Shown: positions 1 to 37,797 of the stretch, piece by piece | How positions within the stretch are numbered: position 1 is the first letter of the stretch | Layout: every line of letters starts with the position of its first letter | Assembly (NCBI GenBank): GCA_016199935.1 | Contig: JACQFS010000252.1 | Span: forward strand, 1 to 37,797 | Origin: Verrucomicrobiota bacterium | GTDB taxonomy: Bacteria; Verrucomicrobiota; Verrucomicrobiia; Limisphaerales; JACQFS01 | Length of the DNA: 37,797 nt | Reading direction: 5' to 3' | The notes under the pieces: generated by a model | Database searches by the model: none | Told to the model about the DNA's origin: nothing | Seen by the model: the letters and a program-made list of their open reading frames with translations, nothing else | Program-made: the position numbers and the translations under genes

Positions 1-340
1 CCGGCGTTCCGTCCGACTCGACGTAGAAATTCGTCGAGTCCCACCAGAAGCGCACGGCGGGATTGAACTTCAGAAACGCCTGCGCGAACAGGTTCGCCGC
101 GCCGAGCGTCGGCGGCGCGAACGACGACGGCGACCCACCCGCGTCCGACCCTTGCGCCGAGTAATCCTTCGCCGATGCGAGCAACCTCACCGCGCCGGCT
201 TTCGGCCCGCTGGCGTAAGGCGAGATGAACGGCGCGCTGGCAAACCGCGAATCATCATGCCGATGCCAGTCATGCGCGCGCGCGGTCGGGACGAACGCGG
301 CCGCGCTGACGAAAATGACGAACCAATAACGGAAATTCAC
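1..340 (-). CDS. Secreted YHYH-type protein, N-terminal part only (cut by window edge)
   Basis: Only the first 113 codons lie in the window. The reading frame starts at a GTG (338-340) and opens with a signal peptide: a short hydrophilic start, a hydrophobic core rich in F, V and A, then an ARA-type cleavage site before HDWHRHDD. The stretch ending at the window edge (FNPAVRFWWDSTNFYVESDG) resembles, from memory, the region just before the core of YHYH-domain proteins, which are secreted and of unknown biochemical function. No ATG lies in frame nearby. The GTG sits inside a 67-bp block that is repeated at 15968-16034, with a CopR-like palindrome 46 bases upstream. A second, complete YHYH gene lies at 21106-22035. 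Coding is clear from the signal peptide and reading-frame quality; the family call is tentative because the diagnostic motif lies outside the window. Confidence 0.6.
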   Translation of the reverse strand, partial: MNFRYWFVIFVSAAAFVPTARAHDWHRHDDSRFASAPFISPYASGPKAGAVRLLASAKDYSAQGSDAGGSPSSFAPPTLGAANLFAQAFLKFNPAVRFWWDSTNFYVESDGTP

Positions 341-385
341 AGCCTCATTGAAACGCGCCGGTGTGAAGAAAGCCCGCGGAGTTTG

Positions 386-401
386 ATTACAGTTTCGTAA
401 T
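386..401. promoter_or_regulatory. CopR/CusR-like palindromic operator, copy 1
   Basis: The sequence ATTACAGTTTCGTAAT has inverted arms ATTAC and GTAAT around six bases; here the arms extend to GATTAC/GTAATC (385-402). The identical 16-mer is at 16019-16034, before response regulator 1. It is close to the Pseudomonas CopR box (TGACA-N5-GTAAT, from memory), differing at one defined base. It is the end of a 67-bp block (335-401) matching 15968-16034 without gaps at 55 of 67 positions, so the spacing to the downstream GTG is also conserved. It probably controls the left-edge YHYH gene. Confidence 0.65.
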
Positions 402-431
402 CCGAACCTCGGCGGGCGGGACAACAATCCC

Positions 432-1403
432 TCAAGGCCGCGAGGCCCGGCCGCCGATGAGTTTCAACATCCCCTTGCCCAGCGCATCGCCGACGAGGAA
501 ATACGTCTCCGCATTGCCGAACTCGTGATGGCCGTGGCCGGGATTCGGCGAGTCCTCGGGCTTGCGGACGAAGTCGCGCGTGGGGACGAAGCTCACATTG
601 CCCACGAACTCCGGTCGCGCGGCCGCGTCGGCTTGAGCTTTACGCAACCTCTCCCATTCCGGCGGTGCCTTCACCCACGGCCCGGTGAGTTCGCCGATGA
701 TGACGGGCAGCTTCGGCGACTTCAGCTCGCGGCGCACGTCGCGGATGAGGTTCACGAGATTCGTTTCATACTCGGGCAAAGCGGCGGTCCTGGGCATCAC
801 GCCGTCGTTCCAGCCCTGATACCAGACGAAGCCGGCCAACTCGTGGCCGCAGCCGCGCGTCGTTGGAAATTCCTTCTCCAGGTTCGCAAGCGCCTCGCGC
901 ACCTGCGCGATCATCAGTGTGAAATATTTCCCCACCTCGCCGCCGGACGACGGCGGACGGAAATCCTTGAACAGACTTTTTCCGCCCCACGCCGTCTTGA
1001 TGAGCAGCACCTGGTTTTCAAAAAAATCGCCGACGACGTGGCCGAATTGCAGCTCCGGCCCGAAGTGATGTTCGTCGCCGTAATGGGTGAAGCCGAACGC
1101 CAGCGGCCCGGCGAGCAGCGGGCGGTCCTCGCGTTGGAAGCGCACGAACACATCGTCGCGCACCGTCCACTTCCCATCCGCACCGCGCAGATGCCGGAAC
1201 ATCGGCGCCTCCGCGGGATCGGCCATCAACCCGGCGAGCGTGCCCTTGCCGTCGTTGTATTCCTTCCCCTTCTTCGCCACCACGGCCTGCCCTTCCATGT
1301 TCGACTGGCCGGCGAGGATGAAAACTTTCACGGGCTTCGTCGCCGCCTCGAGCTGGCCGAAAAAAGCGAAAAGAGCCGAAAGAATTGCGAGGGTGATTTT
1401 CAT
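432..1403 (-). CDS. Secreted SGNH-type carbohydrate esterase (sialate O-acetylesterase-like)
   Basis: 323 residues with a signal peptide (about 1-21). The block-I motif GQSNMEG places the nucleophile at Ser34. Near the C terminus, GHGHHEFGNAETYFLVGDAL supplies the expected catalytic His region, and WYQGWND is the usual mid-domain motif of the SASA/DUF303 group of SGNH hydrolases. Members remove acetyl groups from sialic acid or plant-type polysaccharides; the real substrate is not visible. It is the last gene of a minus-strand series of six closely spaced genes, 28 bases after the stop of the DUF6797-like gene. Placed among sulfatases and glycosidases, a role in stripping acetyl side groups from polysaccharide outside the cytoplasm is likely. 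Confidence 0.85.
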   Translation of the reverse strand: MKITLAILSALFAFFGQLEAATKPVKVFILAGQSNMEGQAVVAKKGKEYNDGKGTLAGLMADPAEAPMFRHLRGADGKWTVRDDVFVRFQREDRPLLAGPLAFGFTHYGDEHHFGPELQFGHVVGDFFENQVLLIKTAWGGKSLFKDFRPPSSGGEVGKYFTLMIAQVREALANLEKEFPTTRGCGHELAGFVWYQGWNDGVMPRTAALPEYETNLVNLIRDVRRELKSPKLPVIIGELTGPWVKAPPEWERLRKAQADAAARPEFVGNVSFVPTRDFVRKPEDSPNPGHGHHEFGNAETYFLVGDALGKGMLKLIGGRASRP

Positions 1404-1431
1404 GAGCGGATCGGGGCTGGGTTTGCGAAGG

Positions 1432-4400
1432 TCAGTTGCCTGAGAGTTGATGAATCGTCCCGTGCAACGAGCGCTCGATGGCCGCGCCGCCGGGGGCGCG
1501 GAGGGTCAGCTTGAGCTCGTAGCACTGCGTGGGCGCAAGTGCATGGATGGCGAGCGTCACGGTGCGCCCGTCGGCGCTGAGGCACGCGGCAGTGATGTCG
1601 AGCGGATGCTCGTCGTAGTGCTTCGAGCCATAATTGGCGGTGCGTTTGAGGGTCCAAACTTTGAACGCGAAAGCGTCGGGCTTCACGCTCGCAGCATCGA
1701 GCGGGTCGCTGAAGGTCACGGTCAACGCGCCGCGCGCGGCGTGGATCGCGAGCGGGAGGTGCGCGGGTTTTTCGCCGCGGCGGATGCGATGGAAGCCTCC
1801 CGGCGCGGTCGCATTTCCCGCCCACGCGAACATCCCGCACGTGTAGAGCGCGCCGTCGGCGGCGAAGCGTCCGCGCATGATGCCGGTGGCGAAGGCGGGC
1901 ATTGGCAACTCGCACACCGCGCCCTGCCACGCGCCGCCGACTTCCTCGTGCGGCACGATGAACGCGCGGCCCGTGCCGTAGCTGAGATTGAGCAGCGAGC
2001 CGCCGAGCGATCCCCACGCGCCGCGCGGCACCCAGAGCAACTCGGCTGGGCTGCGGTCTTTGTCGTTCGTAATCCACACCATCGGCGGCTCCATCGCGGA
2101 GTCGCTCGTGTTGGTCACGTCGGTGTAGCCGAACATGTTTCCGTAAAAGCCGCCGGTCTTCACGCGGTTGATGCGATTCTTCGGCGTCCAGAATCCCTCC
2201 TGGTCAGTCACGAAAAAAGTGCCGTCATCGTTGAGGCACACGCCGTTCGCGGCGCGGAAGCCGGTGGCGAGAATGTCGGTGCGCGCGCCATCGGCGCTCA
2301 CACGCAAGAGCGTGCCGTGGTGCGGCACCACGGCGGCGAGCGCATGGCGGCCGGACTTGGCGTAATAAAAATTTCCCGCCGCATCCGTCTGCAAACCCAT
2401 CGCGAACTCGTGGAAGTGCTCGGTGACCTGGTGGTCGTTGTTGAAGTTCTCGATGAAGTCCGTCTCGCCGTCGCCGTTGAGGTCGTGCAACCGCACGAGC
2501 TGGTCGCGACAGGTGATGAAAATTTCGTCACCGCGAAACTTCACGCCGAGCGGCTGGAACAATCCCGTCGCGATGCGTCGCCAACGCAACGGCGCGGGCG
2601 CGGCGGCCATCAGCCCGTCCACGCGCCACACGTCGCCGTTCCACGTCGCGACGATGGCGGCCTTGCCGTCGGGCGTGAAATCGAAGCCGCCGGGGCGCAT
2701 CCAGCTCTGCCACGGATTTTCGATCGGCAGCGGAAACGTGTCGGCGATGAATGCGCCGTCCGGCTTGCCGGCTTCCGACGTGGTGGTGACTTCCTGCGGC
2801 CAGTGCGGCGGCCCGCCGTGCGTGAGCGGCTCCAGGTCCAGCGGCGAGGTGATGGTTTTCGCGAGCGCGATGAGCGACGCCGCATCCGCCCGCGAGATGA
2901 ACAGCCGCGTCTTCGCCGCACCGGGAAGCTCCGCAATCCAGAAGCCGCCGTCCTTGCGCAGTGCGCCATCGCCCGTCAGCGCGACGCTCACCGAGTCGGG
3001 CGCGACGCGGAGCAGCACCGGCTTTTTCGACGTGGCGACATTCAGCGTGCGCGTGAAGACGGGCGTCGTGCCGTAGTCAAGCCAGCCCGGCGATTCGAGC
3101 ACGCGCGCGCCGCCGACGCTCGCGGCGATGACCGCCCGGCCGCCGTGCAAAAACATTCCCTCGTAGTGCGCCCACTCGCGCGGCAGCGGGCCGTAGGGAA
3201 GCTGGTCGCGCCCGCGCGGACGCGTGTCGTCCCATTTTCCATCCGGCGATGCCCAGCCGGGGCCGACGGGATTCACGAAGTGTCGGTCGCCGCTCAGGCC
3301 CGTGTGCGTGCCGTGGCTGCCGTCGAACGCGATGCCCTTCCAATCCACGAAATCGCCCGTGGTCGCGGCGGCGACGCGCATCGTGTCGTGGTCGTAAATC
3401 ATCCACGCGCGGCCCTTGCTCACGCCGCCGGGGCCGTCGTCGAGGCGGATGGCGATTCCCTTTTGCGCGATGTTGCCGGGCGCGATTTGATAAGTCCAAA
3501 AAAGCGCGGGCCCGAAATCCATGAGCCGATACGGCGGCAACGTGCGGTCGGCCTGCTCGGCCTCCGCGCGGGCGAGCGCCTTCGGCAGCGAGGCGAGATA
3601 CGCGGGCGTGACCTCGGTAAATTGCTTCGCGTTGTGCGGCCGGAGGAACGTCTCGCGGATGTATTGGATGACCGCATATTTCTGCGCCGTCGTGTATTGC
3701 CCCTGCGGCACCATCTGGCCGAAGCCCTTCGTGAGCGTGACGAACATCGAGTAAGGGTCGGAGCCGTTCTTGAACTCGCCCTCCGCGAAGCGCAGCGCCG
3801 TCGGCAAAAAGCCCGGCTGCTCCTTCGTGCCGTGACAGACGACGCACAACTCGGTGAAAATCTTCCGGCCCTCCTCGCGCGTCTCTGCATTCCAGCCGGC
3901 CACCAACTCGCCGTGGTCCGACCGCTCGAGCGGTTGCACCCACGCGGCGCGCACGCTCACGCCCGCCGCCGGCACGACCATCGGCCGGCCACCGCCGCGC
4001 GCGGGCGAGTGGGCAAAGTCCGGCGAGTTGGCGCCCGCGCCGTCGTCTTTGAAAAATAAACGCACCTCCGCGTCCGGCAACGCGCGCGACCAGACCCGCA
4101 CGCTGGCGATGTTGCCCTTCGTGAAATCCCCGGCGAAGTCCGGCGCGGCGCGGCCGACCTTGAACACGTGACCGGCGGCATCGGGCTTCGTGAATTTTTC
4201 CTTCTCCGCGACGACTTTCCCATCGAGCCACAACCGCGTCGTGCCGTCGCGCACCGTGAGCGCGGCGGTGTGCGGCTTTCCATCGTCCACTTTTCCTCCG
4301 CCGCTCAACGCGCCGAGCCAGCCGATGTCATACACGAGCCGCCCGCCGCGGATGAAGAGCGCCTTCGCATCCGGCGACCACTTGCCGGTCGGCGCGCATT

Positions 4401-4815
4401 TGGAAAACAACGTGCCGCCTGCGCCCGACTCGAACTTCGCGACCGCCGTGAAATCCGCGCCGAGGTTGAGCTTCGCGTCGGGAAAAGTTTCCGCGCCACT
4501 TTGCGACAACGCAGCGACCTCCTCCGGCCCGCGCACCAATTTGCCGCCGGACCACACGCGCAACACCGGCGCGCCCTTGGCCGGATGCTCCAGCGCAAGG
4601 TCGTGCTCCGTGCCGTTCATCAGTGGGACGACCAAATCGTTTCCCAAACGCACCACGCCACCGGCGGGCGCTGAAAACTCCACGTGCAGCCGGTAATTCA
4701 TCGGCAGCTCCGCCGCATCCGGCGGCACCACATCGCGCGGCATGGCGGCGAAAGCGACGGGAGCGAGGAGGACGAGTGCGGCAAGGAGCCAAAACGGAAA
4801 AGGTCGGGTGGCCAT
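1432..4815 (-). CDS. Secreted LamG / cytochrome c / DUF6797-like / beta-propeller protein
   Basis: 1127 residues. Signal peptide about 1-24; a LamG-like concanavalin fold about 35-260; a monohaem cytochrome c segment with CVVCH at 324-328; a region about 430-630 that I recognise as DUF6797-like; then a propeller of the 'membrane-bound dehydrogenase' type (about 690-960, containing NGDGETDF and TDQEGFW stretches) and a C-terminal Ig-like domain. Such multi-domain proteins are common in Verrucomicrobiota and Planctomycetota and have no established substrate; a periplasmic or surface redox enzyme acting on carbohydrate is the usual guess. The ATG is only three bases after the stop of the upstream sulfatase gene (TAA at 4819-4821), so the two are co-transcribed. 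The very long open frame on the opposite strand is a GC shadow. Confidence 0.85.
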   Translation of the reverse strand: MATRPFPFWLLAALVLLAPVAFAAMPRDVVPPDAAELPMNYRLHVEFSAPAGGVVRLGNDLVVPLMNGTEHDLALEHPAKGAPVLRVWSGGKLVRGPEEVAALSQSGAETFPDAKLNLGADFTAVAKFESGAGGTLFSKCAPTGKWSPDAKALFIRGGRLVYDIGWLGALSGGGKVDDGKPHTAALTVRDGTTRLWLDGKVVAEKEKFTKPDAAGHVFKVGRAAPDFAGDFTKGNIASVRVWSRALPDAEVRLFFKDDGAGANSPDFAHSPARGGGRPMVVPAAGVSVRAAWVQPLERSDHGELVAGWNAETREEGRKIFTELCVVCHGTKEQPGFLPTALRFAEGEFKNGSDPYSMFVTLTKGFGQMVPQGQYTTAQKYAVIQYIRETFLRPHNAKQFTEVTPAYLASLPKALARAEAEQADRTLPPYRLMDFGPALFWTYQIAPGNIAQKGIAIRLDDGPGGVSKGRAWMIYDHDTMRVAAATTGDFVDWKGIAFDGSHGTHTGLSGDRHFVNPVGPGWASPDGKWDDTRPRGRDQLPYGPLPREWAHYEGMFLHGGRAVIAASVGGARVLESPGWLDYGTTPVFTRTLNVATSKKPVLLRVAPDSVSVALTGDGALRKDGGFWIAELPGAAKTRLFISRADAASLIALAKTITSPLDLEPLTHGGPPHWPQEVTTTSEAGKPDGAFIADTFPLPIENPWQSWMRPGGFDFTPDGKAAIVATWNGDVWRVDGLMAAAPAPLRWRRIATGLFQPLGVKFRGDEIFITCRDQLVRLHDLNGDGETDFIENFNNDHQVTEHFHEFAMGLQTDAAGNFYYAKSGRHALAAVVPHHGTLLRVSADGARTDILATGFRAANGVCLNDDGTFFVTDQEGFWTPKNRINRVKTGGFYGNMFGYTDVTNTSDSAMEPPMVWITNDKDRSPAELLWVPRGAWGSLGGSLLNLSYGTGRAFIVPHEEVGGAWQGAVCELPMPAFATGIMRGRFAADGALYTCGMFAWAGNATAPGGFHRIRRGEKPAHLPLAIHAARGALTVTFSDPLDAASVKPDAFAFKVWTLKRTANYGSKHYDEHPLDITAACLSADGRTVTLAIHALAPTQCYELKLTLRAPGGAAIERSLHGTIHQLSGN

Positions 4816-4818
4816 GGG

Positions 4819-6531
4819 TTACGGAGTCTTCAGTTTCTTTGCGCCGTTGTGGATGTATTCGTCACGCGTGACGATGCCGTCCTCGTTCACGTCGAACTTG
4901 TCGAAGCGCTTCGACGCGGCCTCGGGATCGGATTGGCGTGAAATGTATTTCGCGCGCGTGAGCTGGCCGAGCCTTTCTTGGTCGAGATGGTCGAACTTCG
5001 CGGCGCGCTCGGCGAGGGCCGCGTCGGCAGGAGAGAGCGGACTCGGCACGGACGCGGCTTTGGCGGCGGGCGTTGTTGGCGCCGACTCGGTGGCCGCTTT
5101 CTTTTTTACTTTCTTGGACTTGTCACCGCGACCGCTGCCCTCGCCTTTGAAACCGGCACCCGGATTGAGTTCGACGAGGGCGGCGCTGAGACGCTGGCGA
5201 GCGGCCATGGCGGCTCCGTCTTTGGAATCAGCAGGAACGGGAATTTCCTCGAAGGGCGCGTTCTTCATGTCGAAGAGCTGGCCGGCCTGATTGAGTTTCC
5301 AGCCAGCTTCACGCATGTGGAAGTTTTCTCCGAGTTGAGTGAACGCCCAGGTGCGGGGGGATTTGGTTTCGCCTTTGATTTGGGGGAGCAGGCTCTTGCC
5401 GTCGATGATCCGGTTTTCCGGAAGGGGCGCACCGGCAATTTCAGCGAACGTGGGGAGCAGGTCCGAAGCGTCGGTGAAATTTTCACTCAGTCTGCCGGCG
5501 GGAGTGACGCCCCGCCAGTTGATGATGAAGGGGACGAGCCCCCCGCCCTCTTCCATGCCACCCTTTTGTCCGATCAGGCGACGGCCGCCGATGGTGGCGA
5601 GATCGGAGGCCGCCTTGGCGGTGCCGTTGTCGCCCATGAAGAAGACGACGGTGTTGTCGCGAAGTTTGAGGCGGTCCAATTCGGCGAGGAGTTTGCCGAC
5701 GAGCTTGTCCATGTAGGCGATGTTGTCGTTGTAAACCTGGGCGTAACGCGCGGCGGCATCCAAGCCCGGCGAAGGCGGCGTGCTGTCTGGCGTGGGCAGG
5801 ATTTGCGAATGCACGTGCGACATCGAGTAGTAGAGGAAGAACGGCCTGTCCTTGTTTTCGTTGATGAAAGCCATCGCGTCCTGGTGCATCAGATCGGGTA
5901 TGTATTCGTGGTCCGCCAGCATCAGCTTTTTCGCGTCGATGTTGTAGGGACCGGGATTGGCGCGGACGCCGCCTTCACCAAACTTGTCGCCATCGAGTCC
6001 ATACGTTTTGACCCAGCTCGCGGCGGCGGCTTTGTTCCAATAAACGCCGCTGGCCTTGAAACTCAACATGTGGTCGAAGCCCCATTCCGCCGCATCGCCC
6101 GAGGGCAGGAGTTGGCCCCATTTGCCAATCATCGCGGTGGTGTAGCCGGCTTTTTTCAGAACGGGGGGAATCATGACTTCGGCTTTTTCGCCGGCGCGGA
6201 TAATGGAAGCGCAGGCGTCTTGAGTGACGGCACCCGAGCGGAAGGCGTAACGTCCGAGGAGAATGAGAGCGCGCGACGGACCGCAAAGCGGCGCGGTGTA
6301 GAAGTGGTTGAAGCGGATGCCGGTCTTGGCGAGCGAATCGATGTTCGGGGTCTGGTAGTGATCGGCTCCGTTCGCCCCGATTTCGGCGAACCCGAGGTCG
6401 TCGGCAAGGATGAAGACGATGTTGGGCTTCGTCCGCGGCGCGGCGTGGGGCGTGGCCAGCGGCGCGAGCAGCAGCACGCTGGCAACAAGCGCGAGCGTGG
6501 TGAGGAATTTCTTCGCAAGGTTTTTTCTCAT
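4819..6531 (-). CDS. Secreted type I sulfatase with C-terminal EF-hand tail
   Basis: 570 residues from the ATG at 6529-6531, chosen because it gives a normal signal peptide; an upstream in-frame start would add a basic, non-signal extension. Metal-binding Asp pair at 44-45, and the formylglycine signature C83-G-P-S-R87 followed by ALILLGR. The middle contains GKWG and a metal-binding MGDNG motif. After the catalytic domain comes a Lys-rich, Ala/Pro-rich linker, then a degenerate EF-hand and a good one (DVNEDGIVTRDE). Formylglycine sulfatases hydrolyse sulfate esters of polysaccharides in the periplasm or outside the cell. The upstream metzincin gene ends 19 bases before its start. The EF-hand tail is shared with the sulfatase at 8920-10716. 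Confidence 0.92.
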   Translation of the reverse strand: MRKNLAKKFLTTLALVASVLLLAPLATPHAAPRTKPNIVFILADDLGFAEIGANGADHYQTPNIDSLAKTGIRFNHFYTAPLCGPSRALILLGRYAFRSGAVTQDACASIIRAGEKAEVMIPPVLKKAGYTTAMIGKWGQLLPSGDAAEWGFDHMLSFKASGVYWNKAAAASWVKTYGLDGDKFGEGGVRANPGPYNIDAKKLMLADHEYIPDLMHQDAMAFINENKDRPFFLYYSMSHVHSQILPTPDSTPPSPGLDAAARYAQVYNDNIAYMDKLVGKLLAELDRLKLRDNTVVFFMGDNGTAKAASDLATIGGRRLIGQKGGMEEGGGLVPFIINWRGVTPAGRLSENFTDASDLLPTFAEIAGAPLPENRIIDGKSLLPQIKGETKSPRTWAFTQLGENFHMREAGWKLNQAGQLFDMKNAPFEEIPVPADSKDGAAMAARQRLSAALVELNPGAGFKGEGSGRGDKSKKVKKKAATESAPTTPAAKAASVPSPLSPADAALAERAAKFDHLDQERLGQLTRAKYISRQSDPEAASKRFDKFDVNEDGIVTRDEYIHNGAKKLKTP

Positions 6532-6550
6532 GCCGTGGAAGGGTTGCAAA

Positions 6551-7321
6551 TCACGGTTGTTTGGATTTGGAGGAGAAGGCCGCCGCTGTCTTGCGCGCCG
6601 TCGCTTTTTCCTCATCGGTCAAGTCGTTCCCCGGATCTCTCCCGCCCATCAACCGGTGAAACGGCGGCGCATTTCTTGCCGGATGCGGGAGGCCGAGGAT
6701 GTGCCCCAGTTCGTGCGCGACGGTGCGGCTGAAGGAGCCTTGCTGGAATTCGCCGCGCTCAACCAGCAGACATTTTTCCGGCGGCCGCTCGCCGCGCGAA
6801 GGCTTGTCGGTCCACTGTCCGAGCAGGACGCGCTTCTGCCGCGGCGTGGCATTGCCCTGAGAAGTTCCGCCGAGATAAGGAATGACGTAGATGTTCACCG
6901 CGCGCGCGTCCTCCTGCTCAACGTTGAGGATGGATTGCAACTTCCTGATCCGTTCCGGATCACCCTGCCCTTCGCTGTCGCGCGCGGCTTTCAAAAGGTA
7001 GGCGATCACCTCCGCGCGGTTTCCGCTCCGGGTCGTCGCGGAACCGACGCCGCTCAAGGTCCATTCGATCTTCGCCGCGGACCAGATGCGGTTGACCTCG
7101 GGCATTACGGTTTTCGCGATCATCTCCGGCGTGAGCCAGTTGGTCATGGCCACGCCCTGCTTCGCCATCGCGAGATCGGTCACCAGATGAAACCGCACCG
7201 CGACGCGTTGCGCGGTCTCAACCGGCACAACGGGCGAAGAACCCGCCAAAGCCCCGGCGGCGGAGAGTGCGGCGAGCGGAGCCAGCAGCGTGGCGGTGAA
7301 GATCATGAAAGTGCGTTTCAT
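6551..7321 (-). CDS. Secreted metzincin-type zinc metalloprotease
   Basis: 256 residues with a signal peptide (about 1-26). The zinc site HELGHILGLPH (His203, His207, His213, Glu204 as base) is the elongated HExxHxxGxxH motif of metzincins, and Met225 in RLMGG fits the Met-turn. The segment before it (VNIYVIPYLGG) is the usual edge strand. Length and lack of a recognisable propeptide or haemopexin domain do not point to one named subfamily. The start at 7321 gives the signal peptide; the open frame continues upstream only as overlap with the preceding gene. It lies 8 bases after the stop of the propeller gene at 7330 and 19 bases before the sulfatase start. A role in processing secreted proteins or in feeding on protein is possible. 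Confidence 0.85.
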   Translation of the reverse strand: MKRTFMIFTATLLAPLAALSAAGALAGSSPVVPVETAQRVAVRFHLVTDLAMAKQGVAMTNWLTPEMIAKTVMPEVNRIWSAAKIEWTLSGVGSATTRSGNRAEVIAYLLKAARDSEGQGDPERIRKLQSILNVEQEDARAVNIYVIPYLGGTSQGNATPRQKRVLLGQWTDKPSRGERPPEKCLLVERGEFQQGSFSRTVAHELGHILGLPHPARNAPPFHRLMGGRDPGNDLTDEEKATARKTAAAFSSKSKQP

Positions 7322-7329
7322 GGCGTGAC

Positions 7330-8847
7330 TCAGGGACTCGTCCGCAGATAGAGCGCGCTGAAGCGGATGTCGGTGTTGCGCCTGCCTTCGAAGGTGACGT
7401 GAACACGAATGCGCTCCGGCAGGTTGCGGGCCTCGGTGTTGCCGCTCCACGAGACGGGCGTTTGAAAACCGCTCTGGCGAATGATCGCCGCGTCCTTGCC
7501 GGAGTAGCCGGCCAACGGCGTTTCTTTGTCGGACAACAATTCAATCTTCAACGCGGCCTCGGCGCCGAGGCCGTCGGCATTCACATAGAATCGGTGCGGC
7601 GTGCCGCCCTTCACGGGCATCGCGGCGGTGACGAACTCGCTGGTGATCGCCGGGAGTTGATAGTTGCCCGGCCCTTGGCCGGCGAGTTCGACCACCAGAT
7701 CGCCGAAGCGGTCGCGCGGCACCGTGGCGATGCCCACGCCACCGCGCGGCGCGCCTCGCTGCCGCGGGTCCCACGCGCCATCGTCGCCGCGTTTCAGGAA
7801 CGTCCATTCGTGCGCGGGCTCGCGAAAGTTGAGACCGTCGTTGCTGACCACGAAGCCGAGATCGACCGTGATGTCCTTCCATTCCTTCGCGCCGTGCCAT
7901 TGGCCATAGATGCCGAGCAGCACGTTGCGGCGGTTCCACACGCCGATGGCCTCGTGACATTGCTCGCCCTCGAGGCTGCGACCCGCGCCGAGCAACGTGT
8001 GCTGCGGCGTGCGCACGAAACCCAGGCTGCTCGTCGCCGACCAATGGACGAAATCCGCCGAGCGATACATCCGCACCACGCGGCCGTGGTAGGGGCGCGT
8101 GGCGTTGAGCGCGTTCTGGCCGCAGGCGTAAAACATCCCGTCCCACTTGTAGAGGCCGCCGCTTGGCTCGAAGTGAACCGCCGGCAGCACCAGGTCTTCC
8201 TTCTTCAACTCCGCCTTCTGCGGCTTGGCATCGGTGAGCAGTTTCCACCGCAGGCCATCCGCGCTGGCAAACGGCGCGAGCGTGCCGAGGCGCGTGTTGT
8301 GCCGGAAATAAACGTGCGTCGAAATCTTGTAACGGCGCTCGGGATTCGGGTCGTCCGGGTCCAGCAACACCTTCAAGTTCACGAATCCCAGCGGCGCGGG
8401 ATCGGTGAGGATGAGGTTGTTGTTTTTGTTCCCGCGATACGCGACGAGGCCGAGGTTGGGTTTGATCCAATGCACGCCGTCCTCGCTCTCGGCATACGCC
8501 GCGCGCCAGCGCGAGGCGGCGACTTTGTTCGCCGTGTCATCGTCATAGGCGACATACCACAGGCGGAACTTATCGCCCTCGCGGATCACCGAGCCGTAGA
8601 ACTGCACACCCGAGGCGTCGGGAGTTCCCGGTGCGCCGCGCGGGATCACGGGATTGGCCAGATGCCGTTGGGGCGCGCGCATCTCCAGCCGCAAGTTCTG
8701 CGAGTGCGGGATTGAGACTTGATCGAACGCGAAGATCGTCGTGCCCGTGGTCTCGTCGAACAACTCGGCGGCGTGGACGGTTGACAGGCCCAGCAGCACG
8801 AGCCCAACTGCAATGAACTGCTGCCAGGATTTGAGCGTGATTTTCAT
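7330..8847 (-). CDS. Secreted five-bladed beta-propeller, glycosidase-like (GH43/GH32-like)
   Basis: 505 residues with a signal peptide (about 1-26). Repeated strands of the type FRLWYVAYDD, YAESEDGVHW, ASADGLRW, YRSADFVHWS and VVSNDGLNFREP are the 'S-x-DG-x-x-W' blade signature of five-bladed propeller glycosidases. The C terminus (about 410-505) looks like a beta-sandwich. I cannot assign a CAZy family because the catalytic acid residues are not obvious without alignment. Similar proteins often lie beside sulfatases in Verrucomicrobiota. It ends 8 bases before the metzincin gene and is preceded by a 72-base gap to the second sulfatase, in which I see no clear promoter or terminator. Confidence 0.75.
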   Translation of the reverse strand: MKITLKSWQQFIAVGLVLLGLSTVHAAELFDETTGTTIFAFDQVSIPHSQNLRLEMRAPQRHLANPVIPRGAPGTPDASGVQFYGSVIREGDKFRLWYVAYDDDTANKVAASRWRAAYAESEDGVHWIKPNLGLVAYRGNKNNNLILTDPAPLGFVNLKVLLDPDDPNPERRYKISTHVYFRHNTRLGTLAPFASADGLRWKLLTDAKPQKAELKKEDLVLPAVHFEPSGGLYKWDGMFYACGQNALNATRPYHGRVVRMYRSADFVHWSATSSLGFVRTPQHTLLGAGRSLEGEQCHEAIGVWNRRNVLLGIYGQWHGAKEWKDITVDLGFVVSNDGLNFREPAHEWTFLKRGDDGAWDPRQRGAPRGGVGIATVPRDRFGDLVVELAGQGPGNYQLPAITSEFVTAAMPVKGGTPHRFYVNADGLGAEAALKIELLSDKETPLAGYSGKDAAIIRQSGFQTPVSWSGNTEARNLPERIRVHVTFEGRRNTDIRFSALYLRTSP

Positions 8848-8919
8848 GCGGTTGTCTCGTCGGTCACGGATAGCGGCCGGGTAACTGGCAACCAGACTAT
8901 CAACACCGGTGCCGCGCGG

Positions 8920-10716
8920 CTACTTCGCGTTCGGATGCTTGCCGCCCTGCGTGACGAATTCTTCGCGCGTGATGAACCCGTCTTTGTTCGCGTCGAAATT
9001 CTTGAAGCGTTCCTTCGCTGCAGTGGCGTCGGATTGCTTGGCCAAGTATTCGTCGAGCGTCAGCTTGTCTTTGCCGGAATAGAGCCGGTCGAAGCGCGGG
9101 CCGCGATCTTCAGCGGCGGGAGCGGGGGTGGGAGAATTTGCCGCGGCACCCTTGGCCCTGGCTTTCATTTCCTGCTTCGTCCGCCCCTTCTTTTTCTTCT
9201 CTGGAGCCTCGGTGACGACGGGCGGGAGAAATTTCGAGAGCGCCTCGATGATCGCCTTGTTTTCCGACCGGTCGTGCAAGCTCACGGTTTCGGCGGGGTC
9301 GTTCTGCTCGTCGTAAAGTTCCGTCGCGACGATCTTCGAGCCGGTGCGCTCGCGCCAAAGCGTGAGGCGCCAGCGTTCGTCGCGGATGCTGTAGCCCATG
9401 ACGTTGCCGCCGGCCTTGCCCGCGCTGCGCGGATACTGGCTGATGGCGACCTTGGCCATCGGCGTCGCGGGATTTTCGATGAACGGCTTCAAGCTGCTGC
9501 CCGCGAGGCCGGCGGGTTTTGGGAGGCCGCACAAATCGGCGAGCGTCGGATAAACGTCCACGAACTCGACCGGTGCCTCGCACTTCTGCCCGGCGGTCTT
9601 CTGCTTCGGCACGCTGATGAGCAACGGTGCGCGCGTGGCGAGCTCGAAGTTCGTGTGCTTGTGCCAGAGGCCGTGGTCGCCGAGCTGCCAGCCGTGATCG
9701 CCCCACATCACGATGATCGTGTTGTCGGCGAGGCCTTCCTTTTCGAGCGCGTCGAGCACGCGGCCGATCTGCGCGTCGGTGTAGCTGATGCAGGCGTAGT
9801 AGCCGTGGCGGAGCTGCTTGGCGAAGTCAGCGGGAATCGGATTCTGCGGCGGCACACCCTGGTAGTTGTGCAACTCGCTGTTGTTGTGGCCGGCGAACTC
9901 GGGCGCGCCCGATGGCAGATGATCAATCGCCGGCAGCGGAATCTGATTCGGATCGTAGAGGTCCCAGTATTTCTTCGGCGCGACGAACGGCAGATGCGGC
10001 TTCAGAAATCCGACCGCGAAGAAGAACGGCTGGCCCTTGGACTTCAACGCGTGCAGTCGCTTCACCGCCTCGGCGGCGGTTGCGCCGTCGGGCAATTCGT
10101 CGTCCGGCTTTGGGCTGACTTCAAACGCCGGGCCACCCTTGCCTCCCTTGCCACCGGCCTTCTTGCCGGGCTTGTCGTTGTCCGCCGGATCGGGTTTCGA
10201 TTTCGCGGCATACTCCTGCACGCTCACGCTGTGCGAAGTGACGATCTGCTTCGTCCAGTCCACCGGATCGGTGTCCACCGAACGACCGCGCGGATACCAG
10301 TGAGGCTCATTCCACGAGCGACCGTCCTCGAAGCCGACGTGATAAATTTTGCTCAGTGCGGAGCAATGGTATCCGTTCGCCTTGAAATGTTGCGGCAGCG
10401 TGATCGCGTCCGGCTGCGCAACGCGAAAGTGCGTCTCGAGATCCCACACGCGCGTCGCGTCCGGGCGCAGCCCCGTCATCATCGCCGTGCGCGACGGACT
10501 GCACACGGCTTGCGAAACGTAGGCGTGGTTGAACACCGTCCCGCGCGCGGCGAGCCGGTCGATGTTCGGCGACTTCACGATCTGGTTCCCGTAGCAGCCG
10601 AGTTCGGGCCGCATGTCGTCCACGGCGATGAAGAGGACGTTGGGCCGCGTCTGCGCGGCGGAAAGTTGGCCGCAAAAAACGCAAAGCGACGCAAAGAGAA
10701 CGCACAAGGATTTCAT
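8920..10716 (-). CDS. Secreted sulfatase, iduronate-2-sulfatase-like, with EF-hand tail
   Basis: 598 residues from the ATG at 10714-10716; a start 18 bases earlier is also in frame, but the chosen one gives the cleaner signal peptide (about 1-21). Metal-binding Asp33-Asp34 in AVDD; formylglycine motif C72-S-P-S-R76 with TAMMTGLRPD after it, as in the iduronate-2-sulfatase group; WGDHGWQLGDHG is the conserved downstream metal/substrate motif. A Gly/Lys-rich insert (around residues 185-196) and a basic linker precede a C-terminal EF-hand pair, the last one being DANKDGFITREE. Substrate is probably a sulfated uronic-acid-containing glycan, by family only. It lies 115 bases downstream of the sulfatase at 10832 in the same direction; that gap contains short degenerate repeats but no clear terminator. 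Confidence 0.92.
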   Translation of the reverse strand: MKSLCVLFASLCVFCGQLSAAQTRPNVLFIAVDDMRPELGCYGNQIVKSPNIDRLAARGTVFNHAYVSQAVCSPSRTAMMTGLRPDATRVWDLETHFRVAQPDAITLPQHFKANGYHCSALSKIYHVGFEDGRSWNEPHWYPRGRSVDTDPVDWTKQIVTSHSVSVQEYAAKSKPDPADNDKPGKKAGGKGGKGGPAFEVSPKPDDELPDGATAAEAVKRLHALKSKGQPFFFAVGFLKPHLPFVAPKKYWDLYDPNQIPLPAIDHLPSGAPEFAGHNNSELHNYQGVPPQNPIPADFAKQLRHGYYACISYTDAQIGRVLDALEKEGLADNTIIVMWGDHGWQLGDHGLWHKHTNFELATRAPLLISVPKQKTAGQKCEAPVEFVDVYPTLADLCGLPKPAGLAGSSLKPFIENPATPMAKVAISQYPRSAGKAGGNVMGYSIRDERWRLTLWRERTGSKIVATELYDEQNDPAETVSLHDRSENKAIIEALSKFLPPVVTEAPEKKKKGRTKQEMKARAKGAAANSPTPAPAAEDRGPRFDRLYSGKDKLTLDEYLAKQSDATAAKERFKNFDANKDGFITREEFVTQGGKHPNAK

Positions 10717-10831
10717 GGGTTTGAATTTGAACACGGATTGAGTCAGGGGCGCAAATCGGTTGTTTGGTTACGCCGGATCTTGCCCGCGAATCACGCGAAG
10801 CACACGAAAGCATCGCGAGCCGGGCGCATCC

Positions 10832-12403
10832 TCACGGCGTCGCGCCCATCGCGCGGTAGAAAAAATTTCCGTTCGTCGCGCCGGGGTCCGTGAGCGTGAC
10901 GGTCGCGTCGCCGTTCGTGACAATGACGGCGTTGGTCACCGGCACCCACGCGAGATCGTCGAGCACCGGCGCGCGCCAGAGCGAGTAGTTGATGCTCGCG
11001 TCCTGCTGGACGGTAAGACCGAAGGTATTGCCCGTGCCGGCCAGGCCCGTGACGGTCGGCACGGCGAAGTTGGTCTGGTAGTAGCCAAATTTCAGAACGA
11101 GCGAGTCGTAGTTCGACTGCGCGCGCGCCGAGAGCGTGGTGCCGAAAAGGTTGGTCCCCTCGTAAGGGTCGCTGGCCAGATCGTAGAACTCGCTGGTTCC
11201 GCTGTTGAAGCGGATGAGTTTGAACTCGGGGTTGCGCAGCGCGCGGCCGGTCGCGGTTTGCGGAATCACACCCGAACCGAAAAGTTCCGCGTAGGCGGGC
11301 CGCGCGTAAGTGTTAGTCGTTTGCAGCGCGGGCATGAGACTTTGCGAATCAATCGTCACGCCCGCCGGCGCGCGCGCGGCGACGCTGCTGCCGGCCATTT
11401 CCAAAATCGTCGCGTAGAGGTCCACCATGCGGGCGAGGGTGTCGTTGGTGCGATTGGGACTCACCACGGCCGGGCCGCTGATGATCAGCGGAACGCGCAG
11501 GCCGCCCTCGTAGAGCGTGTCCTTGCCGTTGGTCGTCGGATACGGCGCCTGCAGCAGTTGCCGGAGCGAGCCGTTGTCACCGAGGAAAATGATGTGCGTG
11601 TTCGCGCGGTCGGGCAGCGCGGTGAGCAGTCGGCCAATCTCCGTGTCCATCGCCTCGGTCATCGCGTTGAAATAGTTCACCGGGTTGGCGTTGATGTCGC
11701 CCGTCGTGCCAGAGAGGTTCGCGTAGTGCGGGCAGAGATTCGTCGGCGGCAAATGGTGCGGCGTGTGTGGCGCGTTGAACGCGGCCCACAGAAACCACGG
11801 GTTGGTCCCGCGCGCGGCGATCCAGTTGGTGGCGTCGTTGACCAGATCGGTGGTCGCGTAGTTCGTGTTGGCCGTCGTGACGTTGTTCGAGGTCTTTTGC
11901 CAGTTGAAATAGTTGGTCAACTGACCGGTGAGGTTGCCGACGTAGTTCGTCCAGCCGCCCAGGTTCAACGGCGAGTTCGCCTGCCCGGCGAGATGCCATT
12001 TGCCGAACTGCGCGAGCTGGTAGCCAAGCGACACGTTCGTGGAAAACGCGCGCGGCAGGGTAAATTCGCTCGACGACAACGGCCCTTGCGGTCCGCCCAC
12101 CACGTCGCCGATGCCGGTGCGAAAACCATACCGGCCGGTGAGCAGGCACGCGCGCGTCGGCGAGCAAAGCGGGTTGGCGTAGGTGTAGCGGAACACCACG
12201 CCGTTGGAGGCGATGGACGCGATGTTCGGCGTGGGTGGCAGAAGCTGGCCGTTGTTCGTCGTGTTGTAGAGGGAGGAATTTCCCGCGCCGTAGTCGTCGG
12301 CGATGAGGAGTAGGATGTTGGGCTTGGCCGGCGCAGCGGCGAAGGCGGCCGAGGCCGTTCCAACCAAGAACATCAGGGCGAGCATTCCGACCGTTGCACC
12401 CAT
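10832..12403 (-). CDS. Secreted sulfatase with C-terminal W/FYR module
   Basis: 523 residues from the ATG at 12401-12403, which gives a normal signal peptide (about 1-22). The frame is open further upstream to an ATG at 12557-12559 that overlaps the stop of the adaptor gene as ATGA; starting there would add 52 Cys-, Arg- and Pro-rich residues before the signal peptide. Asp36-Asp37 bind metal; formylglycine motif C80-S-P-T-R84; GDNGS provides the later metal site. The last 80 residues (LWRAP ... DLAWVPVTNA ... FFYRAMGATP) form a module seen in several other proteins here and match the C terminus of the cut sulfatase at 37132. It is the third gene of the multicopper oxidase operon. Confidence 0.88.
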   Translation of the reverse strand: MGATVGMLALMFLVGTASAAFAAAPAKPNILLLIADDYGAGNSSLYNTTNNGQLLPPTPNIASIASNGVVFRYTYANPLCSPTRACLLTGRYGFRTGIGDVVGGPQGPLSSSEFTLPRAFSTNVSLGYQLAQFGKWHLAGQANSPLNLGGWTNYVGNLTGQLTNYFNWQKTSNNVTTANTNYATTDLVNDATNWIAARGTNPWFLWAAFNAPHTPHHLPPTNLCPHYANLSGTTGDINANPVNYFNAMTEAMDTEIGRLLTALPDRANTHIIFLGDNGSLRQLLQAPYPTTNGKDTLYEGGLRVPLIISGPAVVSPNRTNDTLARMVDLYATILEMAGSSVAARAPAGVTIDSQSLMPALQTTNTYARPAYAELFGSGVIPQTATGRALRNPEFKLIRFNSGTSEFYDLASDPYEGTNLFGTTLSARAQSNYDSLVLKFGYYQTNFAVPTVTGLAGTGNTFGLTVQQDASINYSLWRAPVLDDLAWVPVTNAVIVTNGDATVTLTDPGATNGNFFYRAMGATP

Positions 12404-12448
12404 GCGCCGCGTCGGAGCCCGGCGCGCCGGGCACGAGGAAAGTTCACC

Positions 12449-12543
12449 GGGCGGGCCGGATAAATGTTCCGGACTCCGGCCCGCCCGTTCCTGCCCACAC
12501 GGGCAAAAGTGCCTGCCGCAACCGTGGACGCCGGAGGTTGCGG
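12449..12543. repeat. Cluster of GC-rich hairpins at the start of the sulfatase gene
   Basis: Two perfect inverted repeats lie between the ATGA overlap (12556-12559) and the likely sulfatase start (12403). One is a 12-bp stem (GGGCGGGCCGGA at 12449-12460 against 12475-12486). The other is an 8-bp stem (CCGCAACC at 12516-12523 against 12536-12543). A small TGCCC/GGGCA hairpin lies between them. The stretch reads in frame but encodes a Cys/Arg/Pro-rich peptide unlike a signal sequence. It looks like a palindromic repeat inserted just after a coupled start codon, as at 37014-37129. Confidence 0.55.
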
Positions 12544-12555
12544 CGGAAAAATTCT

Positions 12556-13758
12556 TCATGGTGTCGGCAGTTTCGCGAACTCGTTCAACTGCGCCTGAGC
12601 GTCGAGCAGTAGGCCGCCGCTGGTGACTACGCGCTCGCCCGCCTTCACGCCATCGAGCACTTCGCACAGCGCGTCGCCGATGCGGCCGAGCTTCACCGCG
12701 CGTTGCTGAAAGTGGCCTGGCTCCATCTCCACAAAAACACGCGCCGCGTCGCCCGGTCGCAACACGGCGGTGCGCGGGACGGCCAGCACTTCGGGCGCGT
12801 CGAGTTCCACCACGCCCTGCGCGAAGGTGTTGTTCTTGAAACGGCCGTCGGGATTTTCCAACACCACGCGCACGCGCGTCGAACGCGTCGCCTCGTCGAG
12901 GTTCGGATGGATGAACGCGACGCGCGCGCGGACGGACTGGCCCGGCAACGACGGCGTGGTGATCGCGACGACCCGCCCCTTCTGGATGAACGGCAGGTCC
13001 GCCTCGTAGGCGGTGAAGTTGAACCACATCGTGCGGAAGTCGGCGACCTCGAACAGCTTCTCGCCCTCGCGCACATACTGGCCCTCGGCGACGAAGCTCT
13101 GGAGGATCGTGCCGCCCTGCGGCGCGAGGATGCCGAAGTGGAGGTCGTCGTCGCGCCGCTGCGGAATGGCGGCGATCTGCTCCTCGACGAGGCCGCATTG
13201 CAGCAGATGGCTCTTCGCCTTTTCAATCGCCGCGGCGTCCTGCGTCAGCGCGGTGCGGTAATCCGCCGCGCCCTTCAGCAGCGTGCGGCTGAACAGCGTG
13301 AGCATCGGCTGCCGGCGCGTGAGTTGCTCGCCCTCGCAACTCATGCCCACGCCGTCCACGCGGCCCCCGGCCGGCGCGCTGATCACGCGATGACGCGACT
13401 CGTCTTCGCCGATCATCCCGGCGACGCGCAACGTGCGCACGAGCGGGCGCGGGCGCACCTCGTCGGTGCGCACGCCGAGCGCGGTGATCGAGTCGGCGCG
13501 CAAGACGACGACGTTGCCGGCCGACGATTTCGCGGCCGCCGTTGCCTCGCGCGGGAGCGTCAGGTTCATGCCGCAAATCGTGCAGCGATTCGGCTTGTCG
13601 GATGTGATCCACGGGTGCATCTGGCACTGGCTCGCGAGGGCGCGCGTCGTTTCCTTCGCGTGCGCCTCGTTGGAAAAGTGTGCGTCTTGAAAATTTGTCG
13701 CGGCGAACCAGCCGCCCGCCGCGGCGATGATGGCGATGAGGATGGGTTTGGGTTTCAT
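12556..13758 (-). CDS. CusB-like periplasmic adaptor with N-terminal heavy-metal-binding domain
   Basis: 400 residues. One N-terminal hydrophobic segment (about 5-21) anchors or exports it. Then comes a heavy-metal-binding domain: C45-Q-M-H48-P, then C59-T-I-C62-G-M64, the pattern found in CusB-type adaptors and copper ATPases. The rest is the membrane-fusion fold: lipoyl/barrel halves around GILAPQGGTILQSFVAEGQY and VVTSGGLLLDAQAQL. Such proteins bridge an inner-membrane RND pump to an outer-membrane channel and deliver Cu(I)/Ag(I). No RND pump or outer-membrane channel is encoded in the window, so the adaptor is an orphan here. Its start is 13 bases after the multicopper oxidase stop, and its TGA overlaps an ATG of the sulfatase frame. 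An alternative start at 13782 is less likely. Confidence 0.88.
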   Translation of the reverse strand: MKPKPILIAIIAAAGGWFAATNFQDAHFSNEAHAKETTRALASQCQMHPWITSDKPNRCTICGMNLTLPREATAAAKSSAGNVVVLRADSITALGVRTDEVRPRPLVRTLRVAGMIGEDESRHRVISAPAGGRVDGVGMSCEGEQLTRRQPMLTLFSRTLLKGAADYRTALTQDAAAIEKAKSHLLQCGLVEEQIAAIPQRRDDDLHFGILAPQGGTILQSFVAEGQYVREGEKLFEVADFRTMWFNFTAYEADLPFIQKGRVVAITTPSLPGQSVRARVAFIHPNLDEATRSTRVRVVLENPDGRFKNNTFAQGVVELDAPEVLAVPRTAVLRPGDAARVFVEMEPGHFQQRAVKLGRIGDALCEVLDGVKAGERVVTSGGLLLDAQAQLNEFAKLPTP

Positions 13759-13771
13759 CGTGAGTTTGGGT

Positions 13772-15868
13772 TCACTGAACAACGGGCATTTGCACGCGGT
13801 AAAACGCGCGCGGGATCGCGAGGCGCGTGACGTTGGTCTCGACGTAATTGGCCGCGGTGCCGTCGCTCGTCACCGCGCCCACGTTCGTCCAGCTTCCGGA
13901 GGTCAGGTCGGTGGAGAACTGGACGAGATACGTCGTGTTCGTCGAGGCGCTGAACTTGAGCGCGATGTTTTCGTAGGCCTGGCTGGTTTGATTCGTGCCG
14001 GTGAAACTGTTCGTGCCCGTGCGCGCGCAGCTCGCGACGGTGAGGAGCGGTTGCGTGATTTTGTAAAAGCCGTTCGAGGCGAGCCGCGTCGCGTTCGTGT
14101 CGGTGAAGGTCGCGGTGGCGCCGAGATTCGTGGCGATGCCGACGGGCTGGAAATTTCCATTCGACGCGCCGGCGTATTGCACGGCGTAGGTCGAGCCCGC
14201 CGCGGAGGTGAACGTGAACACGATGTTCGTCTGCGCGCCCGTGCGGGTGGTGCTCGCGAGCAAAAGTTCCTCCGCCGCGTTGTTGACGACCACAAACTGA
14301 CCCATCATCCCGCCGTCTTCGTGGTGGAGGAAATGGCAATGGAACATGAACGGATTCTGGTTGCTGGCGAAGTCGTCGAACTTCGCGAGCACGGTCGCAC
14401 TCTCGTTGCGCGGCAGATAAAACGTGTCCTTCCAGCCGGACTCGTATTGGGCGGGCGGGCCGTTGTTGGAACTGGCGACCTGCGGCGTGTTCGGCCCGCT
14501 GTTGCGGTTGACGATGTTGAACTTGATGTCGTGGATGTGGAACGCGTGGCCGAACACGTTGTTGTTGGTGACGACCCATTTCTCAACGGCGTTGAGATTG
14601 ATCGTGTGGTTGAAGAGCGTCGGCGTGAAGGTGAGGTTGTTGAAACGAAACTCCGCGCCGCCCTGGCCCTGCGTGACGGAAATGTTGCGCGTGGAGGTCG
14701 CATCGTTGGTCGTCCAGTAGGTGTTCGTCACGAGCGTGGCGGGAATGTTCGTGATCGGCACCGGCGTCGTGGTCGCGTTGGTCACGACGATGTTGAGGAT
14801 CGGGAAGTTCGTGTGATTGAGCCGGCCGCCGTTGGGCTGCGCGGGCTCATTGCCAGAGGGGTTGTTCGGGTTTCCCTCGACGCCGGGAAAACCAAACTCC
14901 GGATTCGCCACCCCCGAGCCGTTGATCTCGCTGTTCCACGCCATCAGGTCCACCGAGGAACCGAGCGTGTCCGCGCCGAGGTTGAGCAGGAGTTCCACGC
15001 GCTCGCCGATCATCAGGCGCATCCGCGACACGGGCACGTTGGTATTCAACAGCCCCTGGTCGTTTCCAATCACGTAGAAAGTGCGGTTGTCGCTGAAGCC
15101 GAGATAATAGCCGCGCGCGACATCGGCGTTGAGGACGCGAAAGCGCACGACCTGCTTGGGCAGCGAGACCTGGTTGCTGATCGCGCCGTTGACCACCACG
15201 TAGTCGCCGTAATTGTCCACGACGTGATTGTAGGCGAGTTGCGTCTCGCCGTTGACGAGGTTGGTGAGAAAGCGGCGCGTCATCACGATAAGGGGGATGT
15301 CATCCACGCCGTAAGTGCGCGGCAGTGGCAGCGACGCCTCGACCGCGTCGCGCACGATGATCATGCCGGCCGCGCCCTTGGTGACCTGTTCGTGCGTCGT
15401 CTCGTGCAGGTGCGGGTGATACCAGTAAGTCGCCGCGTCATTTTTCACGTTGAACATCGGCGACCACACCGTGCCGCCGGGAATCGTCTGATGCGGCCCG
15501 CCGTCCATGATCGCGGGAATGTGGAAGCCGTGCCAGTGGACCGTCGTCGTATCGATCAGCGTGTTGGTCACGTTGATCTGCACACTGTCGCCCTTGTTCA
15601 TGATGAGCGTCGGCCCGAGGAAGTTCAGGCCGTTGTAACTGTAGGTGGTCGTGGGCGTGGCGGCGTTGGGGTAGAAATTCGGCTTGTTGAGGTTCGCCCA
15701 AAACGCCTTGTTCGTCTGGCCGAGCGAGAGATTGAAGACCGGCCCGGTCAGCACGGGCGGGATGAGGAGCTGATTGTAAGCCGACGCCGCCGCGTGCGAC
15801 GCGACCGGCGCGAGAAGGCCGGCAACCACCAGCCACCCCATCGCGACACAGGCGGATTTTGCTTTCAT
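13772..15868 (-). CDS. Secreted multicopper oxidase with two C-terminal W/FYR-type modules
   Basis: 698 residues with a signal peptide (about 1-28). All four copper-ligand blocks are present: H111-W-H113, H151-P-H153, H441-A-F-H444-I-H446, and H510-C-H512 ... H516 with axial M521. The oxidase core ends near residue 530. It is followed by two repeats of about 75 residues (STYAVQYAGASNGNFQPV ... FYKITQ, and TYLVQFSTDLTSGSWTNV ... FYRVQM) absent from ordinary CueO/PcoA/laccase proteins. Such enzymes oxidise Cu(I), other metals or phenols with reduction of O2 to water. The ATG at 15866-15868 is chosen for its signal peptide; the frame is open upstream through both operator boxes to a GTG at 15973. 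It is first in an operon with the CusB-like adaptor and a sulfatase, and carries both regulatory boxes of the window. Confidence 0.93.
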   Translation of the reverse strand: MKAKSACVAMGWLVVAGLLAPVASHAAASAYNQLLIPPVLTGPVFNLSLGQTNKAFWANLNKPNFYPNAATPTTTYSYNGLNFLGPTLIMNKGDSVQINVTNTLIDTTTVHWHGFHIPAIMDGGPHQTIPGGTVWSPMFNVKNDAATYWYHPHLHETTHEQVTKGAAGMIIVRDAVEASLPLPRTYGVDDIPLIVMTRRFLTNLVNGETQLAYNHVVDNYGDYVVVNGAISNQVSLPKQVVRFRVLNADVARGYYLGFSDNRTFYVIGNDQGLLNTNVPVSRMRLMIGERVELLLNLGADTLGSSVDLMAWNSEINGSGVANPEFGFPGVEGNPNNPSGNEPAQPNGGRLNHTNFPILNIVVTNATTTPVPITNIPATLVTNTYWTTNDATSTRNISVTQGQGGAEFRFNNLTFTPTLFNHTINLNAVEKWVVTNNNVFGHAFHIHDIKFNIVNRNSGPNTPQVASSNNGPPAQYESGWKDTFYLPRNESATVLAKFDDFASNQNPFMFHCHFLHHEDGGMMGQFVVVNNAAEELLLASTTRTGAQTNIVFTFTSAAGSTYAVQYAGASNGNFQPVGIATNLGATATFTDTNATRLASNGFYKITQPLLTVASCARTGTNSFTGTNQTSQAYENIALKFSASTNTTYLVQFSTDLTSGSWTNVGAVTSDGTAANYVETNVTRLAIPRAFYRVQMPVVQ

Positions 15869-15876
15869 ACGACCTG

Positions 15877-15910
15877 AGCGTAGCCGGCCGAACCTTAAGC
15901 GCGAGTTAAG
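15877..15910 (-). promoter_or_regulatory. PmrA-box-like promoter of the multicopper oxidase operon
   Basis: Read on the minus strand, CTTAAC (15905-15910), five bases, CTTAAG (15894-15899), then a -10-like TACGCT (15877-15882) starting 17 nt after the second half-site. Half-sites repeat every 11 bp, as OmpR-family regulators require. By the standard -10 to start distance, transcription would begin at 15870, giving a 2-nt leader before ATG. It is one of six sites with this exact geometry. Confidence 0.75.
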
Positions 15911-15967
15911 GTGGACGCTCGGAGCGGGCGCTGTTCGCCAGCATTCTTCGGCGAGCCAGGATAAAAA

Positions 15968-16034
15968 ATTCACAGCCTCATCCAAACCCGGCGGGGTGAA
16001 GAACGTCCACGAGTTTCGATTACAGTTTCGTAAT
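15968..16034. promoter_or_regulatory. 67-bp block with CopR/CusR-like operator, copy 2
   Basis: The operator ATTACAGTTTCGTAAT is at 16019-16034, 48 bases before the GTG of response regulator 1. The whole block matches 335-401 at 55 of 67 positions with no gap, including ATTCACAGCCTCAT at 15968-15981. It lies between divergent genes, so it could control both the two-component system and the multicopper oxidase operon. The GTG conserved inside the block (15971-15973) is in frame with the multicopper oxidase, but the sequence after it does not look like a signal peptide. Confidence 0.65.
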
Positions 16035-16081
16035 GCAAATCCGCTTCGGTTTCGCGCGCGACGGCGATAGCGTGGGCCGAC

Positions 16082-16753
16082 GTGAAAGTTCTCGCCGTTG
16101 AAGATGAAAGGAAGATCGCCGCCCTGATCCGCAAGGGACTCGAGGAGCACGGCTTCGTGGTGGACCTCTGCCACAACGGCGACGACGGCTACACGCTCGC
16201 CACCACGCGCAGCTACGACGCCATCCTCCTCGACATCATGGTGCCCGGCCGCGACGGCCTCAGCATTTTGCGCCAGCTCCGCGAGCAGAAAAATGCCGTG
16301 CCGGTGATCCTGCTCACCGCGCGCGGCGAGTTGAACGAACGCGTCGAGGGCCTGAACCTCGGTGCGGACGATTATCTCACCAAGCCCTTCTACATTGATG
16401 AACTCGTCGCGCGCCTCCACGCCGTGATGCGGCGTAAGACCGGCGATCAACTCAGCCTGCTCCAAGCCGGCGACCTCACCGTGAACCTCCTCACGCGCGA
16501 GGTGAAGCGCGGCGCGGAGAAGGTGGAGCTGACCACGCGGGAGTTTGCGTTGCTCACCTACCTCCTGCGCTCGCCCGGCCGCGTCTTCACGCGCACACAG
16601 ATTTGCGAGCACGTGTGGAACTACCACCATGATCCCGGCACGAACCTCGTGGATGTTTACGTGCAACGCGTCCGCAAAAAAATTAGCGACGGCCCGGAGC
16701 AGCCGCTCATCGAGACCGTGCGCGGCGTGGGCTACCGTTTTTCAAAGGCGTAA
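16082..16753 (+). CDS. OmpR/CusR-family response regulator 1
   Basis: 223 residues starting at GTG. The receiver domain (1-115) has the acidic pair at Glu7-Asp8, phospho-acceptor Asp51 (LLDIMVPGRDG), a conserved Thr in LLTARG and Lys101 (LTKPF). A winged-helix OmpR-type DNA-binding domain follows (about 128-220; TREFALLTYLLRSPGRV and VDVYVQRVRKKI). Spacing and sequence resemble the CusR/CopR heavy-metal branch. The CopR-like palindrome directly upstream suggests it binds its own promoter. It forms an operon with the kinase at 16853, from which it is separated by a large inverted repeat. The kinase's family and the neighbouring copper genes support copper or another heavy metal as signal; that part is inference. 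Confidence 0.9.
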   Translation: MKVLAVEDERKIAALIRKGLEEHGFVVDLCHNGDDGYTLATTRSYDAILLDIMVPGRDGLSILRQLREQKNAVPVILLTARGELNERVEGLNLGADDYLTKPFYIDELVARLHAVMRRKTGDQLSLLQAGDLTVNLLTREVKRGAEKVELTTREFALLTYLLRSPGRVFTRTQICEHVWNYHHDPGTNLVDVYVQRVRKKISDGPEQPLIETVRGVGYRFSKA

Positions 16754-16755
16754 GG

Positions 16756-16848
16756 AGCCACGGATGAAACGCGGATTGAACACGGATAATTGCAATCAGG
16801 TTGCCACTCCCTCTTCATCCGTGTTTCGTCCGTGTTCCATCCGTGGCT
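16756..16848. repeat. Inverted repeat between response regulator 1 and its kinase
   Basis: Left arm 16756-16789 and right arm 16814-16848 are inverted copies of about 34 bases with roughly five or six mismatches, built from repeats of a short ACGGATGAA-like word, with a loop of about 24 bases. It begins just after the regulator stop and ends four bases before the kinase ATG. Elements of this word (ATCCGTG ... CACGGAT) are, from memory, common dispersed intergenic palindromes in Verrucomicrobiota and Planctomycetota. As RNA it would form a long hairpin inside the operon. Confidence 0.8.
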
Positions 16849-16852
16849 AAAA

Positions 16853-18310
16853 ATGAAAACCAACTCCTTCCGCCTCAAGCTCGCGCTGCTCTCCGCGGTG
16901 ATCTCCGGCGGATTGCTCATCGCGGCGGGCGTGGCGTTCTGGCAGCTCACCTACCGCATGGACCTGGCGCGCATTGACCGCGAACTGCGCAACCTCGGCA
17001 ACCCGCAGCTCGAACGCATCAACGGCGGCGATCACTGGGTGCGCTTCGAGGGCGCGCTGGGATTCGTCGCCGGAACGGACCGGCAGCCGTCGTTCATCTT
17101 GTGGGTCAAGCATGAGGACCGCGTGCTGCACAAGTCCAAGCACTGGCCGGCAGGCATCGAGCCGGAATCTTTTCCTGAACTCACCGCTTACGAGCCGCCC
17201 TTCGTGCTCGAACCGGGCAAGCCGCTCCCGCCGCCTCCGCGACGGAACGAGCCAATTACACCGCGCAACCCGGAGTTGCCGCGCAAGGAGCCGCAGTTTT
17301 CCACGCACAGCGCTGATGGCCGGATGTGGCGCGTCGCTGTGATGGGCAATCCCTACATGACCCTCATCCTCGGCGCGGACCTCAGCGAGTTCATGACCGG
17401 CATGACGAGGCTGCGCAACGCCTACCTCGCCGCGCTGCCGGTCGTGCTGCTGCTCGTGGCGGCGGGCGCGTGGCTCGTGGCGAGCCGCGCGTTGCGACCC
17501 GTCACCGCGCTCACACAGACCGTCGAGGGCATTACCGCGCGCGGACTGGACCAGCGGCTCACCACACGCGCGCACGAGGCGGAGTTCGCGCGGCTCATCA
17601 CCGTCTTCAACCAGATGATGGACCGGCTGGAGAAAAGTTTTCACCAGGCCACGCGCTTCAGCGCCGACGCGTCGCACGAATTGAAAACGCCGCTGACGAT
17701 CTTGCAGGGCGAACTGGAGGAGGCATTGCAATCGGCCACGTCCGGCTCGACGGAGCAGGCGCGCTACGCGCAGTTGCTTGAGGAAATCCAGCGGCTCAAA
17801 GCCATCACGCACAAGCTGCTCCTGCTCTCCCTCGCCGACTCCGGCCGCCTCAAGCTCGAACTCCAGCCGCTCAACCTCACCGAGGCCGTCGAGGAAGTGC
17901 TGGAGGACGCCGGGATTCTCGCCGGTGAACTCGCGCTGGAAAAATCCCTTCAATCCGGCGTGCGCATCGGCGCCGACGCGGACCTGTTGCAGCAGGTTCT
18001 GCAAAACCTCGCGGTCAACGCGATCAAATACAACCGCCCCGGCGGCCGCCTCCGTTTCGAACTCACCGCCGACGCCACGCACGCCACGTTGCGCGTCGGC
18101 AACACCGGCCCCGGCATCGCCGAGGCCGATCGCGTGAAAGTTTTCGAGCGGTTCTTCCGCGGCGACCCGTCGCGCAACCGCGCGGTCACGGGCATCGGCC
18201 TGGGCTTGAGCCTCGCGCGCGAAATCGTGCGCGCGCACCACGGTGATCTCGTTCTGGAATCCTCAGCGCAAGACTGGACGGTCTTCGCCGTGCGGCTGCC
18301 CGCCAGTTGA
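16853..18310 (+). CDS. Heavy-metal-type sensor histidine kinase 1
   Basis: 485 residues. First membrane segment about 9-31, a periplasmic sensor of about 150 residues with a Pro-rich stretch (PLPPPPRRNEP), second membrane segment about 187-207, HAMP linker (RPVTALTQTVEGI), phospho-accepting His275 in ASHELKTPL, then the ATP-binding domain (NAIKYN N-box, GNTGPGI, and GIGLGLSLAREIV G-box). The order and size fit the CusS/heavy-metal sensor kinase family. The start is the ATG immediately after the right arm of the inverted repeat; no Shine-Dalgarno-like sequence is visible. It ends 20 bases from the stop of the convergent mannanase gene, with no clear terminator between. Confidence 0.9.
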   Translation: MKTNSFRLKLALLSAVISGGLLIAAGVAFWQLTYRMDLARIDRELRNLGNPQLERINGGDHWVRFEGALGFVAGTDRQPSFILWVKHEDRVLHKSKHWPAGIEPESFPELTAYEPPFVLEPGKPLPPPPRRNEPITPRNPELPRKEPQFSTHSADGRMWRVAVMGNPYMTLILGADLSEFMTGMTRLRNAYLAALPVVLLLVAAGAWLVASRALRPVTALTQTVEGITARGLDQRLTTRAHEAEFARLITVFNQMMDRLEKSFHQATRFSADASHELKTPLTILQGELEEALQSATSGSTEQARYAQLLEEIQRLKAITHKLLLLSLADSGRLKLELQPLNLTEAVEEVLEDAGILAGELALEKSLQSGVRIGADADLLQQVLQNLAVNAIKYNRPGGRLRFELTADATHATLRVGNTGPGIAEADRVKVFERFFRGDPSRNRAVTGIGLGLSLAREIVRAHHGDLVLESSAQDWTVFAVRLPAS

Positions 18311-18330
18311 ATCCGTCACCCGCCGCTCGC

Positions 18331-21060
18331 TCACGGCACGAGCAGCACGCGGTAGAAACGTTTCGTGAAGTTGCTCCAGTTCGTGTCCACGTAGGTGTAG
18401 GGGACCGCGGCGGAGGTGCGGATGTTCACGGTCGCCCACGACACGAGGTTCGACGACGCCTGCATGAAATAGTCCGGGCCGAAATCGCCGTCCACGCGCA
18501 CGCGCATCTGGCCGCTGCTGTGGATGAAGTTCGAAATGTCCGGCACCGCGACCAGCGGGACCGTGACGGTGAACTGCTGCGTCGCACTCAGCCCCGGCGT
18601 GCCGTCGTCGGCGACCTTGAGCTTGATGAGGTTCGTCGAGCCGGCCTGCACGGCGGCGGGGCGCCAGTTGAAGACGCCGCTCGTCGCGTTGAGCGTCGCG
18701 CCGGTGGGCGAGGTGAGAAAGGCGAAGGTCAGCAGTTGCGGCGGCGCGTCGAGGTCGGTCGCGGAGTTGGTGAGCGTGAGCGTGAGGCCGGCGGCGACGG
18801 TGAAATTGGAAACCGCCGCGAGCACCGGCGCGTGGTTCACATTCGTCACCGTCAGCAGGAATGGCTCGCCCGCCGTCAGGAAGCCGTCGCTCACGGTCAC
18901 GGTGATCGTGGCGGAGCCGAACTGGTTCGTCAGCGGCGTGACGGTCACGGTGCGGTTGGAGCCGCTGCCGCCGAAGACGATTCCGCCCGGCGCGACGAGG
19001 TTCGTGTCGGACGACGCGCCGGTGAGCGTGAGCTGGCTCTCCGCGATTTCCGCGTCGCCCACGGTGAAGGCGATGGCGGTTGTGGAAGTGTTCTCGGCAA
19101 TCGTGCGATCGGCGATGATTGAGATGGTCGGCGGCGTGTTGGAAAAGAGCAGCGCGTTCGTCGCGAGCAGCGTTGCCGAGAGCCGCAACTCGTCAAGCCG
19201 GCCGTCGAGGAAATCCTCATAGGTGCCGCCGGGCGCGCGGTTCGCGCCGACGGTGACGCGCACATCGCCCATCGGCGCGGGGCGGAAGGCGAAGCTGTTG
19301 GCGATGAACTGCCGCGTGCCATTGCGCGTGAAGCGGACGCGGTTGTTCGTCGTGTCGTAGGAGGCGCTCGCGTGCGCCCACGCGCCGGTCGCGAGCGCAA
19401 GCGTCGAGGTGAACGTGGCGGAGGTCGAGCCGTTGCCGAACTTGAACGTGAGCGCGCCCGTTTCATCCACGGCGAAAATGTAATTCGCATCGACGTCACT
19501 CGATCCGGCGGGCTTCGCGCTGATGATCACGCTGCGACCGCCGGGCGCGGGCAGCGTGTCGAGCCGCACGAACGTCTCGAGGGTGTAGCTGCGCGCCGCG
19601 CCGTCGAAGGTGAGCGCCTGCGCCGAGGCGTTTTCGAGCGCGTTGGAAACCGTGGGATCGAAAATGGCGGCGCGCGCGTTGGTCGGGAAGCCGGGCAGCG
19701 GCAGGTTCGGATGGTTCGTGCCGAACGCCGGCGCGGTCGCGCCCGCGGGCGCGGCGAGCGGGAGTCCGCCCTGCGAATCGGTGAAATCATTTTCAAACCG
19801 CCAGTGCGCGCCGAGTTCGTTCAGAAAAATCGCACGGCCATCGTTGTAAAAATCCACCAGGTCGGGCGCGGCGGGATGCGCCGTGTTCGGCGTCCAGCCG
19901 TGCGTGGTGCCGGCGTTGCGCCACGTGGCCGCATAGCCGATGAGCTGGCGTTTGGCGAGCGGGACGTTCGCGACGAGGCCGGGCAGGAACAGGCCGTTGA
20001 AAAAATTTTCCGACGTCTGCGCGGTGAGATTCGTGTTGCCCCAGATGCCGTCGGGCGGGCCGAACTCGGCGATGCCCATGAGCTTGATGATGCCGTTGGT
20101 CTCCTTCGACAGCACGGCGTCGGCGGTGACGGTCACGGCCTGCCAGAACTGGCTGTCGAGGTTGAAGGTCTTTGCATTGGTCGGATAACCGCCGCCCTGA
20201 TCCACGAAGTCGCGCGGCGCGCAGAAGTATTCATCCACGCAATAAACGTCCACATAGCCGTCACCGGGATACGCGAAGAAAAAATCGCGGTCCACGCCCA
20301 GCCGGTGTCCCGCCGGCGAAAGCGCGGTGAGACAACTGTGATGCCCGCGCGCGCGGAGGATGTCCACGGTCTTGCGGAAGAGGTTGATGTATTGCTGCTG
20401 ATCGGTCGCGTTGTTCGCGGGCGACCACCAGAACCACCCGCCCGTGTATTCGTGCCACGGGCGCAGCACGAACGGAATCGGGTCACCGTTGTCGTCGAGC
20501 AAACCGTCGAGCAGGCTGGCGAAGTTGTGGATGCCGTTGGTGAGCGCGGCGTAGTGGATGCCGTTGGTCTGCACCGAGGCAAGCGTCGGCGCGACCCAGC
20601 CGTTGGTGTAGAAGACCTGCTCGGGCGGGTAGTAGATCGTGATCACGCCGCCCCAGCGGTGCGCGTCCCGGACGCGGTTCCGCCATTCGTTCGTGCCGAG
20701 CCACGTCTGCGGACTCGGCCCGACGCCGACGACTTCCAGCGGGCTGAACGCGAACACCGCCGGGTGCGAGCCGGTGACGGACTTCACGTCGGAGCGGTTG
20801 GTGTTCGTGTCGTTGTCGGTGAGCCAGCGGGCGTTGTTCGTCTGGATGCCATAGACATTCGCGTCCTCCTGACCGAACAGAAACTGGTCGAGGCTGCGGT
20901 AGCGGAGCAGGCGGTTCCACAACGCGTCGGCCTGCGGCGTGGAATTCGGGTCGGCGACCTGGGCACCCGTGACCGAAGCGAGTGAAAGCAGCAACGCGAT
21001 GGACAACGCGAAGCCCGCCTCCCGGACGAGCCGGGGTGAGCGGAAAGATTGCGTGTTCAT
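18331..21060 (-). CDS. Secreted GH26 beta-mannanase-like protein with LamG, Ig-like and C-terminal modules
   Basis: 909 residues; signal peptide about 1-33. The GH26 catalytic domain spans about 45-430: FGQEDANVYG, GSHPAVFAFS, RPWHEYTGGWFWW with acid/base Glu204, and MGIAEFG with nucleophile Glu332. A LamG domain (about 435-625), cadherin/Ig-like repeats (about 635-840) and a C-terminal module (YFMQASSNLVSWATV ... RFYRVLLVP) follow. GH26 enzymes cut beta-1,4-mannan or related glucan/xylan linkages. The ATG at 21058-21060 is preferred over one 39 bases earlier because it gives the proper export signal. It lies 45 bases after the YHYH gene and probably shares its promoter, tying a polysaccharide hydrolase to the PmrA-like box. 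Confidence 0.9.
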   Translation of the reverse strand: MNTQSFRSPRLVREAGFALSIALLLSLASVTGAQVADPNSTPQADALWNRLLRYRSLDQFLFGQEDANVYGIQTNNARWLTDNDTNTNRSDVKSVTGSHPAVFAFSPLEVVGVGPSPQTWLGTNEWRNRVRDAHRWGGVITIYYPPEQVFYTNGWVAPTLASVQTNGIHYAALTNGIHNFASLLDGLLDDNGDPIPFVLRPWHEYTGGWFWWSPANNATDQQQYINLFRKTVDILRARGHHSCLTALSPAGHRLGVDRDFFFAYPGDGYVDVYCVDEYFCAPRDFVDQGGGYPTNAKTFNLDSQFWQAVTVTADAVLSKETNGIIKLMGIAEFGPPDGIWGNTNLTAQTSENFFNGLFLPGLVANVPLAKRQLIGYAATWRNAGTTHGWTPNTAHPAAPDLVDFYNDGRAIFLNELGAHWRFENDFTDSQGGLPLAAPAGATAPAFGTNHPNLPLPGFPTNARAAIFDPTVSNALENASAQALTFDGAARSYTLETFVRLDTLPAPGGRSVIISAKPAGSSDVDANYIFAVDETGALTFKFGNGSTSATFTSTLALATGAWAHASASYDTTNNRVRFTRNGTRQFIANSFAFRPAPMGDVRVTVGANRAPGGTYEDFLDGRLDELRLSATLLATNALLFSNTPPTISIIADRTIAENTSTTAIAFTVGDAEIAESQLTLTGASSDTNLVAPGGIVFGGSGSNRTVTVTPLTNQFGSATITVTVSDGFLTAGEPFLLTVTNVNHAPVLAAVSNFTVAAGLTLTLTNSATDLDAPPQLLTFAFLTSPTGATLNATSGVFNWRPAAVQAGSTNLIKLKVADDGTPGLSATQQFTVTVPLVAVPDISNFIHSSGQMRVRVDGDFGPDYFMQASSNLVSWATVNIRTSAAVPYTYVDTNWSNFTKRFYRVLLVP

Positions 21061-21105
21061 TTCAAATCCGCGCCGCCCCCGCACCCTCGGCGCAAACAAC
21101 GCGCC

Positions 21106-22035
21106 CTACTGCGGCGGGCCGGGCGGGCGGCCGCCGGGCGGGCCTTTCTTTTGTCCGGGCGGGCCGCCCTTGCCCTTGCCTCTTCCGCCAGGACCACCGG
21201 GGCCGGGGCCGGGGCCGTGCTTCATGAAACTCGGATCGGGCGTGCCGCGCCACAGGCGTGACGCGAACGGAAATTCCGCCGTGAGACAGTAGTAGTAGGT
21301 GCCCTGCGGAAATTCCGGTGTCACGCCGAAGCGGCCGTTGCACTCGTCGAGCTCGCCGCTGCCTTTCACGAACTCGTAGTCGGCCGTGAACGCGCCGTCG
21401 TATTTGCCACCGGGACCGTCGGGTGCACCGGGGCGCGTGCCTTTTTTCAGTTGATGGCTCGAACGCATTTTCTTCAGCGCGCTCTTCGCGTCCTGCGCGT
21501 CGGCGTAGGCGTAGCTCGTGTAAATCGGGAAGCCGTCGCCGGCCCAGCCGACGTGCAGCATCTTCTTCCCGTCCCCGCCGAGGCCCGCGATGAGGCCGGT
21601 GGGCAGGGCGTGATAATGATACGCGCCGGTCGGCTGCACGTGCGCGAGGTGTTCGTCGAGGCCGAGGTTCATCGAACCGCCGATGGCCTCGTAGCGCCAC
21701 CCTTCGCCCCAGACCTCCGCCGTGCCGGCCTCGAAGGGCACGCCGTTGAGCGCGACGCCGAACCAGCCGCGCGCGGGACTCGGCTGCGCGGCGACCTGCG
21801 GCTTGGTCGGCACGGTGAAACTATATTTCTGCTCCGAGATCGTGTTCGGATTGCCGCGGCGCGGAAACTGGCCCGGCGTGTGATCCGGGATGCCATTGGC
21901 CTCGATGACGCGCTGCTCGCCGCGCAGCGTGATGGTGACCCGGTTGGTGAACGTGCGGCCTTGGGCGGAACCGCACGCGGCGGTGAGCACGGTGACCAGG
22001 GTTGCGACGGCGAATCGGGGCGAGAGAATTTTCAC
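21106..22035 (-). CDS. Secreted YHYH-domain protein with Gly/Pro/Lys-rich tail
   Basis: 309 residues from a GTG at 22033-22035. A hydrophobic export signal ends in LTAACGSA, so it may be a lipoprotein, although Thr is at the usual Leu position. The diagnostic GAYHYHALP lies near residue 147, preceded by ANGIPDH and VALNGVPFEAG and followed by a DGFPIY segment, all typical of YHYH proteins, whose biochemical role is unknown. The last 35 residues are almost only G, P, K, R and Q. Another GTG 15 bases earlier is possible, but the predicted transcription start of the PmrA-like promoter falls exactly on the chosen GTG. The GH26 gene follows in the same operon. Confidence 0.85.
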   Translation of the reverse strand: MKILSPRFAVATLVTVLTAACGSAQGRTFTNRVTITLRGEQRVIEANGIPDHTPGQFPRRGNPNTISEQKYSFTVPTKPQVAAQPSPARGWFGVALNGVPFEAGTAEVWGEGWRYEAIGGSMNLGLDEHLAHVQPTGAYHYHALPTGLIAGLGGDGKKMLHVGWAGDGFPIYTSYAYADAQDAKSALKKMRSSHQLKKGTRPGAPDGPGGKYDGAFTADYEFVKGSGELDECNGRFGVTPEFPQGTYYYCLTAEFPFASRLWRGTPDPSFMKHGPGPGPGGPGGRGKGKGGPPGQKKGPPGGRPPGPPQ

Positions 22036-22041
22036 GCCCGC

Positions 22042-22075
22042 ACGATACACGGGTGAACCTTAAGGGCGAATTAAG
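22042..22075 (-). promoter_or_regulatory. PmrA-box-like promoter of the YHYH/GH26 operon
   Basis: On the minus strand: CTTAAT (22070-22075), TCGCC, CTTAAG (22059-22064), an exact match to the classical CTTAAT-N5-CTTAAG PmrA box (from memory), then TATCGT (22042-22047) 17 nt after the start of the second half-site. Six bases separate the -10 from the GTG start, so the messenger is predicted to be leaderless. Confidence 0.78.
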
Positions 22076-22127
22076 AAAACCACCGTGTCCCGGCCTTCAT
22101 GATTCCGTGCCCATGATCTTGAGGGAC

Positions 22128-22661
22128 TCACTTCGGTGCGGGAGCCGCTGACTTGCCTGCCGATGGTTTGGCCTGGCCCGCCTTGTCGGCGGCGGAGTTC
22201 CCGGCGTCGCGTTCCTTGTGGGCTTGCGCGATTTTGTGATGGTCGGCTTCGCGGAGCGGTTCCCACTTTTCATACTGCTCCGGCGAGAGGATTTTCTTCA
22301 CGGCGGCGTTGAACGCCTTGTGCGAGGCGAGCGCCTGCTTGAGCACCTCGTTCATCGGCATCGAACCGTCGGCCTTGCCTGCGCTGATCTCGCGCATCTT
22401 CTTGCTCGTCTCGGCGCGGGCCTCGGCGTATTTGGCCTGCTGCTCCGGCGTGAGGTTGAAAGACTTGAGCAGCGCCTGCATCTCCGCGCTCTCCTGCGAC
22501 GGGCCGCCGGGGCCGCCCTTCTTGCCACCGGGCGGCGGGCCTTTCTTCTTGGCGGAATCTTTCGGCGGCGCGGGAGGCGCGTCTTTCGGCGCGTCGGCGG
22601 CGATGACGGTCGCGAGCGTGAAGGCGAAGGTGGTGGCGAGGATGAGGTGTTTGAGTTTCAT
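22128..22661 (-). CDS. Small periplasmic Spy/CpxP-like (LTxxQ) protein
   Basis: 177 residues with a signal peptide (about 1-21). A Lys/Pro/Gly-rich segment (about 36-54) is followed by a helical domain with LTPEQQAKYAEARAE, the LTxxQ motif of Spy/CpxP/ZraP-type periplasmic proteins, repeated as LSPEQYEKWEPL. These proteins act as chaperones or metal-responsive envelope stress proteins. The C terminus is Ala/Lys/Pro-rich. It is the last gene of the cytochrome/propeller operon and lies after a strong hairpin at 22679-22708. A link to metal or envelope stress would suit the neighbourhood but is inference. Confidence 0.75.
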   Translation of the reverse strand: MKLKHLILATTFAFTLATVIAADAPKDAPPAPPKDSAKKKGPPPGGKKGGPGGPSQESAEMQALLKSFNLTPEQQAKYAEARAETSKKMREISAGKADGSMPMNEVLKQALASHKAFNAAVKKILSPEQYEKWEPLREADHHKIAQAHKERDAGNSAADKAGQAKPSAGKSAAPAPK

Positions 22662-22678
22662 GGTGACTTGGAGCGGTG

Positions 22679-22708
22679 GCGGCCGGGCGGAGGAGGCCGC
22701 CCGGCCGC
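22679..22708. terminator. Strong 12-bp hairpin between the propeller and Spy-like genes
   Basis: GCGGCCGGGCGG (22679-22690) is perfectly inverted at 22697-22708 around a 6-base loop. On the minus-strand transcript the loop reads CCUCCU and no U-run follows, so it is more likely an RNA-stability or attenuation element than a full terminator. Confidence 0.5.
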
Positions 22709-22714
22709 GCCTGG

Positions 22715-24379
22715 CTATGGCTTTTTTGTTGTAGGGTCGGCAGAGAAATTTTCGCCCCCGATGCAAAGCAGGTGGCTCACGGTGCGGAGGTAAATCGCGC
22801 CGCCGACCAGTGCGGGCGAGGACCAGGTCATTTCATCAAGCCGGTTTTTGGCGAGCAGCTTGAACTTCGGCCCGGCCTCGATGACAAACGCAGTGCCGCC
22901 CTCATCAGTGCAGAAAATTTTCCCGTCGAACGCGCACGGCGACGCCTTGAACGCGGACGCACCCGGCAGAGGCTCCTGAAAAATCGTCGCGCCCGTCTTC
23001 GCATCGAAGCAACTCAGCACGCCGCGGTCGTGCGGCGGGAACGTGTAGAGCCGGCCGTCCACCACGACCGATGACGTGAAGTGCGGGCCGGCATCCATTC
23101 GGAACCACGCGACGAAGGCGTTGTTCGTCTCGCCGGGCTTGAGCGAGATGTCGCCGGACGCGCCGGGTTTGATGGCCCACAGCGGGCCGAGTTCCGTGGC
23201 GGTGATTTTCGGACTCATGCCGACGTAGAGCATTTCCGCCGTGGCGACGGGCGAGGCTTTGCAACCGCCGGAGCCGGTCTTGCCGCTCTTGGCTTTTGTG
23301 TCGCCGCCTTTGCCTTTTGATTTTGCATCGCCAGACTTCTCGCCCGGCGGCGGGCCTTTGCTCTTTCCGCCCGAAGGCGGCGGACCACCGGGACCACCGG
23401 AACGCGGACCGCCTGAAGGCGGGACACCGAACGAACCGCCGCCGCCGCCGGAGACGCTGCGCTCGGAGGCGCAGCGCCAGAGTTCGTTGCCACTGGCGAG
23501 GTCGTAGCCGCGGTTGTAGCCGCTGCCCATCACGACGAGTTCGGTGCGCGCGGTGTCGCGCCAGATGATGGGCGAACTCCACGTCGTCCCCTCGCTGCGG
23601 CTCACGCGCCAGAGTTCCTTGCCGGACTTCGCATCGAACGCGACGAGGAAAGATTTCTCCGCGTTGTCGCACAGCACGAAGAGCCGCCCGCCTTCGAGCG
23701 CGGGCGAACTGCTCGTGCCCCAATTGCCCTGCGTGCGATACGCGCCGAGGTCGTGGCTCCACAAAAGTTTTCCGTTCAGGTCGTAGCAGAACACGCCCAC
23801 CTGCCCGATGTAGGCATACACGCGCTCGCCGTCGGTCACGGGCGTCTCGGAGGCGAAAGTGTTTGAGAGATGATTGCCGGAGCGCGGCTTGTGCTCGGCG
23901 GCTTTCTGGTTCCACAGCAGTTTTCCGGTCGCCCGGTCGTAGCAATGCACCTCCCAGCGATACATCACATCGGGCGCGTCCTCGCCGCCGCCGGGGCCTT
24001 TGCGCAGCGGCGCCTGCTGCTTTTCCGTGATGGCGGTGGTCAGGAAAATTTTATCACCCGCGATGACGGGGCACGACCAGCCGTAGCCGGGCACGGGAAC
24101 TTTCCAGCGGACGTTTTTCGTGTCGCTCCATTCCGTCGGGAAATTCTGCTCCGGCGATTGCCCCGTCCCATCGCCGCGCCAAGCCGTCCAGCTTCCCGCC
24201 GCGGCGGGCAACGCCATCGCAAGCGCGAGGGAGCCGGAAAGAAGCGGACGGCTCGCCGCAAAGAAAAGACGACGGAGAAAACCCCGGCAGAACAACAATG
24301 GGGCGCCTTGGAGGCTGAGTGGAGTCTTCAAGGTTGTCAGGGCAAAACATTTCTCCGTCGCAAATCGGAACGCCGTCAC
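22715..24379 (-). CDS. Secreted PQQ-like (BamB-type) beta-propeller protein with Gly/Pro/Lys-rich insert
   Basis: 554 residues from a GTG that overlaps the stop of the cytochrome gene (GTGA). Blade repeats such as YDRATGKLLWNQ, YDLNGKLLWSHD, FDAKSGKELWRV, YDLASGNELWRC and FDAKTGATIF are the PQQ-like propeller signature (A-x-D-x-x-T-G-x-x-x-W). Between blades (about residues 300-370) lies a G/P/S/K-rich low-complexity insert. The hydrophobic export signal (about 46-62) is unusually far from the start, so the true start may be internal. PQQ binding cannot be claimed: no dehydrogenase residues are evident and such propellers are often scaffold proteins. Its operon partner is a cytochrome c, so electron transfer outside the cytoplasm is plausible. 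Confidence 0.82.
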   Translation of the reverse strand: MTAFRFATEKCFALTTLKTPLSLQGAPLLFCRGFLRRLFFAASRPLLSGSLALAMALPAAAGSWTAWRGDGTGQSPEQNFPTEWSDTKNVRWKVPVPGYGWSCPVIAGDKIFLTTAITEKQQAPLRKGPGGGEDAPDVMYRWEVHCYDRATGKLLWNQKAAEHKPRSGNHLSNTFASETPVTDGERVYAYIGQVGVFCYDLNGKLLWSHDLGAYRTQGNWGTSSSPALEGGRLFVLCDNAEKSFLVAFDAKSGKELWRVSRSEGTTWSSPIIWRDTARTELVVMGSGYNRGYDLASGNELWRCASERSVSGGGGGSFGVPPSGGPRSGGPGGPPPSGGKSKGPPPGEKSGDAKSKGKGGDTKAKSGKTGSGGCKASPVATAEMLYVGMSPKITATELGPLWAIKPGASGDISLKPGETNNAFVAWFRMDAGPHFTSSVVVDGRLYTFPPHDRGVLSCFDAKTGATIFQEPLPGASAFKASPCAFDGKIFCTDEGGTAFVIEAGPKFKLLAKNRLDEMTWSSPALVGGAIYLRTVSHLLCIGGENFSADPTTKKP

Positions 24380-24936
24380 TTCGCTCCCTGGTCAATCCAC
24401 GCGCGCACGAGCGCGACCTGTTCGGTCGTGAGCGGCTTGGACTGCGGCCCGCCGCCGGGACCGCCCTTGCCGCCAAATCCTTTTCCATCCGGCCCCTTGC
24501 CCGCGCCGCCGGGACCACCGGGGGTGCCAGGGCTTTTGCCATCGGTCGGAGCTTTGCGTTCGCCGCCGGGGCCGCCCGGACCACCGGGGCCACCTTTGCC
24601 ACCGGGACCACCGCCGCGTTTCGGCGGCATCGCCGTCTTGGGGTCGAGTTGCGCGACGGCAATCACGAGCGGACTCTCCGCGCTCTTGCCGGCGAGGATG
24701 ACCTTGCCGTCCTCGCCGCCCTTGAGCGCGGCTTCGAGCGAATCGAGACGGAGATCGCCCTTCTGCTGCCGCTCGCCGTGGCAACGGAAACAGGACGCTT
24801 CGAGGATGGGCTTGATGTCCTTCGCGTAGGTCACGCCGGTCTGCTTGGCGGCGGGCGGGAGTTTGGTGAGGTCGGCCGCAGCGAAGGCGGACGTGGCGAA
24901 GGCGGCGAGGACGAGGATAAAGGCGGTGGTTTTCAT
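24376..24936 (-). CDS. Planctomycete-type cytochrome c with collagen-like Gly/Pro insert
   Basis: 186 residues; signal peptide about 1-20. The haem motif is C49-F-R-C52-H53, in the context DIKPILEASCFRCHG typical of planctomycete-type cytochrome c domains, and AMPPKR supplies the expected Met ligand region. Between this and the final helix (LTTEQVALVRAWIDQGAK) sits a tract of about 60 residues that is mainly Gly, Pro and Lys, disrupting what is otherwise one compact domain. First gene of a three-gene operon with the propeller and Spy-like proteins; its stop overlaps the next start. The PmrA-like promoter lies 20-53 bases upstream of the ATG, predicting a 13-nt leader. Confidence 0.88.
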   Translation of the reverse strand: MKTTAFILVLAAFATSAFAAADLTKLPPAAKQTGVTYAKDIKPILEASCFRCHGERQQKGDLRLDSLEAALKGGEDGKVILAGKSAESPLVIAVAQLDPKTAMPPKRGGGPGGKGGPGGPGGPGGERKAPTDGKSPGTPGGPGGAGKGPDGKGFGGKGGPGGGPQSKPLTTEQVALVRAWIDQGAK

Positions 24937-24955
24937 TTTGGATTCGTTGTCGCGA

Positions 24956-24989
24956 AGCTTACGTGCGTGCGGATTAAGGGAAAATGAAG
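24956..24989 (-). promoter_or_regulatory. PmrA-box-like promoter of the cytochrome/propeller operon
   Basis: On the minus strand: CTTCAT (24984-24989, one base off consensus), TTTCC, CTTAAT (24973-24978), then TAAGCT (24956-24961) exactly 17 nt after the start of the second half-site. Predicted start of transcription at 24949, 13 bases before ATG. Confidence 0.72.
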
Positions 24990-25042
24990 GCGGGAGCCAA
25001 GAACTTACGCGCCACGACGTGGAGCACGATGTCGCGCGCCAC

Positions 25043-26146
25043 TCACGGTATTCCCGTGTTCGCCCCCGGCACGCGGAAGGAGATGAAATAAAACCCCTTC
25101 TCCGGCGGCGCGGTGAGGTAGAGGTTGAGCGTCCCGTTGCTCGTGGCGGTGAACTTGTTGGTGGCCAGCGCGCCCGCCGGCGTCAACGCGAACGGCAGCG
25201 CGGCCCAGCTCAGGTTGGTGAGGTAGGGCGATGTCCAGTTGGTGACGTTGCTCCCGAAGTTCAGCAGCGTCGGGTTGCCATATACCTCGTAGGTGTAATT
25301 GGTGTAGGCCGGGATGCTGACCTGAAAGCGGTTCGTGCCGCCCGGCCCCGCGACCACCGAACCGGGCACCACGAAGCCGCTGCCCGGATAGGTCGGGTCC
25401 ACCGGCGTGTAATTCATCACGATGTCCCAGCTCGTCGCGACCGCGCCCGTCGCCACGTCCACCACCGTGAAGTCCTTCGTCACCGACGCGCGCTGGTTGG
25501 CGTCGGTGATGCCGGCCCAGACCGAGTCATTCGAGTTTTGCGTGGCCCAGTTGGTGCCGTTGGTGTCCTTCGTCGTTTCGTTCCAGAACAACTGCGTCGT
25601 CTTACGCGCGGTCATGCCCGGAAAGGTGATGCCGAAATGGTAATGCCGCGTGCGGCTGTTATACAGCCCCGCCTTGATGGTCCGGAATTTGTAAAAGCCG
25701 CCCGTGCCGGTGAGGAACTGGCCGAAGCCCTGGAAATTCGCGTCCATCGCCGGGTTGCGGGTGGCGCTGGCGGAATACAAATAATTGCACTGCGCGCCGG
25801 CGGTGTTGGGGCTGGGGCTGTCGCAATGCCACAACTCGACGAGCGCACCCTTGACCGGATTGCCGCTCGCATCGAGCACGCGGCCGGTGACGTAGGTGAT
25901 GATTCCGGTGGCGGCGGTGAGATTGTTGTTGAGATGGATCAGGTCGTTGTCCTTGTCGAGCGGGATGTTGTTCGCGAGCGGATAATACGGCCCCTGCGTC
26001 ACCTCCGGCGCGTAGGTCAGCGCCTCGGCGAGATAGCCGGGCAGCGTGAAGCCCGCGGACGCGAGAGCCATGCTTTTGAAAAAGCGGCGGCGGTCGAGCG
26101 GGATGTGGAACGTGTGCGGTGGTGTGAGGATGCGGTTCGGTTTCAT
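25043..26146 (-). CDS. Tat-exported intradiol ring-cleavage dioxygenase-like protein with extra C-terminal module
   Basis: 367 residues. The N terminus has a twin-arginine signal (DRRRFFKSMALASAGF). The dioxygenase core (about 45-240) starts with the family-like QGPYYP and carries the predicted Fe(III) ligands: Tyr122 or Tyr124, Tyr162 (KAGLYNSRTRHYHF), His168 and His170. Classical enzymes of this fold open catechol or protocatechuate rings between the hydroxyls in the cytoplasm; exported relatives act on unknown substrates. After the core come about 110 residues with YTYEVYGNPTLL ... YFISFRV, resembling the C-terminal module of other secreted proteins here. The ATG at 26144-26146 was chosen to start just before the Tat motif. 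It lies 88 bases after the next dioxygenase and is probably in its operon. Confidence 0.85.
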   Translation of the reverse strand: MKPNRILTPPHTFHIPLDRRRFFKSMALASAGFTLPGYLAEALTYAPEVTQGPYYPLANNIPLDKDNDLIHLNNNLTAATGIITYVTGRVLDASGNPVKGALVELWHCDSPSPNTAGAQCNYLYSASATRNPAMDANFQGFGQFLTGTGGFYKFRTIKAGLYNSRTRHYHFGITFPGMTARKTTQLFWNETTKDTNGTNWATQNSNDSVWAGITDANQRASVTKDFTVVDVATGAVATSWDIVMNYTPVDPTYPGSGFVVPGSVVAGPGGTNRFQVSIPAYTNYTYEVYGNPTLLNFGSNVTNWTSPYLTNLSWAALPFALTPAGALATNKFTATSNGTLNLYLTAPPEKGFYFISFRVPGANTGIP

Positions 26147-26234
26147 TTCATCAGGTTGGTTGGGTTGCCTGGGTTGCTTCTCGTTTTCAAACGCGCGACC
26201 GACGCCGTGGTTCCCGGCATCGGGCGCGCGCAAG

Positions 26235-26978
26235 TCAGGCGGGCGGCGGCCGTCGCTCGCCGCCGGGCGGTCTGCCTTTGGGCGGCGGCCCGCCGGGTCC
26301 GCGCTCGCGCCGTTCGTCGCCGGCCGTCGCGCCCATCACGATGTCCCACGTGCCGGCAAGCTCGCGCGTGGCGGGGTCGGCCTTGAACTCGCGGATGATC
26401 GAGGCGCGCTGCGCGGCGTCGCGGACTTCATTGAGCACCATGTCGCGCGCGTTGCCCGGCTCGCCGGCGAACATGAGTTGCGTGGTGAAGCGCCGCTGGC
26501 CCGGCAGTGTGACGCCGAAATGAAAGTGCCGCGTGCGCCCCGTGTAGAGGCCGGGCTTGACGGTGCGGAAACGCCAGCCGCCATCGGACGCCGTCTCGAA
26601 TTTTCCGTAGCCCTGAAAATGCGGGTCGCGTTTCTGCCCGCGCTGTTCGCCGCGCGAGTGGATGTAACAACCCCTGTCGTCCGCCTGCCACAACTCGACC
26701 AGCGCGCCCTTCACTGGCGCGCCGCCGCGGTCGAGCACGCGCCCGCCGACATTCGTCACCGTGCCGACGGCGGGCGTGATGTCGTTGGTGACGCGGATTA
26801 GGTCATTGTCCTGGTCGAGCGGGAGCTTGTCGGGAAAATACGGCCCCTCGGTGAGGCGCGGCGTGAGCGTAAGCGCCTCGGCGTAAAGCCCGCGCACGGT
26901 GAAGAACGCGCCGGTGGCCGCGAGTTGAAACAGAAAGCGGCGGCGGCTGTCGAGTGACTTGGAGGTGATCAGATGCAT
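26235..26978 (-). CDS. Tat-exported intradiol dioxygenase-like protein with Pro/Gly-rich tail
   Basis: 247 residues; twin-arginine signal SRRRFLFQLAATGAFF. Predicted Fe(III) ligands Tyr105 (DRGCYIHSRG), Tyr145, His151 and His153 (KPGLYTGRTRHFHF). The last 25 residues are Pro/Gly/Arg-rich. The start at 26976-26978 places the Tat motif 10 residues in; no Shine-Dalgarno-like sequence precedes it, and a short open frame starting at 27130 ends inside its first codons (TGA at 26969-26971), so it may be translated by coupling. A PmrA-like promoter lies at 27143-27176. Shares the start of its mature part (LTxTPRxTEGPxxPD) with the dioxygenase at 34419 and, more distantly, with that at 25043. Confidence 0.87.
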   Translation of the reverse strand: MHLITSKSLDSRRRFLFQLAATGAFFTVRGLYAEALTLTPRLTEGPYFPDKLPLDQDNDLIRVTNDITPAVGTVTNVGGRVLDRGGAPVKGALVELWQADDRGCYIHSRGEQRGQKRDPHFQGYGKFETASDGGWRFRTVKPGLYTGRTRHFHFGVTLPGQRRFTTQLMFAGEPGNARDMVLNEVRDAAQRASIIREFKADPATRELAGTWDIVMGATAGDERRERGPGGPPPKGRPPGGERRPPPA

Positions 26979-27130
26979 GCGATGTGGGGGGTGATGGGTG
27001 AACGGAAAGTCCCGCGCCGCCCCATCCACCACGGGGCGAACAGCCCCAAAACCCAACGTGTGATTGACAGTTGAAGCCGGCGGGGAACCGGCGGCGGCGC
27101 GGGGAAAATTTTCATCAGCACAATTTTCAT
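26969..27130 (-). CDS. Possible 53-codon leader peptide before the dioxygenase gene
   Basis: The ATG at 27128-27130 lies six bases after the predicted transcription start of the PmrA-like promoter. It opens with MKIVLMKIFPAPPPVPRRL and runs to a TGA that overlaps the fourth codon region of the dioxygenase. Its base composition follows the surroundings and I recognise no family, so it may be a leader peptide providing translational coupling, or a chance frame. Confidence 0.3.
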   Translation of the reverse strand: MKIVLMKIFPAPPPVPRRLQLSITRWVLGLFAPWWMGRRGTFRSPITPHIACI

Positions 27131-27142
27131 TTCGTTGCGTCC

Positions 27143-27176
27143 AGCCTAGACCGGGCCCGATTAAGCTGCCGTTAAG
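27143..27176 (-). promoter_or_regulatory. PmrA-box-like promoter of the dioxygenase pair
   Basis: On the minus strand: CTTAAC (27171-27176), GGCAG, CTTAAT (27160-27165), then TAGGCT (27143-27148) exactly 17 nt after the second half-site begins. Predicted transcription start 27136. The box begins only seven bases after the stop codon of the upstream giant gene, leaving no room for a conventional terminator. Confidence 0.75.
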
Positions 27177-27182
27177 CCGGCG

Positions 27183-30100
27183 TCACTGCGCTGGCGCGAT
27201 TTCCACGATGACGAAAAGTTTCGCCGCGCCGCCGGGATCGAGGCTCACGGATTGGGGGCCGGTGTTGGTGGCGAGGATCAGCGGGCTGACGAACTGCCAC
27301 GAGGCCAGGTCGCCGCTGGTGCGGAGGCGGTAGAGTTTTCCGGCCACGCCGGGCCACGTGACTTGAAACTGTCCGCCCGGCAGCAGCGTGGAGGTCGCGA
27401 CGCCAAGCTGCGACGCCGAAGAATTCGGATCGGTGCCGGCGCGGAACTCGGCGAGGTTGTTCCGGCCGTCGCCATCGCTGTCGAGCGTGGCGATGCTTGC
27501 ATTCGTGTCGAAGCCGTTGGCGACTTTCCAAGCGTCGGGAATGCCGTCGCCCGCGGTGCTGACCAGCGCGGCGCCGACCTCCAACAAGGCGGAAACGCCG
27601 GTGCGGTTCGAGACGTCGGTCGCCGTGAGCGTCACCGCGCTCGCCGCCTGCGCGACCGTGAGGTAGCCGAGGAACTGTCCGCCGCTGAAGGTGATGTTCG
27701 TCGGCGAAATGCCGAGCGGCGTGCCGCCGGTGTTCGCCCACGGGAGAATGAGGCCGGCGTTCGTGGCACCGAGCGTGGTGGCGTCCACGTTCGTCGCGCC
27801 GTGGAACCACGCCCAGCCATTCGTCGAGTCGCTGTCGTTCGTGCCGCTGCGCTGAAATGAGTCGGTCGTGTAGGAACCGGGTGTGCCGGTGCCGGGCGTC
27901 GCGCCGGGGCCGCTCCACTGATTCACCAGCGTGATCGTCTGGCTGTTGACGGTGATGCTGAAGCCCGCGAGGTCCGAGGAGTTCCAGCCCCACGCGAAGA
28001 AATCGCGCAACGTCGAGGTCGCGTCGAAGAGCGCGATCCAGCCGTAGCGTTTGTTCGGCACGTTGCTCCACGCGATCGCGCTGCCGAAGTAAGTGCGCCC
28101 GCCGTTGGTGTTGCCCGACGACTCGGTGACGCGCACCAACTCGCCTGGAGCCAGGCTCGCCGGCAGAGTGTAGGTGGTGGCGTTGACGTTGTTGATGCCG
28201 TTCGTGTCATCGTTGATGCGGAGGAACCAGCCGGTCGTGTCCACGGTCGCGCTGGAAACATTTTGCAATTCGATCTGTGCCTCGCTGCCCGGCGCCATCT
28301 CGGTGATGACGATGGGCGAGTTCGATCCGCCGCCACCACCGCTGCTGCTCGCGGCGGACACGTTCGCCACGCCGTTGAAACTGGTGACGGGCTGGTTCGC
28401 CGCATCGCGCGCCGCGAGCCACACGGCGAACGGCATGCCCGCGTTCGCCGTCGCGGGCGTCCAGAGCCAGGTGAAATGATCGACCACCGGATTGGTCGAG
28501 CCGATGGTCAACGCAAACGCCTTGGCGGCCGTTCCATTTGTCGTGTCGGTGACTTGCGCGGTGAAGTTGAACGCGCCCGCATTCGTCGGCGTGCCGCTCA
28601 ACGCGCCGTTCGTGCCGAACGAAATCCCGCCGGGCAAAGTTCCCGCGCTCAACGACCACGCGTATCCCGGCGAGCCGCCACTCGCGGCGAGTGTTTGCGA
28701 ATAGGCCGTGCCCACCGTTCCGCCCGGCAGCGGCGACGCCGTCGTGATCGCCAGCGGCGCGGTGACGATGGTGAGCGCGAACGCGTTGGTCGCGACGCCA
28801 TTCGTGCTGTCGGTCACGCGCGCGGTGAAGTTGAACGCGCCCGCGTTGGTCGGCGTGCCGCTCACGACGCCGTTGGTGTCCATCGAAAGACCGCCGGGCA
28901 GCGCGCCGGCGCTCACGTCCCATGAATACGGTGCGGTGCCACCGCTCGCGGCGAGCGCATTTGTGTAGGGGACGCCGTTGGTCCCGACTGCGAGCGGTGA
29001 CGTGCTGGTGATCGTGAGCGCGAGGCTCACGACATTCGGGATCATCGCGATGCGGAAGCCGATGGTGTTGAACGCGCCCGAGCCGAGCCGGCCCTCGCCG
29101 ACGTTGTAGGTGCGGCAACTGTTGCCCGTGGCATACCACGAACCGCCGCGCACGTTGTTCACGAGCTGGCCCGCCTCCGCGCCGTTGACGGCGATGAACT
29201 GCGTGCTCGTCCAGTCCCAGCACTGGCCCGCCATGTCGTGGGCGCCGCAGGGACTCGCGCCATTGGTGTAAGTGCCGACGGGCGTCGTGGTGCCGCCGAC
29301 GTTGTTCACGGCGGTGAAGAGGTCCGTGTAGATGAAACCTGTCCACGTGTTGTGATCCACCCACGCGCTCACGCTGCCGCTGGAGCTGATGGTAAAGGCG
29401 CTGGCCGCGCCGTTCGTGTCGTAGGCGACGAGATTCGTCAGCGCCATCGTCTGGCCGTAGTAGGGCGAGTTGAGGTTGTCGAAGAAAACATTCGAGCTGC
29501 CGGCGTTCGTCCAGTAATAGGCCGAGCACACGCCGTTGTAATTCATCCGCGTGCTGAGCACGCCGTTGGTGTAGCCGGTCTGCTGCGTGGTGCCCCACGG
29601 ATACGACCACGCGTTCGTGCCCTTCGCGGCTTTTTCCCACTGCGGCTCCGACGGGATGATCGCGGTCCAGCCGGCGTTCGAGCTGACCCACGCGCAATAC
29701 TTCACCGCATTCGTCAGCGAAACGTAGAGCACGCAATGGCTGGCCTTGCCCGCGGGATAATTGCGGTTCGTCCAATACGACGGCGCGCTGACGGAAGCGT
29801 TGGCGTCGAGGAACGCTTTGTATTCCGCGCAGGTGACGTGGAACTTGCCGATGCAGTAGGCGTCAATCGTGACGTTCGAGGCGTTGGTGCCCGTGTTCAT
29901 CGTGAACGCGCCCGCCGGCACGAACACCATCCCCGCCGGCACCGGCACGACGCTCCCGCCGTTGGTCACCGCGTAGGTGTTCGTCGAGAGCGGATGCAGG
30001 ATGCCCTCGCCGTTGCCCGCGATGGCGAGGTAAATGAGCAGCGAAAAAGTTTTCGTCGCCGTCGCGCCGGTGTTGTCGGTCACGCGCGCGGCGAAGTTGA

Positions 30101-32015
30101 AATTGCCCGCGTTGGTCGGCGTGCCGGCCAGCACGCCCGCGGCGCTCAACGTCACGCCGCCGGGCAGCGCTCCCGCCGCGAGCGACCACGAATAAGGCGC
30201 GATGCCGCCGCCGGCCCCGAGCGTGGTGGAGTAAGCCACGTTGAGCGAGCCGGCCGGCACCGAAGAGTTGGTGATGCCGAGCGCGGGTTGAAAATTACTG
30301 AGGACCAGACTCGTCGCCGAATACGTGACGTGGAACGCGTAGTTCCCGTCGGCGGTCACGACGGTGCCGCCGTTGGTGGCGTTGGTGAACGCGCCGGACG
30401 ACGAGCCGAAGGTCATCAACGTGAAACTGTTTGTCGCCGCCGGCAGATAGCCGTTCGTCAGCGCCACGCTCAATGCGCCTGCGAAAGCCGCGACGCCCGA
30501 CACATTTAGCGCGCTGTAGTTGCTCGACGCCGCGCCGCCGATGAGGAAGGCCGCGCTGCCCGAAGCGGTGGACTGGAGATCGCCGGTGAGCGCGAGGCTG
30601 CCGAACGGCGCGCCGGGCCGGAGCGTGCCCGAGTTGGTGACGGCGCCGGTGATCGTGCCGAGGCCCGTCAACACCGCGTTTGGCGAGAGGCTAAGTCCAT
30701 CGGCGAACGAATGAGCGCCGCTGCCGGCGAGGTTGCACGTCGCCGCGCTGCTGCCGTCGCCGATTTGCAACGCCTGACCATTGGCGACCTGCGACGCGCG
30801 GACATTGAGCGTGCCGCCATTGAAAACAAACGCGCCCGCCGCGTTCGCCATCACGAGCGAGGTGATGTCCACCAGCCCGGAGTCGAGCCGGTTGGTGCCG
30901 CTGCGAATGTCGAGCGCGCCGGCCGCCGCGTTGGTCGCGCGCAAAGTGCCGCCGGCGACTACGAGCAGGTTGTTGCTCGAAGTCGCAGGATCGAACCCAA
31001 CGTAAGCATTGCTCGCGACGGAGACGACGGCCGCATTGCTGACTGTGAGGCGATTGCCCGCGCCGCTGTAGCCCACCGCGAGATCCGTGCGGTTGCTCCA
31101 GAGCGAATTTGTTCCCGTCACGATCGCTTCGTTGTTGCTGCTGGTGGTCGCGAAGCCGATCCAGCCGGAGGAGTTCACCACGCGCCCGCCGTTGGTGATG
31201 GTCATGCGGTTGCCGCTGCCGCCGTTGCCGACATACATGAGCAACGAGTTGCTCAAGATGGAACCGGCACCGGTGACGAGCAGTTCGTTGCTGCGGCTGC
31301 TGGACATGAAGGCGAGATTCCCGAAGCCGAGATCCCAGACCGCGCCGCCAGCGGAGATGGTCATGCGGTTGAAGCTGCCGTTGTTCCCGACGTGCAGTCC
31401 GGTGCGGTTGCTCCAGAGGGAATTGGTGCCGGTGATGAGCGCCTCGTTGTTGCTCGAACCAGAGGAGCCGCCGAGCCAGGCGTTGCTACTGAAAACGAAA
31501 CCCGCGTTCGAGATCAGCAGCCGGTTGCCCGAGCCGCTGCTGCCGACCAGGAGGATGTCGTTGACGGTCCACGACGATCCGGTGCCGGAGACCGTCAGCG
31601 AATTGCTCGACGCGCCGGTATTCAGGCCAACGGTTCCCGCGGCATTTGTGACGCGCCCGCCGCTCGTGATCAGCAGCGTGTTCCACGAGCCGGATTGCCC
31701 GACTGAAAGCGCTCCGCCACTGGTCGAGGACCACGAGGAGCCGCTGCCGGTCACGATGGCGAGATTGTTCGAGCTGCCGGAATTCTGGCCGATGACCGCG
31801 CCGGCGAACGTGACGACCCCGCCATTGGTGGTGATGAGCGTGGTGTTCGGCCCGTTGGTGCCGACCACGAGGTCGCCGCCGGCATCGGCGGACCCGCCAT
31901 TGATCACGTTCGTCGCGCCATCGGAAACGAACTGCGCGCGCACCGGAGACAATGAAGCCAACAGCGCAACGATCGCCGCGAAGAAGGGCGGAACGGATTG
32001 GATTCTGAGTTTCGT
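27183..32015 (-). CDS. Giant secreted multi-domain protein: beta-helix repeats, Ig-like, SUMF1-like, lamin-tail, Ca-repeat
   Basis: About 1610 residues. Order: signal peptide; about 40-445, many repeats of the form VGxxGSxNxLxISxGGxV, a beta-helix of the T5SS/PEP-CTERM-associated type; about 585-650, an Ig-like domain (LPGGVTLSAAGVLAGTPTNA); about 690-995, a formylglycine-generating-enzyme/SUMF1-like fold (VPAGAFTM ... VRGGSWYATGNSCRTYN ... GFRIAM); about 1000-1170, two more Ig-like repeats; about 1230-1355, lamin-tail domain; about 1485-1530, an Asp-rich Ca-binding repeat (DSDGDGRNN); then the terminal W module (LYRLRTSGDLASWQFV). The SUMF1-like part lacks the first of the two catalytic Cys, so it is probably not a sulfatase activator. 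No ATG, GTG or TTG precedes the signal peptide: the frame fits a start at ACG (32013-32015), exactly the predicted +1; TTG at 31961 would remove most of the signal. Probably a surface adhesin or matrix protein. Confidence 0.85.
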   Translation of the reverse strand, partial: TKLRIQSVPPFFAAIVALLASLSPVRAQFVSDGATNVINGGSADAGGDLVVGTNGPNTTLITTNGGVVTFAGAVIGQNSGSSNNLAIVTGSGSSWSSTSGGALSVGQSGSWNTLLITSGGRVTNAAGTVGLNTGASSNSLTVSGTGSSWTVNDILLVGSSGSGNRLLISNAGFVFSSNAWLGGSSGSSNNEALITGTNSLWSNRTGLHVGNNGSFNRMTISAGGAVWDLGFGNLAFMSSSRSNELLVTGAGSILSNSLLMYVGNGGSGNRMTITNGGRVVNSSGWIGFATTSSNNEAIVTGTNSLWSNRTDLAVGYSGAGNRLTVSNAAVVSVASNAYVGFDPATSSNNLLVVAGGTLRATNAAAGALDIRSGTNRLDSGLVDITSLVMANAAGAFVFNGGTLNVRASQVANGQALQIGDGSSAATCNLAGSGAHSFADGLSLSPNAVLTGLGTITGAVTNSGTLRPGAPFGSLALTGDLQSTASGSAAFLIGGAASSNYSALNVSGVAAFAGALSVALTNGYLPAATNSFTLMTFGSSSGAFTNATNGGTVVTADGNYAFHVTYSATSLVLSNFQPALGITNSSVPAGSLNVAYSTTLGAGGGIAPYSWSLAAGALPGGVTLSAAGVLAGTPTNAGNFNFAARVTDNTGATATKTFSLLIYLAIAGNGEGILHPLSTNTYAVTNGGSVVPVPAGMVFVPAGAFTMNTGTNASNVTIDAYCIGKFHVTCAEYKAFLDANASVSAPSYWTNRNYPAGKASHCVLYVSLTNAVKYCAWVSSNAGWTAIIPSEPQWEKAAKGTNAWSYPWGTTQQTGYTNGVLSTRMNYNGVCSAYYWTNAGSSNVFFDNLNSPYYGQTMALTNLVAYDTNGAASAFTISSSGSVSAWVDHNTWTGFIYTDLFTAVNNVGGTTTPVGTYTNGASPCGAHDMAGQCWDWTSTQFIAVNGAEAGQLVNNVRGGSWYATGNSCRTYNVGEGRLGSGAFNTIGFRIAMIPNVVSLALTITSTSPLAVGTNGVPYTNALAASGGTAPYSWDVSAGALPGGLSMDTNGVVSGTPTNAGAFNFTARVTDSTNGVATNAFALTIVTAPLAITTASPLPGGTVGTAYSQTLAASGGSPGYAWSLSAGTLPGGISFGTNGALSGTPTNAGAFNFTAQVTDTTNGTAAKAFALTIGSTNPVVDHFTWLWTPATANAGMPFAVWLAARDAANQPVTSFNGVANVSAASSSGGGGGSNSPIVITEMAPGSEAQIELQNVSSATVDTTGWFLRINDDTNGINNVNATTYTLPASLAPGELVRVTESSGNTNGGRTYFGSAIAWSNVPNKRYGWIALFDATSTLRDFFAWGWNSSDLAGFSITVNSQTITLVNQWSGPGATPGTGTPGSYTTDSFQRSGTNDSDSTNGWAWFHGATNVDATTLGATNAGLILPWANTGGTPLGISPTNITFSGGQFLGYLTVAQAASAVTLTATDVSNRTGVSALLEVGAALVSTAGDGIPDAWKVANGFDTNASIATLDSDGDGRNNLAEFRAGTDPNSSASQLGVATSTLLPGGQFQVTWPGVAGKLYRLRTSGDLASWQFVSPLILATNTGPQSVSLDPGGAAKLFVIVEIAPAQ

Positions 32016-32021
32016 GCCGCC

Positions 32022-32055
32022 AGTCTGCCCAAGATGCGATTAAGGCAAAATTAAG
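32022..32055 (-). promoter_or_regulatory. PmrA-box-like promoter of the giant protein gene
   Basis: On the minus strand: CTTAAT (32050-32055), TTTGC, CTTAAT (32039-32044), then the weaker CAGACT (32022-32027), again 17 nt after the second half-site starts. The predicted +1 is 32015, the first base of ACG-AAA-CTC, where the signal-peptide frame begins. Confidence 0.72.
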
Positions 32056-32100
32056 GCTGTGAAAAACTTTGCGGGAAGATTCGCGACGGACCCGCGGCAA

Positions 32101-32134
32101 TTTAATGAGTCCTTAATCCGCCATCGGCTAGCCT
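32101..32134 (+). promoter_or_regulatory. PmrA-box-like promoter of two-component system 2 (autoregulation)
   Basis: On the plus strand: TTTAAT (32101-32106), GAGTC, CTTAAT (32112-32117), then TAGCCT (32129-32134) 17 nt after the second half-site starts. It is divergent from the giant-gene box, 62 bases centre to centre. Being in front of the regulator itself, it is the main reason to assign the six-site regulon to response regulator 2. Predicted +1 is 32141. Confidence 0.75.
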
Positions 32135-32205
32135 CCGTCTTCGCCATGCTAATTGACGTGTCGCCGCCGCCCGCCGGTGCTAGAAATCCGGCCGCCACCG
32201 CGCTC

Positions 32206-32856
32206 ATGAGAATCCTGGTCGTCGAAGATGAACCGCGCCTGCTCCGCAGCCTCGCCAAGGCGTTGCGCGAGGCGGGCTACGCCGTGGACACCGCCGACGC
32301 CGGCGACGAGGGACTCCACAAGGCGACGACCTACGACTACGACGCCGTGGTGCTCGACGTGATGCTGCCGAACCTCGACGGCTGGCAGTTGCTCGAAAAA
32401 CTCCGCGAGGAAAAGCAGACGCCCGTGCTGATGCTCACCGCGCGCGACGCGAGCCGCGACCGCGTGCGCGGCCTCGACACTGGCGCGGACGATTATCTCA
32501 CCAAGCCATTCGACCTCGATGAACTTCTCGCCCGCCTGCGCGCCATCATCCGCCGCTCGGCGGGACAGGCGAAGTCGGCGATTCAACTCGGCAACGTCAC
32601 ACTCGACACGCGCGCCCGCTCGGTCACGCGCGACGGCGAGGCCGTCACGCTCACCGCGCGCGAATACGCCATCCTCGAATACCTCGCGCTGCACCGCGGC
32701 GAAGTCGTCTCGCGCACGACGCTTTACGAGCACCTGTTCGATGAGACTGACGACACGCTCTCGAATCTCGTGGACGTGCACGTGTTCAGCATCCGCAAGA
32801 AGCTCGGCGCGGACGTGATCGCCACGCGGCGCGGGCAGGGATACTGCGTGGAATGA
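32206..32856 (+). CDS. OmpR-family response regulator 2 (PmrA/QseB-like)
   Basis: 216 residues from ATG 32206, where family similarity begins (MRILVVEDEPRLL). Acidic pair Glu7-Asp8, phospho-acceptor Asp51 (VLDVMLPNLDG), Thr in LMLTARD and Lys100 (LTKPF); then the winged-helix domain (about 125-215; TAREYAILEYLALHRGEVV, VDVHVFSIRKKLG). An in-frame ATG at 32146, five bases after the predicted transcription start, would add a Pro/Ala-rich stretch of 20 residues; since the regulon favours very short leaders this longer form is a real alternative. Operon with the kinase at 32956, separated by an inverted repeat. The PmrA-like box on its own promoter suggests positive feedback. Confidence 0.9.
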   Translation: MRILVVEDEPRLLRSLAKALREAGYAVDTADAGDEGLHKATTYDYDAVVLDVMLPNLDGWQLLEKLREEKQTPVLMLTARDASRDRVRGLDTGADDYLTKPFDLDELLARLRAIIRRSAGQAKSAIQLGNVTLDTRARSVTRDGEAVTLTAREYAILEYLALHRGEVVSRTTLYEHLFDETDDTLSNLVDVHVFSIRKKLGADVIATRRGQGYCVE

Positions 32857-32867
32857 ATGACGAATTC

Positions 32868-32944
32868 CGAATGACGAATGGCGAGCCGGCGAGGCAACCG
32901 GCGCGCAACTGCTTTCTCATACGACACTCGCCATTCGTCATTCG
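32868..32944. repeat. Inverted repeat between response regulator 2 and its kinase
   Basis: Perfect 18-bp arms (CGAATGACGAATGGCGAG at 32868-32885, inverted at 32927-32944) around a 41-base loop that itself holds a CCGG-CCGG mini-stem. Extra AATGACGAAT words extend both sides (about 32857-32949). It fills nearly all of the 99 bases between regulator stop and kinase ATG. Its sequence is unrelated to the repeat at the same place in two-component system 1. Confidence 0.85.
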
Positions 32945-32955
32945 TCATTGACCCG

Positions 32956-34437
32956 ATGTTCGCGAACTCCATCCGCTTCCGTTTGCAATTGTGGCTGGGC
33001 TTTCTGCTCGTCGCGGTGCTGTGCGGATTCGGCGTGACGGTTTATCAGCTCCAGCGAATCCATTTGCTCGGCCAGATTGACGAGGATCTCGAGCGCCGTG
33101 TCGCCATCCTCAGCAGCGCCGTGCGCGGCGGACCTCCGCCGGAGCCGGGGCAGAAGCGCACGGACTTCGAGAAAACCGGCAAGCGTCCACCCCCGCCGCC
33201 CGATGCCGGGGCGAAGACGACGCGCACCGGCCCGCGCGAGATCAGGCTCTCGCCCGAATCGGAGAGCCTCTTCGATGAAGGCCGGGCGGGTGCGCATTAC
33301 TACATGGTCTGGTATCGCGATGGCGCGCTGCTCAAGCATTCCACCAACGCCCCCGCCGAACTCGCGCGCCCGGAACGCGCCGACCGCGACACACGTCGGC
33401 ACTCACGAATGCGCGGCGAGTTCCGTGAAGCCTGGCATTTCACCGAGCTTGGCGATTGCGTGCTCGCCGGCCGCTCCATCGCGGCGCACGAGGCCGCGAT
33501 GGCACGATTCAGCCTGTGGCTGCTCGCCGCAGGCGGCACGGTGCTCGCGCTTGGACTGGGCGGCGGTTGGTGGCTCACCACGCGCGCCATCGGGCCGGTG
33601 GAGGAAATCAGCGCCGCGGCCAGCCGCATCTCGGCGGGCAATCTTTCCGAGCGCATTCACACCGCCGATTCGAAGAACGAACTCGGCCGGCTCGCGGGCG
33701 TTTTGAATTCCACCTTCGCCCGGCTCGAAGCCGCGTTCGCGCAGCAGAAGCAATTCACCGCCGACGCCTCGCACGAACTGCGCACGCCGCTCGCCGTGAT
33801 GATTTCCGAGGCGCAGACCACGCTCACCCGCGAACGCACCGCCGCCGAGTATCGCGAGACGGTGGAAGCCTGCCTCGACACCGCGCAGCAGATGCGCCGG
33901 CTCACCGAGTCGCTGCTCGAACTTTCCCGCTTCGACGCCGGGCAGGAGGACATCCGCCGCAAGCCCGTTGACCTCGCGGAAATCGCGCGCACGTGCGTCG
34001 AACACATCCGACCGCTCGCCGGTCCGCGCGGCCTCAAAATTCACTGCGCCCTCGCCCCGACCGCCGCCCTCGGCGGTGCCGAACGCCTCGCCCAAGTCAT
34101 CACGAACCTCCTCACGAACGCCATTCACTACAATAAAGAGGGCGGCGAAATCCAAGTCGCAACCTCGGTGGAAAATGGCTCTGCCGTCCTGAAGATCACC
34201 GACACAGGCCGGGGCATCGCGCCGGAGGATTTGCCGAATATTTTCAAACGCTTCTTCCGCGCCGACTCGTCGCGCTCGCGCGCCAACGGCCACGCCGGCC
34301 TCGGCCTTGCCATCTGCAAAGCCATTGTGGACGCGCACGGCGGGACCATCGGCGCCACGAGCACTGTCGGGGAAGGGACGACGGTCACCGTGCAGTTGCC
34401 CGGCTCGCGGGACGGGGCTCACGCCTCCGGGGTGTAA
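32956..34437 (+). CDS. Sensor histidine kinase 2
   Basis: 493 residues. Membrane segment 1 about 10-32; periplasmic part about 150 residues with a Pro-rich, Arg/Lys-rich stretch (KRPPPPPDAGAK); membrane segment 2 about 186-210; HAMP (RAIGPVEEISAAASRI); phospho-accepting His273 in ASHELRTPL; ATP-binding domain with NAIHYN N-box, TDTGRGI, and GHAGLGLAICKAIV. It is a typical HAMP/HisKA/HATPase kinase of the group paired with OmpR regulators; the sensor region gives no ligand. The ATG follows the inverted repeat by 11 bases. The last 19 bases overlap tail-to-tail with the convergent dioxygenase gene. Confidence 0.92.
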   Translation: MFANSIRFRLQLWLGFLLVAVLCGFGVTVYQLQRIHLLGQIDEDLERRVAILSSAVRGGPPPEPGQKRTDFEKTGKRPPPPPDAGAKTTRTGPREIRLSPESESLFDEGRAGAHYYMVWYRDGALLKHSTNAPAELARPERADRDTRRHSRMRGEFREAWHFTELGDCVLAGRSIAAHEAAMARFSLWLLAAGGTVLALGLGGGWWLTTRAIGPVEEISAAASRISAGNLSERIHTADSKNELGRLAGVLNSTFARLEAAFAQQKQFTADASHELRTPLAVMISEAQTTLTRERTAAEYRETVEACLDTAQQMRRLTESLLELSRFDAGQEDIRRKPVDLAEIARTCVEHIRPLAGPRGLKIHCALAPTAALGGAERLAQVITNLLTNAIHYNKEGGEIQVATSVENGSAVLKITDTGRGIAPEDLPNIFKRFFRADSSRSRANGHAGLGLAICKAIVDAHGGTIGATSTVGEGTTVTVQLPGSRDGAHASGV

Positions 34438-35078
34438 TCCAGCACCAAGTCGAAGTCGGCCGTCAACTCGCCCGCGCGTGAACCGGGCATCGGCTTGAAC
34501 TCGGTCATCACGGCGGCGCGCAGCTTCGGGTCGGTGATGCTGCGGAAAATGCCGTCACGCTCGTTGCCGGGATGTCCCTTGATGAGCATCTGCGTCGTGA
34601 GCACGCGCCGGCTGCCGCGGTTGATGGCGAAGTGAATGTGCGGCGTGCGGCCCGGATACGGCACCGGCTTGATGGTGCGGAAATAATACTGGCCCCGGGC
34701 GTCGGTGAGGAAACGGCCGTAGCCCTGGAAATTCCGGTCGCGATTGGCGGCATTGCCGGAGCGGCTGTGGATGTAGGCGCCGTGCTGGTCGCACTGCCAG
34801 ATTTCCACGACCGCATTGCGCACGGGCGAACCGGACGCGCTGAGGATGCGGCCGCTGAGGTGCGTGATCTCCCCGATGGCCGGCGTGGTCTGGTTGTTGA
34901 TGATCAGCAGGTCGTTGTCGGTGTCGAGCGGGAGCCTGTCCGGATAGAACGGCCCCTCGGTCATCCGGGGCGTGCGCGTGAGCGCCTCGGCGAAGGCGCC
35001 GGGCGCCGCGAGCGCGGCGGCGCTGAACGTGAGGCCGCGGAGAAACTGGCGGCGGGTGTTGGAAAGAATGGTGATCAT
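34419..35078 (-). CDS. Tat-exported intradiol dioxygenase-like protein (third copy)
   Basis: 219 residues; twin-arginine signal NTRRQFLRGLTFSAAALAAP with AFA before the mature start. Predicted Fe(III) ligands Tyr102 (QHGAYIHSRS), Tyr141, His147 and His149 (VPYPGRTPHIHF). Closest in the window to the protein at 26235. Its ATG overlaps the stop of the MbnP-MbnH fusion gene (ATGA), so the two are translationally coupled and probably functionally linked. Its stop lies inside the end of kinase 2 on the other strand. Unlike the other two dioxygenases it has no visible PmrA-like promoter of its own; its operon promoter lies beyond the window. Confidence 0.88.
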   Translation of the reverse strand: MITILSNTRRQFLRGLTFSAAALAAPGAFAEALTRTPRMTEGPFYPDRLPLDTDNDLLIINNQTTPAIGEITHLSGRILSASGSPVRNAVVEIWQCDQHGAYIHSRSGNAANRDRNFQGYGRFLTDARGQYYFRTIKPVPYPGRTPHIHFAINRGSRRVLTTQMLIKGHPGNERDGIFRSITDPKLRAAVMTEFKPMPGSRAGELTADFDLVLDYTPEA

Positions 35079-37018
35079 GGGATGGCCTTTGGTTTGGCGG
35101 ATGATTGTGTGTCGGGTGTGTTGCTGGAGACGACGGGCTTGGCGGAGAGGTAACGCTCATCGGTCAGACTTCGCAAGAACGCCACGAGCGCGCGCCGTTC
35201 CTCCGCGCCCAGCGGCACGCCGCCGTCGGGATGCTTGGCGAGATTCGGGTCGAGCGTGGGACTGCGCTTCAGGCCGGTAGCGTAGTGCGCGATGACTTCC
35301 TCCAAAGTGGCGAAGCGGCCGTCGTGCATGTAGGGCGCGGTGAGCGCGACGTTGCGCAGGCTGGGCGTGGAAAACTTTCCGCGGTCGGACTCGGCGGCCG
35401 TGACCTTGAAGCGACCGGGGTCGGTGGCGTGGCGTGCGTCGAGGCCGTTGTTGTGGAACTGGTGGTCGGTGAAGAGCGCGCCGCCGTGGCAGTGGAAGCA
35501 ATCCGCGCCGCGCTGGCCCGAGCGCGGCTCGTATTCGGTGAAGAACAGTTCGAAGCCGCGCCGCTCGTCGGCCGTGAGCTCGGCCTCGCCGCGCATCGCG
35601 CGGTCGAACTTCGAGTCGAAGCTCGTGAGCGTGAGCAGGAAGTTCTCGATGGCGAGGCCGATTTTTTCCGGCGTGATCTCCGGCGAGCCGAAGGCGGTGG
35701 TGAAGAGCGCGGGGTAATCCTTTTCTGAGGTAGCAGCCGACGTGAGGAGGCTCTGATCAAATGCGGAGTGCGGAGTGCGGAGTGTGGAATCAGAATTCAG
35801 AGCCTCCTTACGTCGGCTGCTACCGAGCTTGGTGACCACGCGCTCCAGCTTCTCATCCATCTCGGTGTGATCCTGAATCGGCATGAGCGCCTGTGCGCGG
35901 AGGCTTGGCGCGCGGCCGTCCCAGAAGAAGCTCGTCTTCCACGCGAGGTTGAAAAGCGGCATCGCGTGGCGCGTGCCGACCTGCCCGTCCACGCCGAGGC
36001 TGTAGCGGCGCGGATCGGTGAAGGCGTGGCGCGCGTCGTGGCACGTGGCGCAGGACTGCGTGTTGTTGCGCGAGAGCAGCGGCTCGTGAAAAAGTTTTTC
36101 GCCGAGCGCGACGCGTTCTTCGAGCAGCGGATTGTCGCGCGGCAGGTCGGGCACGGGAAATTTTCCGCTCATCTGAAATTTGAACGGCGTGAACTTCGCC
36201 GGGAGATACAGCGGCTTCACCGGTGCGCGCTTCGCGACGACGGTGGCGTCGGTGATGCCGCGGAGCTGGAAGGCGTTCGCGAGATTCGCCCTGAGCGCGG
36301 CGGCGATGGGATCGCCCTCGCGCGAGTGGGTCGAGTCGCCGTCGCGCGCGGGCGAGACGGGGCGCGGGGCGTTGAACAGCGCGGCGAGATCGAACGCGAG
36401 GCCGACGGCGGCGGGTTGATCGGTGAGCGCGAGTTCGAGCGGAACGGTGATGACGGTGCGATTCCAATCGTTGGCGAAGTGGTAGGAGAATCCGCGCATC
36501 GGCGGAGCGCGGAGCTCCTGCTCCGCACGTTGGGATGCGGGTTGAGTAACACGCGGAGCTGGAGCTCCGCGCTCCGTGAACATCCCCTCCACCGCCAGAA
36601 AGATGTAGCCGCTCTGCCACGTCCAGTGCAGGCCGTTGAGGTTCGGGTTCAGCGGATGATCGGCGGCGTGCTTCGCGGGGTCGCCTTTGTTCGTTGTGGA
36701 GTCGAGGCCCACGGCGAAACGCAGCGCGCGATATTCGCCGGCAGGAATTTTTTCCAGCGTGACGGTGCTGCGGCGCGCGGCGGCATCCATCCACGCAATC
36801 TGCCCGGAGAGTTCCACCCAGCCGCCGGATTTTTTCTCAAGCGCGAACCCGCCGAGCAGATAACTCAGTCGCGTGATGGAAATGGTCTCCCCGCTGCGCA
36901 GCGGGTAGCGGAGCGAGTCGAGCAGGAGCCGCGCACCGTCATGCGTGGGGGTGATTTCGAGTTGAAGTTCGGCGGCGCTGGCGACAGTCGTCAACAGGGC
37001 GAGAATGGCGGCGCCCAT
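35075..37018 (-). CDS. MbnP-MbnH fusion: copper-binding MbnP domain joined to di-haem MauG-like peroxidase
   Basis: 647 residues from ATG 37016-37018, which gives a clean signal peptide (1-15). An upstream ATG at 37133-37135 overlaps the preceding sulfatase stop (ATGA), but would add 39 Arg-rich residues encoded by a palindromic repeat. Residues about 16-255 match the MbnP pattern: SYLLGGFAL, then HWTWQSGYIFLAVEG with Trp132/Trp134, then GFSYHFAND. Residues about 275-625 are a di-haem cytochrome c peroxidase/MauG-type enzyme with C323-A-T-C-H327 and C507-F-H-C-H511. In methanotrophs MbnH is a separate protein that oxidises a Trp of MbnP to kynurenine to make a copper site. Two in-frame palindromic inserts encode residues about 149-172 and 399-432. 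Followed by a coupled dioxygenase gene. Confidence 0.85.
   Translation of the reverse strand: MGAAILALLTTVASAAELQLEITPTHDGARLLLDSLRYPLRSGETISITRLSYLLGGFALEKKSGGWVELSGQIAWMDAAARRSTVTLEKIPAGEYRALRFAVGLDSTTNKGDPAKHAADHPLNPNLNGLHWTWQSGYIFLAVEGMFTERGAPAPRVTQPASQRAEQELRAPPMRGFSYHFANDWNRTVITVPLELALTDQPAAVGLAFDLAALFNAPRPVSPARDGDSTHSREGDPIAAALRANLANAFQLRGITDATVVAKRAPVKPLYLPAKFTPFKFQMSGKFPVPDLPRDNPLLEERVALGEKLFHEPLLSRNNTQSCATCHDARHAFTDPRRYSLGVDGQVGTRHAMPLFNLAWKTSFFWDGRAPSLRAQALMPIQDHTEMDEKLERVVTKLGSSRRKEALNSDSTLRTPHSAFDQSLLTSAATSEKDYPALFTTAFGSPEITPEKIGLAIENFLLTLTSFDSKFDRAMRGEAELTADERRGFELFFTEYEPRSGQRGADCFHCHGGALFTDHQFHNNGLDARHATDPGRFKVTAAESDRGKFSTPSLRNVALTAPYMHDGRFATLEEVIAHYATGLKRSPTLDPNLAKHPDGGVPLGAEERRALVAFLRSLTDERYLSAKPVVSSNTPDTQSSAKPKAIP
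35729..35824. repeat. Palindromic repeat inserted in frame in the peroxidase domain
   Basis: Arms of 28 bases (35729-35756 and 35797-35824) are inverted copies with one mismatch; the 40-base loop carries three tandem CGGAGTG words. It encodes about residues 399-432 (GSSRRKEALNSD ... DQSLLTSAAT) between LERVVTKL and EKDYPALF, which would otherwise join naturally. The frame is kept. I recall near-identical repeats and encoded peptides scattered in Verrucomicrobiota genomes, but cannot check here. Confidence 0.88.
36503..36576. repeat. Second palindromic repeat, in frame in the MbnP domain
   Basis: Arms of 24 bases (36503-36526 and 36553-36576) are inverted with one mismatch around a 26-base loop; sequence differs from the other repeats. 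It encodes roughly residues 149-172 (ERGAPAPRV ... RAEQELRAP), an Arg/Ala/Pro-rich loop just after the conserved FLAVEG motif and before GFSYHF. Confidence 0.87.
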
Positions 37019-37129
37019 TTGGACTGCGCCGGCCGAGCGCAGCGACGACGGCGCTTTCGCGTGGCAAACCACGATCCGCGCGCCACGAAAGCGGCGCCGC
37101 GCTGCGCTTGCCACCGCGCTCCAAATGGC
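37014..37129. repeat. Third palindromic repeat, at the 5' end of the fusion gene
   Basis: Outer inverted ends CCATTTGGA near 37015-37023 and TCCAAATGG at 37120-37128 flank further imperfectly inverted blocks (GCGCTTTCG ... CGAAAGCG). It lies between the ATGA overlap with the sulfatase (37132-37135) and the signal peptide; its end supplies the ATG at 37016-37018 used as start here. Confidence 0.75.
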
Positions 37130-37131
37130 AC

Positions 37132-37797
37132 TCATGGCGTGGTGGCCATCACACGGTAGTAGAGCGCCGCGCTGACGGCGTTGGAGTCGCGGAGAATCAC
37201 GCTCGTCGTGCCGTTGGTGATGATGGTCGCGTTCGTCACGGGTGCCCACGCAAGGTCATTGCCGAGCAGGGGTGCGCGCCAGAGCGCGTAGTTGAGGCTG
37301 GGGTTGCGCGTGACGGAGACGTTGAACACAACGTTGCTCAGTCCGTTGCTCAGCATCGTCGGCGCCGCCAGCACGGATTGAAAATCGGCGAGCCGCAGCA
37401 CGAGCGCGTTGTAGTTCGACCAGGCCACGGTGCCGGTCGCGAGCGGCAGCAGGTTCGCGCCCTCGTAGGGATCGGCGGCGAGGTTGAAGAAAAATTCCGT
37501 GCCGTTGGTCTGGCGGATGAGCTTGTAGTCGGCGTTGCGGATGGCGCGGCCGGAGTTCGTCGTGAACGTCGCGTTCGTGCTGTAATACTCGCTGAACGTG
37601 TAGCGCGCCACGTCGGGCTGGTTTTGCAAAACGGGCAGGAGACTTTTCGAGTCCACGGCGTTCGTCGAGTTCGCGAGCGTGGCGGCGACGTTGATGCCGG
37701 CGAGTTCGAGGATCGTGGAGAACACATCCACGAGATGCACCGGCGTGGTGTTCGTGCGTCCGGGGTTCACCACCGCGGGGCCGCAGATGAAGAACGG
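37132..37797 (-). CDS. Secreted sulfatase, C-terminal part (cut by window edge)
   Basis: The last 221 codons of a sulfatase; the catalytic formylglycine region lies beyond the window. FFICGPAVVNPGRTNTTPVH, DVFSTILELAG, FFFNLAADPYEGANL and the C-terminal module (LNYALWRAPLLGNDLAWAPV ... LYYRVMATTP) align closely with the C-terminal half of the sulfatase at 10832-12403, so the two are paralogues. Its TGA overlaps an ATG upstream of the MbnP-MbnH fusion, so it is the gene before the fusion in that operon. In both loci the paralogue is next to copper proteins. Confidence 0.88.
   Translation of the reverse strand, partial: PFFICGPAVVNPGRTNTTPVHLVDVFSTILELAGINVAATLANSTNAVDSKSLLPVLQNQPDVARYTFSEYYSTNATFTTNSGRAIRNADYKLIRQTNGTEFFFNLAADPYEGANLLPLATGTVAWSNYNALVLRLADFQSVLAAPTMLSNGLSNVVFNVSVTRNPSLNYALWRAPLLGNDLAWAPVTNATIITNGTTSVILRDSNAVSAALYYRVMATTP

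Follow-up and report, generated by a model that had tools for sequence, protein, structure and literature searches.

Gene Organization at the Locus

The DNA analyzed here, referred to throughout as the window, is the whole 37,797-nt stretch of contig JACQFS010000252.1 (GCA_016199935.1) from a host of the phylum Verrucomicrobiota. Near its end, on the minus strand, lies a gene that encodes MbnP and a MauG/MbnH-type di-heme peroxidase as a single-chain fusion (35075 to 37135). The frame from 37018 down to 35075 is uninterrupted, with zero internal stops. The initial annotation of this DNA had placed the start at 37018; that open reading frame is intact, but an in-frame ATG at 37135, which overlaps, within the sequence ATGA (37135 to 37132), the stop codon of the sulfatase gene that lies upstream, competes with it, and the start is uncertain between the two candidates. 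The sulfatase is represented by its C-terminal end only (37132 to 37797, minus strand; SGSH_C, E = 2e-9), as the gene is truncated at the contig end. On the other side, the fusion stop codon overlaps by 4 nt the start of a Tat-like intradiol dioxygenase gene (34419 to 35078, minus strand; PF00775, E = 1e-27). Because its candidate start at 37135 overlaps the sulfatase stop and its stop overlaps the dioxygenase start, the fusion gene probably lies between these two in an operon.

The proposal that an MbnP-like domain and a complete peroxidase share one polypeptide was borne out by profile searches. The Pfam MbnP family, which was to be sought in residues 16 to 255, matched residues 17 to 217 (PF20243; 36368 to 36970, minus strand; E = 4.1e-29) with 102.3 bits against a curated cutoff of 27. 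The NCBIfam MbnP model, TIGR04052, gave 33.3 bits and did not reach its cutoff of 140. The di-heme peroxidase domain spans residues ∼285 to 621 (35156 to 36166, minus strand) and was recognized by PF03150 (CCP_MauG) from residues 300 to 479 onward, with an E value of 1.2e-52. Among NCBIfam models, that for MbnH (TIGR04039) ranked first (E = 5e-66; 223 bits against a cutoff of 362.85) and that for MauG next, all below their curated cutoffs, and the best sequence match among solved structures was MbnH (6e1c). A whole-genome search of the source genome returned the fusion as its sole MbnP match.

The Fused Form Is the Rule for MbnP in Verrucomicrobiota

We searched for PF20243 in 58 genomes of the window's order and 388 of the phylum, which gave matches in 14 and 22 genomes, respectively. 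Nearly all of these matches reside in ORFs of about 580 to 730 residues that also contain a WxW motif and two CxxCH motifs, and the remainder are at contig ends or are broken copies. Thus, the fused form is the rule for MbnP in Verrucomicrobiota, accounting for nearly every MbnP found, a point that goes beyond the initial annotation. Because dozens of independent genomes carry the identical architecture, an assembly or frame artifact can be rejected, and the fusion of MbnP with a MauG/MbnH-type enzyme in one chain is real. In one genome outside the window's class, the fusion is split between its two domains by a transposase-like gene, with a YHYH gene adjoining (G178, L153:3731-7546), and in another the frame is broken (G165).

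Scanning genome contigs, we confirmed 552 relatives, of which the best 80 belong to Verrucomicrobiota wherever the record title gives a group; they include Chthoniobacter flavus Ellin428 and Roseibacillus persicicus. Unfused adjoining pairs were found in Methylocystis, Ideonella, Paracoccus, Trichormus and Deinococcus, representing Proteobacteria, Cyanobacteria and Deinococcus. A quickly built peroxidase-domain tree placed 74 fused and 5 unfused enzymes on opposite sides of a branch with 99% SH-aLRT support. A single origin of the fusion is therefore likely, though not proven by an unfused sample of five in which Deinococcus forms a long branch. We found no published mention of an MbnP–MbnH fusion in the literature searched, which took in little of the subscription literature.

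Predicted Structure and Conserved Residues

MbnP and MbnH are otherwise separate proteins, and the heme enzyme is required to build the copper site. The fusion resembles MbnP and MbnH of Methylosinus trichosporium (7l6g, 6e1c) and their relatives in domains, in the WxW motif and ligand His, and in the heme motifs, axial Tyr and inter-heme Trp, and the folds match significantly. An AlphaFold2 model of the full fusion, built with 60 sequences, had a pLDDT of 85.9, and its top Foldseek matches were MauG (3rn0) and MbnH (6e1c). The MbnP domain modeled alone reached a pLDDT of 92.5; its sole significant match in the PDB was MbnP (7l6g; E = 6e-10), the next structure having an E value of 0.06. The CorA/MopE fold was absent among the 50 matches listed for this domain. 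At the profile level, hhalign aligned the fusion MbnP domain with canonical MbnPs at a probability of 98.9 (E = 3e-17).

To assess conservation, residues were counted in an alignment of 60 fusions. The tryptophan motif HWTWQSGYIF and the two heme motifs named in the initial annotation are present where it had placed them. His131-Trp132-x-Trp134 is encoded at 36617 to 36628 (minus strand, as for all residues below), and Trp132, the first Trp of WxW and the predicted kynurenine precursor, is found in 60 of 60 fusions. His131 is retained in 58 and Trp134 in 59, and the second Trp of WxW is missing in two relatives (L121 and L155). The heme motifs are CATCH (residues 323 to 327; 36038 to 36052) and CFHCH (residues 507 to 511; 35486 to 35500), the latter within an ADCFHCH stretch that is conserved across the family. 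Tyr579 (35282 to 35284), at the position of the MauG-type axial ligand, is present in all 60 fusions and is likewise invariant in a six-enzyme alignment. Trp366 (35921 to 35923; 60/60) aligns with the Trp of MbnHs at the inter-heme position, and Asp236 and Glu386 are invariant as well.

The copper ligands of MbnP are reportedly a His, a Met, a solvent molecule and kynurenine. We take His204 and Met266 to be the protein ligands described for MbnP; in agreement, both are invariant in the five canonical MbnPs compared, as are several Cys residues. MAFFT and hhalign concur in pairing His180 of the fusion (36479 to 36481; 60/60) with His204, and the THS motif, which holds His231 (36326 to 36328; 59/60), with the CMS motif that holds Met266. 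Hence, if His204 and Met266 are MbnP ligands, the predicted site of the fusion would consist of two His residues, His180 and His231, and Trp132 or the kynurenine derived from it. The MbnP domain of the fusion contains no Cys, and the four-Cys motif of canonical MbnPs is absent. With a His at the Met position and without the four Cys, the site differs from the one in MbnP, a change that the initial annotation had not noted. The fusion further differs from the MbnP/MbnH systems in being one chain rather than two genes, in the lack of methanobactin genes and in its shorter second-heme loop.

The copper site of CorA/MopE is formed by two His, a water and kynurenine (PMC3912023). In these methanotroph systems, CorA/CorB and MopE/SACCP, a di-heme peroxidase is co-encoded with the two-His and kynurenine site (PMC3912023), but the two are separate proteins, in contrast to the fusion. 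On the ligand roles suggested by the alignment, the predicted ligand set of the fusion would be that of CorA/MopE placed in another fold, that of MbnP. Deinococcus radiodurans offers a further comparison: its locus (L133), the sole plasmid-search record covering 80% of the fusion, encodes an MbnP-family protein, a cytochrome c peroxidase, CopC and CopD in separate adjacent genes, and its MbnP-family protein lacks the four-Cys motif, as does the fusion.

A YHYH Protein Is the Conserved Neighbor

The initial annotation had listed a multicopper oxidase, a heavy-metal-binding protein, YHYH proteins and dioxygenases among the neighbors, and all of these types were recovered in the window. The window YHYH gene (21106 to 22050, minus strand; PF14240, E = 2e-66) is 13 kb from the fusion and adjoins a gene for a GH26 protein. 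Its ortholog in the closest relative (L086), with 82.5% identity, comes immediately behind the fusion gene, which it overlaps by 4 nt; next in line there are an AhpC/copper-monooxygenase-like gene and the gene of a GH26 protein. The AhpC/copper-monooxygenase-like gene (L086:10796-12823) encodes 675 residues with AhpC/TSA and Cu2_monoox_C matches and is possibly a copper monooxygenase partner.

Across loci, the family seen most often upstream of the fusion was YHYH (PF14240; 25 of 39 scanned). With a dedicated profile, a YHYH gene was found on the same strand and within 400 bp of the fusion at 36 of 74 loci, and within 6 kb at 40, while the source genome contains six matches in 5 Mb. This adjacency is scattered over the tree, with at least 18 label changes. 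YHYH proteins near fusions retain an H-x8-H-x-H motif and a further near-invariant His, which plausibly form a metal site. The linkage, which the initial annotation had not singled out, suggests that YHYH is the conserved partner of the fusion.

YHYH domains fused to sulfatases also occur near fusions (L086:15-4454 and L155:3301-5406). Given such proteins, the sulfatase gene upstream of the window's fusion, truncated as it is at the contig end, may itself encode a YHYH–sulfatase fusion. Sulfatase was considered as a general partner and rejected: with separate models, sulfatase lies within 400 bp at 8 of 74 loci and YHYH at 36, and a 47-locus "sulfatase" cluster proved to be YHYH and sulfatase ORFs merged. 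In the window, the segment from 435 to 13198 (minus strand) contains genes of a polymer-degradation type, namely three sulfatases, a DUF6797/cytochrome protein and a SASA esterase.

The wider copper or aromatic oxidation pathway proposed for the neighborhood held in part. On the copper side, the window encodes a response regulator (32059 to 32856, plus strand) and a sensor kinase (32878 to 34437, plus strand) whose closest models are cztR_silR_copR and cztS_silS_copS, both below cutoff; a heavy-metal-binding motif (HMBD; 13561 to 13629, minus strand; PF19335, over its cutoff); and a multicopper oxidase (13772 to 16666, minus strand; real start probably well within the ORF) for which CueO was the best NCBIfam model, below cutoff. 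Beside the oxidase, a second sensor kinase (HAMP, HisKA and HATPase_c) and a possible response regulator ORF lie at 16082 to 18310 on the plus strand. Compared with 73 other fusion loci, relatives of the CopRS-like response regulator and sensor kinase were found near 12 and 13, respectively, and those of the multicopper oxidase near only 4; copper-gene neighbors are not general across fusion loci. Three intradiol dioxygenases are present in the window, but the Tat-like start suggested for them as a group was seen on the copy adjoining the fusion. No dioxygenase relative was found near any of the 73 other fusions, which led us to reject an aromatic oxidation pathway as a general feature. YHYH is the conserved partner, whereas the dioxygenases are peculiar to the source genome.

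A Model for Copper-Site Formation and Its Alternatives

We consider it probable that the gene specifies an exported single-chain MbnP/MbnH whose heme domain generates Kyn132, with Kyn132, His180 and His231 binding copper and YHYH as a partner. After export and heme loading, peroxide, or oxygen and a reductant, would activate the C-terminal di-heme domain to a high-valent state, which would then convert Trp132 to kynurenine through long-range electron transfer, either in the same chain or from one chain to another. Kyn132, His180 and His231 would take up copper, and the fusion, alongside a YHYH protein with conserved histidines of its own, would handle copper in the periplasm or outside the cell. 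Kynurenine formation, copper binding, ligand roles, action in cis or in trans and the role of YHYH are parts of this model that we infer from sequence. The domain and fold matches, the conserved residues, the fused form across the phylum, the YHYH linkage and the copper-type genes of the window speak for the model; the NCBIfam scores below cutoff, the missing CMS Met and four Cys, the loss of the second Trp in two relatives, the two in-frame repeats in this copy and the scarcity of copper-gene neighbors at other loci speak against it. By hole hopping, MauG oxidizes a substrate Trp that lies tens of angstroms away. Given this precedent, a Trp far from both hemes, which the initial annotation would have counted against the proposal, is a weak objection, and distance alone does not argue against Trp132 oxidation. 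We offer more tentatively, as a possibility and not an expectation, the full picture of a self-maturing copper protein that forms its kynurenine in cis, binds copper through two His and kynurenine in an MbnP fold and acts with YHYH proteins, sometimes fused to sulfatases, as a copper-handling partner family not previously described.

MauG shares with the fusion the di-heme fold and signature residues, but its substrate is a different protein, methylamine dehydrogenase, and its product is TTQ, unlike the kynurenine proposed for the MbnP domain. Alternatively, the di-heme domain of the fusion might modify another protein, such as the adjacent YHYH protein, the MbnP domain acting as a docking or copper-sensing scaffold. 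The YHYH linkage, the invariant Trp and Tyr residues of YHYH proteins and the dispensability of Trp134 in some relatives are consistent with this alternative. However, it does not require the strict conservation of Trp132, His180 and His231, and an adjacent YHYH gene is missing at about half of the loci; we regard it as unlikely. An ordinary peroxide-scavenging cytochrome c peroxidase carrying an accessory copper-binding domain appears more doubtful still: CCP_MauG membership and a general likeness to bacterial peroxidases would fit, but the top matches are MbnH and MauG, the Tyr at the axial position is found in 60 of 60 fusions and the enzyme is fused to a known kind of substrate.

Two palindromic repeats lie in frame in the window's copy of the gene, repeat A (96 bp; residues 399 to 430; 35729 to 35824, minus strand) and repeat B (74 bp; residues 148 to 172; 36503 to 36576, minus strand). 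They represent two different dispersed families, each with about 40 genome places, and as RNA would fold into hairpins near −55 kcal/mol. Copies are found in L162 to L181. Of 18 examined, most are within long ORFs, and several are read in frame inside a Pfam domain or between two, with Trp_halogenase, PSD1 and DUF7133 among the domains concerned; this behavior resembles that of Rickettsia palindromic elements. The two repeats could impair this copy, and part of insert A has a pLDDT below 50; yet decay of the window's copy within an otherwise active family is improbable, as the frame and all catalytic residues are retained, the inserts fall between conserved segments and similar repeats stand in frame in other genes with recognizable domains.

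With the preferred model of a kynurenine-forming fusion, enzyme and substrate would be available as a single chain, making reconstitution of a complex unnecessary and rendering kynurenine formation, the electron path and the role of kynurenine in copper binding directly testable, while the Met-to-His swap provides a natural comparison. For the YHYH family (PF14240), linkage to the fusion gives a first functional lead. Most members of Verrucomicrobiota are not methanotrophs, and the fusions would extend candidate kynurenine–copper sites to this phylum.
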